Assembly (NCBI GenBank): GCA_030446715.1
Contig: JAUJMU010000003.1
Span: 62,001 to 126,000, forward strand
DNA length: 64,000 nt
Direction: 5' to 3'
Source of the DNA: Cytophagales bacterium
Lineage (GTDB): Bacteria > Bacteroidota > Bacteroidia > Cytophagales > 172606-1
Shown: piece by piece, positions 1 to 64,000 of the stretch
Layout: each line of letters begins with the position of its first letter
Position numbering within the stretch: position 1 is the stretch's first letter
Translations under genes and position numbers: made by a program
Notes under the pieces: generated by a model
Seen by the model: only the letters and a program-made list of their open reading frames with translations
The model's database searches: none
Told to the model about the DNA's origin: nothing

Positions 1-93
1 ATTTCCCCGGGAGCTGATGTAATAGGTGACTGCCTGAAGCGGACCTGCCAGCAGGGCAATCAACAGGCAGGCAAGTGTAGATTTCAATTTCAT
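1..93 (-). CDS. Secreted protein, N-terminal fragment (runs off the window)
   Basis: Only 31 codons are inside the window. The ATG at 93 opens a clear signal peptide: Lys at positions 2 and 4, a hydrophobic core CLLIALLAG, then a probable cleavage site after LQA. The mature part begins VTYYISSRGN. A TYYIS start directly after the signal peptide is common in right-handed beta-helix or pectate-lyase-like secreted proteins of Bacteroidota, but that family call is inference from very few residues. The rest of the gene lies left of position 1. Confidence 0.6.
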   Translation of the reverse strand, partial: MKLKSTLACLLIALLAGPLQAVTYYISSRGN

Positions 94-1239
94 AGCTGGT
101 TCTTGGAAGATCACAAATCAGTAAATGCCTGATCTTCTAAAAATAGCCCCGGCGTCAGGCATTCACTCCTGAAAACGGCCGGGCTTATTACACCGGAAAG
201 CAGCGGACAGAAGTTGCTGCGTCTGAATTTTCACCTGATGAGCGATTAAGTGAGGGTAACCACAACGAGCCATGGGAAAGTATTTTAAAAATTACGCTGT
301 ACGCCGGAGCGGGCAACCCTCCTGTTTTTTATAAATCAAATCAAAACCTCAGGTGCCTCCGGCGCAGCAGCGGGTTGGAGCCAGAATAGGGCAGGCTGGT
401 TGATTACCGCAGAAAATGAAATAAAATAACATCCCTAAACCGTGACCAATGTTTTTTTTAAACCTCCCCGGATCAGGCATGTTATAGTCAAAACGGCTTC
501 CTTTTCGAAATTAGCCCATGCCAAAAAAGTATGAGGCGGAGGCGGAAAACAATCTGGCTGAAATTTCATCCGGAAGCCGGTAAACCCCTGACCAGCCGGA
601 TCAGACAAGGGGACAGATAACCGGGAGCCATGTGAGCGACCTCCCATAAGGTTGTACCAATTACAAATCAATAAACCGGAAAGAACCCTGAGAATCAGTT
701 TTCAGGGGATCCGCAGGCAGTTGAAGTGTTAACTCCGTTATCAGATAATAAAAGTAAAAAGGTAAAGGCGCGTCCAGTGGGGTGTGGGCGTTGCCCGGAC
801 TGTACCTCCCGCAGAAAGCACCCTTTTTGAATGGGCCCGCGGGATAAACCATTCAAGACCGGATACCATAACTCCCCCGTGTTGGGCTTTTGTGCGCTTA
901 ATTTCTCCGCGCATCCCCCGGGATTGGTTCCGGAGCGCTTTGTCCTGACTGATCTTCGCCGGATATAAACGCTTATGCCATGAAGCGTCCGGAAGGAGGT
1001 AAACCTTCAGATTCAGGAAATGACCGTTGCGTCGGACTGGTTTATGATGACAATTTTTCAGGTTCTGAAGGAGATATAAAATCAGGAAGGGATTGAATCA
1101 GAAGAGGTGTTCTGCTGATTTCGGATCAGAAAACCGGCGGGTTAAGCATGTCCGCCGCCTTATTTTGGTGCAGCCTTGTTTGCTTGCCAACAATGCGGTT
1201 GGAATTGCAGTTAAGGTTCAAAACCAGGACTCTCAACAA
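94..1239. other. Long intergenic stretch with no convincing gene
   Basis: Open frames here are short, lack recognisable motifs and look like chance. A purine-rich AGGAGG sits near 993 but leads to no credible gene. The stretch immediately before 1240 is open in the frame of the NmrA pseudogene, but the extra residues do not resemble that family. I see no RNA gene. Confidence 0.5.
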
Positions 1240-1905
1240 ATGGCACCAGACAAAGGGACTGAGCATGGCAAAAAGACGATTATTTTGGCTGGTGCCACTG
1301 GTGATCTGGGCGGACGCATTGCAAGGTCGCTTCCGGGCCGGGGAGCGAGGGTGAGGGCGATCATCCGGCCGGGAAGTGCGGGTGATAAAACAGCAGCTTT
1401 GCAAAGGGAGGGCGTTTCAGTAGTTGAAGTTGATTTCACCAATGGATCGGCCCTGACTGAAGCTTGCGCCGGCGGTCATTGCGTCGTATCGGCGTTGTCA
1501 GGGCTCAGGGACGTGATTGTGGATGGACAGACTTTGCTGCTTGATGCGGCTGTTATGGCTGGAGTTCCTCGTTTTATCCCTTCTGATTACCCGATTGATT
1601 TTACCAGACTCCCTGACGGCGGCAACTTCCATTCTCAATGGCATGTTTACCGGTTCGTTGACTGGTCAGGCCCCGGTGGTCCTGTTCCCGCTCAACCGGG
1701 TTATTTACTGGAGTGACGCCGACCAACCCCTTGATTTAAAGTTGTACCCGAAAGCGATGAAGTCTTTCCGCCGTGGCAGGGCATGCAGTACCTGCGCAAT
1801 ATGTTCAGCGGGATGGCCAAACTGGAGCCGCCCGACAACCACCGCTACCCGGATATCCGCTGGACGCCCGTACGCGATTTACTCGCATCCCGCTGGTCCC
1901 GGTAA
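1240..1905 (+). pseudogene. NmrA-like NAD(P)-binding protein, broken by internal deletions
   Basis: NmrA/isoflavone-reductase-like proteins are atypical short-chain dehydrogenases that bind NAD(P). The ATG at 1240 opens MAPDKGTEHGKKTIILAGATGDLGG, with the Rossmann glycine motif GATGDLGG and later a FIPSDY motif. At about 1637 the homologous reading jumps to the +1 frame (SILNGMFTG through DADQPLDL, about 1637-1735). At about 1745 it returns to the first frame with DEVFPPWQGMQYL through RWTPVRDLLASRWSR and a TAA at 1903-1905. Both jumps coincide with missing protein: the region after the FIPSDY motif, and a large central part between DQPLDL and DEVFPPWQ. The protein would therefore be non-functional. 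This is deletion decay, not a single sequencing error. Confidence 0.8.
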
Positions 1906-1930
1906 CAGATAAGGAGCTGAAAGCGTATGA

Positions 1931-2953
1931 TCAATGCTTCATGGGCATATTGGTTTTGCCTTGTCCTAACTGGTCAAGGGCTGCCCGGAAGCCGGCTGCA
2001 AGGGTAGAGGCGGGCCCCCGCCCATAGTAGTGCAGAAAAACCATGCGGGGATTGTCGCCGATCATATGGTGGTGCAGGGCCACTACCTCGAGGTTGTTTT
2101 GCCGGAGGGCCCTGATAACCGGGTTTACTTCCGCTTCGAGCATGGCGATATCTCCGGCTACGTGGGCACTGTCTTTTGTCCCGGCAAAACCCGCCCATGA
2201 GTTCAGGCCGATGGCCGAGGTCATTTCGGCGCCCATGGCCATCACCCTTAAATCGTCCCTTCCTATTGTGTACTTGTACGTTGGTCCATTCACTGCGCCG
2301 GTGTATCTGACAATTTTATCGAGGGCAGGCAAATCAAAAAGTTCCTTACCAGTGGGGGAAGCGGTGTTTCCGGCACCCGTGTTGCCCGTCTGAACGGATG
2401 GGTTGGCGGCTGTCGGTGGCTGATTTGCGGGTGAAATTTTATTGTCCTTAATGCTTGCCGCAAACCGGGCGGCTAACTCCTGCGGCGTCCCCATTCCGTG
2501 GAGGTGCATGTAGAAAATGCGCGGCTGCTCGTAAAAGAAATGGTTATGAATAGCGCTGATTTCCAGTCCGTTGGCATGAGCCGCCGATATCAATGGATTT
2601 ACTTCTTCTTCCAAAAGCACAGTGTCGCTCATCAGCACGGCCGATTTGCCGTCAAGCGTTTTTTTGATGGAAGCCCATCCGCCGAATCCCAAAGGAATGG
2701 GTACTGGTTCTCCTTTGATGGTTACTTTCAAGTCATTGCGTGGCAGGGGGGTTGTATGGACCGCCTGCGCGTCATTATAAGTTCCTTTCTTACCCATCGC
2801 CTTTTCAATGGCGGCAATTTCTCCGGCCGTAAGGGCTGGCGTCTTTGCTTCCGCAGGGAATGAAAAAATGTTTTGGGGGCTGAGGAAACTGGTGGCACCC
2901 GCAACCGCACTGGTACGGATCCAGTTGCGCCGGGAAAAAAGGGAATCATTCAT
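1931..2953 (-). CDS. DUF1259 (LppY/LpqO-type) protein with two tandem domains
   Basis: A 340-residue exported protein of unknown biochemical role. The N-terminus SRRNWIRTSAVAGA has a twin-arginine-like pair before a hydrophobic stretch, suggesting export. Two DUF1259 repeats are visible. The first (about 45-170) carries KVTIKGEPVPIPLGFGGW and HNHFFYEQPRIFYMHLHG. The second (about 200-330) carries MGAEMTSAIGLNSWAGF and LHHHMIGDNPRMVFLHYYG. The paired His-rich motifs NHF/HHHM and HLHG/HYYG are typical of the family and might bind metal, which is inference. A low-complexity PT/NTG linker (about 172-200) joins the repeats. It lies tail-to-tail with the NmrA pseudogene and looks complete. Confidence 0.8.
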   Translation of the reverse strand: MNDSLFSRRNWIRTSAVAGATSFLSPQNIFSFPAEAKTPALTAGEIAAIEKAMGKKGTYNDAQAVHTTPLPRNDLKVTIKGEPVPIPLGFGGWASIKKTLDGKSAVLMSDTVLLEEEVNPLISAAHANGLEISAIHNHFFYEQPRIFYMHLHGMGTPQELAARFAASIKDNKISPANQPPTAANPSVQTGNTGAGNTASPTGKELFDLPALDKIVRYTGAVNGPTYKYTIGRDDLRVMAMGAEMTSAIGLNSWAGFAGTKDSAHVAGDIAMLEAEVNPVIRALRQNNLEVVALHHHMIGDNPRMVFLHYYGRGPASTLAAGFRAALDQLGQGKTNMPMKH

Positions 2954-3161
2954 ATTCAGCTATTGATCAGGTTGGATAAGGACAAAACTCGATTTATTTT
3001 CAAAAACAATTCGTCTGCGATAAAGGGCAGTATCAGCAAACCCGTGCATCACCCATTCAGTCTTTCTGGTAAATAAACGGATTCCATCCCTCCGGAGTGA
3101 TAGAATCCGGGAGGTGAATCCTCCACAATTCAATTGGAGGGGAACCAGCTATTTCAGCCGG

Positions 3162-3402
3162 TTAAGGACTCTGCTTCTGTAAGGTACCTTTTTTTATTTT
3201 CTGCCAGGTAGCGTAAACTCCGTAGGCGACAAGGGCGGCAATCAGTGCGTATACCCACCACGGAATATTGCGGCCCGCAATGATCAGGTACAGGCAGGCC
3301 GAAAGGAAAAAGAAACCAGTAAGCAGCACCGGCAGTACGACTGACTTCTTCTGGCGGATCCAGCCCTAAAAACCAATCCTTAAAACTTTGCCACCATTCC
3401 AT
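3162..3402 (-). pseudogene. Small two-helix membrane protein with an apparent frameshift
   Basis: Reading from the ATG at 3402 gives MEWWQSFKDWFLG. A frame change at about 3365 then gives GWIRQKKSVVLPVLL followed by two hydrophobic segments (LLTGFFFLSACLYLII and WWVYALIAALVAYGVYA) and a basic tail ending KKGTLQKQSP with TAA at 3162-3164. Neither frame alone makes a sensible protein. The second frame has no start codon and is preceded directly by TAG. The joined product would be about 79 residues with two transmembrane helices. Function and family are not recognised. The break may be real or a base error. Confidence 0.45.
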
Positions 3403-3534
3403 TGCCTGCCCGTTTAAACTGGAAACTTCTGCCGGAATCAACTTTGCCGGAATTGATTTTATTATCCGGACATCACACCTCACTCAAATCACACTTCACT
3501 CAACTGACAATCAGGTCTGAAATACAATTGTGTC

Positions 3535-4977
3535 TTATATTTTATAGAGCAGGTGCAGGCCTTTCTTCACCAGCCCTGTCAGCTGTTCTTCCTTCTTGTG
3601 CAGCACGATCCGCTTATTTACCGCGGAGGCAGTCGGATAGGGGTAGATCTTGTCGAAGAAAACGTTGATGCCCAGCCCCTGCGTATGGGCCAGCACCAGT
3701 TCCTGGAACATTTCACCCGCACCGGGGGCCACCATCGAGCCGCCCAGCAGTTTTGGATTGCGGTTGAGCAGGCTGCCCTTTTCAATGTAGAGGACCAGCT
3801 TTCCGTACTGGTAATCTTCCACCACGGCACGGTCATCCTCAGTAAAATCCAGCGTCAGCTTTTCGTAATCCACCTTGTCCTCCCGCAGTGTCTCCTCGCT
3901 GGCCCCGAAGGTGGCTACTTCCGGATCAGTGAAGGTGACCCACGACATATGCGTATTGTCGAGCTTTTTTTTCAGCGGGGATAAAAAATTGTTGAGCAGG
4001 ATTGTGGCCTGCTGCTCGGCGGCGTGGGAAAACTTGAGTGATCCGGCAATGTCGCCGCACACGTACACGTCCGGATTGCTGGTCTGGAGGTATTCATTGA
4101 CCATCAGGCCGTGTTTTACGGTGGCGATGCCGGCCATTTCCAGCCCCAGCTCCTGGTAGCGGAGTTCGCGGCCGATGCCCGCCAGCAGCTGGTCGAAGGG
4201 GAGGGTAAGCTCCTGCCCGTCCCTGGTTTTGATCAGCAGGTGACGGGGGTCGGGGAATGAATGCGCTTCTGCCCGGAGGTGAAACGTGATGCCTTCGGCC
4301 CGCAGTCTCTGGTAGAGAACCCCTGCAATCTCGGGGGCTTCTTTTTCCAGAATCATCTCCTTGCTGTGGACCACTGTCACCTCGGACCCCAGCCGCCGGA
4401 AGGCCTGTGCCATCTCAATGCCGATGGGCCCACCGCCAATGACAACCAGTTTACCGGGCAGCTTTTTCAACTCAAACAGGTTCTGGTTGGTCAGGTAACG
4501 GACATTTTCCACGCCGGGAATCTTTAGTTCCCGCGGACGGGAGCCGGTGGCGATTACTATTTTCTTGCCGTGATAGACTTTTCCATTCACCTCTACCTGG
4601 TTTCTGCCCGTAAACCGGGCCGCGCCAAGGGCCACGTCCATGCCTTCCCTGCGGAAAAAAGCCGCGTTTTCGTGGTCCCGGATCTGGTCCTGCCGCCCGG
4701 TGACGTAGGCCATTACCTTCTCCAGATCCACTTCACCTGACACCTGCATCCCGTACGCCGCCGACTGACGGGCCTGATGCACCTGGCGGGCCACGTGAAT
4801 CAGGGCCTTGCTGGGCACGCAGCCGTCGTTGAGGCATTCGCCGCCGATGGCATGATCGGATTTGTCAATCAGCAGGACCCTGAAGCCGAACTTCTGCATG
4901 GGAATGGCAATGCTCAGCCCGCCCGAGCCGGCACCGATTACAATGATGTCATAGGGGGTATGGTCGGTTTCCGTCAT
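3535..4977 (-). CDS. FAD-dependent pyridine nucleotide-disulfide oxidoreductase (mercuric reductase/lipoamide dehydrogenase-like)
   Basis: Class I flavoprotein disulfide reductase of about 480 residues. The start at 4977 (MTETDHTPYDIIVIGAG) puts the FAD-binding GxGxxG motif about 15 residues in. An open extension upstream to 5100 lacks family features. Visible motifs in order: VIGAGSGG (FAD), GGECLNDGCVPSK with the redox-active Cys pair, VIATGSRPR, VIGGGPIGIE (NAD(P)H-binding Rossmann), VCGDIAG (second FAD contact), then the dimerisation domain. The usual C-terminal HPTxxE catalytic dyad reads YPTASAV, so His and Glu are both replaced. This suggests the enzyme is not a true dihydrolipoamide dehydrogenase. 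It could act as an NAD(P)H:acceptor oxidoreductase. Mercury resistance is unsupported: there is no merR or merT nearby. Confidence 0.85.
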   Translation of the reverse strand: MTETDHTPYDIIVIGAGSGGLSIAIPMQKFGFRVLLIDKSDHAIGGECLNDGCVPSKALIHVARQVHQARQSAAYGMQVSGEVDLEKVMAYVTGRQDQIRDHENAAFFRREGMDVALGAARFTGRNQVEVNGKVYHGKKIVIATGSRPRELKIPGVENVRYLTNQNLFELKKLPGKLVVIGGGPIGIEMAQAFRRLGSEVTVVHSKEMILEKEAPEIAGVLYQRLRAEGITFHLRAEAHSFPDPRHLLIKTRDGQELTLPFDQLLAGIGRELRYQELGLEMAGIATVKHGLMVNEYLQTSNPDVYVCGDIAGSLKFSHAAEQQATILLNNFLSPLKKKLDNTHMSWVTFTDPEVATFGASEETLREDKVDYEKLTLDFTEDDRAVVEDYQYGKLVLYIEKGSLLNRNPKLLGGSMVAPGAGEMFQELVLAHTQGLGINVFFDKIYPYPTASAVNKRIVLHKKEEQLTGLVKKGLHLLYKI

Positions 4978-5566
4978 TGGTCTGGAGGGTATATTGTTTG
5001 AAATTTTCAGCAACCGGAATCTGGTGACAGAGGTCCTGATTTCAGTCCGCATCTGATCCGGCCGGGCCAGACGGTGGTGAAATCTCCTCCGGAGCGCCAA
5101 AGAAGCCCGGCAGGAAATTAACCTTTGCGCTCTGGTTTTGTTTCGGTCTGCCGGTAATTCATACTACCAATACCCGGGTAAACCCTTGGCAAACCCAGTC
5201 AGGTATTCGTAAAAATTTCCGAAATGCCTGTGATTGTTAGTGAAAACCCAGCGAACAATCTACGGATGCCTGGACTTATTGTTTCGCAGGTGCTTATCCA
5301 CACCTGACTGACAAGGACCGGCACCCACCCATTTTCTGATAATCCCGTATACATTTGGGCAACCGTACCCACCTGTCAGATTTGACCTGCTCAAAAGCAG
5401 CGTTATGATGAGGCATTATATGATCCGGCTGCCACCAGGCCATTTAAGTACCCGTGCAAAAGTATAGGGCATTTGACTTTTCGTAATTATTTGACTATAA
5501 GGCGTTTATTTGTCGAACAACGAGCAACTGATAACCAACGCCTACTTAAGCCTAAAATAAAAACCA
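4978..5566. other. Divergent intergenic region (flavoprotein / hydrolase)
   Basis: About 590 bp between the divergently transcribed oxidoreductase and hydrolase. A TACATTTG at about 5349, matching the Bacteroidota -7 consensus TAnnTTTG, and further ATTTGAC words near 5470-5500 face the hydrolase. A weak 7-bp inverted repeat (GATTGTT 5232-5238 / AACAATC 5254-5260) is present. No gene is seen. Confidence 0.4.
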
Positions 5567-6481
5567 ATGGATCTGCATTACATCCGGCGCGGTACTGGTA
5601 AGCCGCTTTTACTCATCCACGGCATTGGCAGCAGCCACCGCAGCTGGGACCTGGTCACCGAAGGGCTGGCTGCCCGGCGGGAGGTGATTGCCATTGACCT
5701 GCCGGGACACGGCAATTCCCCACCGCTGCAAGGGGAGGTATCCGTCCGCACCATGGCCGATGCGGTCACGGGATTTCTGCGGGAAAAGGGGCTTTTGGGC
5801 ATTGATGCAGCAGGCAGTTCCATGGGGGCACGGCTGGTACTCGAACTGGTGCGCCGGGGCGGGATATTGGGGGCGGTGGTTTCTCTGGACCCGGGCGGGT
5901 TCTGGAAAGGCTGGGAAATTCCTTTTTTCTACCATTCAGTGCGTCTGTCGGCCCAACTGGTGGAGCGTCTGCAGCCGGTATTGCCGGCACTGACGGGCAA
6001 CCCTGTCACCCGGAGTTTGCTGCTGGCCCAGTTCTCGGCCAGACCATGGCGGGTGCCTTCCCGGGTGGCGCTGACGGAGTTGCGCACCTTTGTGCCCACC
6101 GGCACCTTTACGCCCCTGCTGCAGAATCTGGCCTACGGGGAAACTCAAAAGGGAACTCCGGCCGGATCAGTTTCCCAGCCGCTGGTGATTGGGTGGGGGC
6201 GTCAGGACCGCGTTTGTCTGCCACGGCAGGCAAAACGGGCTTTGCGGTTATTTCCCGATGCGCACCTGCACTGGTTTGACCGCTGCGGCCACTTTCCCCA
6301 ACTGGATGTTCCCCGGCAGACGACGGAGCTGATTCTCTCGGTTACCGATCATGTTTATTCACCCCGGCAGCGTGCTCCGGAAGAGGGAAGTCCGGCCAGG
6401 CCAAAGGTGCTGGCTGGTATCGCGTTGGTGGTACTGGCCGGGATGTTGCTTTACAGCCGGAGGAGGCATTCCGGAAGGTAA
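5567..6481 (+). CDS. Alpha/beta-hydrolase with C-terminal membrane anchor
   Basis: A 304-residue alpha/beta-hydrolase fold protein, so a probable esterase, lipase or related hydrolase; the substrate is unknown. Visible: oxyanion-hole HGIGSSHRSW (about 18-27), DLPGHGNS, nucleophile elbow GSSMGAR with Ser near 85, the acidic region GWGRQDRV (Asp near 214), and the catalytic His in CGHFPQLD (about 239). A C-terminal hydrophobic helix VLAGIALVVLAGMLLYS followed by RRRHSGR is an addition to the usual fold. It predicts anchoring in the inner membrane with a basic cytoplasmic tail. There is no N-terminal signal peptide. It is monocistronic. Confidence 0.8.
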   Translation: MDLHYIRRGTGKPLLLIHGIGSSHRSWDLVTEGLAARREVIAIDLPGHGNSPPLQGEVSVRTMADAVTGFLREKGLLGIDAAGSSMGARLVLELVRRGGILGAVVSLDPGGFWKGWEIPFFYHSVRLSAQLVERLQPVLPALTGNPVTRSLLLAQFSARPWRVPSRVALTELRTFVPTGTFTPLLQNLAYGETQKGTPAGSVSQPLVIGWGRQDRVCLPRQAKRALRLFPDAHLHWFDRCGHFPQLDVPRQTTELILSVTDHVYSPRQRAPEEGSPARPKVLAGIALVVLAGMLLYSRRRHSGR

Positions 6482-6618
6482 TCGTTTTGCTCCGGCGATC
6501 CTTCCGGCTGACACGTTCCTGAAAGTATAACTGGCTGCCAATGCAACTTAAAATTATGCTCCTGCCCATGGGACTTTACTAGACTTGTTGGTTATTGTAA
6601 ATCAATGAATTACCCGAA

Positions 6619-6730
6619 AACCACCCCCGGCCCCTCCTTATCAAGGAGGGGAGTCTGCACCACCATCTCCGGATCAGGGGAAGTTTCCTGACGGTCCCCC
6701 TCCTTTTTTAAGGAGGGGACAGGGGTGGTT
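6619..6730. repeat. Composite palindromic repeat element
   Basis: Two hairpin blocks face each other. The left block begins AACCACCCC and contains CCCCTCCTT (from 6631) paired with AAGGAGGGG (6643-6651). The right block contains CCCCTCCTT (6697-6705) paired with AAGGAGGGG (6710-6718) and ends GGGGTGGTT (6722-6730), so the outer ends also form an inverted repeat. About 45 bp lie between the blocks. The same architecture with a different core recurs at 58727-58882. It looks like a non-coding mobile repeat (MITE- or REP-like). Confidence 0.7.
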
Positions 6731-6879
6731 ATCCTGAAAATAAGTACAACCTGTTGAAAATCAACTACAAACAAGTCTACTGAACAGGATACTAATCCAT
6801 CAGTTGTCCCTGATCAGTTGTCCCTGATGAGAAAAAAGGGAAACCAGACCTGCCTTCCGGGCCATGTTTCCCTTTCCGC

Positions 6880-7437
6880 TTACACATTGATGCCGCCCGA
6901 AACTTCGATGCGCTGGCCGTTGATCCATCCGGCCTCGTCGGTACAAAGGAAGGCTACCACCCCGCCGATATCGCCGGCACTGCCCACCCGGTTCAGCGGG
7001 GAGAGGGAAGCCAGCCGCTCCTTCATCTGCGGGTTGCTGCGGATGGCGGCATTGTTGAAATCCGTTTCCACCGGCCCCGGTGCCACAACATTGCAGCGGA
7101 GGCCTTTTCCACCCAGCTCTTTGGCCCAGTACTTAGTCAGTATCTCCGTGGCACCTTTCATGGAAGCGTACACCGAATAGCCCGGATTGGCAAAGCGGGT
7201 GGTTCCGCTGCTGATATTTACGATGCCACCGCCGGGGTTCAGATGCGGCAGCAACTTCTGGGTCAGGAAAAAAACACCTTTGTAATGCACGTTCAGAAAC
7301 TCGTCAAACAGTTCTTCGGAAACCTGCTCAAACGGCACCGTTGCACCCATTCCGGCGTTGTTGATCAAAAAATCAAAGCTGGTGGCGTCCCAGGTAGTCT
7401 TCAGTCGGGTAATTACCGCAGCCTCCATTCCGGTGGC
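6880..7437 (-). pseudogene. Short-chain dehydrogenase/reductase lacking its N-terminal cofactor domain
   Basis: The C-terminal three quarters of a classical SDR are intact: FDFLINNAG (NNAG motif), NISSGTTR (catalytic Ser), YSVYASMKGA (YxxxK catalytic pair), NVVAPGPVETDF and the terminal GWINGQRIEVSGG. The N-terminal TGxxxGxG dinucleotide-binding segment and the first beta-alpha units are absent. Upstream of about 7437 the open frame continues only into sequence that is antisense to an oligopeptide-transporter fragment. A restart at the ATG at 7428 would give a protein without the cofactor-binding motif, so the gene is very probably dead. The break point abuts the OPT remnant directly, which marks a recombination or deletion junction. 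Confidence 0.75.
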
Positions 7438-7863
7438 GGTTATTTCAATCACGCTTTTCCGGGTGCTTTCCAGACTTGGTCTGCGCGATGCGACCATCCT
7501 GGAGCATAACATCGTGCAAACGGCGGGAAGTGCCGGTGAATCCATTGCCTTTGGGGTAGGAGTGACAATGCCCGCGATTATGATTCTGGGCTTTGAACTT
7601 GAAATACGACCTGCGCGGAAGTGCTGAAAGCCGGCGCCAACAAGGAACCAAGACTGGCTTCTATCGAAGCAGAAACGGCCCTGTCAGACGCAAACGTGAA
7701 CAATGGCGGAAAAATCATTGGAACCGGTTTCGCCCTTGGTTTCCTTTTCAATGCGCTGATGCAGGTTTTTAAGGGCTGGAAGGAGGTGCCGGGCAAGGAG
7801 TTCGGCAGGCCTTTTAAAGGCGGCTCCATTTCGCTGGAAAATAACCCGGCCCTGCTGGGGGTA
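7436..7863 (+). pseudogene. OPT-family oligopeptide transporter remnant
   Basis: OPT transporters are large polytopic membrane proteins that import peptides or metal chelates. Only an internal piece remains. From 7436 one frame reads [11 protein letters not shown], then [18 protein letters not shown] and [15 protein letters not shown], characteristic of an OPT membrane core. After about 7608 the homologous reading moves to another frame: [20 protein letters not shown], then NNGGKIIGTGFALGFLFNAL and ISLENNPALLGV. The segment normally joining the two (about 35-40 residues with the PLRR and YPEGTAC region) is missing. Similarity ends abruptly near 7863. Both ends and the middle are deleted, so this is a relic. 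Confidence 0.75.
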
Positions 7864-8198
7864 GTGCATGGCCAACTTAGTTTTCAGAGAAAGACGGTCT
7901 TAAAACTTACCAGATTTGAATAGAAACGTTAGGTGTATCCCTGGAATTTAAGGATTGCTCTTTAAAAAATAAGCCCCTGATGCTTTTTGGCTTCAGGGGG
8001 CAGGATCTTGGGAGTAGCGGTTTGAAAAGGATTGATTCGTTCCCAGACTAAAAAAGGATCAGTTTGCCGGCTGGCTTTGCAGGGTATCCGGCATAAAACC
8101 AGGTGGCCGGCCGTATTGCAGGAGGGACCAGCGCGTCGCTGAAACTAAAAACAGAGTGAAGCATTTTACTTCCCCGCCTGACTGCTTCCCGAATAGGA
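7864..8198. other. Intergenic stretch with a hairpin
   Basis: No gene is seen. CCCCTGA (7974-7980) and TCAGGGG (7993-7999) form a hairpin around TGCTTTTTGGCT. It could end transcription coming from the right (the GreA/GreB-like gene) or be debris of the OPT locus. Confidence 0.4.
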
Positions 8199-8753
8199 TT
8201 ACTTCTCTGCCTTGTCTTCCGGCAGATTGTCTGAGGTTGCGTAGGCAATGGCCACCACTTCGGCCGTTTCCTCGCCGCGGCCCGTACGCAGGGTAACGGT
8301 TTGTCCCAGACGTGCGCCCAGCATTGCCCGCGCAATGGGCGCTACAAAAGCCACGCGTCCCTCCGCAACGGAGGCTTCATCAACGCCCACGATGGTAAAA
8401 GACTGGCTTCTGGCGGGCTGCTGTCCGTTGCGGGTCTGCAGGGTAACGGTAGCCCCGAACCGTACCTCGTCAGTGGGTTGACTGCGGGGGTCCACCAGCC
8501 TTGCGCCCGACAGGCGTTCACTGAGGGCCGCCAGCCGGCCGTTGAGAACGGTCAGTTGCCGGGTGCGGTCGGCCTCATCACTGTGATTGGCCTCCACCTG
8601 CGCCCGCTGTCCCTGCAATTCGGCTAACTCGGCCCGCAGCAGCAGCAGTCCCTGCGGGGTGACATAGTTTGGGGTTCCGGGAGGCAGGGCGGCCCGCGGC
8701 GGAATGACAGGCGGCGCTCCTGCCTGGTCTTCTTTTACAAAAGCTCGGCTCAT
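8199..8753 (-). CDS. GreA/GreB-family transcription elongation factor-like protein
   Basis: A 184-residue protein with the Gre layout. The N-terminal coiled coil (about 30-85) is YVTPQGLLLLRAELAELQG, then QVEANHSDEADRTRQL and further heptads. The C-terminal FKBP-like domain (about 95-175) holds VRFGATVTL, SFTIVGVDEASV, GRVAFVAPIARAMLGARLGQ and VVAI. Gre factors bind the RNA-polymerase secondary channel and stimulate transcript cleavage through acidic residues at the coiled-coil tip. The classic GDLSENAEY-type tip is not present here; an acidic SDEAD stretch replaces it. Activity may therefore differ, as in GreA/GreB paralogues that act on polymerase without cleavage. A Pro/Ala-rich N-terminal extension of about 28 residues is unusual. 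Confidence 0.75.
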   Translation of the reverse strand: MSRAFVKEDQAGAPPVIPPRAALPPGTPNYVTPQGLLLLRAELAELQGQRAQVEANHSDEADRTRQLTVLNGRLAALSERLSGARLVDPRSQPTDEVRFGATVTLQTRNGQQPARSQSFTIVGVDEASVAEGRVAFVAPIARAMLGARLGQTVTLRTGRGEETAEVVAIAYATSDNLPEDKAEK

Positions 8754-8945
8754 ACGGTTGTTAACGCAGGGCAGGGGAAGGGGTTACCCGGAGTCCTGAG
8801 CAGGTTCTGCCGCCTGATTAAGCGTCTGGTTTCCCTGCAAAGCAGAATCTGTTGATCGGATAATATCTGGGAAAAGATATGGTTTAACCGTTTAACCCTA
8901 CCCTGTTAACCTGACTCTGCCTTTCCCCTGAATGGCGGGAAGGGC

Positions 8946-9440
8946 TCAGGCTTTTTCGCCAGTGGTCCATCCTTTGCGTTGTACCGGCTGACGGGGAGGC
9001 CCTGCCACCAGCCGGTCAGCGACTGCCCCCGCCGCAAAAGCGTAGATGCCCTTGTGTACCAGATCGATCACCTGCTCATCGCGTGGCCATGTCCAGGGAG
9101 GTGCACCTGCGCCGGTTGCATTCTCCAGAGTCTGGTCGTTGAGCAGGCGCAGGTTCATAAACATAAATGATCCTACCGGGCCCCGCAGGCCTTTGGCAGC
9201 CATCCATCCGCGGGCCATGCCCAGCAGAATGCCCTGGCCCCAGTGCATGGTCCGGTTCAATCCCAGCCGCTGCTGGTCAGGCCTGTGCGGGAGCCCGGGC
9301 AGCCGCTCCAGCGTATGGGCGGGTACGTACGAGTCGGGCCGCCCGGTAATCACCTGCTCCACCTTTTCGGCCAGTGTCATTGCCGCTACCCCGGCAAGTC
9401 CGGCCAGCAGTCCGTTTACCAATACCTTGCTTGTCATCAT
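8946..9440 (-). CDS. Conserved membrane protein of unknown function
   Basis: A 164-residue protein starting MMTSKVLVNGLLAGLAGVAAMTLAEKVEQ, a first hydrophobic helix with a small-residue-rich face. Further hydrophobic stretches lie around 66-80 (HWGQGILLGMARGWMAA), 84-95 and 131-145 (GIYAFAAGAVADRLVA). There is no catalytic motif I recognise. The glycine-rich first helix and short loops resemble small DUF1440-like or YagU-like integral membrane proteins, but I would not assign it there with confidence. It lies between the Gre-like factor and the SemiSWEET gene on the same strand, with gaps of about 190 and 160 bp, so it is probably transcribed separately. Confidence 0.6.
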   Translation of the reverse strand: MMTSKVLVNGLLAGLAGVAAMTLAEKVEQVITGRPDSYVPAHTLERLPGLPHRPDQQRLGLNRTMHWGQGILLGMARGWMAAKGLRGPVGSFMFMNLRLLNDQTLENATGAGAPPWTWPRDEQVIDLVHKGIYAFAAGAVADRLVAGPPRQPVQRKGWTTGEKA

Positions 9441-9601
9441 GTTTCTTCCTCCAGTTTATTTATCCCGTCCTTTCGTCAGAACGGCAATTGCGAACAAATT
9501 ACCAGGCAGCCGGTCAGACCAAAGCCGGTGCCTGGCATTTCCCCGCCGGTAAAGCAGGCAGCTGCCTCCGGCCTGTTCCTTTCTCACCGGTTGCCCCGGT
9601 T

Positions 9602-9883
9602 TTAGCCGGCAGAAGCAGCAGGATCATTATTGCGGAAATAGAATTTGAAAAACAGCAGTGTAAGGGCCAGTAAAAGTGTAAACAGATTGGCCAGAATGAT
9701 GGGCAGATCCTTGTTGATAAATCCGTATATCAGCCAAAGAAGCACTCCGAGGCTGAAGAGCGAAAACATTTTCAAAGATAAGTCCTCCGCCGAACGCGAT
9801 TTCCAGGTCTTTATTACCTGAGGAATGAGTGAAGTAGTGGTTAGGCCTCCCGCAACGATTCCTATGATCTCAATGCCATCCAT
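9602..9883 (-). CDS. SemiSWEET-type sugar transporter (PQ-loop, single triple-helix bundle)
   Basis: A 93-residue protein with three transmembrane helices (about 5-25, 38-56, 62-84). The PQ-loop signature SLIPQVIKTWKSRSAEDLS sits at the end of helix 1. Bacterial SemiSWEETs are half-size SWEET proteins that dimerise and facilitate sugar diffusion across the inner membrane. The start at 9883 (MDGIEIIGIVAGG) matches the family. An open extension of 20 codons upstream does not. The gene is monocistronic and complete. Confidence 0.85.
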   Translation of the reverse strand: MDGIEIIGIVAGGLTTTSLIPQVIKTWKSRSAEDLSLKMFSLFSLGVLLWLIYGFINKDLPIILANLFTLLLALTLLFFKFYFRNNDPAASAG

Positions 9884-10093
9884 ATCAAAAAATAAACCGG
9901 TAAAGTAGTGATTCACTTCTCCCGCATGTCTCCGGGAGAGCATTCTTTACACGGAGGAACCTCCGGTGGGGGTTTCTTCGGGAGCAGACTTAGTGAAAAG
10001 ACTTTATTTGTGCCCCTCTGCCCGAACCTTCGGCCCTAAATGGAGTAAGGGCAAATACTTAAAGCATGAAGTACTCAACCAAAAATCAGAACT

Positions 10094-10489
10094 ATGCGAT
10101 TTTTAAGCACGAAGAGCCATGGGGTGATGGATTACCTGATGGGAATTGTATTGATTGCCGCTCCCTGGCTGCTGGGATTTGCCGAAGGAGGAGCCGAAAC
10201 CTGGGTGCCAGTGGCAATCGGCGTAGCCATGCTGGGCCTGAGTATGCTGACGAATTACGAAATGGGGATAATCAAAACCGTGCCAATGCCCCTGCACCTG
10301 ACCATTGACCTGATGTCTGGCCTGCTGCTGGCAGCTTCGCCCTGGCTGTTCGGCTTTGCTGACCGGGTATACCTGCCGCACCTGATCCTGGGTATTGCCG
10401 AAATTGGCGCATCCCTGATCACGCAGAAAACGCCGGCCTTTTCCAATGACAGGGACCGCGCTACCAGTACCGGCCGCGCCGCCATTTAA
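10094..10489 (+). CDS. SPW-repeat membrane protein
   Basis: A 131-residue integral membrane protein with two copies of the SPW repeat. Each copy places a Pro-Trp motif in a membrane helix: IAAPWLLGFAEG (about 21-32) and LAASPWLFGFADR (about 79-91). Each is followed by a second helix, giving four transmembrane segments. The role of the family is unknown. The start MRFLSTKSHGVMDYLMG puts the first helix near residue 15, as expected. A polar tail (about 110-131) is predicted to be cytoplasmic. A strong hairpin follows 17 bp after the stop. Confidence 0.8.
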   Translation: MRFLSTKSHGVMDYLMGIVLIAAPWLLGFAEGGAETWVPVAIGVAMLGLSMLTNYEMGIIKTVPMPLHLTIDLMSGLLLAASPWLFGFADRVYLPHLILGIAEIGASLITQKTPAFSNDRDRATSTGRAAI

Positions 10490-10505
10490 CGTACTGCATT
10501 CATAA

Positions 10506-10569
10506 AAATAAAGACTGGACAGAAAAGGAAAGGGGCATTCCGCTCTCTTCTTCTGTCCAGTCTTTATTT
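10506..10569. terminator. Strong inverted-repeat terminator
   Basis: A perfect 19-bp inverted repeat (10506-10524 against 10551-10569), with arms built around AAAGACTGGACAGAA and its complement and a 26-nt loop. The arms are A/T-rich at the outside, giving a U-tract in either direction. It sits downstream of the SPW gene. Confidence 0.75.
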
Positions 10570-10723
10570 AAAGTTACTGCGTAAGGGTAAAACCAAAAGC
10601 CGGCTTCCTGACTACCAGCCCATATTACCCAAGGCTGACGGCGAGGGGGTTCCCCGATTCAGGCGAAAGTTCACACCCTGCCGGAAAGGGGAGAGGGCAC
10701 GCAAAACGGTGGTTACATTAAAA

Positions 10724-13087
10724 TCATTCGGATCGGATGGTAATAACAGGATTTACCTGACTTGTCCTTAAGCCGTGATAAAGTGTAATCAGCAACGCCA
10801 GCAGGAAAGCAATACCAGCCGCGATTGCCAGGGACGATCCGAAGGAAGGAATGCGGTAAGCGAAGGACTCCAGCCAGCGCCGGCCCAGGTACCAGGCCAG
10901 GGGTAAAGCCAGCAGGATACCCGGCAGTACCCGCAGCAGAAACCCCCGGAGCAGCAGGAAGACAATACTGCCCGTAGTAGCACCAAGCACTTTACGAATG
11001 CCAATTTCTTTGGTTCGCCTCCGGCCGGAGAGAGACGCCATGCCCAGCAGACCCAGGCACGCAACGCCGATGGTTATGGTAGCCCCCCAGTGGAACAGGG
11101 CTCCTGCCCGCTGTTCCTGCCCGTACTGCCCGGCGAGGTGATCTTCCAGCGAGTGGTACTCAAAAGGGTAGTCCGGCAGCAGTTCATGCCAGATTGGTTG
11201 CAGCTGAGCAAGTGAAGCTGACAGCCCTCCGGCTCCTGTTTTCAGCAAAAGCTTTTCCGGGGAACGCTGCTGGTACATAATAATCAAAGGTGATACCGGC
11301 TGGTGTAAAGAAGCAAAATGAAAATCCCTGACCACCCCAATCACTTTTCCCCGGCGGCCGAAGAATTCAATCTGTTTGCCCAGTGGTTCTTTCCAGCCCA
11401 TCCAGCGCACAAAAGCATCATTCACCAGGTAAGCTCCTGCAAGGTCAGCGGGGCGGTCATGAGCGAAGTTTCTGCCCGTGCGCAGGTTGATCTCCAGAAG
11501 GGGCAGGTAACCGGCATCACAGGAGAAGTTGGTGACTGCTTTTTCCTCCATCCGGCCATCCTGCTCCACCAGGAAGAGATCCTTGTTAAGGAAACTGCCG
11601 GGTTCCCCGCCGGTATCGCACAAGCTTACGGCCTCAGTAAGGCTGCTACCCGTCAGCCGCTGCGTAAAGGCTTGCACCCGCTGTTTAACGGCTTCCGTCC
11701 CTGGCAGGGGAATGACTACTACCCTTGCCGGCTGCAGGCCCAGATCCCGCTGCTGCAAAAACCTGAGTTGGCTGGTTACAATCAGGGTCCCGCTCATCAG
11801 GGTCACGGTGGCCATAAACTGGAATACGACCAGCAGGGTGCCGATCCCCTGTCTGGACTGTAAAGGGTTGCCTTTGAGCACCTTTACGGGGTCTGACTGG
11901 TTCAGGTGGAAGGCCTGGTAGCCACTGAGGAGGACGGCAAGGGCCAGGAGCAGAGCGAAAAGTACGCCCAGCGAGGGGCTGAACAGGAGTGTTGTAAAGG
12001 TGAAGCCTTTGCCGGCCAGTTGGTTGAAGAAGGGTAGCAGCAGCAGACTCAGCAGTCCGGCCAGCAGTAGGGCTCCCAGCAACAGCAACCCCGTTTCTCC
12101 TGCTGCCTGCAAACGAATCTGCCGGCGGGTAGCACCCAGGACTTTTCGTAGCCCTGCTTCCCGGCTGCGACCAAGGGACTGGGCCAGCGACAAGTTGGCC
12201 GCATTGATGCCCGCTACGGCCAGCAACAGAACTGCCAGCACGGAAAACAGGCAGAGATAGGTTTTATTGCCTTTGGGTTGGTCGTAAAGGCGTCCGGGAA
12301 GGAAATGCACCTGGGCGAGTGGCTCAAGGGAGTAGGAAGCTTTCAGGTTGGTGGCATCCTCGTCATAGGAGTCAAACAAAGGTTCCTCAGCAAACTTAGC
12401 TAACTTCTTTTCCAGGGCCTGGGCACTTGCTCCCGGTTTAAGCAATAAAAAGGTGTAACTCCACTCGTCCATTTCTGACTGAGGATCTTCCAGCGAGAGC
12501 AGGGCTTCTACATACAGGTCAGACTGGGCAGGCACGTCCTGCATCAGCCCGGTTATCTGGTAAGGCTGGTTGTCCACCTGAAGCGTTTTGCCCAAGGGCG
12601 CTTCCTTGCCGAAATACTTACGGGCAAATGACTGACTAACAACCATGCTGCCGGGCTGGGCAAGGACCGTTAAGGGATTTCCCGCCACGAGTGGATAGGT
12701 GAATAAAGAAAATACGGAGGCATCGGCCGCGTAGACGTGTGCTTCCTTAAAGCGTTTGCTCCGGTAGTGTACGGCTTTTTTGTGGTAGCCGGGCAGAATC
12801 CGCACGTAGTTCTCTACTTCCGGATAAGCTTCCTGCACCCGGGGCGCCACCACAAACAGGGAAAAAGCCACGTGGTCATCCGTATCCGGAGTTACAACCC
12901 GGGTGGTGAGCCGGAAGATCCGGTCCGCTTGCTGGTGGTAGCGGTCAAACGCCCACTCATCGCCCACGTAGCGCAATAGCAGCAGGCTGGTGGTAATACT
13001 GGCAGCCAGACCCAGTAATTGAATAAGCGTATAGAGCCGGTTTTGCTTCAGAAGCCTAACGGCAAGGCGGAGATGATGACGGAGCAT
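10724..13087 (-). CDS. MacB/FtsX-type ABC transporter permease
   Basis: A permease of about 787 residues with the double MacB_PCD-FtsX layout common in Bacteroidota. The ATG at 13087 (MLRHHLRLAVRLLKQNRLYT) begins the usual cytoplasmic amphipathic stretch before helix 1 and lies 4 bp after the stop of the upstream STN gene. An open extension upstream overlaps that gene and was rejected. Helix 1 (about 20-36) is followed by a large periplasmic domain. The first FtsX block has LSLAQSLGRSREAGLRKVLGATRRQIRLQ, split here by its helices, and a second periplasmic domain and FtsX block carry RRTKEIGIRKVLGATTGSI. No ATPase gene is adjacent, so it must use one encoded elsewhere. Its place as last gene of an ECF/FecR operon suggests export or envelope remodelling under that sigma factor. 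Confidence 0.85.
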   Translation of the reverse strand: MLRHHLRLAVRLLKQNRLYTLIQLLGLAASITTSLLLLRYVGDEWAFDRYHQQADRIFRLTTRVVTPDTDDHVAFSLFVVAPRVQEAYPEVENYVRILPGYHKKAVHYRSKRFKEAHVYAADASVFSLFTYPLVAGNPLTVLAQPGSMVVSQSFARKYFGKEAPLGKTLQVDNQPYQITGLMQDVPAQSDLYVEALLSLEDPQSEMDEWSYTFLLLKPGASAQALEKKLAKFAEEPLFDSYDEDATNLKASYSLEPLAQVHFLPGRLYDQPKGNKTYLCLFSVLAVLLLAVAGINAANLSLAQSLGRSREAGLRKVLGATRRQIRLQAAGETGLLLLGALLLAGLLSLLLLPFFNQLAGKGFTFTTLLFSPSLGVLFALLLALAVLLSGYQAFHLNQSDPVKVLKGNPLQSRQGIGTLLVVFQFMATVTLMSGTLIVTSQLRFLQQRDLGLQPARVVVIPLPGTEAVKQRVQAFTQRLTGSSLTEAVSLCDTGGEPGSFLNKDLFLVEQDGRMEEKAVTNFSCDAGYLPLLEINLRTGRNFAHDRPADLAGAYLVNDAFVRWMGWKEPLGKQIEFFGRRGKVIGVVRDFHFASLHQPVSPLIIMYQQRSPEKLLLKTGAGGLSASLAQLQPIWHELLPDYPFEYHSLEDHLAGQYGQEQRAGALFHWGATITIGVACLGLLGMASLSGRRRTKEIGIRKVLGATTGSIVFLLLRGFLLRVLPGILLALPLAWYLGRRWLESFAYRIPSFGSSLAIAAGIAFLLALLITLYHGLRTSQVNPVITIRSE

Positions 13088-13091
13088 AGGA

Positions 13092-16000
13092 TTATTTTTT
13101 TCGGCTGGTTTGCCGGAGTTTCTTGCGAACGGCTGGGGGTAAATCCTGCCCAAACTGATCCTCCAGGGTGCTTTCTTTTTCCAGGTCCCGGCTGATCTGA
13201 CTCTCCAGGGGAAGGAGTTGGTTGCAGGTATTCCAGAACTGAGGATCGTATTCTTCATCCTGCCAGGCCACCGGCACCCGCCCGTTCATTTCCTCGTTTT
13301 TGGGAATGGGTTGCACCGCATCCGTTATTACCTCATTTACCAGCAGGTCCATGCGGCGGTGCTGCCCCGGAGAAGGGAGTGGCAAGCCACTTTTTTGATG
13401 AAACCGTTGATGTTCGTACGTCCACTGCAGGTACTGCGGGTACCACTTGCCCTTATATTCCCGGAACTCATTGATTACCCGGTTTAGCGTAGCGGCCGTA
13501 AAAGTAGAGTCTGAATCCTTCTGCTCCGTGCCACTGATGAAGGCAGCGGCGGGTTGGCTTTCCAGTACGTACCTGACAATGGCGAAGCTTTCTGTCCCGA
13601 TCCAGATGGTCACCTGATAGCGGGGGTTAGCCGCCGTGACTACGTGCACGGGTGTACCATTCCAAAGCTCATCCGGCAGAAGTTCATAGTGTGCGTGGCG
13701 CCGGTTCCTGAGGAAACCCTCCCGGTACTTGACCGCATTGTGTTCCAGGGTTGCCGACAGGTGATTCACCCACTGGTTGGGGCCAGCACCAGGTTGGTAC
13801 CGGATGCCCCGTGCCTTGAGTAGTTTTACTTTTTCGCTGATAAAGCGTCCTTTGGGTTTCTGGTAGCCTTTCTCGTCATAAAGGAAGGCGGCTGCTTCCG
13901 ACAGCGACACAAAACTACCCGCTTCCTTAAGGGTTTCCCGGTAGAAAAGGTGCAGGTTGCAGGGTTCTGAAGGATAATTGAACTCAATACGTGCTACCGC
14001 CGAATCGACCAGTTGGGCAGCCGTAAGTGGTGCCCCCCGTATGGTTATTTCGGCTAGTTGCACCGTGTCCTGGTGCAGGGCAAAGAGGCTCTCTTTCTGC
14101 TTGACAACAGGAGCTGCCGGAGCCGAATAATTGCGGTAGCCTAAGCGGGAAATGACCAGTGTGTCAGCAGCCAGCGTATCCGGGAAATGAAAGCTGAACT
14201 TTCCGCCCTCATTGGCTATGGTTCCCGCTGCTCCCCGTTGTAACCGGATAGCGGCAAATGGGATAGGGTTTCCGGTGGCTTGCTCCACTACTCTTCCCCG
14301 GACGGTAAGATAACCGGAGGATTTGCTGGCTTTCAGTACAATCTGACTGACTACCCACTCATAGGTAATCTCCGTCCGGGACAAAAGGGTGTCCAGTACC
14401 TTTCGCAGGGGCTGTTCCCGCAGTTCAAGGGTCACCTGCTGCGTAAAGGCGGCTGACTGCCCGAACCAGGCGAAGGGAATCTGGTACCGGCGCTGCAAGT
14501 CGTCCAGCACCTGGGCTATGGGCTGGTGTTGGCAGTTGACCGATACCCGTTGGTCAAGCAACGATGGCTGAGCCACGGCCCCCGGAATTGCCAGCCAGAG
14601 ATACGCCTTCAGGCAACTGAGCAGGAGGAGTACAGGGCTACGCTTCATTTTTGCCTGGGTTTTCTTTTTTTCGGGAGATCGGTAGTGCTGCTTTGGGTGA
14701 ACATGCTTTTCCAGCGGCTGCTGCTGCTGGAGCAATTCAGTAAGGGCTGGGTCAAGGGGGTTATCCGCAATGATGTTGTAATGCTGCCAGAAATCAGGAT
14801 GATAAGGCCGGATTTGTGCCGGCATGGGTACCCTGGGGTTCATGGAAGCACCGGCAGGTTTTTTGGTTTCTGCTTCGGGGTTGCCGGTTTTGACATCATT
14901 CACCAGTAATTCGCTGAAGAAGGTATTGTCCTCCAGCTCTCTGTCTGACTGGGGATCAACGATCCGGGTCATCCAGTGCGCCCGGAGGTAACTCAGGTAC
15001 ATCTTGTTGTTGATTCTTCTGAAACGCAGCGAATTATCCACACTGGTCAACCGTCCGCGGGAGGGGCGCCTGCCCGGAGGCTTACCTTCATCAAGCGACT
15101 GAATGGCACTTCCTTCGCCTTTCAAGTCAATTCTGGCAATGGCATAGTCGTCGTAACTGATGTACATTTCGCAGGTAGCCGGGCTGCCGGGCATGGCAAC
15201 CGCAATCACGTGGAAGTGTTCGCCATCCTCCACTACGGTTTTCAGGACTTTATACTCCAGCTGATTGGGAAACTCCAACACCGGCGGGAAGGCATCGTAA
15301 TTGCCCATGGAACTGTTGTATTTCACAAAATTCTGGATCAGCAGCCGGTTCAGCTTGTTCCAGGTATCTTCCGTGTAGGCGCTCCTCCTGATTTCGTTGA
15401 TAAATACTTTTTCAGTCCGCTTTGCTTTTGTGTCATACGTATACCCTTTATCGTGGATACTGACAGCCGCTTCCACCAGGGAGGCAAAGGCCCTCTGGTC
15501 GTTTGCCGGTCGCCTGATTTGCCACTCCCGGTAAAAGCCTTCCATGAGGCAGGGCCCGGTGGGGTAATTCTCTTCAATCCGGGCAACCGCCTGCTGCACA
15601 ATCTCTTTGGCAGTAAGGGGTTTATCCGCTACAACTACTTCGGCTAAAACAACCGTAGCCGGGGAAAGCAACACGGTTATGGCAGACTCTCCGGCAAGCA
15701 TTCGGGCTGTCTCCCGGTAAGGCGTGTAACCGACAAAGGAAACCAGCAGCGTGTCCTGCGCATACGCCTCCGGCACATGAAAGGTGAACTCGCCGGTCTG
15801 ATTGGTTAAGGTTCCCATTGGTTTTCCCTGCAGGCTCACGGAGGCGTAGGCTAACTTCTGCCCGGTCTGCTTGTCCTGTACCGTTCCCCGGATGGTCAGG
15901 TAAGGTGAAAGGCCCTCTTTCAGTATAACTTGCCGGCCGATTACCTGGTAACTCATGCGCATGCCTTTCAGAAGCTCAGCTAAGGTTTCCCGTAAGGGTT

Positions 16001-16214
16001 GGTCGTGCACGTGGAGGCTTACTTTTTTACTTCCGCCTGGTTGATTGAAATAGGAAAAGGATACCTGATAAGCTGTTTCTGCTTTCCGGAGGGCTTCAGC
16101 CAGGGGTTCTTCATTTATGTGAAGGGTAGCCCTTTTATCCAGTACGGAAGATTGGGCCAGGAGCGGCTGGCTGAGCAGGAACAGGAAGAAGGGAAATGCC
16201 GGAAGGATTTTCAT
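13092..16214 (-). CDS. Double STN/carboxypeptidase-regulatory-like secreted protein (two tandem paralogous genes merged into one frame)
   Basis: The 1040-residue frame contains two complete paralogues. Module 1 (1-522) has a signal peptide (MKILPAFPFFLFLLSQPLLAQ), an STN domain (about 27-98), a carboxypeptidase-D-regulatory-like beta domain (YLTIRGTVQDKQTGQKLAYA, about 105-190), and a C-terminal region starting AEVVVADKPLTAKEIVQQAV with a GFYRE motif. Module 2 begins at internal Met523 (ATG at 14648) with its own signal peptide (MKRSPVLLLLSCLKAYLWL then IPGAVAQ) and repeats the order STN, YLTVRGRVVEQATGNPIPFA, LTAAQLVDSAVARIE, LFYRE. A signal peptide in the middle of a protein is not sensible, so two separate proteins are likely. 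Neither module has a TonB-receptor barrel, although STN domains normally pass signals from receptors to FecR. Confidence 0.85.
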   Translation of the reverse strand: MKILPAFPFFLFLLSQPLLAQSSVLDKRATLHINEEPLAEALRKAETAYQVSFSYFNQPGGSKKVSLHVHDQPLRETLAELLKGMRMSYQVIGRQVILKEGLSPYLTIRGTVQDKQTGQKLAYASVSLQGKPMGTLTNQTGEFTFHVPEAYAQDTLLVSFVGYTPYRETARMLAGESAITVLLSPATVVLAEVVVADKPLTAKEIVQQAVARIEENYPTGPCLMEGFYREWQIRRPANDQRAFASLVEAAVSIHDKGYTYDTKAKRTEKVFINEIRRSAYTEDTWNKLNRLLIQNFVKYNSSMGNYDAFPPVLEFPNQLEYKVLKTVVEDGEHFHVIAVAMPGSPATCEMYISYDDYAIARIDLKGEGSAIQSLDEGKPPGRRPSRGRLTSVDNSLRFRRINNKMYLSYLRAHWMTRIVDPQSDRELEDNTFFSELLVNDVKTGNPEAETKKPAGASMNPRVPMPAQIRPYHPDFWQHYNIIADNPLDPALTELLQQQQPLEKHVHPKQHYRSPEKKKTQAKMKRSPVLLLLSCLKAYLWLAIPGAVAQPSLLDQRVSVNCQHQPIAQVLDDLQRRYQIPFAWFGQSAAFTQQVTLELREQPLRKVLDTLLSRTEITYEWVVSQIVLKASKSSGYLTVRGRVVEQATGNPIPFAAIRLQRGAAGTIANEGGKFSFHFPDTLAADTLVISRLGYRNYSAPAAPVVKQKESLFALHQDTVQLAEITIRGAPLTAAQLVDSAVARIEFNYPSEPCNLHLFYRETLKEAGSFVSLSEAAAFLYDEKGYQKPKGRFISEKVKLLKARGIRYQPGAGPNQWVNHLSATLEHNAVKYREGFLRNRRHAHYELLPDELWNGTPVHVVTAANPRYQVTIWIGTESFAIVRYVLESQPAAAFISGTEQKDSDSTFTAATLNRVINEFREYKGKWYPQYLQWTYEHQRFHQKSGLPLPSPGQHRRMDLLVNEVITDAVQPIPKNEEMNGRVPVAWQDEEYDPQFWNTCNQLLPLESQISRDLEKESTLEDQFGQDLPPAVRKKLRQTSRKK
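14641..14680 (-). other. Junction of the two STN genes: A7 run and ATGA overlap
   Basis: On the coding strand a run of seven A (complement of 14665-14671) lies 16 nt before the internal ATG at 14648. Removing one A would make module 1 end KRKPRQK with a TGA that overlaps the module-2 start as ATGA, the normal layout for coupled genes. With seven A the stop is bypassed and the frames fuse. Confidence 0.65.
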
Positions 16215-16253
16215 AACGAAGGAAAATATGGTCGGAACCGGGAATGGCCGGTA

Positions 16254-17246
16254 CTACTGGCAGCCCGTGCCGGAAAGCAAATACGCTGAGCCCCGTTGGC
16301 GGTAAGTAATATTCTTGCCGTAGGTAAAGACCCGGAGGATTTCTTCAAGACCGGGCTGCCGGAACGTACCCGTAAAGCGGCAGTGGAGCAACTGCTCATT
16401 GGTGGCCGTAATCGTTACGCCAAAGTACTGCTCAAGGGTGGGTAGCACTTGCCGGAGCGGCATGTTCCGGAAAGTAAGTATCCTTGTTTTCCAGGCCAGA
16501 AAGTTAGGATCAGGATTAACGGCCTTTTGAATGCGTTTTGCCGGTTTGCTCAGGATGCCCTGCTCACCGGGGGTAAGGGTGACGGCTTGTCTGGTTTGTT
16601 CATCCGAAAAAGCAACTTTACCGGTTACCACGGTTACGGCCACGGCTTTTTCCCCGGTGTACCCTCTGACGGAGAAAGACGTACCCAGTACCCGGATGAT
16701 GGACTGCTGGCTGTGAATCAGAAAAGGCTTCCCGGCGTCTCTGGCAACTTCAAAAAAGGCTTCTCCCTCCAGGTACACCTCCCGCTGCCGGCCCGTAAAG
16801 TGCTCAGGGTACTGTAGCTTGCTGTTTGCATTCAGCCAGACCGCCGTGCCATCCGCCAGCAGTAACCGGCGCTGCTGACCGGCAGGCGTAGTATGGGCTA
16901 CCCAGGTTACGGCCGGTTGCTGAATTCTTTGGTAGGTATATACGCCCACTCCCAGCAGAAGCCCTGCCAGCAGCACGGCCGCAACGCGCCGTAGCCAGGT
17001 GAACAGACCTGACTGTTGAATAACGGGTTCCGGTACCAGCTCAGGCATGGGCTGGATGCGTTGCCAGGCCCGCTGCATGTCCGGCTCGTAGTTTTCCGGC
17101 CGGGCCCGTGAGGCTTCCCACAACAGCTGATAGCGAAGAAATTCCTGTTCATGTTCCGGGCTTTCCCTGCGCCAGGCTTCTACGGCTTGTTGTTCTTGTT
17201 TGCTGCACTCCCCGGCCAGGCAGGCGGCTAATAGTTCGTGGTCCAT
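16254..17246 (-). CDS. FecR-type anti-sigma factor
   Basis: About 330 residues. The N-terminal cytoplasmic anti-sigma part (1-85: LLAACLAGECSKQEQQAVEAW) precedes one transmembrane helix (about 91-109, VAAVLLAGLLLGVGVY). The periplasmic FecR domain follows (about 120-225: RRLLLADGTAVWLNANSKL and YLEGEAFFEVARD). The C-terminal DUF4974 has MPLRQVLPTLEQYFGVTI and CRFTGTFRQPGLEEILRVF. FecR proteins hold an ECF sigma factor and release it when an STN domain signals from the outer membrane. The start at 17246 (MDHELLAACLAG) matches the family; a 10-codon upstream extension is less likely. It lies 78 bp after the sigma gene and 39 bp before the STN gene, consistent with one operon. Confidence 0.9.
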   Translation of the reverse strand: MDHELLAACLAGECSKQEQQAVEAWRRESPEHEQEFLRYQLLWEASRARPENYEPDMQRAWQRIQPMPELVPEPVIQQSGLFTWLRRVAAVLLAGLLLGVGVYTYQRIQQPAVTWVAHTTPAGQQRRLLLADGTAVWLNANSKLQYPEHFTGRQREVYLEGEAFFEVARDAGKPFLIHSQQSIIRVLGTSFSVRGYTGEKAVAVTVVTGKVAFSDEQTRQAVTLTPGEQGILSKPAKRIQKAVNPDPNFLAWKTRILTFRNMPLRQVLPTLEQYFGVTITATNEQLLHCRFTGTFRQPGLEEILRVFTYGKNITYRQRGSAYLLSGTGCQ

Positions 17247-17324
17247 GTACTTTCCTGTCTTGTATAGGTAAGACAAGATCCGAAGACCGGAGGCCTAAAG
17301 GAGCAGAAAAAATATTTTTACTTT

Positions 17325-17912
17325 TTATCTGGAAAAGGGCAGCAGCAGTAGCAGGAATTTGTCCCAGTGCTGGTGGAGGTAGTGTCGCAGTTTTTGTAAA
17401 GCAATGCCCATCTGGGCTTTTACTGTCTTTTTGGATAACCCTAAGGACCGGGCAATCTCCTCGTAACTCATGCCCGCATTACGACTCAGGGTGAAAATGG
17501 TGCGGCAAGCAGGAGGGAGCCCTCTGATGCCTGCTTCCAGGAGCTTTTCGAGTTCCTCCAGCTCTAAGCTGGTATCAAAAGCTTCCGGCTGCTGGTCCAA
17601 CGCCCGAGCAGATTCAAACTGCTGGCGGGCAAACTGGCTTTTCAGGTAGTTCAGGCAGGCATTTTTGACTGCGGTGCAGAGGTAAGCCTGGAGCGAAAAC
17701 CTGATCTGCAAGGTTTCCCGCTGCTGCCACAAATTGGTAAGAATATCTGAGACCAGTTCTTCGGCTATTTCTCCTGTGTTTACGTAGCGCAGAGCCAGGT
17801 GGCAAAGCCCTTTATAGTACCGGTTAAATATAGCCTCAAGGGCCGCTGCCTCTCCGGCAGCCAACCTTTGCAGGAGCAACTGTTCATCAGCAGGGAGGGC
17901 AGAATCATCCAT
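17325..17912 (-). CDS. ECF RNA polymerase sigma-70 factor (Bacteroidota FecI-like)
   Basis: A 195-residue ECF sigma factor. Region 2 (about 25-95) shows LEAIFNRYYKGLCHLALRYV, EIAEELVSDILTNLWQQRETL and the AYLCTAVKNACLNYLKS stretch. Region 4 (about 125-185) shows LPPACRTIFTLSRNAGMSYE and EIARSLGLSKKTVKAQMGIA, a helix-turn-helix. It would redirect polymerase to its own operon and target genes when released by the adjacent FecR. The hydrophobic tail FLLLLLPFSR is common in this subfamily. It is the first gene of the operon. Confidence 0.92.
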   Translation of the reverse strand: MDDSALPADEQLLLQRLAAGEAAALEAIFNRYYKGLCHLALRYVNTGEIAEELVSDILTNLWQQRETLQIRFSLQAYLCTAVKNACLNYLKSQFARQQFESARALDQQPEAFDTSLELEELEKLLEAGIRGLPPACRTIFTLSRNAGMSYEEIARSLGLSKKTVKAQMGIALQKLRHYLHQHWDKFLLLLLPFSR

Positions 17913-18335
17913 ACCCCAAGAACGGCAAACAAGGAAAACCAGTATGATTTTCTGTCCGGCAGGAACTGCTGTATTGTAATGCCGGAAGCGTTAAAGCAGC
18001 AATCACTTCCTGCCTTGCAAACCGTAAAGGCATCCCTTGGTTCATATGCGGTCTTTGGTTTATATTATTCAGATAATCCGGCTATAATAATCAAGGTTAC
18101 AAAGCACTGGTATGGGGAAAATGTCCGCTGCAAAAAAAATCAGTCTGCAGAAGGGAAAGGCTGATACCGGCCGCCGGAAAATAACTTCTGCCCGGTAACT
18201 TACCAAAAAAATGGAAAAGCGGCTGCACTTCTTCAGCTTTGATGCATAATCCGGCACTACCGGATTCGCCCGTTTCATCTCATTTACGAAAAAATTTAAA
18301 TCTGCCAGCTCTTGTATACCTTGAATTTCTGTTTT

Positions 18336-18363
18336 AACTTTGAAACGCAAAGTACTTTTAAAA
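18336..18363. promoter_or_regulatory. Operator-like palindrome, orphan copy
   Basis: AACTTTGAAACGCAAAGTAC followed by TTTTAAA. The core is ACTTTG-N5-CAAAGT, the same arrangement as the copy at 18664. Confidence 0.45.
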
Positions 18364-18663
18364 ACCAATAACATTAAATTCGGAATATAGCCCGGATATG
18401 CTCAACGAAGTAGCTCTGTTTCGGATTCCCCCGCACCCAGGCTGATACATTTTCAATTTGATTATCAGGGATCTGAGGCGCGGATCCCTTCCGGGGAAAG
18501 AATCTGTTACCTGACCTCAAAGGGGATTTAAGCAACTGGTCCTGCAAGGACCCAACGAAGAACTGACCAATAAGAATCAATTTGTGTATTGGGTATATGC
18601 TTTCCTGTGTTCCGGAGCTTTTTTATGGAAATAAACAATGATGATCAATATTTTTTTGGTTAC

Positions 18664-18689
18664 AACTTTGAGATTCAAAGTACTTTAAA
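18664..18689 (+). promoter_or_regulatory. Operator-like palindrome before the DUF4153 gene
   Basis: AACTTTGAGATTCAAAGTAC followed by TTTAAA, ending 9 bp before the ATG at 18699. ACTTTGA and TCAAAGT form a perfect inverted repeat with a 3-bp spacer. The position suits a repressor site or a promoter with an unusually short leader. Confidence 0.5.
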
Positions 18690-18698
18690 TGTCGCTTT

Positions 18699-19943
18699 AT
18701 GAAAAATGAGATCCTGTCAAATCTTGACAATCCTGCGCAGCTTGAAAGGTTATACCGGGCCGGTAAACCAACTTTTAAACGGGAGTTTAAAGCTTTGTAT
18801 CCCGGACTAAAAGACAATGCCCTTGCCGGCTTTTGGAATGAACGATTAAATTTCGCCAGCGAAGAAATTTCATGGGGTACCGGTAAAGACCTGGTTTTTG
18901 TGATCATTGCTTCCCTCCTTGCAGGTGTAATCGCGAAGCTGCCGGCAGTTTTACTGATAGACGAAGAATTTTTCTATCCCAGAAATATCGGATTCGTCAT
19001 TTTTCCAGTATTGTCGGCTTACTTTGCCCGGAAAAACAAATTATCAACGGGTAAAATTACTGGTATAGCTGGCGCAACCCTTGCCGGGTTGATTTTTATC
19101 AATTCCCTTCCTGATGCCAGGAACAGCGATACTTTACTTTTATCGTGCGTTCATCTGCTTTTATTTCTATGGTCAATATCAGGATTTGCTTTCGTTGGTG
19201 ATAACCCAAACAATGGGGAAGAACGGCTCAGCTATCTGAAATACAACGGCGACCTTGTGGTCATGACCACCCTCATCCTGATTGCAGGCGCAATCATGAG
19301 CGGACTAACCATTGGGCTTTTTGAGATAATCGGCTTTCATATCGGAGAGTTTTATTTTGAAAACATTGTCGTTTTTGCCCTTCCCGCCGCGCCGATTGCA
19401 GCCACCTGGCTTACCCAGACCAATACCCAGCTGGTAGGTAAAGTTTCTCCGGTGATTGCCCGGATTTTCAGTCCGCTGGTCGTAGTGATGCTGGTAATTT
19501 ACCTCGCAGCAATCATCTACTCAGGCAAAGATCCTTACAATGACCGGGAGTTTCTGCTGATGTTCAATGCGTTGCTGATCGGCGTTATGGCCATCATTTT
19601 CTTTTCCGTTGCCGGAACATCTGAAACAACCAGGAGTCAGGCCGAAATCCGGATCCTTTTTCTGCTTTCTGCTGTAACCGTACTGGTGAATGGCATTGCG
19701 CTTTCTGCAATTCTGTTCCGGATTTCAGAATGGGGAATCACACCCAACAGGGCGGCAGTACTGGGAGGCAATGTCTTGATTTTAATCAATCTTTTACTGG
19801 TGACAGCGCAACTTTACCGGGTGCTTTCAAAAAAGGCTGACCTGACCGGAGTCGGAAAAGCCATTGCCTTCTACCTGCCCGTTTACTGCTTATGGACAAT
19901 TTTCGTGACCTTTTTATTTCCGTTACTTTTTGGATTTAAATAA
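18699..19943 (+). CDS. DUF4153-like polytopic membrane protein
   Basis: 414 residues. The N-terminal soluble segment (1-60: NLDNPAQLERLYRAGKPTFKR and FWNERLNF, separately visible) is followed by about ten transmembrane helices up to the C-terminal FVTFLFPLLFGFK. The N-terminal pattern and helix spacing resemble DUF4153-containing proteins of Bacteroidota; the function is unknown. Codon composition is more AT-rich than in flanking genes, which may indicate a different origin. The gene starts 9 bp after the CAAAGT-type palindrome, so regulation at the start site is likely. The reading frame is complete. Confidence 0.65.
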   Translation: MKNEILSNLDNPAQLERLYRAGKPTFKREFKALYPGLKDNALAGFWNERLNFASEEISWGTGKDLVFVIIASLLAGVIAKLPAVLLIDEEFFYPRNIGFVIFPVLSAYFARKNKLSTGKITGIAGATLAGLIFINSLPDARNSDTLLLSCVHLLLFLWSISGFAFVGDNPNNGEERLSYLKYNGDLVVMTTLILIAGAIMSGLTIGLFEIIGFHIGEFYFENIVVFALPAAPIAATWLTQTNTQLVGKVSPVIARIFSPLVVVMLVIYLAAIIYSGKDPYNDREFLLMFNALLIGVMAIIFFSVAGTSETTRSQAEIRILFLLSAVTVLVNGIALSAILFRISEWGITPNRAAVLGGNVLILINLLLVTAQLYRVLSKKADLTGVGKAIAFYLPVYCLWTIFVTFLFPLLFGFK

Positions 19944-19961
19944 GGAGCCAAATCAGAAGCA

Positions 19962-20126
19962 ATGGCTTTTGCCGGTTTACTTTTTATGCGTGCATATCTC
20001 CTTTGGGAGACTGCTGAGGAAGACCCGGCGGGCTTTGACCCGGTGCAGCCAGACCTGAAGGATGTTTACTTCAGTGCAATGGCGGGACATTACCACCAGG
20101 GGACCGCCAAAGGGGTTGGAAAATAA
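19962..20126 (+). pseudogene. ABC exporter ATPase, 3' end remnant
   Basis: A 54-codon open frame. Its last part, GFDPVQPDLKDVYFSAMAGHY, resembles the C-terminus of ATP-binding subunits that partner with permease/M1-aminopeptidase fusions, whose ends read PDLEDVYF. The Walker A and B parts are absent. It stops with TAA at 20124-20126, and the permease remnant starts 16 bp later, which is the normal gene order. Confidence 0.55.
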
Positions 20127-20142
20127 AGAAAGAGGCACAATC

Positions 20143-20232
20143 ATGAAGTTCAGGGAAATCTTTCGGTTTGAGTTCCGGTATCAGTTGCATCATGTTTCGA
20201 CGTGGCTTCTGGGCGCTGTTCTTGATTCGTGA
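20143..20232 (+). pseudogene. ABC permease, 5' end remnant
   Basis: MKFREIFRFEFRYQLHHVST then WLLGAVLDS and TGA at 20230-20232. The MKF.EIFRFEF.YQ...STW start is typical of large ABC permease/M1 aminopeptidase proteins of Bacteroidota. Only 29 codons survive before the sequence changes to unrelated esterase-like material. Confidence 0.55.
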
Positions 20233-20282
20233 GAGGGGAGGAAACCAGCCTTGGGTGCTGGTCTATACTACGCTACATTAGT

Positions 20283-20450
20283 ACAGTGCTGGTCTTTATC
20301 CACGGCGGCTACCGGGTATCAGGTGCTGAGAAACAATTCCGGTTTCCGGGCAACCAGCTGGCGGGAAAAGGCATAGTGGCCGCAGGGATCAATTATCCCC
20401 ACAAGGCCGGGGTAGTTTACAGTCCGGTGGCGGCATCTGCAAGGGACGTT
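20283..20450 (+). pseudogene. Alpha/beta-hydrolase (esterase) remnant
   Basis: An open frame from about 20229 reads TVLVFIHGGYRVSG, EKQFRFPGNQLAGKGIVAA, GINY and later ASARDV. HGG with a following oxyanion loop and GNQLAxxGIVVA.INY is the start of a Bacteroidota esterase/lipase. The catalytic Ser, Asp and His parts are missing and the frame degenerates after about 20450. Confidence 0.5.
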
Positions 20451-20604
20451 ACAGCCCCCCGGCGTATTTCCGCTTCCGGCAGTGCCTGGTTCTGGCAAGG
20501 GATGCCGGCCATGTGACCGGAGCCGCAGGGCATAAGAGGCAGATCTGAACCTAACCCTGAAGGACACCCTTGAGTATAAGTAGAATAACCAAATTGTATA
20601 AGCG

Positions 20605-21495
20605 ATGAAAAGTAGCAGATGGAAAATAAGTACAGTCGTGGTGCCGGGCATTGTGCTGGCCTGTCTGTGGCACCCGCTGGTAAGTGCCCAGAGCAATAAT
20701 CAGGGTAACGCTTCGGGCAGTGCCACGGAGAGGAAGCAAACTGCCAGTGCCCCCCTGGGCACTGGTGCACAGGACTTTGTCCAACAGGTGATGGAGGTAA
20801 ACCAGGCGGGAACGGCAATGGCACAAATGGCCATGCAACAGGCTTCATCAGCGGCCGTAAAAACGTATGCCCGGCAAATGCTGGAAGACCATGCGCAGGC
20901 AAGGCAGGAGCTGGAGTCAATCCAGGCAACGCTTGCCTCCGGAGGTTCAGCCTTCCCGGGTGGGAATAGTACGACTGCCGGACGTACCGAACGCCCGGCA
21001 ACCACCCGGGACAATGGCCAAACGCCGGCTCGGAGCAGTACCGGGGAGAGCAGGGCCAGGGCTTCCGGCAATACAGGCACCGGGAATGTGGACTACCGGA
21101 CTGATACGACGGGCAGTGAGTCGGGGTTAGGCGTAGCGGCGAGCCCTGCCATCGGCAGCAGAATGGGCAGGACGGATCACAGGGGCGATCCTGCTCCCGG
21201 AATGAGTTCAGATGCCTATAAAGACTACAGCCATCTTTCCGAAAAGTACCAGGTGAGCCTGAACCGGATGAAAGACCTGTCGGGAACTGAGTTTGACCGG
21301 GAATACCTGTCTGCTCAGATCACCCTCCACCGGCAAAGCATCCGGTTACTTGAACAGCAAACTGCCGGCGCACGGAATTCCCGGCTGAAGCAGTACGCCG
21401 GAAAACACTTGCCCCAGGCGCGCAGGCATCTTGGGGAAGCAACCCGCATTCAAAAAAGCCTGACGGGCAGCAGCACCAATAATGGAGGGAAATAG
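20605..21495 (+). CDS. DUF4142 secreted protein with a long low-complexity insert
   Basis: 296 residues. It has a signal peptide (to about 29, LACLWHPLVSAQ). The first half of a ferritin-like four-helix DUF4142 domain (about 50-110) reads AQDFVQQVMEVNQAGTAMAQ and KTYARQMLEDHAQARQEL. A Gly/Ser/Thr-rich insert follows (about 115-200). The second half (about 205-285) reads HLSEKYQVSLNRMKDLSGTE, FDREYLSAQITLHRQSIRLL and LKQYAGKHLPQARRHL. DUF4142 proteins are periplasmic or surface-located; the biochemical role is not established. The roughly 85-residue insert is much longer than usual for the family. The upstream neighbours are debris, so the gene probably has its own promoter. Confidence 0.8.
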   Translation: MKSSRWKISTVVVPGIVLACLWHPLVSAQSNNQGNASGSATERKQTASAPLGTGAQDFVQQVMEVNQAGTAMAQMAMQQASSAAVKTYARQMLEDHAQARQELESIQATLASGGSAFPGGNSTTAGRTERPATTRDNGQTPARSSTGESRARASGNTGTGNVDYRTDTTGSESGLGVAASPAIGSRMGRTDHRGDPAPGMSSDAYKDYSHLSEKYQVSLNRMKDLSGTEFDREYLSAQITLHRQSIRLLEQQTAGARNSRLKQYAGKHLPQARRHLGEATRIQKSLTGSSTNNGGK

Positions 21496-21556
21496 CCCGC
21501 CGGAACTGTGGTTACTCCCCACGGGCAGAAGATCAGCAAAGGTAAAGAGGTAGAAG

Positions 21557-22846
21557 TCAAACCGTATTTCCGGTTTTTATCTGCTTTCGCAGTAATTCAG
21601 CATGGAGAGGAGATTGAATATGGCGGGTGATGCTTTCCATTTGCTCAGCCAGCAGTTTGCGGATGAGTTCCTGCTCGGCTGCCGGCGCCTCAGCCAGCAG
21701 CCGGCTATAGAATCTGAGCAGGGAGGAATGGACTTTGGCGTCCTGGCGGCCGTAGTAGCCAACCGGGTAAATAAAGAGAAACAGGAGCTCTTCAAGCGAA
21801 TGTTTTTTAACAATCAGCCCCACCGGCGCACCAGCCACTTCCGGGGCCTGACCGGGTTTCCCTTGCAGCAAGTGGCAGAAAATATTGCTCAGGTAGTCCA
21901 GGGCAATGGCAGCCGTACCGGGGTCGTTGATGCCGGGACTAAGGGCCTTTACGGCTACTTCAGAGATTTGATTCATGCCGTACAGATAGGTCCTTTCACC
22001 GTAGGGTTCATTCGAGAAGTTCAGGCAGGACAGTACCTTATTACGCAGTTTTTTATCGGTGCCAATGTCCCGGCTTAACCTGCAGACAGCATCGGTTTGC
22101 AACAGGAAAACTCCCGGTTCATGCAGCAGTTCTATTTGCAGATTGTGTTGCCGGCAAATGAGTCTTAGTCTCCGTTCGTTCACCTCGTTCAGGTAACCCG
22201 GCTCAACAGTGCATAGGGAATGCCACCCCGTCCGGTCCGGCGGGAGTACCAGCGCTTCTTTTTTCCTTTCCCGGTTTTCCTTCCGGATCAGGTCCACGGA
22301 ATGCTTTGCCGCCGAAGAGATAATGATGTCGATCTGGAGTTTGCGGGAAATCAGGTGAATAAAGTAAATGAACAGGAAAAGACAGGCAATGCCAAAAAGC
22401 ATAGCCAGCAGCACGCCAAACCTGGGCGTATCCCCATTAAGCTCGCCCGGCTTTACGTTCAGGATGATGATAATGCAGTAAATGATCGTGCCAATGTAAA
22501 AGCCCAGCACAAACTGATTCTTCTTATCGGTCAACAGACCCGGAATAATGCGGGGCGTGAAGTTTGAGGTAGCCTGGTTGAGCAATACCATGACCATCGA
22601 AAAGCTGAATACGGTGAGTGAGATCACCCCGCCGATGAGCGCACTGAGCACCTGCCGGGCATTGTCATTTCCCTTCACCAGCAATACCTGCAGGTTCTCA
22701 CTGATCCGGTTATCGTTGCCCGGGAAAGACAATTCCAGATAGACTGCCAGTACCGAGAAGAGGAAGAACAGCAGGCTGATGATGGCCGGCAGGAAAGCAA
22801 TGCTGGTAACCACGCTCCGGTAAATCATTTGAAAGTGTCGGTTCAT
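21557..22846 (-). CDS. DUF2254 membrane protein
   Basis: About 429 residues, start at 22846 (MNRHFQMIYRSVVTSIAFLP). Four transmembrane helices fall in the first half: about 14-37, 62-86 (SALIGGVISLTVFSFSMVMV), 105-125 and 138-163. TSNFTPRIIPGLLTDKKNQF lies between helices 2 and 3 and is a DUF2254 hallmark. The soluble C-terminal half includes GYLNEVN and SPGINDPGTAAIALDYL, also typical. The function is unknown. A longer frame to 22933 exists but lacks homology. The gene is divergent from the DUF421 gene. Confidence 0.85.
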   Translation of the reverse strand: MNRHFQMIYRSVVTSIAFLPAIISLLFFLFSVLAVYLELSFPGNDNRISENLQVLLVKGNDNARQVLSALIGGVISLTVFSFSMVMVLLNQATSNFTPRIIPGLLTDKKNQFVLGFYIGTIIYCIIIILNVKPGELNGDTPRFGVLLAMLFGIACLFLFIYFIHLISRKLQIDIIISSAAKHSVDLIRKENRERKKEALVLPPDRTGWHSLCTVEPGYLNEVNERRLRLICRQHNLQIELLHEPGVFLLQTDAVCRLSRDIGTDKKLRNKVLSCLNFSNEPYGERTYLYGMNQISEVAVKALSPGINDPGTAAIALDYLSNIFCHLLQGKPGQAPEVAGAPVGLIVKKHSLEELLFLFIYPVGYYGRQDAKVHSSLLRFYSRLLAEAPAAEQELIRKLLAEQMESITRHIQSPLHAELLRKQIKTGNTV

Positions 22847-23098
22847 ACGGGTAGGTAGGGTACGGTACGGGAAGCCTTGTAAACCACTAAAGCTGCTTTG
22901 GTTAACGTTCCTCCCGGTAGCCAGGTTGGCCACAAACCGGCGACAGGCCCGGAAGGCGTGCCTGAAGTGGAATGTGCAGGCCAGGTACAGATTTCCTCCA
23001 GAATTTCAACGTACCAGCTGCCAGAGTAGCACTGCGTAACCCCGACACCTGTCGGGAGAAGGAGGTGTCTGTTCCAGCAAGGGAAATGAAAAGGAAAA

Positions 23099-23629
23099 AT
23101 GGAAGAAATATTCTTCAATAGTTGGACCGGCTTATTGCGGGTACTGATCGTAGGTGTGCTTGCATACGTATCCCTTGTGGTGTTTGTGCGCATTTCAGGG
23201 AAGCGTACCCTGGCCAAAATGAATGCATTTGACCTGGTGGTCACAGTTGCCCTGGGCTCCACGCTGGCTACCATCCTCCTGAGTAAAGATGTGCCCCTGG
23301 CTGAGGGCCTGCTCGCCCTTGCCCTGCTGATCGGGCTGCAATACTTAATTGCCTGGCTCAGCATCCGTTCCCGAAAAGTAGAATCGCTGGTAAAAAGCGA
23401 ACCGGCTATGCTGTTCCACCAGGGGCAATTTTTGCATCAATCCATGCGGCATGAACGGGTGACGGAATCTGAAGTACGGGCCGCCATCCGCTCGGAAGGA
23501 ATAGCCGGATTGGACGGGGTTGTAGCCGTAGTGCTGGAAACCGACGGCACGTTCAGCGTGGTGAAGGGCGAGAAAGCTTCTTCTTCTTCCAGTTTGAAAG
23601 ATGTTACTTTGGATGACGGAGTTAAGTAG
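23099..23629 (+). CDS. DUF421 (YetF-like) membrane protein
   Basis: 176 residues. Three transmembrane helices (about 10-31, 45-62, 66-88) contain VRISGKRTLAKMNAFDLVVTVALGS (in two blocks), the family signature. The cytoplasmic C-terminal domain shows SIRSRKVESLVKSEP, LFHQGQFLHQSMRHERVTES and GIAGLDGVVAVVLETDGTFS. The family is related to B. subtilis YetF/YrbG; its molecular role is unclear. A perfect 25-bp hairpin follows 20 bp after the stop. Confidence 0.88.
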   Translation: MEEIFFNSWTGLLRVLIVGVLAYVSLVVFVRISGKRTLAKMNAFDLVVTVALGSTLATILLSKDVPLAEGLLALALLIGLQYLIAWLSIRSRKVESLVKSEPAMLFHQGQFLHQSMRHERVTESEVRAAIRSEGIAGLDGVVAVVLETDGTFSVVKGEKASSSSSLKDVTLDDGVK

Positions 23630-23649
23630 AACCTCTGCCTCCTCAATTC

Positions 23650-23704
23650 CTGACATACTGGCCAAACCTGATCCGCCTTGGATCAGGTTTGGCCAGTATG
23701 TCAG
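23650..23704. terminator. Perfect 25-bp hairpin
   Basis: Arms 23650-23674 and 23680-23704 are exact complements around a 5-nt loop GCCTT. The left arm starts CTGACATACTGGCCAAACC. There is no U-tract in either direction. It may terminate transcription of the DUF421 gene, but a perfect stem this long is unusual and could be a repeat or a recombination scar. Confidence 0.6.
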
Positions 23705-23711
23705 TGGGGCG

Positions 23712-23880
23712 CACCCCGGGTTGAAGGGCCAGATAGTCAGTTAAGGGAATCTTGCCGAACACCCCGATGTGGTAGCCCACTTTTAGGTTCCGGACTTCCA
23801 AATGGTGGTTGATCCACATAGAGTTGCCAAAGGCTGGTGCCGCCCTGCAACCCGGCTTCAGGCCCGGGGTTATCTGCCTG
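23712..23880 (-). pseudogene. Duplicate fragment of an outer-membrane beta-barrel gene
   Basis: The minus strand matches part of the intact gene at 27400-28080. One frame reads PGPEAG then LWQLYVDQP; a second reads VGYHIGVFGKIPLTDYLALQP. The intact gene reads PGPNLGVKAGVNFSQLYVDQP and AGYHIGLFGKIPVNDFLAVQP. A frameshift separates the two blocks and both gene ends are absent. It is a partial, diverged duplication. Confidence 0.65.
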
Positions 23881-24289
23881 TATTCAAATAATGTAACCGG
23901 TTATCCGGTCCTGCGAGTCAATTCTGAAAAAATTCTGTTGCAGGGGTGTTCCTGAAAAATAGCATTCCCTGGCTGTTGCCGGCAGAACCGGAGGGCGGTC
24001 AGGTCCGCAGTGGTGGTTCAGGTGGTAGCGTTTACCGACTCCGTTCTTCAGAATCGGCGCGTAAGCACCTTGAAAGAAAACGACGGCACAGAAAACCTTC
24101 ACTGTTTATCATACATCTTCTTCTTCCGTACCGGTTACCGCTATGAATTCTGCCCGGAAGCCGGCCATTTGCAAGCAGGTTCTTCACCCGCTGCGGGTCC
24201 ACCTGCCGACCCTTCACAGTCAGCACTTTATCAGGACTGGCCGTGTCCACCTTCCAGTACCGGATGTTTTCCTCCTCATCCAGAAAAGC
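23881..24289. other. Intergenic stretch with a possible gene remnant
   Basis: On the minus strand, about 24285 to 24130, a frame reads YAFLDEEENIRYWKVDTASP then DKVLTVKGRQVDPQRVKNLL. It seems to continue in the next frame as AEFIAVTGTEEEDV before a stop. This looks like the C-terminal end of an unidentified gene with one frameshift, but I recognise no family. Nothing else is seen. Confidence 0.3.
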
Positions 24290-24317
24290 ATAACGGTGGC
24301 CGGGCAGCCACCGTTAT
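24290..24317 (-). terminator. Hairpin downstream of the EF-hand gene
   Basis: ATAACGGTGGC (24290-24300), loop CGGGCA, GCCACCGTTAT (24307-24317): a perfect 11-bp stem. It lies 49 bp after the stop of the minus-strand EF-hand gene and is its likely transcription end. Confidence 0.6.
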
Positions 24318-24365
24318 TGATGTTGGTCTCAAATTTCAGAATTTGCATGGCAACGGGAATAGCCG

Positions 24366-25022
24366 TCAGTTATCGTCGGTGTCAAACCGGATGGCTATGT
24401 TTTCCAGTTCCAGCATTTCAATCCGGGCATCGTTGTCAGTGTCCCAGACCACGTACAGGTTCTGGGCCAGCGTTTCCCCATTGGGCACGTCGATCAACGC
24501 GGCCAGTGTGTTGCGCAGCTCCTCTTTGGAGATTTGATTGTTCGCATCGGCGTCCCATTCGGCAAACGAATCAAGGGCCGGATTGCCGTTTTTGTTCCAG
24601 AAATCCACCTCCTGGTCCAACTCTGCGGCTGTTATTAAGTTGTCTTTATTGGCGTCTATCGCCGCAAACAAGCCGTTGTAAAACTCATCCTTTTCCACAA
24701 TCTGGTCGTTGTCCGTATCCAGCTGCTTAAAGCCGGTGGTACGGGCGTCGAGCAGCATCTTCTTTTCGTCACCGGCCAGGTTATCGGGCTGGATGTACGT
24801 AAACTTCGTGCCGGCGCTGCTACCGGCCGCAGTTTGGGTTGCGGCATTGTCCGTGGTTTCGGTATCCGTGCCGGCCACCTCGTCGGCTTCCTCTATTACT
24901 GCCGCTCCGTCGGCTTCCTGGTTGTTGATTTCGCCGGAACAACCCGTAAGGAGGAATGCCAGGACGGCGGCTCCCGCAAAGGCCCTTCTGAGGGCGTTGT
25001 ATGGCTGATGGGTACTTTTCAT
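24366..25022 (-). CDS. EF-hand lipoprotein
   Basis: 218 residues from the ATG at 25022 (MKSTHQPYNALRRAFAGAAV). A lipobox LLTGC gives a lipid-anchored cysteine. An acidic, Ala/Thr-rich spacer follows, then four EF-hand loops: DTDNDQIVEKDE, DANKDNLITAAE, DADANNQISKEE and DTDNDARIEMLE. All four carry Asp/Asn at the calcium-coordinating positions and Glu at position 12, so calcium binding is expected at the cell envelope. The partner is unknown. It is last in a minus-strand group with the BON protein and a second EF-hand lipoprotein. Confidence 0.85.
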   Translation of the reverse strand: MKSTHQPYNALRRAFAGAAVLAFLLTGCSGEINNQEADGAAVIEEADEVAGTDTETTDNAATQTAAGSSAGTKFTYIQPDNLAGDEKKMLLDARTTGFKQLDTDNDQIVEKDEFYNGLFAAIDANKDNLITAAELDQEVDFWNKNGNPALDSFAEWDADANNQISKEELRNTLAALIDVPNGETLAQNLYVVWDTDNDARIEMLELENIAIRFDTDDN

Positions 25023-25082
25023 GGTATGCAAATGGTTAGGTGAAACAAATAGAGCGGCTTGCAGAAAGCCGCTTTAATCACG

Positions 25083-26645
25083 TTAATGTACGTCGATCTT
25101 CAGGTTGCTCACTACGGCGATGGCGCCGCCCTCGTAGGCGTTTTCAATGGCGGCATTCTCCTCACTCCACGAGTCCACCGTGCCGTTCAACGTGGCTTTG
25201 CCGTTCTGGACCTGTACGGTTACTTCTTCGTGGTCCACGAAGGGCGACCACCAGATCTGGTTCTGGATGTCCTTTTTGATCTCTGTGTCGCTTTCCTTGG
25301 GAACAACCGTTACGACCGGATCAACGTCCGTCCAGAAGAGGTAGCTTTGGGCGTCATCTACTTTCAGGTTGTTGACCACCCCGGTTACCCCCGTCAGGTC
25401 GAAAACCACGTTTGCGGCGCGCATCTTCTCGTAGTAGGTGTCTACCGTGCCCTGGAGCGTAACTATGCCATTCTGTACGGTCGAGCTGATCTCATACTCA
25501 TCCACCACCGGGTCGGTAATCAAGGCCCAGTCCACGTTTGCATCCAGTACCGTGGCAGTAACGACCTGGGGCTTGGTCATGATGTTGTTGGTGACCTGCC
25601 ATACGCCTACCACGTTTTTTGCGTCTGCTTCCGCGGCCCGTTTGGCTTCCAGGTTATCTACGGTTCCCGTCAGGGTAACAGTCCCGTTTTTGACGGCAGC
25701 CACCACGTTGAAGGAATTTACCCGGGGGTCGTACACGAGGGCATCCTGCACGGCCTCTTGCACCTGGGCATCGGTCTTATCGATGAATTTGTCTTTGCGC
25801 AGCGCATCCGGGTCGGCGTTGGGGTCTACTTTCAGCGCATCCGCATCGACAGACTTTACCCCGGCTACCCACGCATCGTTATACTCCTTGGTTTTCACAA
25901 GGGCGCAGCCGACCGTGCCCATTTAGGTTACGGGCCCATCTTTTACTTTTACAACCACCCAAGCATCGTTTACCCGGACGTCGTACCTGAGTTTCTGCCC
26001 AATGTCGGTGGCAATTTCACCATCAATGCGGTCGGTCTTGTATTCGAGGGCAATGTTATTGTCTACCTGCCGGACGCCTTTTACTTTTTTGGCTACTGTG
26101 TTAGCAATCTGGGACTCGGCCCACGAATCTACGGTTCCTGTCAGGGTCACTTTGCCGTCGGCAACGCTGGCCTTCAGCTCGTAGGAGTCCGTGGCCGGAT
26201 TCATCAGCATTGCCTTTTCCACGTCTTTCAGGATTTCAGCGTCCGACCGGCCGGAAGCCTTTACCTGGATCCGGTTCACCACGCCCCGCACGCCTTTGGT
26301 TGCCATGGCAATTTCCTCGGCCCGGTCCTTGGCCAGGATGTTATCGGCAGTGCCCGACAATTGCACGATCCCTTCGTTGGTTGCAATCTGGATGGATTCG
26401 GCCGATAAAGTGGGCCTTACCCCGAATTCAGTTTTAACAGCAGTGGTAATGTCAGTGTCAGAGATGATGGGAGCAGCCGCGTATAAGGGGGGGGCTACCG
26501 TCCCGCTTCCGGCCGGTACACTTGCTGCTGCGGATGACCCACACGCCAAAAGCAAAAGCAATGCGTAACGGGCGGGCTTCCCGGATTGAGTTCCTCTTTC
26601 CGGACGTGCAGGTTTGTTAAGCGTTTCTTTTTTCGTCGTTTTCAT
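25083..26645 (-). pseudogene. Six-BON-domain secreted protein split by one in-frame TAA
   Basis: The same reading frame runs from the ATG at 26645 to 25083 with a single TAA at 25925-25923. Before it lie 240 codons, after it 279 codons restarting directly with ATG. The stop falls inside the third of six BON domains: KVKDGPVT-stop-MGTVG. In the sister repeats the corresponding stretch reads GKVTLTGTVDSW and GTVTLTGTVDNL, so the stop replaces the Leu codon (TTA to TAA would be one base). BON domains bind membranes or phospholipid and occur in osmotic and envelope stress proteins such as OsmY. The N-terminal part has an exported-protein start (basic residues, ARYALLLLLACGSSAAA). The 25083-25922 half alone has no signal peptide. 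Confidence 0.8.
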
Positions 26646-26746
26646 AGAAGTAAGGTTTAGATACTGACTTTGATTAAGTTCCGGGACACGCCGGTGGTAT
26701 TTTCCGTGCCTGCTGCCCGCGCCGGGGCTACCCGTGACAGGTTTTG

Positions 26747-27316
26747 TCAGGAACCGAAGTACGAGCCGTAGCCTTGCGTGTACTCGTCTTCTTCCAGGTA
26801 CCCGTCCTGGTTTGTATCCCAGGTGTTAAACAAGCCTTCCCGGAATTCCCGCTCATCCACCAGGTCGTTCCGGTCGCCGTCCCAGGTTCTTAAGGGGTTG
26901 ATGCGGTTGGACCGTTCCCTGAACTCTTCCTCATCCAGTTGCCCGTTGTTGTCGGTGTCCCAGTCTTCCCAGTTGCCGTACATGTCGTTGCCATCGTTGC
27001 GGGTATCCCGGGTAGCCCGGATATTCCATTCCTGCTGGTTCACGATCCCGTCATCGTCCTCGTCCCAGAGGCCGTAGTCATGATCGTAGAACTCCTCGTA
27101 GTCTACATTGCCGTCATTGTTATCGTCCCAGTCGTCGTAGTTAACCAATGAGGAGAACTCCCGGGCGTCAACCCGCTTATCCCCGTTGAGATCAACGCTT
27201 TGGTACCTGTCCTCCTCGGGTTCTCTGCCGTCCAGGCAGGCCGTAAGGCCAAACAGCAGGCATGCGCATAAGCCTGCTGTCCGGGCCGTTCTTAAGATCA
27301 TTTTTTTCTTTTCCAT
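26747..27316 (-). CDS. EF-hand lipoprotein with six calcium-binding loops
   Basis: 189 residues. The signal sequence ends in lipobox LTAC. Six EF-hand loops follow at close spacing: DLNGDKRVDARE, DDNNDGNVDYEE, DEDDDGIVNQQE, DTDNNGQLDEEE, DGDRNDLVDERE and DTNQDGYLEEDE. The protein is very acidic and almost wholly built of these loops, so it is probably a calcium-binding or buffering envelope lipoprotein. It lies about 100 bp upstream of the BON gene on the same strand. Similar design to the 24366 gene suggests paralogy or shared regulation. Confidence 0.85.
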   Translation of the reverse strand: MEKKKMILRTARTAGLCACLLFGLTACLDGREPEEDRYQSVDLNGDKRVDAREFSSLVNYDDWDDNNDGNVDYEEFYDHDYGLWDEDDDGIVNQQEWNIRATRDTRNDGNDMYGNWEDWDTDNNGQLDEEEFRERSNRINPLRTWDGDRNDLVDEREFREGLFNTWDTNQDGYLEEDEYTQGYGSYFGS

Positions 27317-27399
27317 AACTTTCCTGTATTTAATTTGACCAACATCACGTTTCGGTTACACTCATTCTCTTCATGCTGTCAGGTAAGTGGACGCGGAGG

Positions 27400-28080
27400 C
27401 TACAGGCCAAAGCCCACGTAGAGTTGAAAGACGCCATTCTTCGAGTTATTGGTTAAGCTGCCGGCCAGGCCGCTGTCGCCCACTGCCCGCAGGCCGTAAT
27501 TGTAGCGGGCTCCCACCGTAAAGGCATCGACATTCACGCCAATGCCCCCAAGGACTCCGTAATCGAGCCGGTTGAAGCTGTCAGTATCCAGTTCGGCAAT
27601 CTGGCTGGCGTTCAAACCGGCCGTTTTTAAATTTTTCACGTTGGCACCAACCAGGTAAGAAAGATAAGGCCCGGCGTGGACATTGAAAGGACCGAGGTTT
27701 GCCACCACGGCGATGGGTACCTGCACGTAGTTCAGGTTAAACCGTACCTTGCCCTCTTCAATGCCCAGTACACTGGCCAGATCGGACCCGCCGTAGGTTA
27801 TCCGGGCACCCACATTGGAGTAGAGCACCTCGGGTTGGACCGCCAGAAAATCATTGACGGGAATTTTGCCGAACAGCCCGATGTGGTAGCCGGCTTTCAT
27901 GTCCTGGTCTACCACATTCGGTTGGTCCACGTAGAGTTGAGAGAAGTTTACCCCGGCCTTAACCCCCAAATTAGGTCCCGGACTATACTCCTGGGCCATA
28001 ACCTGACCGGTACTTACCATCACGAAAGCCAGAAAGCCGATGCCTGCCAGCCTGCCGAAGAGAGTGTTTTTCTTTTTCAT
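27400..28080 (-). CDS. Outer-membrane beta-barrel (porin family) protein
   Basis: 226 residues from the ATG at 28080 (MKKKNTLFGRLAGIGFLAFV), with a signal peptide ending MAQ. The mature part has alternating strands typical of the small OmpW/OMP_b-brl class: LGVKAGVNFSQLYV, YHIGLFGKIPVNDFLAVQPE, PIAVVANLGPFNVHAGPYLS and YGVLGGIGVNVDAFTVGARY. It ends with a C-terminal aromatic/hydrophobic strand NGVFQLYVGFGL. It is most likely an 8-stranded barrel of unknown cargo. A partial duplicate lies at 23712-23880. An upstream in-frame extension of 13 codons was rejected because it precedes the signal peptide. Confidence 0.8.
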   Translation of the reverse strand: MKKKNTLFGRLAGIGFLAFVMVSTGQVMAQEYSPGPNLGVKAGVNFSQLYVDQPNVVDQDMKAGYHIGLFGKIPVNDFLAVQPEVLYSNVGARITYGGSDLASVLGIEEGKVRFNLNYVQVPIAVVANLGPFNVHAGPYLSYLVGANVKNLKTAGLNASQIAELDTDSFNRLDYGVLGGIGVNVDAFTVGARYNYGLRAVGDSGLAGSLTNNSKNGVFQLYVGFGL

Positions 28081-28234
28081 AGTCTTGCGTTGTTTTACAG
28101 ATTTTACTTCTCCTCTCACTTACCTACCCTTACGCAGCGATTCTGAAGGAATTCTATAGGAGCAGGAATCCGTAGAAAAAAATACTGCCATGGGGAAGGA
28201 CCACCATCGGGAAGGACCACGGCGAAAGGCAGAC

Positions 28235-28681
28235 TTACTCCAGGATTTCCGGCTTCAGGGTTTTCAGGATTCCGTCCCGGATGGTGCTCCAGACGAAAAA
28301 TATGAAGTTATTGCCGTTTTTGTGAGAATGGCGGATGGGAACCGTCACGGAGGCTTCGTCCTCCTTTCCTTTGCGGTTGGCTCCTTCCAGGGCGATATTG
28401 CCCAGCAGGGTGGGCAGCTCTTTGGTCTCTCCCCGCTTATTGGTAACACGGAGGGACAAATTCATAGCTGCTGGTGAATTCACCCCTGGCGGTACCGTCG
28501 GTAATGTCGGCGCTGAACGAGAGGCGGGTAATGTGGCCATCTCTGGTGGCATATTTGGCGTGTACAACCGGACGTCTTCCAGCCAGAAAGTACCCCCCGC
28601 ATACAGCAGGAGTAAGACCAGGAGGCCGATTCCTCCGTATACAAAAACCTGGATAGCTTCTGTGTTTTCATTCCCTGTCAA
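28235..28681 (-). CDS. Single-pass membrane protein of unknown function
   Basis: 148 residues. The N-terminal transmembrane helix (about 10-30, AIQVFVYGGIGLLVLLLLYA) is followed by a Pro-rich periplasmic linker (about 40-70) and a small beta-rich domain (NLSLRVTNKRGETKELPTLL and ASVTVPIRHSHKNGNNFIFF). No family is recognised. It is divergent from the DUF4184 gene with only 22 bp between start codons, so the two promoters must overlap the coding ends or share a very short region. Confidence 0.5.
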   Translation of the reverse strand: MTGNENTEAIQVFVYGGIGLLVLLLLYAGGTFWLEDVRLYTPNMPPEMATLPASRSAPTLPTVPPGVNSPAAMNLSLRVTNKRGETKELPTLLGNIALEGANRKGKEDEASVTVPIRHSHKNGNNFIFFVWSTIRDGILKTLKPEILE

Positions 28682-28703
28682 TTAAAAAATTACCTCTGTC
28701 CGC

Positions 28704-29462
28704 ATGCCCTTTACCTTTTCACATCCTGCCATCGTATTGCCGCTTACCTGTTTCAAACCCCGGTGGTTTTCCATCACGGGCCTGGTTGCCGGCAGCCTGG
28801 CGCCGGACTTTTTGTATTTCATCGAAATGGATGGCGGTGCAGATTTCGGCCACACGCTTGCCGGCATTTTCCTGTTTGACCTGCCCGTTTCGTACCTGCT
28901 TGCCATCTGTTTTCACCGGTGGGTCCGTAACCCGTTGCTGGTACACCTGCCGGCTCCGCTCGACCGGAAGTATGCGGGGTACCTGGCCTTTGACTTTGTG
29001 CGTACCCTGCAAAGGAATTGGTTTGTATTCCCCCTTTCTGTCATCCTGGGTGCCGTTTCTCACGTGGGCTGGGATTATTTCTGCAATCCCAGAGGATGGA
29101 TTTATTACGCTGCTCCCGCCTTTTTCAGCCAATATGTCTCCCTGGCGGGCAGTTCCTTGCGGGTATATGTGCTCATCGAGCGGATTGGGTCGGGTCTCGG
29201 GCTCCTCTTTCTCCTGTTTGCAGCCATCCGGGCAGGTAAGCCGGCCAACCGTGTACCCGTCGTTTCGGCCTGGTCAAAAATGGTGTACTGGCTGACTCTG
29301 CTCGTCACCACCCTGTTCTTCACGGGCCTCAAATTCTCCCTCGATCCCCACATCCATCAACTAAGTCATGTTGTACTCATTGTCACCAGTGCCTTTTGCT
29401 ACGCCGTAGGTTTTGTTGCGGCATTGTACGCGTGGCTTACCAGCCCCCCTGCTTATCAGTAA
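28704..29462 (+). CDS. DUF4184 membrane protein
   Basis: 252 residues. It begins MPFTFSHPAIVLPL with RWFSITGLVAGSLAPDFLYF, the hallmark of DUF4184, in which a His and an Asp near the first helices resemble membrane-bound metal-dependent hydrolases (YdjM/DUF457-like). HVGWDYF further on adds another conserved His/Asp pair. About six to seven transmembrane helices are visible. Function is unproven. Confidence 0.85.
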   Translation: MPFTFSHPAIVLPLTCFKPRWFSITGLVAGSLAPDFLYFIEMDGGADFGHTLAGIFLFDLPVSYLLAICFHRWVRNPLLVHLPAPLDRKYAGYLAFDFVRTLQRNWFVFPLSVILGAVSHVGWDYFCNPRGWIYYAAPAFFSQYVSLAGSSLRVYVLIERIGSGLGLLFLLFAAIRAGKPANRVPVVSAWSKMVYWLTLLVTTLFFTGLKFSLDPHIHQLSHVVLIVTSAFCYAVGFVAALYAWLTSPPAYQ

Positions 29463-29744
29463 CCATTCTATTGGTCACTTCATCTGCCGGTTTATAACCG
29501 CCGAAGTTCGGTAAGCCGTTGTAAAATTGCCCTCAGGAGGGTTTTCATAACCGGAGCTGTATCACCAGACCAGTAGCATTTGCTATTGGCGCCTACGCGC
29601 TGATTCTGAAGGAAACTTGCAGGAAGCAGCGTCAGACCGCCGTAGAATAATCCCTGCCTACTTACCTGATGCGTACAGATTTGCTTCAGAATTACCCCGT
29701 AAAGAGGGTATGTTTAGCAGTGTTATTTTATGTCTGATCAAACC

Positions 29745-29753
29745 AAAAGGAGG
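29745..29753 (+). promoter_or_regulatory. Unusually strong Shine-Dalgarno
   Basis: AAAAGGAGG ends 5 bp before the ATG at 29759. Most genes in this window lack such a site, as is normal in Bacteroidota, so this gene may be translated at high level. Confidence 0.55.
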
Positions 29754-29758
29754 TAGTT

Positions 29759-30319
29759 ATGAAACAGTTGAATGTAGTGATGGTCCTGGTTGCTTTGTTT
29801 CTGGCGGCTTGCGCTAAGAAAACCTACACGGTGGATGCCGTTGGAAATACCAATGCCAACCCGGCAAAAGCCAATACCTACGGCTTTGCTTCGCAGGTAG
29901 ACAATAAACTGGATGAGGGGCTTTTCTTTCTGAATGATCTGATCCTGAAAGCCGAGATACGGGACGCGGTGAAGCACGAGATGGATTCCCGCGGATACAC
30001 CTATACTACCAGCCAGCCCGACCTGGTTGTGAACTTCCGCGTGTTCGACAAGCCCGCCGAAATTCAATCGGTAGACCAGCTGGGAAGTAATTATTGGGTA
30101 GCGGGGGAAATAAACGGTTATACCAACCCCCAGACCGTACGGCTCCAGGAAGGCAGCGTGATGGTGCACCTGGTAGACCGCAAGACGGGAAAACTCTTCT
30201 GGCAGGGTTACGCTTCCGGGCTGATGGACGGCAATGTGTTTACCAAAGAAGGCAATAAAATTGACGAGGCCGTTTCGATGGTATTCGATAAGTTCAACTA
30301 CCGGGCCGATAACCTGTAA
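29759..30319 (+). CDS. DUF4136 lipoprotein
   Basis: 186 residues. Short signal peptide with lipobox LAAC. The DUF4136 fold is recognisable: KTYGFASQVDN-like start (here ANTYGFASQVDN), AEIRDAVKHEMDSRGYTYTT, QPDLVVNFRVF, EGSVMVHLVDRKTGKLFWQG and KIDEAVSMVFDKF. The family consists of envelope lipoproteins of unknown role. It has a strong ribosome-binding site and is followed by a hairpin. Confidence 0.85.
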   Translation: MKQLNVVMVLVALFLAACAKKTYTVDAVGNTNANPAKANTYGFASQVDNKLDEGLFFLNDLILKAEIRDAVKHEMDSRGYTYTTSQPDLVVNFRVFDKPAEIQSVDQLGSNYWVAGEINGYTNPQTVRLQEGSVMVHLVDRKTGKLFWQGYASGLMDGNVFTKEGNKIDEAVSMVFDKFNYRADNL

Positions 30320-30346
30320 GACGAGTCACTGCCACTGCATGAGGAG

Positions 30347-30398
30347 CATACGCACCTGAAAGGCTTAAGCTTGTCACTGAGCCTTCCAGGTGCGTATG
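30347..30398 (+). terminator. Hairpin terminator after the DUF4136 gene
   Basis: CATACGCACCTG (30347-30358) pairs with CAGGTGCGTATG (30387-30398). An inner pair, AAGGCT with AGCCTT, extends the stem. There is no U-tract. Confidence 0.6.
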
Positions 30399-30562
30399 GC
30401 ATGGTTGTAAAGAGGCCAGCTACAGAATTGCTACAGAATTGTATCGTTCCTGGCAGCAGCCGGGGGAGTCCCCGGAAAAGTCAGAACCCTGGGTCAGGGA
30501 GGCTGGCTGCATCCCAACCAGGAAGTGGAACCTGATGATCAGGCAGGATTACGTAGGATAGT

Positions 30563-31495
30563 ATGGAAGAAAAAGTGACGTTTGAGCCGGAAAATTTTGT
30601 GAAGGACTTCGGCAGGGTGCTGGGCGACTACTGGGAGCGGTTCCTGTTCCTGTTGCCCAACCTGATATTTGCCGCCATCATCCTGGGCATTACCTACTTT
30701 GTGGCGGGCAAAATCAAAGGCATTCTCCGGAACCGCCTGGGAGGCAAAGCCCACGACAAGATTACCGCCGAGTACATTGCCATCATCTCCAGGTGGATTG
30801 TGTTCATCATCGGTCTGCTGCTGGCCTTCCAGGCCCTGGGCCTGAGCGGGATTGCGGGCGGCCTGCTGGCAAGTGCGGGAGTTTCGGCCGTAGTGGTGGG
30901 CTTTGCCTTCAAGGACATTGCGCAGAACTTCCTGGCCGGGCTCATCCTGGCTTTTAACCGGCCTTTCAATGTTAATGATACCGTTCAGATTGCAGACACT
31001 ATGGGCCGGGTCATGTCGCTGGATTTGCGTACTACCCACATTCGCACGTTCGACAGCAAGGATGTGTACATTCCCAACGGCATCATCCTCACCACGCCCG
31101 TCACCAACTTTACCCGCAACGGGCTGATCCGGATGGACTTTATCATAGGCATTGACTACAACGACAACATTGAAGAGGCAATCGGGCTGATCGCGCAAAC
31201 CGTGGGCCGGATTGAAGGCGTACAGCGGGAAAACCCTCCCTACGCGGCCGTAGACGAACTGGCGACCAATACCGTAAACCTGAAGGTTTTCTTTTTTACC
31301 GAGACGGATGACTACAGAAAAGGGGCCGTGCTGCTGAAAGGCAAAGTGATGCAGGAAGTAAAAAAGGCGTTGCTCGACAACGGGTTCGGCTTGCCGGCCA
31401 ACGTGCTGGAACTGAAAATGTACGACCATCAGCAGCACCTGCCGGTGGAACTGACGGGAAAGCCGGGCCCCAATGGCATGGAAAAGAATGGCTAG
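30563..31495 (+). CDS. MscS-family mechanosensitive ion channel
   Basis: 310 residues. Three transmembrane helices: about 32-52 (LLPNLIFAAIILGITYFVAG), 75-95 and the pore helix about 98-128 with Gly/Ala packing (AGGLLASAGVSAVVVGFAFK). The MscS beta domain follows (FNRPFNVNDTVQI, VYIPNGIILTTPVTNF), then the C-terminal alpha/beta domain. It is the small-conductance type that opens under membrane tension and protects against osmotic downshift. The pore-helix pattern and length fit the basic MscS class. The broken lipoprotein gene starts 38 bp after its stop and may be co-transcribed. Confidence 0.92.
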   Translation: MEEKVTFEPENFVKDFGRVLGDYWERFLFLLPNLIFAAIILGITYFVAGKIKGILRNRLGGKAHDKITAEYIAIISRWIVFIIGLLLAFQALGLSGIAGGLLASAGVSAVVVGFAFKDIAQNFLAGLILAFNRPFNVNDTVQIADTMGRVMSLDLRTTHIRTFDSKDVYIPNGIILTTPVTNFTRNGLIRMDFIIGIDYNDNIEEAIGLIAQTVGRIEGVQRENPPYAAVDELATNTVNLKVFFFTETDDYRKGAVLLKGKVMQEVKKALLDNGFGLPANVLELKMYDHQQHLPVELTGKPGPNGMEKNG

Positions 31496-31533
31496 CGCCA
31501 TTACACGGAGACTGTACCGTGAACTGCACACAA

Positions 31534-31995
31534 ATGAAAACAATAAAGACAATACGGACGCAGCTAACCTGCCTGTGCCTGGCGGGCGCGGGCGCGATTT
31601 CCCTGGCCTCGTGCGACTGAGACCGGCGCGAAGCCACCTTCCAGCGGGAGAATCAGGCTGATTCACTCGGGCAGCCCGATGACCGTTTCAGAATGGAAGA
31701 CGCCGAAGCAGCCCGGGAAAGGGCACAGTTTGAAGAAAATATGCACCAGACGGCCACGACCTACGCCAAACAGATGCAGGACCTGAAATCAGCCGCCGCA
31801 AAACTACCCGGACAGCAGCAGGAAGCAAGGCGGGTGGTTGCCGGACTGGAAAGAAAGCTGACTGAGTTCGAAGAACAGATTGCCAAAACAGAAAAAGCAG
31901 AAGGAATGCATTGGGCTGATTACCGGAAAATCCTGCCGGGGAGTTCTCCGGATATCAAAGGACATCTGAACCGGGCGGAGGCAGGATCGCAATAA
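31534..31995 (+). pseudogene. Small coiled-coil lipoprotein interrupted by an in-frame TGA
   Basis: The ATG at 31534 opens a lipoprotein signal peptide (MKTIKTIRTQLTCLCLAGAG then AISLASC). Two codons after the lipobox cysteine comes TGA (31618-31620). The same frame then continues for 125 codons (RREATFQRENQADSLGQPDD and onward) to the stop at 31993-31995, with a charged helical, probably coiled-coil, region (QQQEARRVVAGLERKLTEFE). A signal peptide alone makes no protein, and a restart at Met 31693 would be cytoplasmic. One base change, for example TGG to TGA, explains the break. Family unknown. Confidence 0.65.
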
Positions 31996-32056
31996 CGCCT
32001 GCCTTGCGCACCCCTGCGGCACGTTAAACCGTATAACCAAACTACACGTTCATCCC

Positions 32057-32734
32057 ATGAAAATACTGGTTGTTGAGGACGAACAGGAACTGCTGGACTC
32101 GGTCTGCACGTATCTGACGCAGGAGGGATACCGGTGTGAGCGGGCTGCCGATTTTGCCACGGCCAGCCAGAAGATTATCCTCTATTCTTACGACTGTTGC
32201 CTCATTGACATCGGTTTGCCGGACGGCAACGGGCTGAAGCTCATCCAGAAATTAAAGCAGTTACACCCCGGCACGGGCAACATCATCATTTCGGCCCGCC
32301 ACTCGCTGGATGACAAACTGAAGGGATTAGACATCGGCGCCGACGATTATCTGACAAAACCGTTTCACCTGCAGGAACTCAACGCCCGGGTAAAATCTAT
32401 CCTGCGCCGCCGGATGCAGGGCGGGGTAAGCGTAATTGAATTCAACGAGATCAAAGTCATGCCCGACACCTTTGAGGCCTGCGTGCAGGGGCAGCAACTG
32501 CAACTGACCAAAAAAGAATTTGATCTGCTGGTGTACCTGGTAACCAACCGCAACCGGGTAATTCCCAAGGACAACCTGGCCGAACACCTCTGGGGAGATT
32601 ACACAGACGATCTGAATTCCTTTGACTTCGTGTATACCCACATCAAGAACCTGCGCAGGAAGCTGCTTGAAAAGGGCGGGAAGGACTACCTGAAAACGAT
32701 TTACGGGGTGGGCTATAAATTCACCGACCATTGA
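32057..32734 (+). CDS. OmpR/PhoB-family response regulator
   Basis: 225 residues. Receiver domain 1-118 with acidic pocket E7/D8, phosphoacceptor Asp51 (CLIDIGLPDGN), Ser/Thr in IIISARH and Lys in YLTKPFH. The winged-helix DNA-binding domain (about 130-225) carries LTKKEFDLLVYLVTNRNRVI, SFDFVYTHIKNLRRKL and TIYGVGYKF. It is paired with the histidine kinase that follows; the stop and the kinase start overlap (TTGA). The nearest recognisable target is uncertain. Confidence 0.92.
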   Translation: MKILVVEDEQELLDSVCTYLTQEGYRCERAADFATASQKIILYSYDCCLIDIGLPDGNGLKLIQKLKQLHPGTGNIIISARHSLDDKLKGLDIGADDYLTKPFHLQELNARVKSILRRRMQGGVSVIEFNEIKVMPDTFEACVQGQQLQLTKKEFDLLVYLVTNRNRVIPKDNLAEHLWGDYTDDLNSFDFVYTHIKNLRRKLLEKGGKDYLKTIYGVGYKFTDH

Positions 32735-34056
32735 GACTACTCCAAAAACACAGCCGCTCCATCCTGATCACCAACCTGCTGATCATCCTCCTTGGCGGGA
32801 TGCTGTTCTACCTGCTGTTCAACTACCTCATCGACCGGAACATCCGTACGACCCTCGAAGACCGGAAGGAGTTTGCCCGCAAAAAATTGCTCCAGTCGGA
32901 TAGCCTGTATTTTTACCAGGATTTTACTGACAATGTGTTCTCTGTAAAACGATTGATAGCACCCGGGAAGGAAGCCTTCACGAAAGAAGCAGTAAAAGAT
33001 ACGGTCATTTTCGACCCGATCGGAAATCGTCAATCCCTTTTCCGGCAAATTACTTTCGTTGACACATACCGGGGTACGCCTTACCAGGTTACCGTCCGGC
33101 GTCCCATCATGGATGAGGTCCATGTGCTGCAGGGGGTACTGGCTTTAACGATCCTGTTGACCCTTTTACTGGTGCTGGCATTGTACTATGCCAACCGGCT
33201 GGTTTCAAAAGAACTGTGGCAACCTTTCAATGATACCCTGGCCGGGCTGCGCAACTACCAGCTTGAGCAGATGGAGCCGGTAGCCTTTCCCGGGACAAAC
33301 ATTACCGAGTTCGCCGAATTGCAAGAGGCGCTGGGCCGGCTCATGGAACGGATCCAGAGCGACTACTTTGCCCTCAAAGAGTACACCGAAAACACGACCC
33401 ACGAAATCCAGACGCCCCTTGCCATTATCCGCAGCAAGCTCGAACTGCTGCAGGACCATCCTCTTTCCGTCGAACAGCTCCGGTTGGTCAATGCCGCCAA
33501 CCAGGCCGTAACCCGCCTCTCCCGCCTCAAGGAAGCGCTGGTGCTGCTGGTGCGGATCAGGAACGGGCAGTACCTCAATCCGGAACCCGTGCGGCTGGAC
33601 ACGATGCTTGCCGAACGGCTGACCCACTTCGGGGAGCTTATGGAGTTGAAAGCCTTACAGGTACACGCGCTGACAGATGAGCCGGTCACGCTTTTGATCA
33701 ACCCGTTGCTGGCAGAAATCTTGCTGGATAACCTGATCAGCAATGCCATCAAGCACAACCTGACCGGGGGTACGCTTGCCGTCAGGTTAACGACCCGTTC
33801 CCTGGCCATCCGGAATACGGGGGAGGCGCCCCTTCAGCCAACAGCAGCTTTTTTTGACCGCTTTGTCAAATCCGATCCACGGTCCCGGTCACTGGGCCTG
33901 GGCCTTGCGATTGTGAAAGCCATTTGTGAGACCAACGCCCTGAAAATAACGTATGATTTCTCGGCCGGGTTTCACCAGATTTCTGTCTCATTTCCGGCTA
34001 AAGGACCCTCGCCCAGTCACCTCAGGATGCCTGTCAGCCAGGTCCAGACAACTTAG
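32731..34056 (+). CDS. Sensor histidine kinase
   Basis: 441 residues starting at TTG (32731), which overlaps the regulator's TGA. TM1 about 11-34, a periplasmic sensor of about 95 residues, TM2 about 132-157. The HisKA box is TTHEIQTPLAIIRSKLELL with His224. The HATPase domain has N-box DNLISNAIKHN, a shortened G1 (AIRNTGEAPL) and G2 LGLGLAIVKAI. The G1 box lacks the usual DxGxG, which is seen in many Bacteroidota kinases of this type. The signal is unknown. A periplasmic sensor loop and neighbouring envelope genes suggest envelope or nutrient sensing. Confidence 0.9.
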   Translation: MRLLQKHSRSILITNLLIILLGGMLFYLLFNYLIDRNIRTTLEDRKEFARKKLLQSDSLYFYQDFTDNVFSVKRLIAPGKEAFTKEAVKDTVIFDPIGNRQSLFRQITFVDTYRGTPYQVTVRRPIMDEVHVLQGVLALTILLTLLLVLALYYANRLVSKELWQPFNDTLAGLRNYQLEQMEPVAFPGTNITEFAELQEALGRLMERIQSDYFALKEYTENTTHEIQTPLAIIRSKLELLQDHPLSVEQLRLVNAANQAVTRLSRLKEALVLLVRIRNGQYLNPEPVRLDTMLAERLTHFGELMELKALQVHALTDEPVTLLINPLLAEILLDNLISNAIKHNLTGGTLAVRLTTRSLAIRNTGEAPLQPTAAFFDRFVKSDPRSRSLGLGLAIVKAICETNALKITYDFSAGFHQISVSFPAKGPSPSHLRMPVSQVQTT

Positions 34057-34380
34057 CCTCATCCGGCATGGGTAATTCCTGCCCGGCTACCGGGAAGCTT
34101 TCGTCCGGTGAAACAGTCCAGGTCCCTGGACCTATCCAATTGTAACGAAAACCGGCTGGCTGGCCGGCAAGAGAGAATACTTCTCCTTTGCATTCCCTTC
34201 TGGCTCCTGTTTCCGCAAACCGGACAACGTGCCGTAGGATGAGTACTGGTAAGTGACAGGGCAATGTGCTTCACAGGCGGAATATTATCTTTCTTTTAAG
34301 ATTTGTTAACCTTCTCTCAGGTAGCGGCTTTACTGTTTAACTTCAGGCTGCTCCGGCTGACTGGTTAACAGAAACATTCC
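34057..34380. other. Intergenic region before the Crp/Fnr gene
   Basis: No gene is seen. Three TTAAC words (34306, 34337, 34365) lie upstream of the start at 34381, at 31- and 28-bp spacing, so they do not form the 11-bp periodic array found further right. Confidence 0.35.
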
Positions 34381-34986
34381 ATGGATAAAAGCGGCTTTTA
34401 CGAACTGATTTCCGGTTCTGGAAATACTGACTGGGAACCATTTATAAGTTACAGAAGAGTGGCAAAAGGCGACTACATTTACCTGCCGCCGCTGGATCTG
34501 CACGACATGTACGAGATAACAGCCGGCGTCGTCAAGATCGGAAGCTACTCTCCGGCCGGTGAGGAAATTGTCTGCGATGTACTCAAACCGGGCGACTTTT
34601 TCGGAAACCTCCATTATTTAAGGGAGGGTCCGGTTTTCCGGGAATTTTCAAAAGCCCTTACCGATACCAGCGTCCGGATGTATAATCTGTCTTTTTTCAG
34701 GCAGATCATCGTCAGGGACGAAAGAGCGGCTGAATGGTTCAACCGGTACGTGGTAAGCCGCTGGTGCAGGCTCGAGGGCCGTCTGTTTTCCATCAGTGCC
34801 AAAAGTCCTTCCGGGCGCATTTCCGCCCTGCGGCAGGAGTTCAATACCCGGGTAAAGGACGCCGGCGGACGCCAGTTCAGCGTGTATGAAGTGCTTTCCC
34901 AGAAGGATATTGCCCACCTTGCCGGTACCACCCGGCAAACGGTGGCTGGTGTAATCAAAAAAGAAGGAGCGGCTGCCGGGGCATGA
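34381..34986 (+). CDS. Crp/Fnr-family transcriptional regulator
   Basis: 201 residues. The N-terminal cyclic-nucleotide-binding-type beta barrel (about 20-110: VAKGDYIYLPPLDLHDMYEI, GVVKIGSYSPAGEEIVCDVL, PGDFFGN) is followed by the dimerisation helix and a helix-turn-helix (about 165-195: LSQKDIAHLAGTTRQTVAGV). The usual phosphate-binding RxS of cAMP-binding Crp is absent and there are no Fnr-type N-terminal cysteines. The ligand is therefore unknown. The TonB receptor gene begins 190 bp downstream, behind two palindromes it might bind. Confidence 0.85.
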   Translation: MDKSGFYELISGSGNTDWEPFISYRRVAKGDYIYLPPLDLHDMYEITAGVVKIGSYSPAGEEIVCDVLKPGDFFGNLHYLREGPVFREFSKALTDTSVRMYNLSFFRQIIVRDERAAEWFNRYVVSRWCRLEGRLFSISAKSPSGRISALRQEFNTRVKDAGGRQFSVYEVLSQKDIAHLAGTTRQTVAGVIKKEGAAAGA

Positions 34987-35067
34987 TGTTTCTCCGGATT
35001 CTGCCCGGGTACAGATTATCTGAATATGTACCCAGGGTTAAGGTTAACTTCCGGCTGTTGTTCCTGT

Positions 35068-35121
35068 GTTACATTCCGGTTATGGTTTTGTGAACATTAC
35101 CGGTAATGTTAAAAATTAACA
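35068..35121 (+). promoter_or_regulatory. Nested palindromes before the TonB receptor
   Basis: A perfect 18-bp palindrome AACATTACCGGTAATGTT (35093-35110) overlaps a second one, TGTTAAAAATTAACA (35107-35121). Just upstream, GTTAC (35068), GTTAT (35079) and GTGAA (35090) are spaced 11 bp apart; on the opposite strand these read GTAAC, ATAAC and TTCAC, weakly resembling the PHO-like arrays at 43679 and 49848. They lie 60-110 bp before the ATG at 35180. Confidence 0.5.
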
Positions 35122-35179
35122 TCCGGCAGGCGGGGGGGGAGGCTATCATTGGGGCTACTTTAACCTAAACCCTACCTAA

Positions 35180-38100
35180 ATGAAAAGGAAAGTTACCCTG
35201 CTAACCTGCCTGCTACTCGTGCTGCTATTGCGGCTGGCGGGAAATGAAATTGCCCTTTATGGTCAATCCACCAATGCAACCATCACCGGCGTAGTCAAAG
35301 ACGCGGCGGGTGCTCCTTTACCCGGCGCCACAGTAATTGTCCGCAATGAATCCACCGGTTTTCAAAGTGCCACTGCTACGAACACGGAAGGGACATTCGT
35401 GTTCCGGCAACTGCCCCTGGGCAACCCCTACACAGTTTCGGCTTCCTACGTGGGGTACAATGAGCAGAAAAAAACGGGTTTCTCCCTCAACCAGGGCAAC
35501 CGGCTGGAAGTAGACTTTACCCTGGAGCAGACTTCCACCCAACTCGATGAGATTGTAGTCACTGACCAGGGATTTTCCAAACAGGTGGAACAGAGGGGAG
35601 CCGCTACTTCCATTACCGAGAACCAGATCAAGACCCTGCCCCTGGAAGGGCGCAACTTCACCGACTTAACCCGCCTTTCACCTTTGCAGGGGGCAGGCTC
35701 TATCAACCTGGGCGGGCAGCGCCGTACTTCCACCAACATTACCATTGACGGGGCCAATGCGCGCAATCAGCTGCTGGCCGGAGAAATCGGGCAAGGGGCT
35801 TATTCCATTTCTCAGGAAGCGATCCGGGAGTTTGAGGTGGTCACCAACTCCTACGACGTAACCCAGGGCCGGCAAGGGGGCGGGGCCATCAATGCGGTCA
35901 CCAAAAGCGGAACGAACACCTTTACGGGCAGTGCCTTCCTCTACCACCGCAACAACCAACTCTCCAGCCCCTACGACATCCGGGGCGCGCGGCGGACGCA
36001 GGATTTTTACAATTACCAGTGGGGATTCAGTCTCGGCGGGCCTATCATAAAGGATAAAATGCACTTTTTTGTCGCTTTTGACCGGGAGGATGCCGGCAGC
36101 CCCCTTTTCATCACTGACATCCGCGAAGGAGACGAAAGGGAAGGAGACGAAAGACGGTTTGGCGTACGAAAAGATACGCTTGATAAAGCCATTGATATTG
36201 CCCGTCGATTGTACGGAGTGAGCAATGCCCAGCAGGTGGGGGAGTTTGCCCGCAAGACTACCACCAATACTTTGTTTGCACGGGTTGACTGGCAACTGAG
36301 CCCTAAGCACCGCTTAACCCTGCGCAATAACTACAGCAGTTTCAACAACCCTTTTGAAACAAGCGACAACTCCAGCATCAACATCCGGGAAGTATGGGCG
36401 GGTTTTACTTCCAATCAGAACAGTTTACTCTTGTCGCTCCGGTCGGCCTTCAGCAACAATTTGACCAATGAAATCAAGGTGCAGTTGCAGCGCAACGAGC
36501 GGGACTTTAAACCCAGTCCTGAACTTCCCGCTTCTAATATTCCCCGGGCCATCGTCACGCTGGTGTCACCCTTCCCGACCGAAGCCAATCCCGGGGCCAC
36601 CCAGTCGAAAACCTTTCAGTTCGGAGGGCAGCGCTTTACCCCTGAGTATACCTTAGACCGCCAGATCCATCTGATCAATACCACCTACCTGAGCCTTGGC
36701 AGATACAGCTTCACCTTCGGTACCGACAATATGCTTACCTTTCTGGAGACGCTGATCACCAACGAGCAGAACGGACGGTTTTTCTTCAACGGTTTGCAGA
36801 ATCTGGAGAATTTCCGCCCCTTCCGGTACGCCCGTGAAGTTCCCCTGCAGGGCGTTTCTCCCACCGTCAACCAGACCGTACTCGATATGGCTCTGTTTGC
36901 TCAGGTAGAGTTCAAACCCTGGCCGAACGTAAGCACTGAATTTGGTTTGCGGTACGATGCCACGGCTTTCCTGACCCCGGCCGATTACAATCCCGTAGTG
37001 GACCAGGAGTTAGGGATCCGCACCGACGTGAAACCCTCGGACTGGAACAACATTCAGCCCCGTTTCCAGCTTACCTGGAACATGGGCGGCCGCGACAGTG
37101 ACGTGCTCAAGATCGGCGGCGGGCTGTTCTCTTCCCAGCCCCATTACTACGCCCAGGTAAACAACATCCAGAATAGCGGCACTTTGCTGGGAGCCATTGA
37201 CGTGACGGGCAATCAGGTACCCACCCCCGATTTTATTGCGTACCGGAATGATCCGTCTACCGTGCCGGGAATTCCGCAGGGAGCCTCTTACATCTCTACG
37301 ATTAATTCGGTAAGTGAAGACTTCCAGGTGCCCACGACGATGAAGGCCAACATCAGCTACACTAAAATCATCGGCAACCGCCTTACAATCGGGCTGAACG
37401 GACTCATCAGCCGGACGTTCAACAACTACGTGTACCAGGAGCGTAACCTGGTGGATGAGCCCTACTTCCGCATCCCGGCCGAAGGGGACCGGGGGGTATT
37501 CGTGCCGGCCGGTACCATCACCAACGGCGGCGTGACCGACTGGCTGAACTCCCGCAAAACCACCCAGGTAGGCCGGGTACTGGAACTGACATCGGAAGGG
37601 ATACTGAACCAGATGGCCCTGGTGGTGGATGCCGAGGTGCGCATCGGCAAGGACGGCTACGTGAACGTAAGCTACACGGCAAACCGGGCCAAGGACAACT
37701 CCTCCTACAATTGCTGCGTGGCCAATACGGCTACGTTTCTGCCGGTCAAGGATGACCCGCGGGCGCTGAATTACGGCTTCTCGGATAACCACTTCGGTAG
37801 CAAAGTGGTACTGAGCGGCGCTACGCCCACCTGGAAAGGGTTTACGCTGGGAGCTACCTTTGCCGGTGATGCCGGCAGCCGTTATTCCTTCCACGTTGCC
37901 CGCACGGTGAGCGTCAACGGGGATTTCAACCTGGAAAATGACCTGGCCTACGTGTTTGACCCCAACAGTCCCGAGACGCCGGCTGACATTGCGGAGGGGA
38001 TCAATGAAATTCTGGGTGATCCCAATACGGCTGAAAGCGCCAAAGAGTACCTGAGAAACAATTTCGGACGCATTGCCGACCGGAACGGCGGCCGCAATCC

Positions 38101-38377
38101 GTTTGCGGCAACCGTGGATATACGGCTGATCAAATCCTTCCGGACTTTTGGCAGCCAGCGGTTGCAGCTGTCAGCGGATTTGTTTAACGCGGCCAACTTA
38201 CTCAACCGCGAATGGGGCCGAAATGCCAACCTGGGACGGAGACGGGAACTACTACGGGTGCAAGGCTTTGACCAGGCATTGCAGCAGTACACCTACCGGG
38301 TAGAAAGCGGTGCCGGGGTTAAACCGATCAATGGTACCCCCTGGCGTTTACAGCTGGGAGTCAGATACAGTTTCTGA
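35180..38377 (+). CDS. TonB-dependent receptor with carboxypeptidase-regulatory-like N-domain
   Basis: 1065 residues. Signal peptide to about 33. A CarboxypepD_reg domain (about 36-115: ITGVVKDAAGAPLPGATVIV, GYNEQKKTGFSL) precedes the plug (about 122-235: EIVVTDQGF, LPLEGRNFTDLTRLSPLQGA, INAVTKSGTN). The rest is the 22-strand barrel ending NGTPWRLQLGVRYSF with the typical C-terminal Phe. The layout resembles Oar-like/TonB-linked receptors that take up large substrates. No SusD follows. Instead a nucleotide pyrophosphatase/phosphodiesterase gene starts 87 bp downstream on the same strand, so the substrate may be phosphorus-containing (inference). Confidence 0.88.
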   Translation: MKRKVTLLTCLLLVLLLRLAGNEIALYGQSTNATITGVVKDAAGAPLPGATVIVRNESTGFQSATATNTEGTFVFRQLPLGNPYTVSASYVGYNEQKKTGFSLNQGNRLEVDFTLEQTSTQLDEIVVTDQGFSKQVEQRGAATSITENQIKTLPLEGRNFTDLTRLSPLQGAGSINLGGQRRTSTNITIDGANARNQLLAGEIGQGAYSISQEAIREFEVVTNSYDVTQGRQGGGAINAVTKSGTNTFTGSAFLYHRNNQLSSPYDIRGARRTQDFYNYQWGFSLGGPIIKDKMHFFVAFDREDAGSPLFITDIREGDEREGDERRFGVRKDTLDKAIDIARRLYGVSNAQQVGEFARKTTTNTLFARVDWQLSPKHRLTLRNNYSSFNNPFETSDNSSINIREVWAGFTSNQNSLLLSLRSAFSNNLTNEIKVQLQRNERDFKPSPELPASNIPRAIVTLVSPFPTEANPGATQSKTFQFGGQRFTPEYTLDRQIHLINTTYLSLGRYSFTFGTDNMLTFLETLITNEQNGRFFFNGLQNLENFRPFRYAREVPLQGVSPTVNQTVLDMALFAQVEFKPWPNVSTEFGLRYDATAFLTPADYNPVVDQELGIRTDVKPSDWNNIQPRFQLTWNMGGRDSDVLKIGGGLFSSQPHYYAQVNNIQNSGTLLGAIDVTGNQVPTPDFIAYRNDPSTVPGIPQGASYISTINSVSEDFQVPTTMKANISYTKIIGNRLTIGLNGLISRTFNNYVYQERNLVDEPYFRIPAEGDRGVFVPAGTITNGGVTDWLNSRKTTQVGRVLELTSEGILNQMALVVDAEVRIGKDGYVNVSYTANRAKDNSSYNCCVANTATFLPVKDDPRALNYGFSDNHFGSKVVLSGATPTWKGFTLGATFAGDAGSRYSFHVARTVSVNGDFNLENDLAYVFDPNSPETPADIAEGINEILGDPNTAESAKEYLRNNFGRIADRNGGRNPFAATVDIRLIKSFRTFGSQRLQLSADLFNAANLLNREWGRNANLGRRRELLRVQGFDQALQQYTYRVESGAGVKPINGTPWRLQLGVRYSF

Positions 38378-38464
38378 TTGTCCGGGCCGGAGACGCTGCA
38401 CTTATTCATTTAATATTTCTCTCTGTTTACTTCCATCCACGTTTCTGCCATAGATCTGCTGAAC

Positions 38465-39871
38465 ATGTCAACCGTTCGTACGCTGCTGCTGTATTCAGCC
38501 GGCTTTCTGCTGAACAGCCCCCTGCTGCTGCCCGTCCGGGCCCAGCCTGCCCGTCAGCCGCTGGCGGAACACGTTGTGATGATCTCAATTGATGGTTTAC
38601 GGCCTGAGTTCTACCTTGACTCCCGGTGGCCTGCCCCCTGGCTGCAGCAGATGGTGCAGGAGGGGGTGCATGCCCAGGCGGTACGGGGCGTGTTTCCTAC
38701 GGTCACTTATCCCTCCCATACCACCCTCATCACCGGGGCCCTGCCCATCCGGCACGGAATCTATTACAATTCCCCGTTTGAGGAAGGCGGTCAGACGGGT
38801 CGCTGGTACTGGGAATGGGAAAAGATCCGGGTAAAGACCCTGTGGCAGGCTGTGGAGGAAACCGGCCGGAAGAGTGCCAGCGTATACTGGCCGGTAACAG
38901 CCGGAGCTCCCGTTACATACAACGTGCCTGAAGTCTGGTCCCTTGATCCGAAAGAAGACCGCTTCTCTCCGGTGCGCGCCCAGGCCACCCCCAAAGGACT
39001 GGTTGAAGAGATAGAACGGGAAGCAACCGGCCGGCTGAGTGAAGAAAGGAGCCTGAACGGCGACTACCTGACCCGGGAAGATCGTTTCGGTGCCATGGCG
39101 GCTTATCTGCTGGAGACCTATAAACCTGCCTTCCTGACGGTGCACCTGGCCTCAGCCGATCATTTTCAGCACGAGCAGGGCCGGGAAGGTGTCCGGGTAA
39201 GGCAGGCTGTTGCTGCCGCGGACCGGGCAGTGGGACAGATCGTGGAGGCGGCCTACCGGGCCGGTATTGCAGAGCAGACTGCTTTTGTGATCGTGGGTGA
39301 CCACGGTTTTGTGGATATTCATTCCCAGCTCTGCCCCAACGTATGGCTTGCCCAGGCGGGGCTGATGGAAGATAAAAAAGACCGCGGCAACTGGCAGGCC
39401 GCTTTCCATACCTCCGGGGCCGCTGCTTTTCTGCAACTGAAGAATCCTGCGGATAAAAAAGCAGTGGCCCATGTCCGTCGTCTGCTTGAGAGCCGTCCTG
39501 ACCCGGAGAAAAAACTTTTCCGGATCGTTGAAAGGGCAGAGCTGGACAGGATCGGAGCTGATCCTGGCGTGCCGCTTGCCCTTACCCCGGTGCGGGGGGT
39601 ATCCTTTTCGGCTTCCCCCACAGGACCGGCAATCAAACCGGCAAAAGGTGGAACACACGGATACTTTCCTGACTTTCAGGATATCCATACCGGATTCATC
39701 GGCTGGGGTAAAGGCTTTAACCCGGGAGCTACCCTACCCATGATGGGGCTGGAAGATGTAGCACCCCTTGTGGCGGAACTCCTCGGCCTTTCTTTCAAGG
39801 CTCCCGATGGCGTGCTGTACCCCGGCTTGCTGATGTTGCCGCCTCCCAAAGAAACCGTCCGGACGAAGTAA
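38465..39871 (+). CDS. Ectonucleotide pyrophosphatase/phosphodiesterase (alkaline phosphatase superfamily)
   Basis: 468 residues with a signal peptide (to about 27). The two-zinc active site of NPP enzymes is visible: Asp in VVMISIDGLRP, nucleophile Thr in GVFPTVTYPSHTTLITGALP (one unbroken stretch of exactly that kind), Asp/His in SADHFQHEQG, DH in VGDHGF and the last His in GGTHGYFPD. NPPs cleave phosphodiester or pyrophosphate bonds in nucleotides or lipids. Exported, probably periplasmic or surface-located. The position 87 bp after the TonB receptor suggests co-transcription. Confidence 0.88.
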   Translation: MSTVRTLLLYSAGFLLNSPLLLPVRAQPARQPLAEHVVMISIDGLRPEFYLDSRWPAPWLQQMVQEGVHAQAVRGVFPTVTYPSHTTLITGALPIRHGIYYNSPFEEGGQTGRWYWEWEKIRVKTLWQAVEETGRKSASVYWPVTAGAPVTYNVPEVWSLDPKEDRFSPVRAQATPKGLVEEIEREATGRLSEERSLNGDYLTREDRFGAMAAYLLETYKPAFLTVHLASADHFQHEQGREGVRVRQAVAAADRAVGQIVEAAYRAGIAEQTAFVIVGDHGFVDIHSQLCPNVWLAQAGLMEDKKDRGNWQAAFHTSGAAAFLQLKNPADKKAVAHVRRLLESRPDPEKKLFRIVERAELDRIGADPGVPLALTPVRGVSFSASPTGPAIKPAKGGTHGYFPDFQDIHTGFIGWGKGFNPGATLPMMGLEDVAPLVAELLGLSFKAPDGVLYPGLLMLPPPKETVRTK

Positions 39872-39899
39872 CATTTCCTCTGTGCCTCATCTGTTCTGA

Positions 39900-40064
39900 T
39901 CAGGCCGCATTGGCGGGACCTTCCACAACAATTTTATAGAAAGAGGAGGGAAGGGGAGTGGTATCAATGTACCCGGTGGCAAAAAAGGTGCTGGTTATAC
40001 CCGACTGCCCTGACGGTGCAGAAAAAGAGGAGGTTTCCGAAGAATCATCCCACGCAGAGTTCAT
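39900..40064 (-). pseudogene. 3' part of a small gene cut by the IS200/IS605 element
   Basis: A 54-codon open frame starting at the ATG at 40064 beside the element's left end and ending TPLPSSFYKIVVEGPANAA. On the other side of the element, 41834-41953 (minus) holds a 39-codon frame, MLVKGKVSLNDKSAD onward, that could be its 5' part. Rejoined they would make a protein of about 95 residues. No family is recognised and the joining is inference. Confidence 0.35.
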
Positions 40065-40195
40065 ACTAAAGAGCGTAAAACCCCCATCCCTTTAGGATGG
40101 GGGATGTAAGCGGGCAATGCCGTAGGATTGCAAGCCCTGCGGGATAGGCAAATGCGGGTCGCAAAAGCCAGTGGGATGGAGCGTAGATGCTCCAT

Positions 40196-40594
40196 TCAGC
40201 CCTGCGTAGCAATGTAGTTACGAATCGTTTCCAGTGAAGCATTGCCGGTAGAGCAGCCAAAATACCCATCCGGCCAGAACGTGTTTTCCTTCCAAAAGTG
40301 CTTCTTCAAAAATAGGCGGTGTTTCTGATAGAGGTGACAGGTGGACATACTTTTAAGGCGGTTCACTATATCGAAAGCCGAAAGCGCAGGAGGCGTATCA
40401 ATCAAGATGTGAATGTGGTCTCGGTCACTTTCCATCACGTCAATGGTGAATTTGCAGCGTTCACTGATGGAAAGGAATAGTGCCTTAATATCCTGTTCGA
40501 TTGCACCAGTGAGTAACTGCTTGCGGTACTTGACCACGAAAATGACGTGCAGCTTAATCAGATATTTGGAGTGACTGCCTGTATGATACTCCAT
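40196..40594 (-). CDS. tnpA: IS200-type Y1 transposase TnpA
   Basis: 132 residues from the ATG at 40594 (MEYHTGSHSKYLIKLHVIFV), the normal length. The HUH motif reads DHIHILID, and the catalytic Tyr lies in the C-terminal helix (ETIRNYIATQG). Both catalytic elements are present and the frame is intact, so the enzyme could be active. It cuts and joins single-stranded DNA at hairpin ends. A longer open frame upstream overlaps tnpB and was rejected. Confidence 0.88.
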   Translation of the reverse strand: MEYHTGSHSKYLIKLHVIFVVKYRKQLLTGAIEQDIKALFLSISERCKFTIDVMESDRDHIHILIDTPPALSAFDIVNRLKSMSTCHLYQKHRLFLKKHFWKENTFWPDGYFGCSTGNASLETIRNYIATQG

Positions 40595-40648
40595 TGAATA
40601 CTTATGCAAAAAGTTGCTATTTGTATAAGTATTAATTACTCTTAGGGG

Positions 40649-41813
40649 ATGAAGGCAATCCACAAAACGTACAAATTTCGCATCCAACCCACTGACGAAC
40701 AGGCAGTTTTGCTTGCCAGGCATTTTGGATGCAGCCGTTTTGTGTACAATCACTTTCTGGCTGAACGCAGCCGTTACTATCTGGAAAACAAGAAGGGGTT
40801 GAATTACTACGACAATGCCGCTTCGCTTACCCTGCTCAAAAAGGAAAAGCAGTGGCTAAAAGAAGTCAATTCGCAGGCGTTGCAGGCTACGCTAAAGCAT
40901 TTGGAAGGGGCCTGCAATAGTTTTTTCCGTAAGCAGACGGAGTTTCCCGCTTCAGATCCAAGCATTTCAAACAGGCGTTTCGGGTGCCGCAATTCAACCG
41001 CTTGCAAAACGGACGGTTGTACATACCCAAGTTCAGTGAGGGTATTGCTGTGAACATTCACCGACCAGTTGAAGGAAAGATTCTGTTTTGCACCCTGACT
41101 AAAACCCCAACGGGTAAATACTTCGCTTCGCTGACCTGTGAGGTGGAGCATAAGCCTTTACCGCCAGTGCAAAATATGGTAGGGGTGGATTTGGGTATTA
41201 AGTCCCTACTGGTGGATTCGGTCGGTAAGCCGTATGCCAACCTAAAGACTACTGCTAAGTACGCCAAACGGCTTAAAAAGCCCAAAGGTGGTTAAAGAAC
41301 AAACAGTTAGGGTCTGCCTCCCGCAACAGGCAGAAACGCAAGGTTGCCCGTATTCACGAAAAGATGGCTAATGTCCGGGAGAACAACTTGCACCAGATTA
41401 CCGCTACGCTAATCAAGGAAAACCAACTGATAGCCGTGGAAGATTTGGCAGTCAAGAACCTGATGCAGAACCGTAAGCTATCCAAAGCCATTGCCGATGT
41501 GAGTTGGGGTAAGCTGCTTACCCTGCTGGAATACAAGGCTCAGTGGAATGACAGGCAAGTGGTTAAGGTGGACCGCTTCTTTCCTTCTTCCAAAACCTGT
41601 ACCCATTGCGGTTGGGTCAACCAACGCCTTACCCTTGCTGACAGAGAGTGGACGTGTGGAAATGGGCATACAGTGGATAGGGACGTGAATGCAGCGCAAA
41701 ATATACTCAAACAGGCTCTAAACAGCCTCTCGGCGGGAACCGTCGAGTACACGGGTGGAGAACCGAAAACTCGCAAGAGGAAGGTACGTTCTGCGAAGCC
41801 CGAAGCCCCCTGA
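40649..41813 (+). pseudogene. tnpB: TnpB RNA-guided nuclease gene with two frameshifts
   Basis: Three consecutive frames form one TnpB. Frame 1 (from 40649) gives MKAIHKTYKFRIQPTDEQAV to RKQTEFP. Frame 2 (about 40950-41278) gives SKHFKQAFRVPQFNRLQ and GVDLGIKSLLVDS. Frame 3 (about 41279-41813) gives RNRQKRKVARIHEKM and onward. RuvC residues are all visible: Asp in GVDLGIK, Glu in AVEDLAVKNL, Asp in TVDRDVNAAQN. The zinc finger has CTHCG but its second half reads CGNGH, with only one Cys. Each shift equals one missing base (near 40950 in a C run, near 41278 beside GCCC). No full-length nuclease can be made unless these are sequence errors. TnpB normally uses an RNA from the right end of the element. 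Confidence 0.85.
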
Positions 41814-41971
41814 CCCTTTAGGTAGGGGTGTGTTCACAAACGGAATAACTGCCGGATGCTGTCAGTTTCGGGAGGATGCCTCTGCTTCAGGGACCAGCCG
41901 GGAGTGAAATCTGCCGATTTATCATTAAGGGACACTTTACCTTTAACCAGCATTCCGGTTTTCTTTGGTGG

Positions 41972-42951
41972 CTACCGGTTGGAGGATTTTTCCCAATCCG
42001 CTAACAGGTCAAGCGACTGTCTGGTTATTGACTCCAGGGCTTCCTGCGTGAGAAACGCCTGATGACCCGTCACCATCGCGTTTGGCAACCGCAACAGCTC
42101 CTCGATGAGCGGGTCGCGCTGACCGGTCCCGGACTTATCCTCAAAAAACAGATCGTGCTCATGTTCGTACACGTCGATCCCCAGATAGCCTAACTGCCCG
42201 TTTCTGAGCGCGCGGATGGCCTCCTGGTATTGAGGAGGGCACCCCGGCCGGTGTTAATGAGCATGGCACCGGGTTTCATCCTGGCAAACGTCTGGGCATT
42301 GAACAAACCTTGTGTCTCCCGGGTCAGCGGCAGGTGCAGCGAAACAACGTCGGCACGTTCCAGCAGGGCCTCTAGACTGACCATCTCGACCGGCACGGCC
42401 GACTCCCGTTGAGCCTGATCAGGCTTGTTGTCGAAGGCCAGCACGGTGCAGCCGAAGCCGGTCAGGATTTTAGCGAGCACTTGTCCGATGTTGCCGTATC
42501 CGACAATACCGGCGGTTTTGCCGTCCAGTTCGAAGCCCACCAGTTCGTTGGTCAACAGGAAATTACCTCCGCGGATCCGGTCAGTGGCCTGAATCAGGTG
42601 CCGGCCCAGCGCGAGCATCAGCGCGACGGCATGCTCGGCAATGGCACTGGGCGAGTAGCGGGGAATATTTTTAACCGTGATGCCTAGCTTTTCGGCCGCC
42701 TGGGTGTCGATGTGGTCCGTGCCCGCAGAACGCGTCACCAGGAACCTGATGCCTAGTTCACTCAGCTTTCTGAGCACTTTTTCCGAGGCGTCGTCTTTGC
42801 CCGAAATCAGGATGGCCCCGTAGCCGGCGGCCTGGCCGGCAGTCTGTTCACTCAGCGGGTCGGGCAGCAGCGTCAACTCGTGCTGACCGTGGTTGCCCTG
42901 GCGCAGGAGCGGCTCCTCGTAGGCTTCTACATTAAAGGCAATGGCTTTCAT
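41972..42951 (-). pseudogene. D-lactate dehydrogenase-like 2-hydroxyacid dehydrogenase, one frameshift
   Basis: From the ATG at 42951 (MKAIAFNVEAYEEPLL) the first 250 or so residues are intact: VTRSAGTDHIDTQAA (substrate Arg), SAIAEHAVALMLALGRHL, GIVGYGNIGQVLAKIL (NAD-binding), VSLHLPLT and INTGRGALLNT. At about 42217 the frame shifts: the next homologous residues, AIRALRNGQLGYLGIDVYEH with the catalytic Glu region and GHQAFLTQEA with the catalytic His, are in another frame ending at 41972. Restoring one C in the ACCAGG context makes a normal protein of about 326 residues. The reaction would be NADH-dependent pyruvate to D-lactate. Inactive as written, but the lesion is a single base. Confidence 0.82.
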
Positions 42952-43384
42952 AAGGAGGTTGATTTGTTGAATAGGTGTGTAAGTACCCGTCTGTAACGGA
43001 TCAAATAAAGTTAAGACCAAACCCGGGCAACAGTAAAAATTGTTGATTTGTTAATACCGGCGAAATGCCGGGGCAACACTGGCCGTTTACATTTGCAGCA
43101 TTCCTCATCATACTCCTGCTCTGCAAAACAGAGCTGCAAAGAGCACTGCCCCTGGCGGTGCTTTTTCTTTTGGCGGGAAATTATTGTAAAGGTGACTAAC
43201 CGCGCACGGACCATCCGGTGCTGATTTCCGGCAATGCTGTTAACCAAATGATAAAAGAAAGGTAACCTCTCCTGCGTGGCCGCTGACCCGCCATCCTGCT
43301 ACCTTTGGCCGGAAGAATTCCAACAACCATATTTGTATTTGTATGCTTTATTCAGTCAGTATCTATTTCAGGAAGGAAAAAGTG
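42952..43384. other. Intergenic region with a hairpin-rich segment
   Basis: No gene of normal size. It contains the candidate small RNA described separately (43057-43171) and a TACCTTTG at 43300-43307, matching the Bacteroidota -7 consensus and facing the small open frame at 43385. Confidence 0.45.
43057..43171 (+). ncRNA. Candidate small RNA: three hairpins and an intrinsic terminator
   Basis: CCGGC-GAAAT-GCCGG (43057-43071), GCTCTG-CAAAA-CAGAGC (43118-43134) and AGCACTGCC-CCT-GGCGGTGCT (43142-43162), followed by a U-rich run to 43171. A TACATTTG (43088-43095) could be a -7 element giving a transcript of about 70 nt from near 43100. No upstream plus-strand gene needs this terminator. No known RNA family is recognised. 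A 44-codon frame (43065-43199) overlaps and could be an alternative explanation. Confidence 0.35.
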
Positions 43385-43546
43385 ATGGCCCGGACTACCT
43401 TCGCAGGATTGCCCGACGCAGAGGCTTTTTTCGCCCACCAACTGCAGAACCCCCCGCCCGAACCCGTAGAAATGTGGCTGAAGCAGCAGGCCGGAGTACA
43501 GGAAGAGTACCTGCTGAACCACTGCCGCCTGCGTCCCCGGCAGTGA
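43385..43546 (+). CDS. Small hypothetical protein
   Basis: 53 residues from the ATG at 43385 (MARTTFAGLPDAEAFFAHQL, then PPPEPVEMWLKQQAGVQEEY). Amphipathic, soluble, with no signal peptide and no recognised family. Support is a TAnnTTTG-type element at 43300-43307 and protein-like composition. It may be chance. Confidence 0.3.
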   Translation: MARTTFAGLPDAEAFFAHQLQNPPPEPVEMWLKQQAGVQEEYLLNHCRLRPRQ

Positions 43547-43678
43547 TCTTCTGCCGGCGTCCAGCCCCGGATTTCATTCTTACCTCCCGCCTGAGCGTCT
43601 GGTTATTCTGCCTCCCCGGGGCGGAAAAGCCGTAAGAAAAGCTCTCCGGAGTTTCATGTTTTTCACAAATCATTGAAG

Positions 43679-43733
43679 TTAACAGAGATATAACCTTCCG
43701 GTAACGGGCCGGAAGAAGGATTTCCTCATTTTG
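43679..43733 (+). promoter_or_regulatory. PHO-box-like triple direct repeat before the phoD-like gene
   Basis: TTAAC (43679), ATAAC (43690) and GTAAC (43701) repeat at exactly 11-bp spacing. A -7-like TCATTTTG follows at 43726-43733, 25 bp after the start of the last repeat. PhoB/PhoP-type regulators bind direct repeats of this period: the cyanobacterial box is tandem TTAACC-like repeats, the Bacillus box TTAACA-like repeats. No site for a constitutive -33 element (TTTG) is seen, consistent with activator dependence. Confidence 0.55.
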
Positions 43734-43834
43734 CCCCGCATTTCCTGAGCACTGCATCAGCCGCCATTCCTCCGGGCGGTCAATGCTTCCCTTTTGCTTT
43801 TATTTTCTGATCACTTACCCTTAATCAATGACCG

Positions 43835-46800
43835 ATGTTTACCAAAATACCCGTTACCCCGTTTTCTTCACTCCGGAGGAAACAAATCTTATGGCTCACC
43901 CTGAGCCTGTGTTTGTGGGCATTCACCCTTTCGGCGCAGCCAAAGTACGACCCGTTGCTGAAACCCTTTTACCACGGCGTTGCCTCGGGTGACCCGATGG
44001 AAGACCGGGTAATTATCTGGACCCGCGTAACGCCCGAAAAGGAGGGGCTGGTAACCGTAACGTGGAAAGTAGCCACCGACCCGGCGCTGTCTCAGGTGGT
44101 CAGCTCAGGCGTAGTCACCACCTCAGCGGAACGCGACTACACCGTGAAGCTGGACGTAACCGGGTTGCAACCCAGTACCACCTACTACTACGGCTTTACG
44201 GCGCTGGGCCGCAACTCCCTCACCGGCCGTACCAAAACGGTTCCTGTCGGCGACGTTTCGCAGTTGCGCTTCGCGGTGGTTTCCTGCAACAACTTCGAGG
44301 GCGGCTACTTCAACGCCTTCGGCCGGATTGCCGGCCGCAGTGACCTGGATGCCGTGATTCACCTGGGTGATTATATCTACGAACAGGCGCAGGGCCTGTA
44401 CGGCGCGCCCAGCCTCATCACCACCGGCGAAAGGGCGGTGGAGCCGAAAAAGGAAATCGTGGCACTGGACGACTACCGCCAGCGGTACGCCTGGTACCGG
44501 CTCGACCCCGACCTGCGCCGGGCTCACCAGCAGCACCCGTTCATTACCGTGTGGGACGACCACGAATCGGCCAATGACTCCTACAGGGACGGAGCCGAAA
44601 ACCACCAGCCGGAAACGGAAGGCCCGTGGTCGGTCCGCAAGGAAGCCTCCCGGCGCGTGTACGACGAGTGGATGCCCATCCGGGGCAATGCCTCGCCCAT
44701 TTACCGGGTAAAACCCTTCGGCAACCTCGTGGACCTGATCAGGATAGATACCCGCATCGAGGGCCGTGACGAGCAGATCAACGACGTGACCAACCCGGCT
44801 CTCTACGCCCCGGACCGCACCATGCTCGGCCCCACGCAGCGGGAGTGGCTTTTTGAAAGACTGAAAACGTCTAAAGCCAAATGGAAGATCATCGGCAATC
44901 AGGTGATTTTCAGTGAGTTCAACGTGGGCTGGGCGGCTGCCGCGGCCCCGAACCTCGGCACCCCGGCGCAGCTCGAAAGCATTTTTCTCGACATCTGGGA
45001 CGGCTACCCGGCAGAGCGGAAACGGGTGACTGATTTTATCACCAGGGAGAAAATAGACAATGTCGTAATTCTCACCGGCGACTTTCACTCTTCCTTTGCC
45101 TTCGACGTGGCCCCTGATCCGTCGGTGTTCAGCGTGCCGGGCCAACTGCCCAATTACGACCCGGCCACCGGCAAGGGTTCGGTGGCCGTAGAATTTGCCA
45201 CCCCCAGTATCTCCTCGGCCAACTTCGATGAAAACCTGAGTCCGCAGCAGGCGGCCTTGTTTGAGGCGCTGTTCAACCAACCACTGCCGCCGGGGGCGGG
45301 TTCCTTTGCCGGCGTGAACCCGAACCCGCACCTGAAGTACGTGGACCTTGACCGGCACGGCTACTTTATCCTGGACCTGACGCCCGAAAGAGCCCAGGCC
45401 GACTGGTACTTTGTAAACAGCATACTCAAGCCCGACAACGGCGAAAAATTCGATGCCGGCTTCTTTACCGTGTCCGGCCAGAACCACCTGCAGCAAGCCG
45501 CTGCCGCCAGTGCGCCAAAAGTATCGGTGCCGGCACCGGCACCGGGTACTCCCATCACGGCCGGCACCGCTTCCGGACTGGACATCCGGCTGCTCGGCAC
45601 CTACGCATCCGGCATTTATGACGATGGCGGCGCTGAAATTCCCGCCTACGACCCGGGCTCTAAACGCCTCTTTGTGGTCAACGCCCGGGGGACGGTGGAT
45701 GTGCTGGACATTTCAGATCCGGCCAGCCCGGCCAAACTGTTTGCCATTGACATCAAAGCCATCACCGGCGGCACGCCCAACAGCGTAGACGTCAAAAACG
45801 GGCTGGTGGCCGTAGCCGTCGAACTCAGGGACGGCAGCGGCAACCAGGCACCCGGACTGGTGGCGTTTTTTCCGGCAGATATGGCCGCTGCCCCGTCAGC
45901 GCCGCAGCAGACCGTTCCCGCAGGCAACCTGCCCGACATGGTTACCTTCACGCCGGATGGCAAAAAGCTGCTCGTAGCCAATGAAGGCGAACCCGGGCCG
46001 ACAACCAATCCGGAGGGGTCGGTTTCCATAATTGATCTTTCGGGCGGCGTTGCCGGTGCAACCGTCCGGACCGTCGGCTTTGCGGCGTGGAACGGCCGGG
46101 AAAATGAACTCCGCGCCAAAGGCGTCCGGATTTTCCCCGGTCAGCAGGCGGCTCAGGACCTTGAGCCCGAATCCATTGCCGTAGCTCCCGACGGCAAAAC
46201 GGCCTTTGTGACCCTGCAGGAAGCCAACGCCTTTGCCGTAATTGACATTGCCGGTGCCGCCCTGCTGGATATTATTCCGCTGGGTTATAAAGACCACAGC
46301 CGGGGGCCGGCCAGTCTGGAGCAGTATAATTTCAATGAGCCGCCCATCGGCAAAAGAGCCGGCGGAGAAGACATCCTTTTCGGCGGACTTTCGGGCCTGT
46401 TCTTTGAGAAGGAGGAAAACGGAAAATCCATCTTCGTGACTGTGCCCGACCGGGGCCCCAACGGCGACGAGTCTCCCGCGGGCCGGCCGTTCCTGAAGCC
46501 GGATTACGTGGCTGAGGTATTCCGTTTTTCCCTCGACAAAGCCAGCGGGCAGATCACCATTCTGGAAAAAATCCCGTTGCGGCGGATGGACGGCAACGCG
46601 GAGAAAGCCATTACCGGTTTTCCCAATATTCCCGGCGTGGACGAAAAGCCGATTGACGAAAAGGGCAACCCGCTGCCTTATGATCCGTTCGGCGCTGATC
46701 TGGAGGGAATAGCCGTGGCCGCCGACGGCACCTTCTGGATGGTGGATGAATACCGCCCGGCGATTTACCATTTCAGCAAGGCGGGTATGCTGCTGCACCG

Positions 46801-49633
46801 CTACGTACCGAAAGGCACCGCTGCCCTTGCCGGGCAGCCGGAGGGTACTTTTGGCGAAGAAACCTTGCCCGCGGAGTACGGCAGGCGGCGATCCAACCGC
46901 GGTTTTGAGGCAGTGGCGCTGGACACCGACAAGGGTATTCTGTACGCCTTTATCCAGACACCGCTGGCCAATCCCAACCGGGCCGCTTCCGATGCCTCCG
47001 GCGTGATCCGGATGCTGGGCATTGATCCCGCCACGGGTCAGCCCGTTGCCGAATACATTTATTCCCTGGAAAAACCTGCCCTGCGGCTGACGGCAGTGGA
47101 TAAAATAGGTGACGCCGTGTACGACGCCAAAACCAAAGCTTTCTACGTGATCGAACGGGATGATCTGGCCCGGCCCGAAAACAAAAAATACATTTTCAAA
47201 GTGAATCTGACCGGTGCCACCAACCTGCTGGCACCGGACGCACCGGCCCTTTCTTCCGGCAAAACCCTTGAGCAGCACACGCTGGACGAACTGGCGGCCC
47301 TCGGTATCCGTACGGCTTTCAAAACGAAGGTGGTCAACCTGCCTTCCCTCGGTTACCTGCCCGGCGACAAACCCGAAGGACTGGCCCTGCTGCCCGATGG
47401 GTCGTTTGCCGTCCTGAACGACAACGATTTCGGCCTCGGCGGTCCGGAGCTTTCAGCGGTTGGGCTGGGCATTATTTCCTTCGGAGAAGGCAATACGCTG
47501 GATGCCAGTGACAATGACAACGCAATCAGCCTCCGCAACTGGCCGGTGCTCGGGATGTACATGCCTGACGGCGTGGCTTCTTACCAGGCAAATGGCCAGA
47601 CGTACTACATTACGGCCAATGAAGGCGATGCCCGCAGCGAAGACCGGCGCGTAAGTTCGCTTACCCTTGACCCGGTCGCCTTCCCGGATGCCTCGCTGAA
47701 AAACCCTGACAGACTGGGCCGTCTGAACGTTTCAAATAGCAACGGTGACCTTGACGGTGACGGTGATTATGATCAGCTCTACGCCTACGGTGCCCGGTCG
47801 TTTTCGGTCTGGGACAGCTTCGGCAATCAGGTTTTCGACAGCAGCGACGATCTGGAAAGAATCACCGCCGCCCGGTATCCCGGATTCTTCAACGCGTCCA
47901 ACACCAGCAACACCTTCGACAACCGCAGCGACGACAAGGGACCCGAGCCCGAGGGAGTCACCATCGGGCAGATCAACGGCCGCACCTATGCGTTTATCGG
48001 GCTGGAGCGGACCGGCGGCTTTATGGTCTACGACGTGACCAGTCCCGGTCAGGCGCAGTTTGTGGCGTACACCAACAACCGCAACTTTGAGGGTGTTCCC
48101 CGGGAAGGCACTGCCGGTGATCTGGGTCCGGAGGGGCTGATTTTCATTTCCGAAGCCGATAGCCCCAACGGACAGGCACTGATGGTGGTGGCCAACGAAG
48201 TCAGTGGCACCACGTCCATTTTCGGCGTGAGCCAGCCGACCGCCGTACTGGACTTTACCCTCGTGAATGCCGATACGGAAGGAGACATTGCGCCCCTCAC
48301 CGACGGCGCGGTCATTGACTACGCCAGACTGACGACCACCCGGCTGAACATCCGGGCCAACGTGAGGCCGGAAACGGTGGGCAGTGTGGTTTTCACCCTC
48401 AACGGTGAGATTTACAGCACGGAAAACAGCCCCTTTTACACCTTTGCCGGTGACCGGGAAGGCGACTACCAGCCGTGGACGCCGGCACCGGGCCAGTACA
48501 CCCTCACCGCTACGCCATTCGCCGAGGCGGCCGGCGGGGGATCGGCCGGCGTACCGCTGACGATTACTTTCAACGTTGTCAACTCCGCAAAAATCGCCCG
48601 GCTTGCCCTGGTCAACGCCCGGACTTCGGCAGATATTCAGACCATCAGAGACGGTGACGTGCTGAACCTGCGGACTTTGCCCACCCGACGCATCAATGTA
48701 CGGGCCGGCGCCGACCCCGAAACGGTGGGCAGCGTGGTGTTTACGCTGAAGATTGAAGACAACACCCAGATCCGGCAGGTGGAAAATCTGCCGCCTTACG
48801 CGCTGTTCGGCAACGTGGGGCTCACCGCCGATTATAACCCGTACCTGCTCCGGGAGGGCAGCTACCAGCTTACCGTTACGCCCTACGCCGAATCGTACGG
48901 ACAGGGGGCACCGGGTGAAACCTCGGTTGTCAACTTTACGGTGGTGAATGAGCCGGGCGTGGCCCGCCTGCTGCTGGTAGACATGAACACCGACCGCATC
49001 CTGACCGAAATCCGGGACGGAGATGTGATCAACGCGCAGGCGCTGGGCATTACCCCGGCCAGCAATCTGAACATTCAGGCGGTAACGGATCCGGGCCGCG
49101 TGGAAAAAGTCGTATTCGGTTTTGCCGGTAAAACAGGTTATTTCACCGATGACCGGCGGCCTTACGAACTGTTCGGCAATGCCGGTTCAGCAGCTTCCTC
49201 CTGGCGGCCGGCAGCCGGTACCTACGGCTTAAGAGCCACGCCTTTTTACAAGGCTAAGGGTAAGCTGGTAAACGGGACCGCACTGGCGGTGAATTTTACC
49301 ATTACCGGCAATGCCGCAGTAGCCGGTGCCGCCCGCACCGCCGCCGCGGATAGCGGACCAGGGGAAGCAGTAGCCGGCAAGCCGCTTGCGCTTTCCGTGT
49401 CGCCCAACCCGGTACGCGACGGGCTGACGATCCGGTTCGGGGAGCCGGTTTCCGGTGAGGTGCTGGTGATGGTGTACGACATCATGGGCCGCAAGACGTA
49501 CTTTGAGCGGGACTTCACGCTGGAGGGGCAGGATCAGGTGCAGGTGAATCTGTCGGGTCTGGCCAGCCGGTTCTACCTGCTGAAGGTCATCACCCCATCC
49601 GGCCGGCAGACGGTCCGGATTATAAAAGAGTAG
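43835..49633 (+). CDS. Giant T9SS-secreted phosphoesterase: PhoD + choice-of-anchor I + phytase-like esterase fusion
   Basis: 1932 residues. Signal peptide (to about 33, FTLSAQ). PhoD N-domain about 42-135 (YHGVASGDPMEDRVIIWTRV). PhoD metallophosphatase about 140-560: VVSCNN, IHLGDYIYEQ, VWDDHESAND, LTGDFHSSFAFD supply metal ligands. A beta-propeller-like choice-of-anchor I region starts about 582 (LDIRLLGTYASGIYDDGGAE) and appears to be interrupted by an esterase-like phytase domain (about 849-1165, GGLSGLFFEKEENG, VPDRGPNGDE), resuming to about 1465. Three repeats of about 120 residues follow (starts about 1469, 1585, 1706; each with a DG..I/L..L core and TLTATPF-like end). The T9SS type A sorting domain is at about 1852-1932 (SVSPNPVRDGLTIRF, MVYDIMGRK). 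PhoD enzymes cleave phosphomono- and diesters, so the protein likely attacks complex organophosphates at the cell surface. Confidence 0.85.
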   Translation: MFTKIPVTPFSSLRRKQILWLTLSLCLWAFTLSAQPKYDPLLKPFYHGVASGDPMEDRVIIWTRVTPEKEGLVTVTWKVATDPALSQVVSSGVVTTSAERDYTVKLDVTGLQPSTTYYYGFTALGRNSLTGRTKTVPVGDVSQLRFAVVSCNNFEGGYFNAFGRIAGRSDLDAVIHLGDYIYEQAQGLYGAPSLITTGERAVEPKKEIVALDDYRQRYAWYRLDPDLRRAHQQHPFITVWDDHESANDSYRDGAENHQPETEGPWSVRKEASRRVYDEWMPIRGNASPIYRVKPFGNLVDLIRIDTRIEGRDEQINDVTNPALYAPDRTMLGPTQREWLFERLKTSKAKWKIIGNQVIFSEFNVGWAAAAAPNLGTPAQLESIFLDIWDGYPAERKRVTDFITREKIDNVVILTGDFHSSFAFDVAPDPSVFSVPGQLPNYDPATGKGSVAVEFATPSISSANFDENLSPQQAALFEALFNQPLPPGAGSFAGVNPNPHLKYVDLDRHGYFILDLTPERAQADWYFVNSILKPDNGEKFDAGFFTVSGQNHLQQAAAASAPKVSVPAPAPGTPITAGTASGLDIRLLGTYASGIYDDGGAEIPAYDPGSKRLFVVNARGTVDVLDISDPASPAKLFAIDIKAITGGTPNSVDVKNGLVAVAVELRDGSGNQAPGLVAFFPADMAAAPSAPQQTVPAGNLPDMVTFTPDGKKLLVANEGEPGPTTNPEGSVSIIDLSGGVAGATVRTVGFAAWNGRENELRAKGVRIFPGQQAAQDLEPESIAVAPDGKTAFVTLQEANAFAVIDIAGAALLDIIPLGYKDHSRGPASLEQYNFNEPPIGKRAGGEDILFGGLSGLFFEKEENGKSIFVTVPDRGPNGDESPAGRPFLKPDYVAEVFRFSLDKASGQITILEKIPLRRMDGNAEKAITGFPNIPGVDEKPIDEKGNPLPYDPFGADLEGIAVAADGTFWMVDEYRPAIYHFSKAGMLLHRYVPKGTAALAGQPEGTFGEETLPAEYGRRRSNRGFEAVALDTDKGILYAFIQTPLANPNRAASDASGVIRMLGIDPATGQPVAEYIYSLEKPALRLTAVDKIGDAVYDAKTKAFYVIERDDLARPENKKYIFKVNLTGATNLLAPDAPALSSGKTLEQHTLDELAALGIRTAFKTKVVNLPSLGYLPGDKPEGLALLPDGSFAVLNDNDFGLGGPELSAVGLGIISFGEGNTLDASDNDNAISLRNWPVLGMYMPDGVASYQANGQTYYITANEGDARSEDRRVSSLTLDPVAFPDASLKNPDRLGRLNVSNSNGDLDGDGDYDQLYAYGARSFSVWDSFGNQVFDSSDDLERITAARYPGFFNASNTSNTFDNRSDDKGPEPEGVTIGQINGRTYAFIGLERTGGFMVYDVTSPGQAQFVAYTNNRNFEGVPREGTAGDLGPEGLIFISEADSPNGQALMVVANEVSGTTSIFGVSQPTAVLDFTLVNADTEGDIAPLTDGAVIDYARLTTTRLNIRANVRPETVGSVVFTLNGEIYSTENSPFYTFAGDREGDYQPWTPAPGQYTLTATPFAEAAGGGSAGVPLTITFNVVNSAKIARLALVNARTSADIQTIRDGDVLNLRTLPTRRINVRAGADPETVGSVVFTLKIEDNTQIRQVENLPPYALFGNVGLTADYNPYLLREGSYQLTVTPYAESYGQGAPGETSVVNFTVVNEPGVARLLLVDMNTDRILTEIRDGDVINAQALGITPASNLNIQAVTDPGRVEKVVFGFAGKTGYFTDDRRPYELFGNAGSAASSWRPAAGTYGLRATPFYKAKGKLVNGTALAVNFTITGNAAVAGAARTAAADSGPGEAVAGKPLALSVSPNPVRDGLTIRFGEPVSGEVLVMVYDIMGRKTYFERDFTLEGQDQVQVNLSGLASRFYLLKVITPSGRQTVRIIKE

Positions 49634-49663
49634 CAATCCCTGACCGGAAACTATCTTTCCAAG

Positions 49664-49692
49664 GCGTCACCCCTGTCGGGTGGCGCTTTTTT
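49664..49692 (+). terminator. Intrinsic terminator after the PhoD fusion gene
   Basis: GCGTCACCC (49664-49672), loop CTGTC, GGGTGGCGC (49678-49686), then six T (49687-49692). A classic stem with U-tract, 31 bp after the stop. Confidence 0.8.
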
Positions 49693-49795
49693 ATTCAAAG
49701 GGAGACCCGCACCCTTGCCTCATGATTTCATATAGCGGTTTTAAAGAAGCGGAAGATATAGCGGCCACTGACAAAGCCTTCCGGTCGGAGTGAGA

Positions 49796-49811
49796 TTAAC
49801 AGATTTTTACC
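49796..49811 (+). promoter_or_regulatory. Additional TTAAC/TTACC pair, 11 bp apart
   Basis: TTAAC at 49796 and TTACC at 49807, in the same orientation as the main array 50 bp downstream. It could be a secondary regulator site. Confidence 0.35.
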
Positions 49812-49847
49812 GGAAAGGAAATTATTTAATATCCCGGCAACCATCTT

Positions 49848-49903
49848 GTAATGATTTGATAACTGATGATTAACGTCTTTTCTGATCCGTGTGGATAGCT
49901 TTG
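49848..49903 (+). promoter_or_regulatory. PHO-box-like triple repeat and -7 element before susC
   Basis: GTAAT (49848), ATAAC (49859) and TTAAC (49870) are spaced exactly 11 bp apart. An exact TAnnTTTG match, TAGCTTTG, lies at 49896-49903, 26 bp after the start of the last repeat. The geometry is nearly the same as at 43679-43733. No -33 TTTG is present at the normal distance. Confidence 0.55.
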
Positions 49904-50104
49904 CGGGCGTCAGCAGTAACTGTTTAAATAGAATTATAAAATTTATTTATTCATTAAAAAGTTAATCTGCTGCGCCTGATCAACGGAAATTTGATTGCTC
50001 TCTTCCGTATTTCCACTTCTTATTATCCTAAGCCCTGCCTCATTCCCTGTCCGGCGGACAGGATCCTTTTTGTTTAACCGCAAACCATCAGACAATCCAT
50101 TGCC

Positions 50105-53100
50105 ATGAAAAGACGTGTACAAAAGAAAGGCTGGCAAAGCCTGATCCGCATCGGACTCCTGCATTTTGTGCTGACAGCCCCGCTTGCACCCACGGTGCCG
50201 GCTCAGGAGCCGGCCACCCAAACCAGTCAGCCCAGGGACCTGGTCGTCAGGGGAACCGTGCTGGACGCCGGCACCGGAGAACCGCTGCCGGGCGTAGCCG
50301 TGGTTGTAAAAGGCACTCAGCGGGGCACTGCCACCAATAGCGCCGGCGCGTACGAAATTGCCCTGTCCGATCCCGGCGCAGTGCTGGTATTCAGTTTTGT
50401 GGGTTACCTGCCCCAGGAGGTTCCGGTAGGCAATCGTACCCAGCTGGACCTGACGCTGCAGATTGATACCAAAGCCCTCAGCGAGGTGGTGGTGGTCGGC
50501 TACGGTACCCAGAAAAAAGTGAACCTGACCGGTGCCGTGGATCAGGTAACCGGCGACGTGCTCCAGAACCGGTCCGTACCCAACCTCACCCAGGGCTTGC
50601 AGGGGGTGATTCCCAACCTGAATCTGGTGCCCCGGGACGGAAAACCCATTCAATCTCCCGCTTATAATATCAGAGGCACGACTTCCATCGGGCAGGGAGG
50701 CAACGCCCTGGTGCTGATTGATAACGTGGAAGGGGATCCCAGCCGGCTCAATCCCAACGATATTGCCAGCATCACGGTGCTGAAAGATGCCGCGTCAGCC
50801 GCTATTTACGGGGCAAGGGGGGCGTTCGGGGTGGTACTCATCACCACCAGGAACCCGGTAAAAGACAAAACCAGTATTTCCTACTCCTGGAATCAGTCAA
50901 TCAAAAGCCCGACGGCCGTGCCGGATTTTGTGACCGACGGATACCTGTTTTCCAGCATGTTCAACGAATCATGGACGGCATGGAACAACTACTCACAGAC
51001 GCCCCAGAACGTGAACAAAACGGTGCGGTTTTCTCCGGCTTATCTAGCGGAGGCCGAACGCCGGGCCAATGATCCAAGCCTGCCTAAAACTGACGTGGGC
51101 CCCAACGGGGAATACGTGTATTACGAGAACATGGACTGGTACCGGGAGCTGTATAAAGACAATACCAGTGCCACCGAACATAATCTCTCTTTTTCGGGCA
51201 GCAGCGGCAAAGCGGATCTCTACGTGACGGGCCGGTATTTCGGGCAGAAGGGGCTGTTCCGCTACAACTCCGATGATTACAAACTGCTGAGTTTCCGGGT
51301 GAAGGGCTCCATTCAGATCTATCCGTGGCTGACCATCTCCAACAACGCCGACTATTCTGCCATGACCTATCATAACCCGCTGAACGTGGGCGAAGGAGGC
51401 GGCATCTGGCGGAACATCGGCGATGAAGGCCACACCATGGTGCCGATGTTTAACCCTGACGGTACGCTGACCTACTCGGCTGCTTATACGGTGGGCGATT
51501 TCTGGTACGGCAAAAACGGCATTGACATGAGCCGCCGCGTATTCCGGAACACGGCCGGGTTTGCCACGCAATTTTTCAACGATCAGTTCCGCGTCAAGGG
51601 TGACTTTACCTTTCAGAACACGGACAACAACGAAACCAGAACCCGGGTGCCGGTGCCCTACAGCCGGATACCAGGCGTAATCGAATACGTGGGCAATAAC
51701 ACCAACGACATCCGCAAGCTCAACCGCGAAACCCAGTACCTGACCACCAACCTGTACAGCGAATACGAACCCCGGCTGGAAGGAAATCACTACTTCAAAG
51801 GTTTGCTTGGCTTCAACTATGAACAGTCTACCTTTACGGGTCTGGAAGCCTTGCGGAACGGGCTGATTTTCCCCGATGCGCAGGACATCAGCCTGGCCTT
51901 GGGCCAGTCCATCGTGACCGACGGTGAGTATGAGAAGTGGGCCATTGCCGGCGGCTTCTACCGGCTCAACTACGCCTTCCGCGACAAATATCTGCTTGAA
52001 CTGAATGGCCGCTACGACGGCTCGTCTAAATTTCCTGCCAGCCAGCGGTTTGCCTTCTTCCCCTCCGTGTCGGCCGGCTGGCGGATTTCCAATGAATCAT
52101 TCTGGAAAGTCTCCGACCGGCTCATCAGTGAGCTGAAAATCAGGGCTTCTTATGGTTCACTGGGAAATGGCAACATTGCTTCGTACGCTTTCCAGGAGCA
52201 ATTCCGGATTACTCAGTCCAGCCGGGTTCTTAACGGCGTACGGCCCCAGCAGACGGGTGTGCCCGGTGTGCTGCCAAACGGCCTTACCTGGGAAACCTCT
52301 ACCACGCAAAACCTTGGCCTGGACTTTGGAATGCTGTCAAACCGCCTGACATTTTCGGGAGATGCCTACATCCGCAAGACAACCGATATGTTTACGGTGG
52401 GTGTGTCGCTGCCGGCTGTATTCGGAGCGGCTGTACCCCGGGGCAACTACGCCGATCTGAGAACCACCGGCTGGGAAGCTGTACTTGGCTGGCAGGACGG
52501 ATTCAAGGTAGCTTCCAAGCCATTTAATTACAACGTCAGATTCACCCTTGCCGACTACCAGGCAGAGATCACCAAATACAATAATCCCGAAAAAAGACTA
52601 TCCGATTACTACGCAGGCCAGAAGGTGGGTGAAATCTGGGGGTACGTTACGGAAGGCTTTTTTACTTCGCCCGAAGACATTACCAACTCACCCAAACAAA
52701 CTCTGTTCAGGGCCTCCACCAGCGGACAGTGGCTGCCGGGAGACATCAAATTCCGGGATGTAAACGGAGACGGGGTAATCAACAACGGGGCCAACACGGC
52801 AGATGATCCCGGTGACCGGATTGTGATCGGCAATGCCTCCCCCCGCTACACGTACGGAATCATGCTGGGCGCCGACTGGAACAACTTCTTTTTCTCCACC
52901 TTTTTTCAGGGCGTAGGCAAGCAGGACTGGTGGCCGGGCCGGGAGGCAGCTACTTTCTGGGGCCAGTACAACCGGCCCTACAACAAAATCCCAACCTGGC
53001 AGCTGGGCAATATCTGGTCCGAGGAAAACCCGGATGCCTACCTGCCCCGCTACCGCGGCTATACCGCCGAGAACAGTGCCGGCGTACTCCGCTTTGAGCA

Positions 53101-53383
53101 GACCCGGTACCTGCAGAATGCCGCTTACATCCGGCTGAAGAACATCCAGATCGGGTACAACCTGCCCGAAGGCCTGATCAGTAAAGCAGGCATGGGCAAT
53201 GCAAGGGTATACCTGACCGGCGAAAACCTCTGGTCGTGGTCTCCGCTCTACCGGCGCAGCAAAGATCTGGATGTGGAAAGCATCGGAGGGTCTGACCGGG
53301 AGCTTACCAACGGCACAAATGGCAACGGCAACAATTATCCGATTCTCAGAAGCTTCACGGCCGGATTAGCCGTCACCTTCTAG
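50105..53383 (+). CDS. SusC/RagA-family TonB-linked outer-membrane receptor
   Basis: 1092 residues. N-terminal export signal (about 1-37). CarboxypepD_reg-like domain about 48-125 (VVRGTVLDAGTGEPLPGVAV, FSFVGYLPQEVPVG). The SusC signature LSEVVVVGYGTQKKVNLTGA is followed by the plug (NIRGTTSIGQGGNALVLID, ITVLKDAASAAIYGARGAFG) and a long barrel ending FTAGLAVTF. With SusD it forms a lidded active importer for oligomeric nutrients. Next to phosphoesterases rather than glycoside hydrolases, its cargo is probably phosphorylated or nucleotide-like (inference). The susD gene follows after 50 bp. Confidence 0.93.
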   Translation: MKRRVQKKGWQSLIRIGLLHFVLTAPLAPTVPAQEPATQTSQPRDLVVRGTVLDAGTGEPLPGVAVVVKGTQRGTATNSAGAYEIALSDPGAVLVFSFVGYLPQEVPVGNRTQLDLTLQIDTKALSEVVVVGYGTQKKVNLTGAVDQVTGDVLQNRSVPNLTQGLQGVIPNLNLVPRDGKPIQSPAYNIRGTTSIGQGGNALVLIDNVEGDPSRLNPNDIASITVLKDAASAAIYGARGAFGVVLITTRNPVKDKTSISYSWNQSIKSPTAVPDFVTDGYLFSSMFNESWTAWNNYSQTPQNVNKTVRFSPAYLAEAERRANDPSLPKTDVGPNGEYVYYENMDWYRELYKDNTSATEHNLSFSGSSGKADLYVTGRYFGQKGLFRYNSDDYKLLSFRVKGSIQIYPWLTISNNADYSAMTYHNPLNVGEGGGIWRNIGDEGHTMVPMFNPDGTLTYSAAYTVGDFWYGKNGIDMSRRVFRNTAGFATQFFNDQFRVKGDFTFQNTDNNETRTRVPVPYSRIPGVIEYVGNNTNDIRKLNRETQYLTTNLYSEYEPRLEGNHYFKGLLGFNYEQSTFTGLEALRNGLIFPDAQDISLALGQSIVTDGEYEKWAIAGGFYRLNYAFRDKYLLELNGRYDGSSKFPASQRFAFFPSVSAGWRISNESFWKVSDRLISELKIRASYGSLGNGNIASYAFQEQFRITQSSRVLNGVRPQQTGVPGVLPNGLTWETSTTQNLGLDFGMLSNRLTFSGDAYIRKTTDMFTVGVSLPAVFGAAVPRGNYADLRTTGWEAVLGWQDGFKVASKPFNYNVRFTLADYQAEITKYNNPEKRLSDYYAGQKVGEIWGYVTEGFFTSPEDITNSPKQTLFRASTSGQWLPGDIKFRDVNGDGVINNGANTADDPGDRIVIGNASPRYTYGIMLGADWNNFFFSTFFQGVGKQDWWPGREAATFWGQYNRPYNKIPTWQLGNIWSEENPDAYLPRYRGYTAENSAGVLRFEQTRYLQNAAYIRLKNIQIGYNLPEGLISKAGMGNARVYLTGENLWSWSPLYRRSKDLDVESIGGSDRELTNGTNGNGNNYPILRSFTAGLAVTF

Positions 53384-53433
53384 TCCGTTGATCCTGTACA
53401 CATCACTACAACATTTATCCATCTGAAACAGAC

Positions 53434-55209
53434 ATGAAGCTATATTATTGGACATTTTTACTCACGGGCCTGCTGTTTTTTGCCGGATGCCGGGAGCTGG
53501 ATCAGGAGCCGGAGGCTACCGCCACCAAAGAGGCGGTGTTTAGCAGCGAAGGAGGTCTGGCACTCTACGCAAATTCCTTTTATAACATTCTGCCTTCTGC
53601 AAACAGCATCATCCGGGGCGACGAAATGGCTGATTACGCCGCCCGCACCCAGGTACCTGAATTTATCCGGACCGGGGCCTTCAGCGCAAGGCAAAGTTCC
53701 GGGTGGGACTGGGCCCCTTTGCGCAACATCAATTACTTTATTGAAAACTGCAACAACCCCGCCATTGCCCCGGCCACCCGGCAGCATTACCTCGGCCTGG
53801 CGCGGTTTTTCAGGGCGTGGTTTTACTTCGATAAAGTGAGGCGGTTTGGGGACGTGCCCTGGATCAACAAACCACTGGCCATTGATGATCCGGCCCTTTT
53901 CAACGCCCGTAATTCCCGTACCCTTGTGATGGATTCGGTGCTGGCTGACCTTGACTATGCGGGTGAGAACATCCGTACCACCAGTGACAACTCCCGCACG
54001 CTGATCACCAAATGGGTCGCGTATGCCTTCAAATCCAGGGTATGCCTGTTTGAGGGCACTTTCCGCAAGTACCAGACGGATTATAACCTCGGCGGCACCG
54101 CCAGCGGGTGGCTTACCCAAGCAGCCGACGCTGCCGAAAAGGTAATGAAGGAAGGAGGCTTTACCCTGAACCAGGCCGGCGGTCCGGATCAGTCTTACCG
54201 TCAGCTGTTTATCAGCAAAGCCCCGGTCTCTTCGGAAATCATTCTGGCCGCCGCCGTTGATCCGGCGTTAAGCGTATTCAATGACGCCAACTGGTGGTGG
54301 ACCAGCGCTACCTACGGAGCCCGGGTAAGCCTGATCAGAACGTTTGTAAACACCTATCTGGATCTGGACGGGACGCCCTTCACGGACAATCCTGGTTATC
54401 AGACCATGCCTTTTGCCCAGGAAGTAAAAAACCGGGACAAGCGTCTGCAGCAAACCATCCGGATGGGGGATTATAAACGCATCAACGGCGGCAGAGAGGA
54501 GCCGGCACCGCCCGTTTTCTCCTACACCTACACGGGCTATCAGCCCATCAAGTGGACGCTTGACGACATTTATTACGACGGAGGCAGCCGCAATGACAAT
54601 TCCATTTCCACGCTCCGCTACGCGGAAGTGCTGCTCAACTACGCCGAAGCCAAAGCAGAACTGGGCACCCTGACCGACGAAGACTGGGCCAGGACTGTCG
54701 GTGCCCTGCGCCGGAGAGCCGGCATTACGGGTGGATTGTCCGCCCGCCCGGCCGTGGTTGACCCTTATCTTCAGGCCAATTATTTCCCCTCCATTTCCAA
54801 TCCGGTCCTGCTGGAAGTGAGAAGGGAACGGGGCATCGAGCTGGTCCTTGAAGGCTTACGCTTTCACGACCTGATCCGCTGGAAACGCGGCGAGTTACTG
54901 GAGCAGGAGTGGAACGGATTTTACGTTCCCGCGCTTGATCAGCCACTCGACCTGAATGAAGATGGCAAAAACGATGTGGTGTTTTACCAGGGGAGGCCCG
55001 CTACCCAGCTACCGGGAGTAACCTACATCAACGTAGCCGAAACGGTAAACGGAAACCCTAACCCGCAACGGCTGAAAAACGGTACTTCGGGAGAATTGAC
55101 CTGGCTCAATACGATTCCCCGGAAGTGGGAAGATAAGTTCTACCTGTTTCCGATACCCGAAAATGACCGGCTGATGAATCCCGGACTGGAGCAGAATCCG
55201 GGCTGGTAG
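53434..55209 (+). CDS. SusD/RagB-family surface lipoprotein
   Basis: 591 residues. Lipoprotein signal (LLFFAGCREL). SusD family features: N-terminal tetratricopeptide-like helices (QHYLGLARFFRAWFYFDKVR, FGDVPWINKPL), ALRRRAGI, ERGIELVLEGLRFHDLIRWK and the C-terminal YLFPIPENDRLMNPGLEQNP motif. It caps the SusC barrel and captures substrate. It is second in the susCD pair, and the EEP-family hydrolase gene follows 144 bp later behind a hairpin. Confidence 0.93.
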   Translation: MKLYYWTFLLTGLLFFAGCRELDQEPEATATKEAVFSSEGGLALYANSFYNILPSANSIIRGDEMADYAARTQVPEFIRTGAFSARQSSGWDWAPLRNINYFIENCNNPAIAPATRQHYLGLARFFRAWFYFDKVRRFGDVPWINKPLAIDDPALFNARNSRTLVMDSVLADLDYAGENIRTTSDNSRTLITKWVAYAFKSRVCLFEGTFRKYQTDYNLGGTASGWLTQAADAAEKVMKEGGFTLNQAGGPDQSYRQLFISKAPVSSEIILAAAVDPALSVFNDANWWWTSATYGARVSLIRTFVNTYLDLDGTPFTDNPGYQTMPFAQEVKNRDKRLQQTIRMGDYKRINGGREEPAPPVFSYTYTGYQPIKWTLDDIYYDGGSRNDNSISTLRYAEVLLNYAEAKAELGTLTDEDWARTVGALRRRAGITGGLSARPAVVDPYLQANYFPSISNPVLLEVRRERGIELVLEGLRFHDLIRWKRGELLEQEWNGFYVPALDQPLDLNEDGKNDVVFYQGRPATQLPGVTYINVAETVNGNPNPQRLKNGTSGELTWLNTIPRKWEDKFYLFPIPENDRLMNPGLEQNPGW

Positions 55210-55242
55210 CCGGGGCTGGGCGAAATATGCTATGTATACAGT

Positions 55243-55296
55243 GGTAACTTTGCGGCTGGCTAGCGGAGTTTGACTCCGGCGAGCCGTAAAGTTACC
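55243..55296. terminator. Extended hairpin between susD and the EEP gene
   Basis: GGTAACTTT...CGGCT (55243-55257) pairs with AGCCG...AAAGTTACC (55282-55296), with an inner CGGAGT-TTG-ACTCCG (55264-55278). It probably attenuates transcription after susD, or is a dispersed palindromic repeat. There is no U-tract. Confidence 0.5.
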
Positions 55297-55353
55297 ATCT
55301 CATCTTTGGGTCACTTCTCAATCTTCTGATCAATTTTCAACAATTACTACTAC

Positions 55354-56196
55354 ATGCGACTAAGCGTTTTGCTGCTGCTTTATTTCCTGTTCCTCCTGCA
55401 AAATGTATCTGCCCAGAAGAATGCGCCCATCTGCGTAGCTTCCTATAACCTGCGTTACAATACGGCCAGTGACGGGGTGAACGCCTGGCCCAACCGGAAG
55501 GAAATGGTAAAAGGCCTGATCCGCTACCACGGATTTGATATATTCGGCACCCAGGAAGTGCTGCGCGATCAGATGAATGATCTGGCAGGGATGGAAGAGT
55601 TTGCCTTCACGGGCAGAGGCCGCGATGACGGCAAAGAGGCCGGCGAACATTCAGCGATCTTCTACCGCAAAGATCGTTTTAAGTTGCTCCGGTCGGGAGA
55701 TTTCTGGTTAAGTGAAACGCCGGACAAACCCTCGCTGGGCTGGGACGCTACATGCTGCCACCGGATCTGTTCATGGGCAAAATTCAGGGACCGGCAGACG
55801 GGCAAGGAATTTTACTTTTTCAGCGCCCACTTTGACCACCAGGGAGTGGAGGCCCGCCGGCAATCGGGTAAACTGATGACGGAGAAAATAAAGGAAATAG
55901 CCGGTAAAGAGCCGGTTATCTTTGTGGGGGATCTGAATTCTACTCCCGACACGGAGCAGGTTCAGGCCATTCAGACCGTGCTCAGCGACGCCTACCGCGT
56001 ATCGGCTATTCCCCCGTACGGCCCGGAGGGAACCTTCAATGGCTTCAAGCTGGATGCGCCACTCGAAAACCGGATAGACTACGTGTTTGTCAGCAAGGGA
56101 ACAGAGGTGCTCAAATACGCCGTACTGACTGATCACAAGGAGCAGCGTTACCCTTCGGATCATTTACCGGTAGTGGTAAAGGCAATCATCCGGTGA
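55354..56196 (+). CDS. Secreted endonuclease/exonuclease/phosphatase-family hydrolase
   Basis: 280 residues with a signal peptide (to about 20, LLQNVSAQ). The EEP fold active site is complete: Asn/Tyr near ICVASYNLRYN, Glu in FGTQEVLRDQM, His in FFSAHFDHQG, Asp/Asn in VGDLNSTPDT and the final SDHLPVVVKA. The family includes DNase I-like nucleases, sphingomyelinases and inositol-phosphate phosphatases. Extracytoplasmic location next to susCD and alkaline phosphatase points to a role in stripping phosphate from nucleic acids, lipids or inositol phosphates. The substrate is not decided by sequence. Confidence 0.87.
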   Translation: MRLSVLLLLYFLFLLQNVSAQKNAPICVASYNLRYNTASDGVNAWPNRKEMVKGLIRYHGFDIFGTQEVLRDQMNDLAGMEEFAFTGRGRDDGKEAGEHSAIFYRKDRFKLLRSGDFWLSETPDKPSLGWDATCCHRICSWAKFRDRQTGKEFYFFSAHFDHQGVEARRQSGKLMTEKIKEIAGKEPVIFVGDLNSTPDTEQVQAIQTVLSDAYRVSAIPPYGPEGTFNGFKLDAPLENRIDYVFVSKGTEVLKYAVLTDHKEQRYPSDHLPVVVKAIIR

Positions 56197-56243
56197 TACC
56201 GGGATGGCTCCGGAAGCGTCATTGTTCAAAATTTCTATTTTAC

Positions 56244-58097
56244 CTATTTTTTGGCTTCCGGGTGGTATTTCCCAATGATCTGCATGATCTTCCGGAAAAT
56301 CTCCGTGTTCTCGTACACGCCCCGGAAGTCAAGGGAATGCGGGCCATAGGCAAATACGGGCACGGCTACCGCAGAATGATCGCCGGTGCTGAAGTGCCCT
56401 GCCACGTATCCCTGCTCAAAATCGCCATCCAGCAGACTTAATCCACCCGTTTCGTGGTCAGCCGTGACGATGACCAGCGTTTCCCCGTCCTCGTCGGCAA
56501 ACTTCATGGCTTCACCTACCATGCGGTCAAAGTCCAGCATTTCCTGCACCACGTAGCTCATCTGGTTGGCGTGTCCGCCCCAGTCAATCTGCGCCCCTTC
56601 GGCCATGATAAAAAACCCTTTCTCATTTTTTCCGAGGGTGGCAATTGTCTTGTTCAGCGACCTGGTGAGAAAATCGCCCCGGCCTTTGGAGCGGGCTACT
56701 ACCGCCTTGCTGTCCAGCACGACAAACTGCCCCGACGAAAGGGTATCCAGTGCGGCAAACTGGCTGGCGACCCGGTATCCTTTCCGCCCGAGTTCAGACA
56801 CCAGATTACGGCCGTCTTTGCGGGCGGCGAAAGCATCGTAGTTGCCGCCGATCAGGATGCTCACCGGGCTGTTGAGGAAGTCGGCCGCAATGGCTTCGCT
56901 CCGGCTCCGTTCGGGCTGGTGGGCGTAGAAGCAGGCCGGCGTAGCATCGGTGATGTCGCCCGACGAAATCAGGGCACTTTTCATGCCCCTGGAATGAATC
57001 AGATCCGGAATGGCCGGGTGAGGTTTTCCGGCCTGATCTACCCCGATAAACCGGTTGTTGGTTTTCTGCCCGGTGGCAATGGCCGTGGCACCTCCCGCCG
57101 AATCGGTGATATAACTATCGGATGAAGCCGTTTTGGCAAAACCAATATTGAGCATGTTGAACAGGTTTAACTGTCCGGACATGGCCGTATAAGCCGCGTA
57201 CATCTGCGCAAGACCCATGCCGTCGCCGATCAGCAAAATTACATTTCTGACTTTCTTTTGCTGATCATTGTTCACGTACTTAGGGGCGTACAGGGCGTGT
57301 TTTTCCGTATTCCGGTATTCGGTGTCGGGCAGTTTGAGAAGATAATGCGTCAGCTCCGTTACCTGATCAGTCCCCAGCCAGTCCACTTCCATGCGCATGA
57401 GGGTTTTCCACGCATTCACCCCTTCGGGCGTGGCCCAGAAGCGGATCTTCTGTCCCTGCCGGTGCACACTGTCGATCAACTGCTCTATCTTCTCCCGTTC
57501 CGCCTGCACGATCAGCCCTTTGCCGTTCCAGGCGGTGTACTTCCTGAAGTTGTCGCTTACCAGCGCAATCCGGCTGGCCTGTCCGGGCGAATACCGCTGC
57601 CCCGGCCGGCCGTCAAAGTAAAAGTAAGCCGGGTACTTTCCCCAGGCGGATGCCGGTGGCACATCCCCGCTGATGACTACCCGGATGGCGGGGTTTTGGA
57701 TAATGTCCGGGTAGGCGGCCAGCTTCCTGGCCAGCGCCTGCATGGTAGAGGTACCTTCCGTTTTCAGGTCAATGAACAGCTGCAGCGTATCGTCCCCCTG
57801 TGCGTAAAGCTTGCCGGCATTCTTTTGGAGGGTGGCCTGCAGGGGTTTCAGGTAGAGGGCTTCCAGCGTCCGGTCCGGCCGGATGTCCTGCCGCGTGTGG
57901 GCAACGTACAGTTCCCCGTTCTGCAGAAATACGTCGGCTTCAATGGAACCCGCCTGCCGGGTAAAAGCGGCATGAAACGGAATGGGCTGTTCGTAGTCAT
58001 TGTGCGCATGCACGTTGGCCGGAGAGTACCTGCGTTGTGCCGGTAATGTCTGACACAACAGACCAGCTGCCAGTATCGCAAAAAGTTGTTGCTTCAA
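56244..58097 (-). CDS. GDPD/PLC-like and alkaline phosphatase fusion
   Basis: About 617 residues using TTG at 58097, which gives a clean signal peptide (MKQQLFAILAAGLLCQTLPA). The open frame reaches 58244 but the extra part lacks features. N-terminal TIM-barrel phosphodiesterase-like domain about 24-270: VHAHNDYEQPIPF, SIEADVFLQNGELYVAHT, LFIDLKTEGTS, IRFWATPEGVNAWKTLM. C-terminal alkaline phosphatase about 290-617: VILLIGDGMGLAQ, nucleophile Ser in ITDSAGGATAIATG, EGAQIDWGGHAN, VTADHETGG and GDHSAVAVPVFAYG supply the metal ligands. The fusion could cleave a diester and then remove the phosphate from its product. It is convergent with the EEP gene, 47 bp apart. Confidence 0.87.
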   Translation of the reverse strand: MKQQLFAILAAGLLCQTLPAQRRYSPANVHAHNDYEQPIPFHAAFTRQAGSIEADVFLQNGELYVAHTRQDIRPDRTLEALYLKPLQATLQKNAGKLYAQGDDTLQLFIDLKTEGTSTMQALARKLAAYPDIIQNPAIRVVISGDVPPASAWGKYPAYFYFDGRPGQRYSPGQASRIALVSDNFRKYTAWNGKGLIVQAEREKIEQLIDSVHRQGQKIRFWATPEGVNAWKTLMRMEVDWLGTDQVTELTHYLLKLPDTEYRNTEKHALYAPKYVNNDQQKKVRNVILLIGDGMGLAQMYAAYTAMSGQLNLFNMLNIGFAKTASSDSYITDSAGGATAIATGQKTNNRFIGVDQAGKPHPAIPDLIHSRGMKSALISSGDITDATPACFYAHQPERSRSEAIAADFLNSPVSILIGGNYDAFAARKDGRNLVSELGRKGYRVASQFAALDTLSSGQFVVLDSKAVVARSKGRGDFLTRSLNKTIATLGKNEKGFFIMAEGAQIDWGGHANQMSYVVQEMLDFDRMVGEAMKFADEDGETLVIVTADHETGGLSLLDGDFEQGYVAGHFSTGDHSAVAVPVFAYGPHSLDFRGVYENTEIFRKIMQIIGKYHPEAKK

Positions 58098-58313
58098 AGT
58101 TTGATGGGTAAGACAGGTAAGGAACAGTTGTACTTTTCCTGAGGTTGTCCGCAGGCTGGGCGGCTCCTCAGGCAAATATCCTGTATTTTTCAATGGTCCA
58201 TGTAATGGTCCATGAACTGCCACCCGCTTAAAGCCTTGCAGCAATAGTCACTCAGGTGCAGATTCACCGGGACAAATTAGCAATATATAGGGCAAAACCG
58301 GGTTGATAAGCGT

Positions 58314-58340
58314 TTTACATTACTGTTAACCTTTTGTTAC
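58314..58340 (-). promoter_or_regulatory. PHO-box-like triple repeat upstream of the phosphatase fusion
   Basis: On the minus strand GTAAC (58340-58336), TTAAC (58329-58325) and GTAAA (58318-58314) repeat at exactly 11 bp, in the direction of the gene at 58097. An A/T-rich stretch with TAATTTG (about 58273-58279) could hold the start site. Because GTTAAC is self-complementary, a plus-strand array (TTAC, TTAAC, TTAC at 58315, 58326, 58337) can also be read. Confidence 0.5.
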
Positions 58341-58399
58341 CGGCCCATAATTTAGAATAAACGCTATCAAAGAGGTTAAAGCTTTAATCCACTTCCCCG

Positions 58400-58590
58400 T
58401 CACAGTTTATGACCAACGAGTTGGTCATGGATCGGAAAAAGGCGAAGCGTACAGACAGTGCTTTGCCTGCGGCAGGAGCAACTATCCCGGTCATTACACT
58501 TATACCGCTGTTGTCCGGTAGCATTCCTGCCATTCTTAACAATGTTTGTACTCCCGCAACAGACACAACTACGTGCTTCTGAAATCATAA
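58400..58590 (-). pseudogene. IS1-type InsA transposase remnant
   Basis: A minus-strand frame reads CVCCGSTNIVKNGRNATGQQ then RYKCND, the zinc-finger start of IS1-family InsA proteins (CPxCGSxxxxKNGxxxxGxQRYxCxxC). After KCND the sequence diverges and the rest of the transposase is missing. It is an old fragment. Confidence 0.65.
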
Positions 58591-58726
58591 TCAGTAAGCT
58601 TTTCCCAAAGCTTACCAATCAACTCTTCTGTACAATTACCCGATTTGGTAACCGGTTTTGGCATCGCTGCCCGAATAACAAATTCTTCCATACTACTTAC
58701 ATGTACCAGTTGCTGCTCTCCGGGAA

Positions 58727-58882
58727 CCTCACCCCCAGCCCCTCTCCCAGGGAGAGGGGAGCTACACGTGACTGCTTTACAGCAGATTAAAAGATATGTC
58801 CTGATCGCAGCTTCCAGTGAAAGGGGAGAAGAAAGCCGCAGTGGCCCCCCCTCTCCTGAGGAGAGGGGGCCGGGGGGTAAGG
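58727..58882. repeat. Composite palindromic repeat element, second type
   Basis: The left block starts CCTCACCCCC and holds CCCCTCTCC paired with GGAGAGGGG. The right block holds CCCCCTCTCC paired with GGAGAGGGGG and ends GGGGGGTAAGG, inverse to the left end. About 85 bp of unique sequence lies between. The architecture matches 6619-6730. Confidence 0.65.
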
Positions 58883-58974
58883 TCCTTTGCCGGAATGTAC
58901 CGTAGTATAAAATTCTTCACATCCAAGTACTATCCGTGTTCGTATACGTCACCGGGCTGGTTGTAACACTTGCG

Positions 58975-60408
58975 ATGCGAAACCTTTACACTTATTTTTT
59001 GAGCTTCGGTGCTTTTGCTTCAAGCTTCTTCCTGGGGGGAATGCCTACCAAGGCCCAGCAGGCATCCCAGCCCGGTGTCACTACGGCAGTGCCTTTTCTG
59101 CGCCTCGCGCCCGATTCGCGGGGGGCTGGCATGGGCGACGCGGGGGTGGCTTCCCCGGCCGACGTGTACTCCATATTCTGGAACCCGGCCAAGCTCGTTT
59201 TCGCACCGGGCGGGAAGGGTGCCTCACTTTCGTATGCACCCTGGCTGCAGAAAATGGCCGATAACATGTGGCTCTCCCAACTGACGGGCTTCTTTACGCT
59301 GCCTGACGGAAAACAGGCCATTGGCGCCTCCCTGGTTTACTTCAACCAGGGCTCGCTTCATTTAAAAGACAATACTGGTCAGAGTGCCGGCAGTTTTACC
59401 CCCCGGGAGTTTGCCTTTACCACGACCTATTCCCGTAAGCTGAGTGAACGGTTTTCCCTGGCCGCCAGCCTGCGATACGTATACTCCAACCTGTTCGGTG
59501 CCATGGACTACGGCCTCACCGGTGAGCCCGGCCACGGCCTTGCGGGCGACGTAGGCGCTTTCTTCCAGACTGACCCTGAGGAGTACCGCAACAGCCCGGT
59601 TAACTTCGCCTTCGGGGCTTCGGTGTCCAACCTGGGTACCAGAATGAATTATGGCGGCGGCAGGTATTTTATGCCTGCCACTTTACGGATAGGGACGGGC
59701 CTTACGTATCGCTTCGGAGAATACGGCCGGGTTACCTGGGCATTGGACGCCCACAAGCTCATGGTGCCTTCCCCGCCACTTTACGAACTCTCGCCCGACG
59801 GCAGGGATTGGGTAATGGTTGGCGGCAAAAGTCCTGACCGAAACTACTTTAGTAGCGTTTTCGGCTCTTTCGGCGATTCGCCGGGTGGGTTTTCCGGCGA
59901 ATGGGGGGAAGTGATCCTGTCTTCGGGTGTAGAACTCCGGCCAGTCCAGTTTTTGGCCGTTCGGGGCGGCTACTTTCGCGAAACGGCGAGTCAGGGAAAC
60001 CGCAAGTACTTTACCGCGGGGGCGGGCATCCAATACAAAGGAATGGCCGTAGACGTAGCCTACCTGATGCCGGTAAGGCAGAACCATCCCCTGGCCGAGA
60101 CAATTCGCTTTTCCTTGTCCCTTACCCCTGAGGGAGATGGGCTACGCAATCCTCTCGTGTATAATCGTCCCCGTAGTACTCACCGGCCGGGTCGGCAGAA
60201 TGGAACCAGCGGAATCGGCAAAGGCGGCGTCCCCTACGGTCGGAAGACCCATCGGCGCTACCCCTACACGGGCAGGAACAAAGGCGGCTTATTCACCCTG
60301 TTTGGCAAGAAAAGCGGACCGGGGGGCTTGAAGGAACTGAAAAAGGAACAGAAGAAAAGGGAACGCAGAACGCGGCGTACCCTGAGAAAATACCGGCGCG
60401 GCCGCTAA
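58975..60408 (+). CDS. PorV-like type IX secretion outer-membrane protein with basic C-terminal extension
   Basis: About 477 residues. The ATG at 58975 (MRNLYTYFLSFGAFASSFFL) gives a proper signal peptide; a GTG 39 bp upstream is possible. The mature start TTAVPFLRLAPDSRGAGMGD and the following GVASPADVYSIFWNPAKL are the PorV/PorQ-type FadL-like signature, followed by barrel strands to about 400. PorV delivers T9SS cargo to the attachment complex after the C-terminal signal is removed. The last 80 or so residues are rich in Lys/Arg/Gly and end KKRERRTRRTLRKYRRGR, an extension that PorV proteins normally lack. The next gene (60421) encodes a T9SS cargo. Confidence 0.8.
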   Translation: MRNLYTYFLSFGAFASSFFLGGMPTKAQQASQPGVTTAVPFLRLAPDSRGAGMGDAGVASPADVYSIFWNPAKLVFAPGGKGASLSYAPWLQKMADNMWLSQLTGFFTLPDGKQAIGASLVYFNQGSLHLKDNTGQSAGSFTPREFAFTTTYSRKLSERFSLAASLRYVYSNLFGAMDYGLTGEPGHGLAGDVGAFFQTDPEEYRNSPVNFAFGASVSNLGTRMNYGGGRYFMPATLRIGTGLTYRFGEYGRVTWALDAHKLMVPSPPLYELSPDGRDWVMVGGKSPDRNYFSSVFGSFGDSPGGFSGEWGEVILSSGVELRPVQFLAVRGGYFRETASQGNRKYFTAGAGIQYKGMAVDVAYLMPVRQNHPLAETIRFSLSLTPEGDGLRNPLVYNRPRSTHRPGRQNGTSGIGKGGVPYGRKTHRRYPYTGRNKGGLFTLFGKKSGPGGLKELKKEQKKRERRTRRTLRKYRRGR

Positions 60409-60420
60409 CCCCATTCCCCG

Positions 60421-60855
60421 ATGATGCACCGAACGATACTTTTTTTAGCAGGCATACTCCTCACTGGCCACGCAGCCCGGGCCCAAATGGTCGTAAATGT
60501 GGCCGGCACCACGATCAGCAACGGTGCCTACTCACATTCCTTTTCCATTGGCGAGATTGCCACCACCACGTTGAGCGGCCCGGCCGGTTACCTTACGCAA
60601 GGCTATCTGCAACCTCACCTGCTCCCGGAGGCGGCCTTTGACTACTACCCCAACCCGGTAGTGCAGGAGCTGTTCCTGGTGAACGCCCGGGGAGTAGATC
60701 GGGTAAAATTTTACGACGTTGCCGGCCGGGAAATTTACTCGGTTGACTACGCGGGCAAGCCCCTGAATTTATCGCTCCTCAGTGGGGCCGTCTATCTGGT
60801 CAATACATTTGGCAAGGGCAAACTTCTCCATAAGTTCTTCATCATTAAGCAGTAA
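60421..60855 (+). CDS. Small T9SS type A sorting-domain protein
   Basis: 144 residues. Signal peptide (to about 22, GHAARAQ). A short N-domain with GTTISNGAYSHSFSIGEIAT and YLTQGYLQPH is frequent in Bacteroidota secreted proteins. The T9SS sorting domain is at about 74-144 (FDYYPNPVVQELFLVNARGV, RVKFYDVAGREIYSVDYAG, GVYLV-like GAVYLVNTFGKGKLLHKFFI). The protein is little more than a sorting signal with a small head. It may be a minor surface component or act with the collagen/S74 protein whose gene starts 7 bp after its stop. Confidence 0.8.
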   Translation: MMHRTILFLAGILLTGHAARAQMVVNVAGTTISNGAYSHSFSIGEIATTTLSGPAGYLTQGYLQPHLLPEAAFDYYPNPVVQELFLVNARGVDRVKFYDVAGREIYSVDYAGKPLNLSLLSGAVYLVNTFGKGKLLHKFFIIKQ

Positions 60856-60861
60856 TTCGCC

Positions 60862-62946
60862 ATGAAACCAGCTCTGAACACAGTTTCTTATCCCATTTTG
60901 TCGCTGTTGCTGCTCGTGCTGATGCAGTTGCCGGCGGGGGCTCAGGTTCCCCAGCAGTTCAATTACCAGGGCGTAATCCGCGACAAAGACGGGAACCCCA
61001 TTACGGGGGGAAATGCCAGCGTCCGGTTTACCATTCTGGAAGGCTCGGCCAACGGCCGGGCCGTTTACACCGAAACGCAAAGGGTGGAGATCAATAACCC
61101 ATTCGGGTTGTTTACGCTGGCCATTGGTACGGAAGCGAACTTCAGGAATATCAACTGGGCAACGGGGCAGAAGTTTCTGCAGGTAGAAGCCGACCCGACC
61201 GGGGGCAGCCAGTATGAGTTGATCGGACGTGTACAACTGCTTTCGGTACCGTACGCCCTCTACGCCGAAAGGGCGGGCAACAGTTCCGGAAACGTCAGCT
61301 TTGAAGGCGGTACCGGCATCAGCGTGGCCACCCGCCAGGCGGATAGCAATACGATTGTTACCATTACGAACGCAGCACCCGGAGGAGGCGCTGGCAGCCC
61401 CGGCCCTCCCGGCCCCAAAGGGGATAAAGGGGACCCGGGGCCCGCCGGTTCCCAAGGACCGGCCGGGTCACCGGGACCCAAAGGCGATAAAGGCGATCCC
61501 GGTCCGGCCGGGCCTCAAGGTCCCCCTGGCCCCGCGGGAGGTGGTGGGAATGGCATTCCCGGTCCGGCCAGTCCCACCTATACGGCAGGAACTGGCATTG
61601 ACATTGGCGCCGACAACCGGATTACGAATACGGCTCCGGACCAGCCCATCACGCTGACCGGCACGGGGGGCGCTACCGTCACGGGTACGTATCCTAATTT
61701 CACCATCAACGCCCGGGAAGCGGGTGGTACTCTGTTCACGGGTACCAATCAGTTCGTGCCTCGCTTTACCACCAGCAACAATGCGGTTACCTTAGAAAAC
61801 TCTACCCTCCTCAACACCGGCGGCGGGTTACTCGTGCAGGGCGCGGGCACTTACGACTTCGGCCAGGTAAACAGCGGAACCCGCCTGATGTGGATTCCCC
61901 AGCGGGCTGCCTTCCGGGCCGGCGTGGTAACGGGCAATGAGTGGGACCTCAACAACATTGGGGAAAACTCCGTGGCGATGGGCGAAAACACCCTTTCGAC
62001 CGGCCGGGGTTCGGTAGCACTGGGCCGCGACAGCCGGGCCCGTGGACAAGGGACTACTGCCCTCGGTAACAGTGCATTCGCCAGGGAAGAAGGGGCCACG
62101 GCCCTGGGATGGGCCGCCATTGCCAACGGGAAGGGATCCCTTGCCCTGGGTACGCACGTGTACGCACTGGGGAATTACTCTACCGTGATCGGCACTTTCG
62201 CCACCACGTCCCGGACCCGGCAGCTCAACCGGGAATCCATTGACCAGCAGGGAAGCGACAACGGCTACGCGGGTAATTTTATGATCACCGACGGCCACGG
62301 GGGTGACCGCGGGGACTTGCAGGGAAATGGTTCCACGGAGGCGCCGGGCCGGTTCCTGTTTGCCGAACGTGACCACCAGTTTACGGCCCGCTTTTCGGGC
62401 GGCTACCGGCTCTTTACCAACAGTGCCACCAGCGTGGGGGTCCGCCTGGAGTCCGGCGCCAATAGCTGGAGTACCCTTTCCGACGGGCGCCGCAAAGAGA
62501 ACTTCAAGCCCGTAAACGGCGAAGCAATGCTGGAAAAGATTGGTCGTTTCCGCCTGACGACCTGGAACTACCGGGGCCAGGACGCCCGGCAGTACCGTCA
62601 CTACGGACCAATGGCGCAGGATTTCTTTGCGGCTTTCGGCAACGACGGCATTGGCGTGATTGGCAATGACACCACAATCAATACGGCTGACTTTAATGGT
62701 ATCAATTTTGCTGCGATAAAAGCCTTGGTGGACCGTACCGAGCAGCTCAGGCAGAAAGACCGGGAACTGGAAGCGCTGCTCAGGCAGTTGAAGGCCGAGC
62801 ACGACCGCAATGAACAGTTGCAGGCGGAACTGTCGGCGCAGCAAAAGCGAACCCAAAAGTTGGAGAGTGATCTTGAAATGATCAAAGCGCACGTGGGCCT
62901 TTCTCCCCAGGCCAGCACTCAGCCGGGGCGAAGGAAGGACAAGTAG
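60862..62946 (+). CDS. Collagen-like, YadA-head, S74 chaperone tail-fibre-like surface protein
   Basis: 694 residues. Signal peptide (to about 28). N-domain about 29-150 ([20 protein letters not shown], common in Bacteroidota S74 proteins). Collagen-like Gly-X-Y run about 177-230 with [12 protein letters not shown] repeats. YadA-like left-handed head repeats about 370-450 ([39 protein letters not shown]). Peptidase_S74 intramolecular chaperone about 545-640 ([33 protein letters not shown]), then a C-terminal coiled coil ([20 protein letters not shown]). Together these predict a trimeric fibre that may self-cleave at the S74 domain. It is not phage: no phage genes are nearby and it carries its own signal peptide. 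Surface adhesion is likely. Confidence 0.85.
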
Positions 62947-63039
62947 ACAAGTAGACCAAAAAGGGCATTGCCGTTTCGAGGCGTCGTATTCCTGATGGGT
63001 CGGTGCAGCCGGATTGCGCAACTATATATTTTCTAGTGA

Positions 63040-63819
63040 ATGAAAAAAGCAGTTTACCTGTTGCTCCTGTTAATCAACTGGACTCCGTCCGTGCTGGCCC
63101 AGTCGGAATTGCTCAGTGTCACGCACTATTACATAGATGACGGCACCGCCGGTAACGCCGAAGATTTCGGACGCACCGCCGCGGATCCCCGGCTGGCCAA
63201 TGCCACTTTCTGGCAGGTGCAGTTATACAAGGAGGGCAGCCTGGAACGCGATAGCGCCTGGGGAGCTATTTCGGGTCCCGATTGGAAGTCGGTTTTGGAT
63301 CAGTACTACCGCGAACTCACGTTCGAGCAGGATTACCGGAAACTCTTCCGGCAGCCGCCTCCCCAGTACCAGGAGCGGAATTACACCAATCACGTGGCAC
63401 CGGTTGCCATCCGCGTGAAGAAAAAAGCGCGGCAGTACAAAGAGATCGTAGCCCAACTACCGGCGGTAAACACCAGGCTGAACAACCACATCGATTTTTT
63501 TGTATCGGCTAACAAAGTAGTAGAAGACAACCCCGGCATACTCATGTCCGGCGAGTTGCGTAACCAGCTCAAGAATTACGCCTCCGAACTCATGCGCATT
63601 ACCAAAAACTTCCGGAATGCCGAACTCGGGTTGCTCTACAATCCAAACCGCCTGATGATGGAGAACCTGATCAAGGGCGATTACCGGGGCAAGGGCGGCC
63701 TTGATGAAGCGTTGGAACCCCTGAAACGGATGCAGCCTGCCCTGCAGCAAATGCTCACGCGGGAGTTTGACCCCAATCGTCCCATTCCCGTCCGGCGGGA
63801 TACTTCCAACAATGAGTAA
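63040..63819 (+). CDS. Secreted protein of unknown function
   Basis: 259 residues with a signal peptide (to about 21, TPSVLAQ). The mature part is hydrophilic and mostly helical, with Tyr/Arg-rich stretches (FEQDYRKLFRQPPPQYQERN) and basic RVKKKARQYKEI. No family, lipobox or sorting domain is recognised. It follows the S74 fibre gene on the same strand after 93 bp and may be part of the same surface group. Confidence 0.6.
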   Translation: MKKAVYLLLLLINWTPSVLAQSELLSVTHYYIDDGTAGNAEDFGRTAADPRLANATFWQVQLYKEGSLERDSAWGAISGPDWKSVLDQYYRELTFEQDYRKLFRQPPPQYQERNYTNHVAPVAIRVKKKARQYKEIVAQLPAVNTRLNNHIDFFVSANKVVEDNPGILMSGELRNQLKNYASELMRITKNFRNAELGLLYNPNRLMMENLIKGDYRGKGGLDEALEPLKRMQPALQQMLTREFDPNRPIPVRRDTSNNE

Positions 63820-63887
63820 GTAGTTGTTGGTTATTAGTTGCTCGTTGTTCGGAAGATAAGTAGCTGACAGTAAGCAAGGGATGGCGT

Positions 63888-63946
63888 TTAAAATACCGGA
63901 TAACTTTTGCACATGTACTTAAAATACCGGATTATTTCTGCTCCCT
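63888..63946. repeat. Two direct repeats, 31 bp apart
   Basis: TTAAAATACCGGAT at 63888 and again at 63919, followed by related A.CTTTTGC / ATTTCTGC words. A short tandem array between convergent genes. Confidence 0.5.
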
Positions 63947-63949
63947 TAC

Positions 63950-64000
63950 TTAATTTTTCAATTTCGCTTCCAGGTCTTCCAATTCATCTTTCAGGATTCG
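63950..64000 (-). CDS. C-terminal end of a coiled-coil protein (runs off the window)
   Basis: The last 16 codons read RILKDELEDLEAKLKN, a clear heptad pattern, then TAA at 63952-63950. The rest lies right of 64000. No family can be assigned. Confidence 0.4.
   Translation of the reverse strand, partial: RILKDELEDLEAKLKN

Follow-up and report, generated by a model that had tools for sequence, protein, structure and literature searches.

A SusC/SusD importer pair lying among genes for phosphoesterases raises the question of whether the pair serves phosphorus or carbon. Such an arrangement occupies positions 43679-58340 of a 64,000-nucleotide stretch of DNA from a Cytophagales bacterium (the whole analysed stretch is called the window here). 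According to the original prediction, the simplest reading of its five genes is an organophosphate-utilisation locus.

Gene content and organization of the locus

The identities of the five genes were borne out by Pfam and NCBIfam, with small corrections.

43835-49633, forward strand: PhoD/phytase-like T9SS giant, 1932 aa (Pfam/NCBIfam)
50105-53383, forward strand: SusC-type TonB-dependent transporter (TIGR04056, 819 bits)
53434-55209, forward strand: SusD-type surface binding lipoprotein (PF07980, E 2e-37)
55354-56196, forward strand: EEP-family exported hydrolase, third gene of the cassette (PF03372)
56244-58244, reverse strand: exported fusion of a GDPD-like domain with alkaline phosphatase, GDPD-AP (PF00245, E 3e-60)

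The genes are arranged in three transcription units: the PhoD giant, SusC-SusD-EEP, and GDPD-AP. SusC, SusD and EEP are codirectional with gaps of 50 and 144 bp, whereas the GDPD-AP fusion, present as predicted, is a convergent gene outside the SusCD operon. The expected lack of glycoside hydrolases was confirmed by Pfam and NCBIfam, and since neither these nor lyases were found in 43.7-58.3 kb, the locus does not qualify as a polysaccharide utilisation locus for glycans.

The giant was found to contain PhoD_N and PhoD (E 2e-105), a choice-of-anchor I domain (choice_anch_I, E 3e-121) matched in two stretches, a Phytase-like domain (E 2e-47) that splits the latter, and a T9SS sorting tail at its end (Pfam/NCBIfam). 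Its description as a secreted phosphoesterase stands for PhoD, the one clear phosphoesterase domain, whereas "phytase-like" is the name of a domain and phytase activity is putative. No STN domain was matched in SusC by the Pfam scan, indicating the short form. In EEP a signal peptide was recognised by eye and neither a T9SS tail nor a lipobox was seen, so that the enzyme is probably periplasmic. Its nearest named structure is the mannosyl-6-phosphatase PDB 4c1r, matched at E 1e-61 over nearly the whole domain with catalytic-type motifs retained; the relation is one of sequence, activity on mannose-6-phosphate groups being putative, and mannan-degrading enzymes are lacking in the locus. In the fusion, the N-terminal GDPD-like domain scores 20.9 bits against PF13653, below the cut-off of 27, while the ortholog at locus L062 reaches 41.6 bits and passes it; the true start of the fusion is probably an internal TTG near 58097.

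Other features were noted around the locus. An IS200-like Y1 transposase with broken pieces resembling its TnpB partner lies just upstream (40196-41813). At 35180-39871 a second importer-phosphoesterase pair consists of a TonB-dependent receptor (OMP_b-brl_4) followed by a type I phosphodiesterase/nucleotide pyrophosphatase, and at 60862-62946 a surface-type protein combines a collagen-like stretch, YadA-head repeats and an endosialidase-chaperone (S74) end.

Repeat arrays upstream of the three units

Each of the three units is preceded by an array of 11-bp direct repeats, which is the new observation at this locus.

43680-43705, forward strand: PHO-box-like array before the PhoD giant, three 11-bp repeats, exact TAAY-N7-TAAY-N7-TAAY
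49827-49874, forward strand: PHO-box-like array before SusC, five 11-bp repeats; overlapping matches, one exact and two with one mismatch
49896-49903, forward strand: TAGCTTTG, candidate -7 element near the SusC array, fitting TAnnTTTG
58314-58350, reverse strand: PHO-box-like array upstream of the GDPD-AP gene, two overlapping one-mismatch matches on the sense strand

TAnnTTTG is the consensus of the Bacteroidota -7 element. The exact pattern TAAY-N7-TAAY-N7-TAAY occurs twice in the window against 0.02 expected, ahead of the PhoD giant and SusC, but it was in these two promoters that the pattern was first noticed, so the two matches are not independent evidence. When up to one mismatch is allowed and the 400 bp before each start are read on the sense strand, 3 of the 37 ORFs of at least 150 aa carry an array, and they are exactly the heads of these three units. 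For the GDPD-AP array, local shuffles do as well in 1% of cases. A position weight matrix built from five PhoB promoters placed the SusC array 2nd and the PhoD array 8th among the window matches, with a broad null distribution.

The geometry of the window arrays equals that of the PHO box, defined as 11-nt direct repeats (PMC4415409), and at least two such repeats upstream, the sequence criterion of a Pho regulon, are present. Furthermore, they lie near the promoter, and their core, TAAC/TTAACA, resembles TTTAACA, the core of the motif obtained by DAP-seq for PhoP of Riemerella anatipestifer, which belongs to the same phylum (PMC9603813); the likeness to both extends to arrays upstream of a PhoB-family regulator gene in other genomes. 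The passages of PMC9603813 consulted do not link the PhoP regulon to SusCD phosphorus loci, and PhoB binding in the window lineage is a prediction.

Another one-mismatch array was seen at 43241-43266; some 30-40 bp further on follow a TACCTTTG element and a short ORF starting near 43342. Repeats at 35057-35093 were considered as a box for the TonB receptor/phosphodiesterase pair and rejected, with none on the sense strand; because they face away from it, the pair was not counted in.

Conservation of the SusC-SusD-EEP cassette

A SusD-alignment scan of genome contigs yielded 80 orthologous loci from Cytophagales, Sphingobacteriales, Chitinophagales and a few Bacteroidales. EEP is the gene directly after SusD in 71 of them, and at two more a diverged EEP-like protein takes this place (L080 by Pfam, L098 by eye). 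No regular enzyme other than EEP was found across the 80 loci. SusC-SusD-EEP is a real conserved cassette. Further phosphoesterases adjoin it in places: GDPD-AP or GDPD at L062, L071 and L099, type I phosphodiesterases at L078 and L080 (Pfam) and at L079 and L101 (BLAST to the window protein), and metallophosphatases at L042 and L103. The operon at L080 continues with apparent sugar epimerase and sugar transporter genes, and L111-L115 with a weak GH32-like match.

The five genes together are not conserved as a single unit: a relative of the PhoD giant was found beside SusC-SusD-EEP in 0/80 orthologous loci and a GDPD/AP relative in 3/80. Full-length GDPD-AP fusions are rare, being present in the own genome and 5 others among 247. 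In four of those five other genomes, the fusion is adjacent to, or within the operon of, a SusCD pair; one of these neighbourhoods includes a PI-PLC, and another has close by an EEP 57% identical to that of the window. GDPD-AP, SusCD and EEP recur together at L062, L099 and L217.

Based on 4c1r as the nearest named EEP structure, and on the apparent sugar-catabolism genes in the L080 operon, the leading guess for the ligand imported by SusC-SusD is a phosphorylated sugar or glycan, a guess given about an even chance; the structure match points to such compounds over inositol phosphate or nucleotides. The AlphaFold model of SusD has a mean pLDDT of 68, falling below 50 at residues 274-300 and 341-390, and is weak at the likely ligand site; the best Foldseek match of this low-confidence model is 3qnk, a SusD-like protein with no ligand given in its title.

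Arrays beyond the window and the regulator

The array was tested outside the window because it had been noticed first in two window promoters. Expected counts were obtained by shuffling the dinucleotides of every upstream region, and genomes that are related do not count as independent samples; on this basis, among orthologous SusC genes without a sigma/anti-sigma pair, an array with at most one mismatch precedes 13/43 against 1.5 expected, and an exact array 7/43 against 0.1. Among those with sigma/anti-sigma genes the array is found in 2/34. Both congeneric orthologs of the PhoD giant are preceded by exact arrays, and PhoD-type genes across the order carry the array in 7 of 28 cases (0.8 expected); for alkaline phosphatase genes in general there is no enrichment (2/29, 0.6 expected).

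In five genomes an exact array stands 43-49 bp before the start of a response regulator gene, and for the two of these regulators that were scanned, the best NCBIfam models were two PhoB families, below their cut-offs. At L147 an array lies upstream of a metallophosphoesterase gene followed by a glycosyltransferase; this gene order matches the plcP/glycosyltransferase operon of phosphate starvation (PMC4796936), so that the metallophosphoesterase may be regarded as PlcP-like. PlcP-like/glycosyltransferase operons in 18 further genomes carry the array with up to one mismatch in 11 cases against 0.5 expected. Counts of strict TAAC arrays gave 27 in 11 other genomes versus 17 in the reversed control, with a comparably mixed outcome in five relatives; since such counts alone prove little, the downstream genes were used as evidence.

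The own genome encodes a PhoB-family regulator 57% identical to the regulator that bears arrays elsewhere, with no strict array upstream of its own gene. The two-component system at 32057-34056 was considered as PhoBR and set aside, its regulator matching PmrA best and a better PhoB candidate being present elsewhere in the genome. PhoU was found neither in the own genome nor in 11 of 12 others, and for this reason the PhoB-family and PlcP-like promoters, instead of PstSCAB-PhoU, were taken as the reference for the box. Pst has been reported lacking in plant-associated Bacteroidetes, and the absence of PhoU is as expected if SusCD-type uptake replaces Pst.

Elsewhere in the own genome, in a further SusCD pair (L135 7101-12094, on C2), SusC is preceded at 87 bp by an exact array; the neighbours of the pair are malectin/kelch T9SS proteins, not phosphatases. 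An intergenic region with exact arrays precedes a T9SS GDPD + Phytase-like gene at L136 4168-11475 (C16); a PI-PLC-C1 enzyme and part of a TonB receptor also belong to this cluster, close to a long array, a PUSI-like content. The C7 484-507 kb region (L218 10746-12953 and L137 5650-6913) contains, with other genes in between, a second EEP gene preceded by a one-mismatch array, part of an alkaline phosphatase, and a GDPD lipoprotein gene whose two exact arrays overlap.

Comparison with known phosphate utilisation systems

The Phosphate Utilisation Systems PUSI and PUSII were first described in Flavobacterium johnsoniae by Lidbury et al. 2020 (PMC8115612), and PUSII is strongly induced there by phosphate depletion (PMC8115612). 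As in these systems, the SusCD pair of the window stands beside phosphomono- or diesterases, not carbohydrate-active enzymes. The PUSII architecture, PusCD2 with an alkaline phosphatase of PF00245 plus PF13653, is likewise found here, with PF13653 sub-threshold in the window and above threshold at L062. In contrast to PUSII, GDPD-AP forms a convergent unit of its own, EEP is the enzyme that accompanies SusCD in the operon, a T9SS PhoD giant is added, and induction by phosphate depletion, observed there, is predicted here from the arrays alone. In the searched text of the PUS papers no EEP is named in a PUS, and their EEP, Fjoh_0074, is an orphan gene. Against a role for EEP in phosphorus supply, the knock-out of an F. 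johnsoniae EEP left phosphomonoesterase activity unaffected (PMC8812569). Overall the phosphorus reading holds, and the locus is best seen as a variant, from the Cytophagales, of these known systems.

Proposed mechanism and alternatives

It is quite probable that this is a phosphate-starvation locus of the PUS kind, switched by PhoB and built of three units. The claim of organophosphate utilisation has gained strong new support from the PHO-box-like arrays on exactly these three units, the conserved SusC-SusD-EEP cassette and the PUSII-type association of SusCD with GDPD-AP. A mechanism is proposed in which, at low phosphate, PhoB would bind the 11-bp TAAY/TTAACA arrays and turn on the three units. 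The T9SS-exported PhoD/phytase-like giant would free phosphate extracellularly; SusD would capture and SusC import an organic phosphate compound, with a phosphorylated sugar or oligosaccharide the likeliest candidate, from which EEP would strip the phosphate in the periplasm; and the exported GDPD-AP would cleave diesters of the glycerophosphodiester type and then monoesters.

An unlikely alternative is a glycan locus in which phosphate is only a decoration: a phosphorylated glycan, for instance phosphomannan, would enter through SusCD as a carbon source and have its phosphate trimmed by EEP. The relation of EEP to the mannosyl-6-phosphatase would suit this, as would the sugar genes at L080, the GH32-like match at L111-L115 and the many orthologous cassettes with sigma/anti-sigma genes and SusC of STN-bearing length, the usual substrate-sensing control. 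Against it, the locus has no glycoside hydrolase, and the window copy shares its PHO-box-like array with 13/43 of its sigma-less relatives. Scavenging of nucleic acids, with EEP as the nuclease that cuts fragments of DNA or RNA after import, is improbable: the EEP superfamily includes nucleases, and NCBIfam gave weak matches to xth and MnuA, but these fall far below their cut-offs, in contrast to the match to the mannosyl-6-phosphatase structure. A chance neighbourhood of three unrelated units, conceivable in a genome with 38 SusD-family matches and from the missing PhoD-giant relative beside the cassettes, is least probable of all, given an array common to the three units and to no other larger ORF of the window and the recurrence of GDPD-AP, SusCD and EEP together in other genomes.

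Control of the cassette and its significance

Beyond the phosphate-starvation reading of the window copy, the cassette as a family appears under two kinds of control. All 30 SusC proteins of STN-bearing length (>1150 aa, a length criterion only) are accompanied by sigma/anti-sigma genes, and at the array-only loci SusC is of the short form. On the SusD tree the sigma label requires 16 changes, of which strongly supported branches force 13; regulation of the cassette has therefore changed repeatedly. In roughly half of the orthologous cassettes sigma/anti-sigma genes take the place of the array, so that not every copy belongs to a phosphorus system. A tentative reading, given somewhat less than an even chance, is that the cassette is a minimal importer plus phosphatase for phosphorylated sugars or glycans across much of Bacteroidota, repeatedly switched between two inputs, namely sigma/anti-sigma with an STN-bearing SusC and a PhoB box with an STN-less SusC.

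In the open-access literature, phosphorus loci built on SusCD so far rest on work in Flavobacterium. A cassette with EEP as its sole regular enzyme narrows the ligand to a phosphate-ester compound. If the reading of repeated switching is true, one and the same cassette supplies some species with carbon and others with phosphorus. A PHO box recognisable at the level of sequence would predict which of the dozens of SusCD pairs per Bacteroidota genome serve phosphorus and which carbon.

Follow-up and report, generated by a model that had tools for sequence, protein, structure and literature searches.

Three direct repeats (TTAACAGAGAT, ATAACCTTCCG, and GTAACGGGCCG; positions 43679–43711, forward strand) with an 11-bp period lie upstream of a gene for a secreted PhoD fusion protein in the window, i.e., the whole 64,000-nucleotide stretch of Cytophagales DNA that was analyzed. 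This element is very likely a real site for a regulator of the PhoB family, and it probably represents a Bacteroidota PHO box, for which regulator binding and induction are predicted. As stated in a preliminary description of this DNA, the words TTAAC (43679–43683), ATAAC (43690–43694), and GTAAC (43701–43705) are spaced by exactly 11 bp, so that the site has the two or more direct repeats at an 11-bp period that mark PHO boxes. The downstream gene (43835–49633, forward strand) begins 130 to 156 bp past the triple repeat and encodes a 1932-residue protein with PhoD_N, PhoD, choice_anch_I, and Phytase-like domains and a type IX sorting tail (Pfam and NCBIfam).

A search for the exact pattern TAACN7TAACN7TAAC gave a single match in the 64-kb window and none in 100 dinucleotide shuffles. 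When up to two mismatches are allowed, the window contains 10 matches, compared with 2.25 expected, and no shuffle reached 10. Upon varying the period (P) from 6 to 20, six TAAC triples with no more than one mismatch were found at P = 11 and none at any of the 14 other periods. With at most two mismatches, the counts were 10 at P = 11 and 0 to 7 at the other periods.

The six period-11 triples overlap in part and make up five places in the window, four of which adjoin phosphatase or phosphodiesterase operons, as judged from the genes found there. In addition to the site before the PhoD fusion, a second site (CAAC/TAAT/TAAC/TAAC, 11-bp period; 49838–49874, forward strand) precedes an operon (50105–56196, forward strand) encoding a SusC-like receptor (50105–53383), SusD (53434–55209), and an Exo_endo_phos protein (55354–56196). 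The third site (TTAT/TAAC/TAAC/TAAA, 11-bp period; 58314–58350, reverse strand) is located 70 to 106 bp before the ORF of a 666-residue alkaline phosphatase (PF00245; 56244–58244, reverse strand). A fourth array (TCAC/TAAC/TAAC/CAAC; 35057–35093, reverse strand) is reversed relative to the downstream gene, and its role for the operon that follows, encoding an outer-membrane receptor (35180–38377) and a type I phosphodiesterase (38465–39871; Pfam, whole operon 35180–39871, forward strand), is uncertain. The fifth, weaker array (TAAC/TAAA/TAAC; 43241–43266, forward strand) has no clear downstream gene. Between the phosphodiesterase and PhoD operons, ORFs at 40196–41813 resemble, by eye, TnpA and TnpB of the IS200/IS605 type in pieces, and a 2-hydroxyacid dehydrogenase ORF at 42190–43020 has an end that appears cut short or frameshifted.

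Upstream regions of phosphate genes were compared across other genomes. For PhoD, the best 80 of 353 loci, from named genomes, were used, leaving 77 after removal of near-identical upstream regions. Pairs of TTAA upstream of the 80 loci are most frequent at distances of 11 bp (15 pairs) and 22 bp (11 pairs), vs 0 to 7 at the other distances between 4 and 40 bp. The nearest PhoD orthologue among these 80 (L112; 87% identical) has a perfect triple at the same place, and its −7 region holds nearly the same CATTTTGCCCCGCATTTCC stretch. The perfect triple before the nearest orthologue is seen at L112 and at L204, an L112-type PhoD locus, and arrays close to the perfect triple were found at the near-orthologues L113, L114, L115, and L130. 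When an array was scored as a triple with at least 10 of 12 matches at period 11, 12 of the 77 PhoD upstream regions contained one, compared with 0 to 4 at the other periods from 7 to 15; the remaining 65 lack a triple scoring 10.

The class Bacteroidia was sampled with 119 genomes, of which 69 had a match to porin_O_P and 96 a match to PBP_like_2, and 30 loci of each kind were read, picked by match score and not by site. Triples are present in 13 of 29 porin_O_P upstream regions (one near-identical region was dropped), spanning 10 families, and in 8 of 30 PstS-type upstream regions, spanning 8 families; other periods gave 0 to 2 triples in these two sets. DnaK upstream regions from the same sample served as control and contained none (0/30), which gives one-sided Fisher values of 1.7e-5 for porin_O_P, 0.0023 for PstS-type, and 0.015 for PhoD genes. 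Upstream regions of genes neighboring the targets, which had served as the first control, contained a triple in 13 of 185 cases, including those of a DUF47-like gene and of a second gene resembling PstS, as judged by sequence. In this wider version of the scan proposed in the preliminary description, which supports the suggested PHO box, the array is commoner before phosphate porins, PstS-type genes, and PhoD orthologues than before controls, but alkaline phosphatase is an exception. Among 30 alkaline phosphatase loci of the order (77 genomes with a match), a triple was found in one, which is the window's own. In 20 of these 30, the match is confined to the C-terminal half of the query, so that other genes may be involved; despite these partial matches, the missing array counts as evidence against a PHO box. 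Across 39 relatives, the exact TTAAC triple (19 rows, approximately 15 places, vs 5 for the reversed pattern) precedes a mixed set of genes. Among them are a VTC gene (L209), a gene for a phosphate porin (L196), and the L112-type PhoD at L204, but also genes that by sequence resemble carB, polysaccharide deacetylase, and kinase genes.

Scans of the source genome gave a less pronounced picture. The exact triple occurs four times genome-wide, vs two for the reversed pattern, and the one-mismatch triple 35 times vs 25, a modest excess. The strict box, i.e., two repeats starting with TTAAC followed by a perfect TAnnTTTG, has no match in the source genome. Thirty-four of the 35 one-mismatch places were classified, an overlapping second place in L363 being left out. 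Eight of these 34 are located within ORFs, of which at least two are apparently spurious, compared with 12 of 25 in the reversed control, and 11 of 34 vs 5 of 25 lie outside ORFs with an ORF in the same direction within 330 bp, all of these being rough counts because ORFs were called longest-first with spurious frames included. None of the control's five downstream genes is a phosphatase by Pfam (two of the five have no Pfam match). Sites in the source genome also precede a GDPD gene (L371), an Exo_endo_phos gene (L370), and, at a distance of approximately 600 bp, a GDPD-phytase gene (L361). No phosphate gene was seen near the exact matches L005 and L007. Loci L007/L380 of this genome and L192 of the same genus carry TTAAC arrays by what is apparently the same gene, with no phosphate link seen.

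The arrays are related in position to the promoter. Promoters of Bacteroidota have the −7 consensus TAnnTTTG, and a perfect match to it is a feature of these promoters and not a defining feature of PHO boxes generally. The −7-like element TCATTTTG (43726–43733, forward strand) begins 25 bp past the last repeat start, as the preliminary description had it, with its TTTG 28 bp past the last TAAC start; its match to TAnnTTTG, however, is short of one position (C for A). A perfect −7 element, TAGCTTTG (49896–49903, forward strand), is present before the SusC operon, its TTTG lying 29 bp from the start of the last TAAC, and before the alkaline phosphatase gene the offset of TTTG is 21 or 41. Elsewhere in the source genome, a perfect −7 element lies at 18 at L373, which precedes a gene for a protein without a Pfam match, and at 30 at L366, whereas an in-phase perfect element is absent at the five other sites examined (L361, L367, L370, L371, and L374).

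Every TTTG within approximately 50 bp past the last TAAC was counted at 33 sites of the Pho sets. The offsets cluster at 18, 29, and 40 bp, i.e., one helical turn apart, with 17 of 26 TTTG words at offset 7 modulo 11 and 23 of 26 within one base of it. When porin and PstS-type sites were each limited to one per family label, 30 sites with 22 TTTG words remained; 14 of these words are exactly in phase and 20 within one base, and an in-phase TTTG is found at 14 of the 30 sites. The corresponding binomial values (approximately 4e-10) are too generous because they assume independence. Over the set of sites, the array thus has a fixed helical phase to the promoter element, and the PhoD-fusion site, at 28, is one base off. 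Perfect TAnnTTTG elements are rare in the Pho sets (2/33); the signal is therefore carried by the TTTG half. A weight matrix gave TTAACATT as the unit consensus of the array.

These data bear on the idea that the repeat is a chance product of AT-rich intergenic sequence. Such an origin would agree with the modest excess in the source genome and with the lack of the array at most PhoD orthologues, but at one mismatch or less only the 11-bp period is populated in the window, the nearest PhoD orthologue has the perfect triple in the same position, and the arrays keep phase with TTTG, so that chance appears extremely improbable as the explanation.

The TTAAC word itself is used more widely. A scan of the 119 genomes for TTAACN7TAACN20-22TAnnTTTG gave 80 matches, vs 10 for the reversed pattern, with none in the source genome, and 30 of the 80 loci were read. 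Three (L283, L284, and L299) precede a PhoU_div (DUF47) gene and then a Pit-like gene (L283 by Pfam, the others by sequence), and one (L277) precedes a PhoB-like regulator that is 54% identical to L041, the PhoB homologue of the source genome discussed later. Two (L274 and L275) have a TTAAC pair and TAnnTTTG before MoxR-like genes of the Bat operon type (by sequence). Approximately 11 adjoin membrane kinases that, from their position and sequence, are taken for RprX, and here the four words have 11-10-11 spacing where counted; at L273, L276, L282, L286, L287, L288, L289, L294, L296, L298, and L300, and thus in many genomes of the class, four TTAAC words and TAnnTTTG are divergent from the RprX-like gene. 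An NCBIfam scan of one such kinase (L288, incomplete) named no RprX model. The remaining loci precede various genes. The four-word arrays beside RprX-like genes are probably an RprY autoregulatory box. The TTAAC word is therefore shared by several regulators of the PhoB family in this phylum, and a TTAAC array alone is no proof of Pho control; it is spacing and gene context that separate the regulators sharing this word.

Which regulator would bind the site before the PhoD fusion was assessed from the at least four PhoB/OmpR-family regulators that the source genome encodes. The nearest to PhoB is L041, with 224 bits for TIGR02154 (cut-off 296) and 221 bits for NF053854 (cut-off 270), both below the cut-offs. 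The kinase that follows L041 scores best with the PnpS and PhoR models, also below their cut-offs. Comparison of the L041 DNA-binding domain with solved structures matched Escherichia coli PhoB (1gxp, E 3.5e-18), with other family members scoring higher. L041 contains the helix RTVDVHIRK, which resembles that of PhoB. No array scoring 11 was found around the L041 operon (L379). Another regulator, L042, is RprY-like (334.5 bits of 370; NCBIfam). The window itself encodes an OmpR-type regulator (32057–32731), followed by a PorY-family kinase (402.9 bits, cut-off 350; the pair spans 32057–34056), beside the phosphodiesterase operon; this regulator was rejected as PhoB because its kinase matches PorY and its own PhoB score is 149.7 bits.

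Given this number of regulators, the site could belong to another PhoB/OmpR-family member, of the RprY type, the regulator at 32057, or a general PhoP/MoxR-type regulator, with the link to phosphate being incidental. The arrays divergent from RprX-like kinases and those before MoxR genes, a known target of Riemerella anatipestifer PhoP, speak for this option. Yet the array before the PhoD fusion comprises three words with 11-11 spacing, in contrast to the four words with 11-10-11 spacing found next to rprX-like genes. Moreover, its enrichment at porin, PstS-type, and PhoD genes points to phosphate, and L041 is the one regulator of the four with the PhoB-type helix. We consider control by another family member unlikely, and a Pho site read by the PhoB homologue the better reading.

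Known systems support comparison with a PHO box. In cyanobacteria, the SphR box is built from three or more 8-bp repeats of the sequence CTTAACCT, separated by linkers of 3 bp (PMC1906773). It shares with the present arrays the TTAAC core, three or more direct repeats, the 11-bp period, and the association with phosphatase and pst genes (PMC1906773); here, the flank is ATT instead of CT, the −7 element is TAnnTTTG-like, and the regulator would be a Bacteroidota homologue. The E. coli box, with at least two 8-bp direct repeats, 3-bp linkers, and approximately 10 bp to the −10 element (PMC1906773), is similar in its 8 + 3-bp direct repeats close upstream of a promoter element but differs in its core, CTGTACTA, and in the sigma-70 −10 element. 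RprXY-associated arrays of Bacteroidota likewise combine TTAAC repeats with a downstream TAnnTTTG; they differ in their 11-10-11 spacing and their place beside rprX-like genes, and their assignment to RprY is itself tentative.

Within the phylum, DAP-seq of R. anatipestifer PhoP yielded the motif TTTAACA; this regulator binds its own promoter and moxR, and the motif was likened to that of ArcA (PMC9603813). The phylum, core word, and OmpR/PhoB family are shared with the site studied here, whereas the available part of that report does not describe an 11-bp array, coupling to −7, or a phosphate regulon (PMC9603813). For Bacteroides fragilis, an EMSA with a 512-bp fragment showed binding of PhoB to the pstC promoter, and pstC expression depends on PhoB; this is likewise a case of Bacteroidota PhoB, but no box is defined in the part of the source considered (PMC3547664). 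A search of open-licence PMC full text gave no definition of a Bacteroidota PHO box. The preliminary description knew of no defined Bacteroidota version, but a motif of this kind is partly in print with the Riemerella motif; the coupling to −7 and the phylum consensus are the new parts. Genes induced in Flavobacterium johnsoniae at low phosphate include those for SusCD-like pairs, phosphodiesterases, TonB receptors, and PhoB (PMC8115612), an inventory resembling the array-marked operons described here; the words motif, promoter, and Pho box are absent from the main text of that study (PMC8115612).

Regarding mechanism, we infer the identity of the regulator, the activation, and the low-phosphate signal as follows. 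The site would be bound by a response regulator of the PhoB/OmpR family, for which L041, the PhoB homologue encoded elsewhere in the genome, is the likeliest candidate. Under phosphate limitation, its phosphorylated form would occupy the 11-bp repeats in head-to-tail order, with a single subunit on each and all of them on the same side of the helix. In this position, it would substitute for the −33 element and bring the Bacteroidota sigma factor to the −7 element at 43726, which would switch on the secreted PhoD/phytase fusion and the neighboring phosphatase and receptor operons. Alternatively, the PhoB homologue might bind as a repressor or at a mixed site. Deletion of phoPR in R. anatipestifer raises pstS 8-fold (PMC5399024), which is the opposite of simple activation, and with TTTG 18 bp from the last TAAC in several sets, a bound protein could crowd the polymerase. 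A repressor or mixed site is nonetheless quite improbable, given that B. fragilis pstC requires PhoB and that the in-phase 18/29/40 spacing resembles the placement of an activator.

Extending the preferred reading, activation by the PhoB homologue, to other genomes leads to a proposition that could go either way, namely that a phylum-wide PHO box, (TTAACATTnnn)n with n of 2 to 4, is read by a PhoB homologue, lies 18, 29, or 40 bp from the TTTG of the −7 element, and replaces the −33 element, and that where PstC is missing, as in the present lineage, the targets of this box are type IX-secreted phosphatases and import through TonB/SusCD and not the Pst transporter. The source genome gave no match to PstC at E 0.001, and its single PBP_like_2 protein is encoded within an ExbD-like cluster (judged by sequence). 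Bacteroidota are prominent in phosphorus mobilization in the rhizosphere, and their low-phosphate regulon in this context is known from expression data (PMC8115612). With a usable box and its promoter spacing, the regulon could be predicted for any sequenced member of the phylum, and it would become apparent how an activator of the PhoB family operates at the unusual promoters of Bacteroidota. Two gene arrangements were also observed: at L377, a gene for a PstS-type binding protein neighbors ExbD-like genes, the genome giving no match to PstC, and at L242, in a genome of the class, a porin-like gene, a PstS-type gene, a TAAC array, and DUF47-like and Pit-like genes follow each other in a row.
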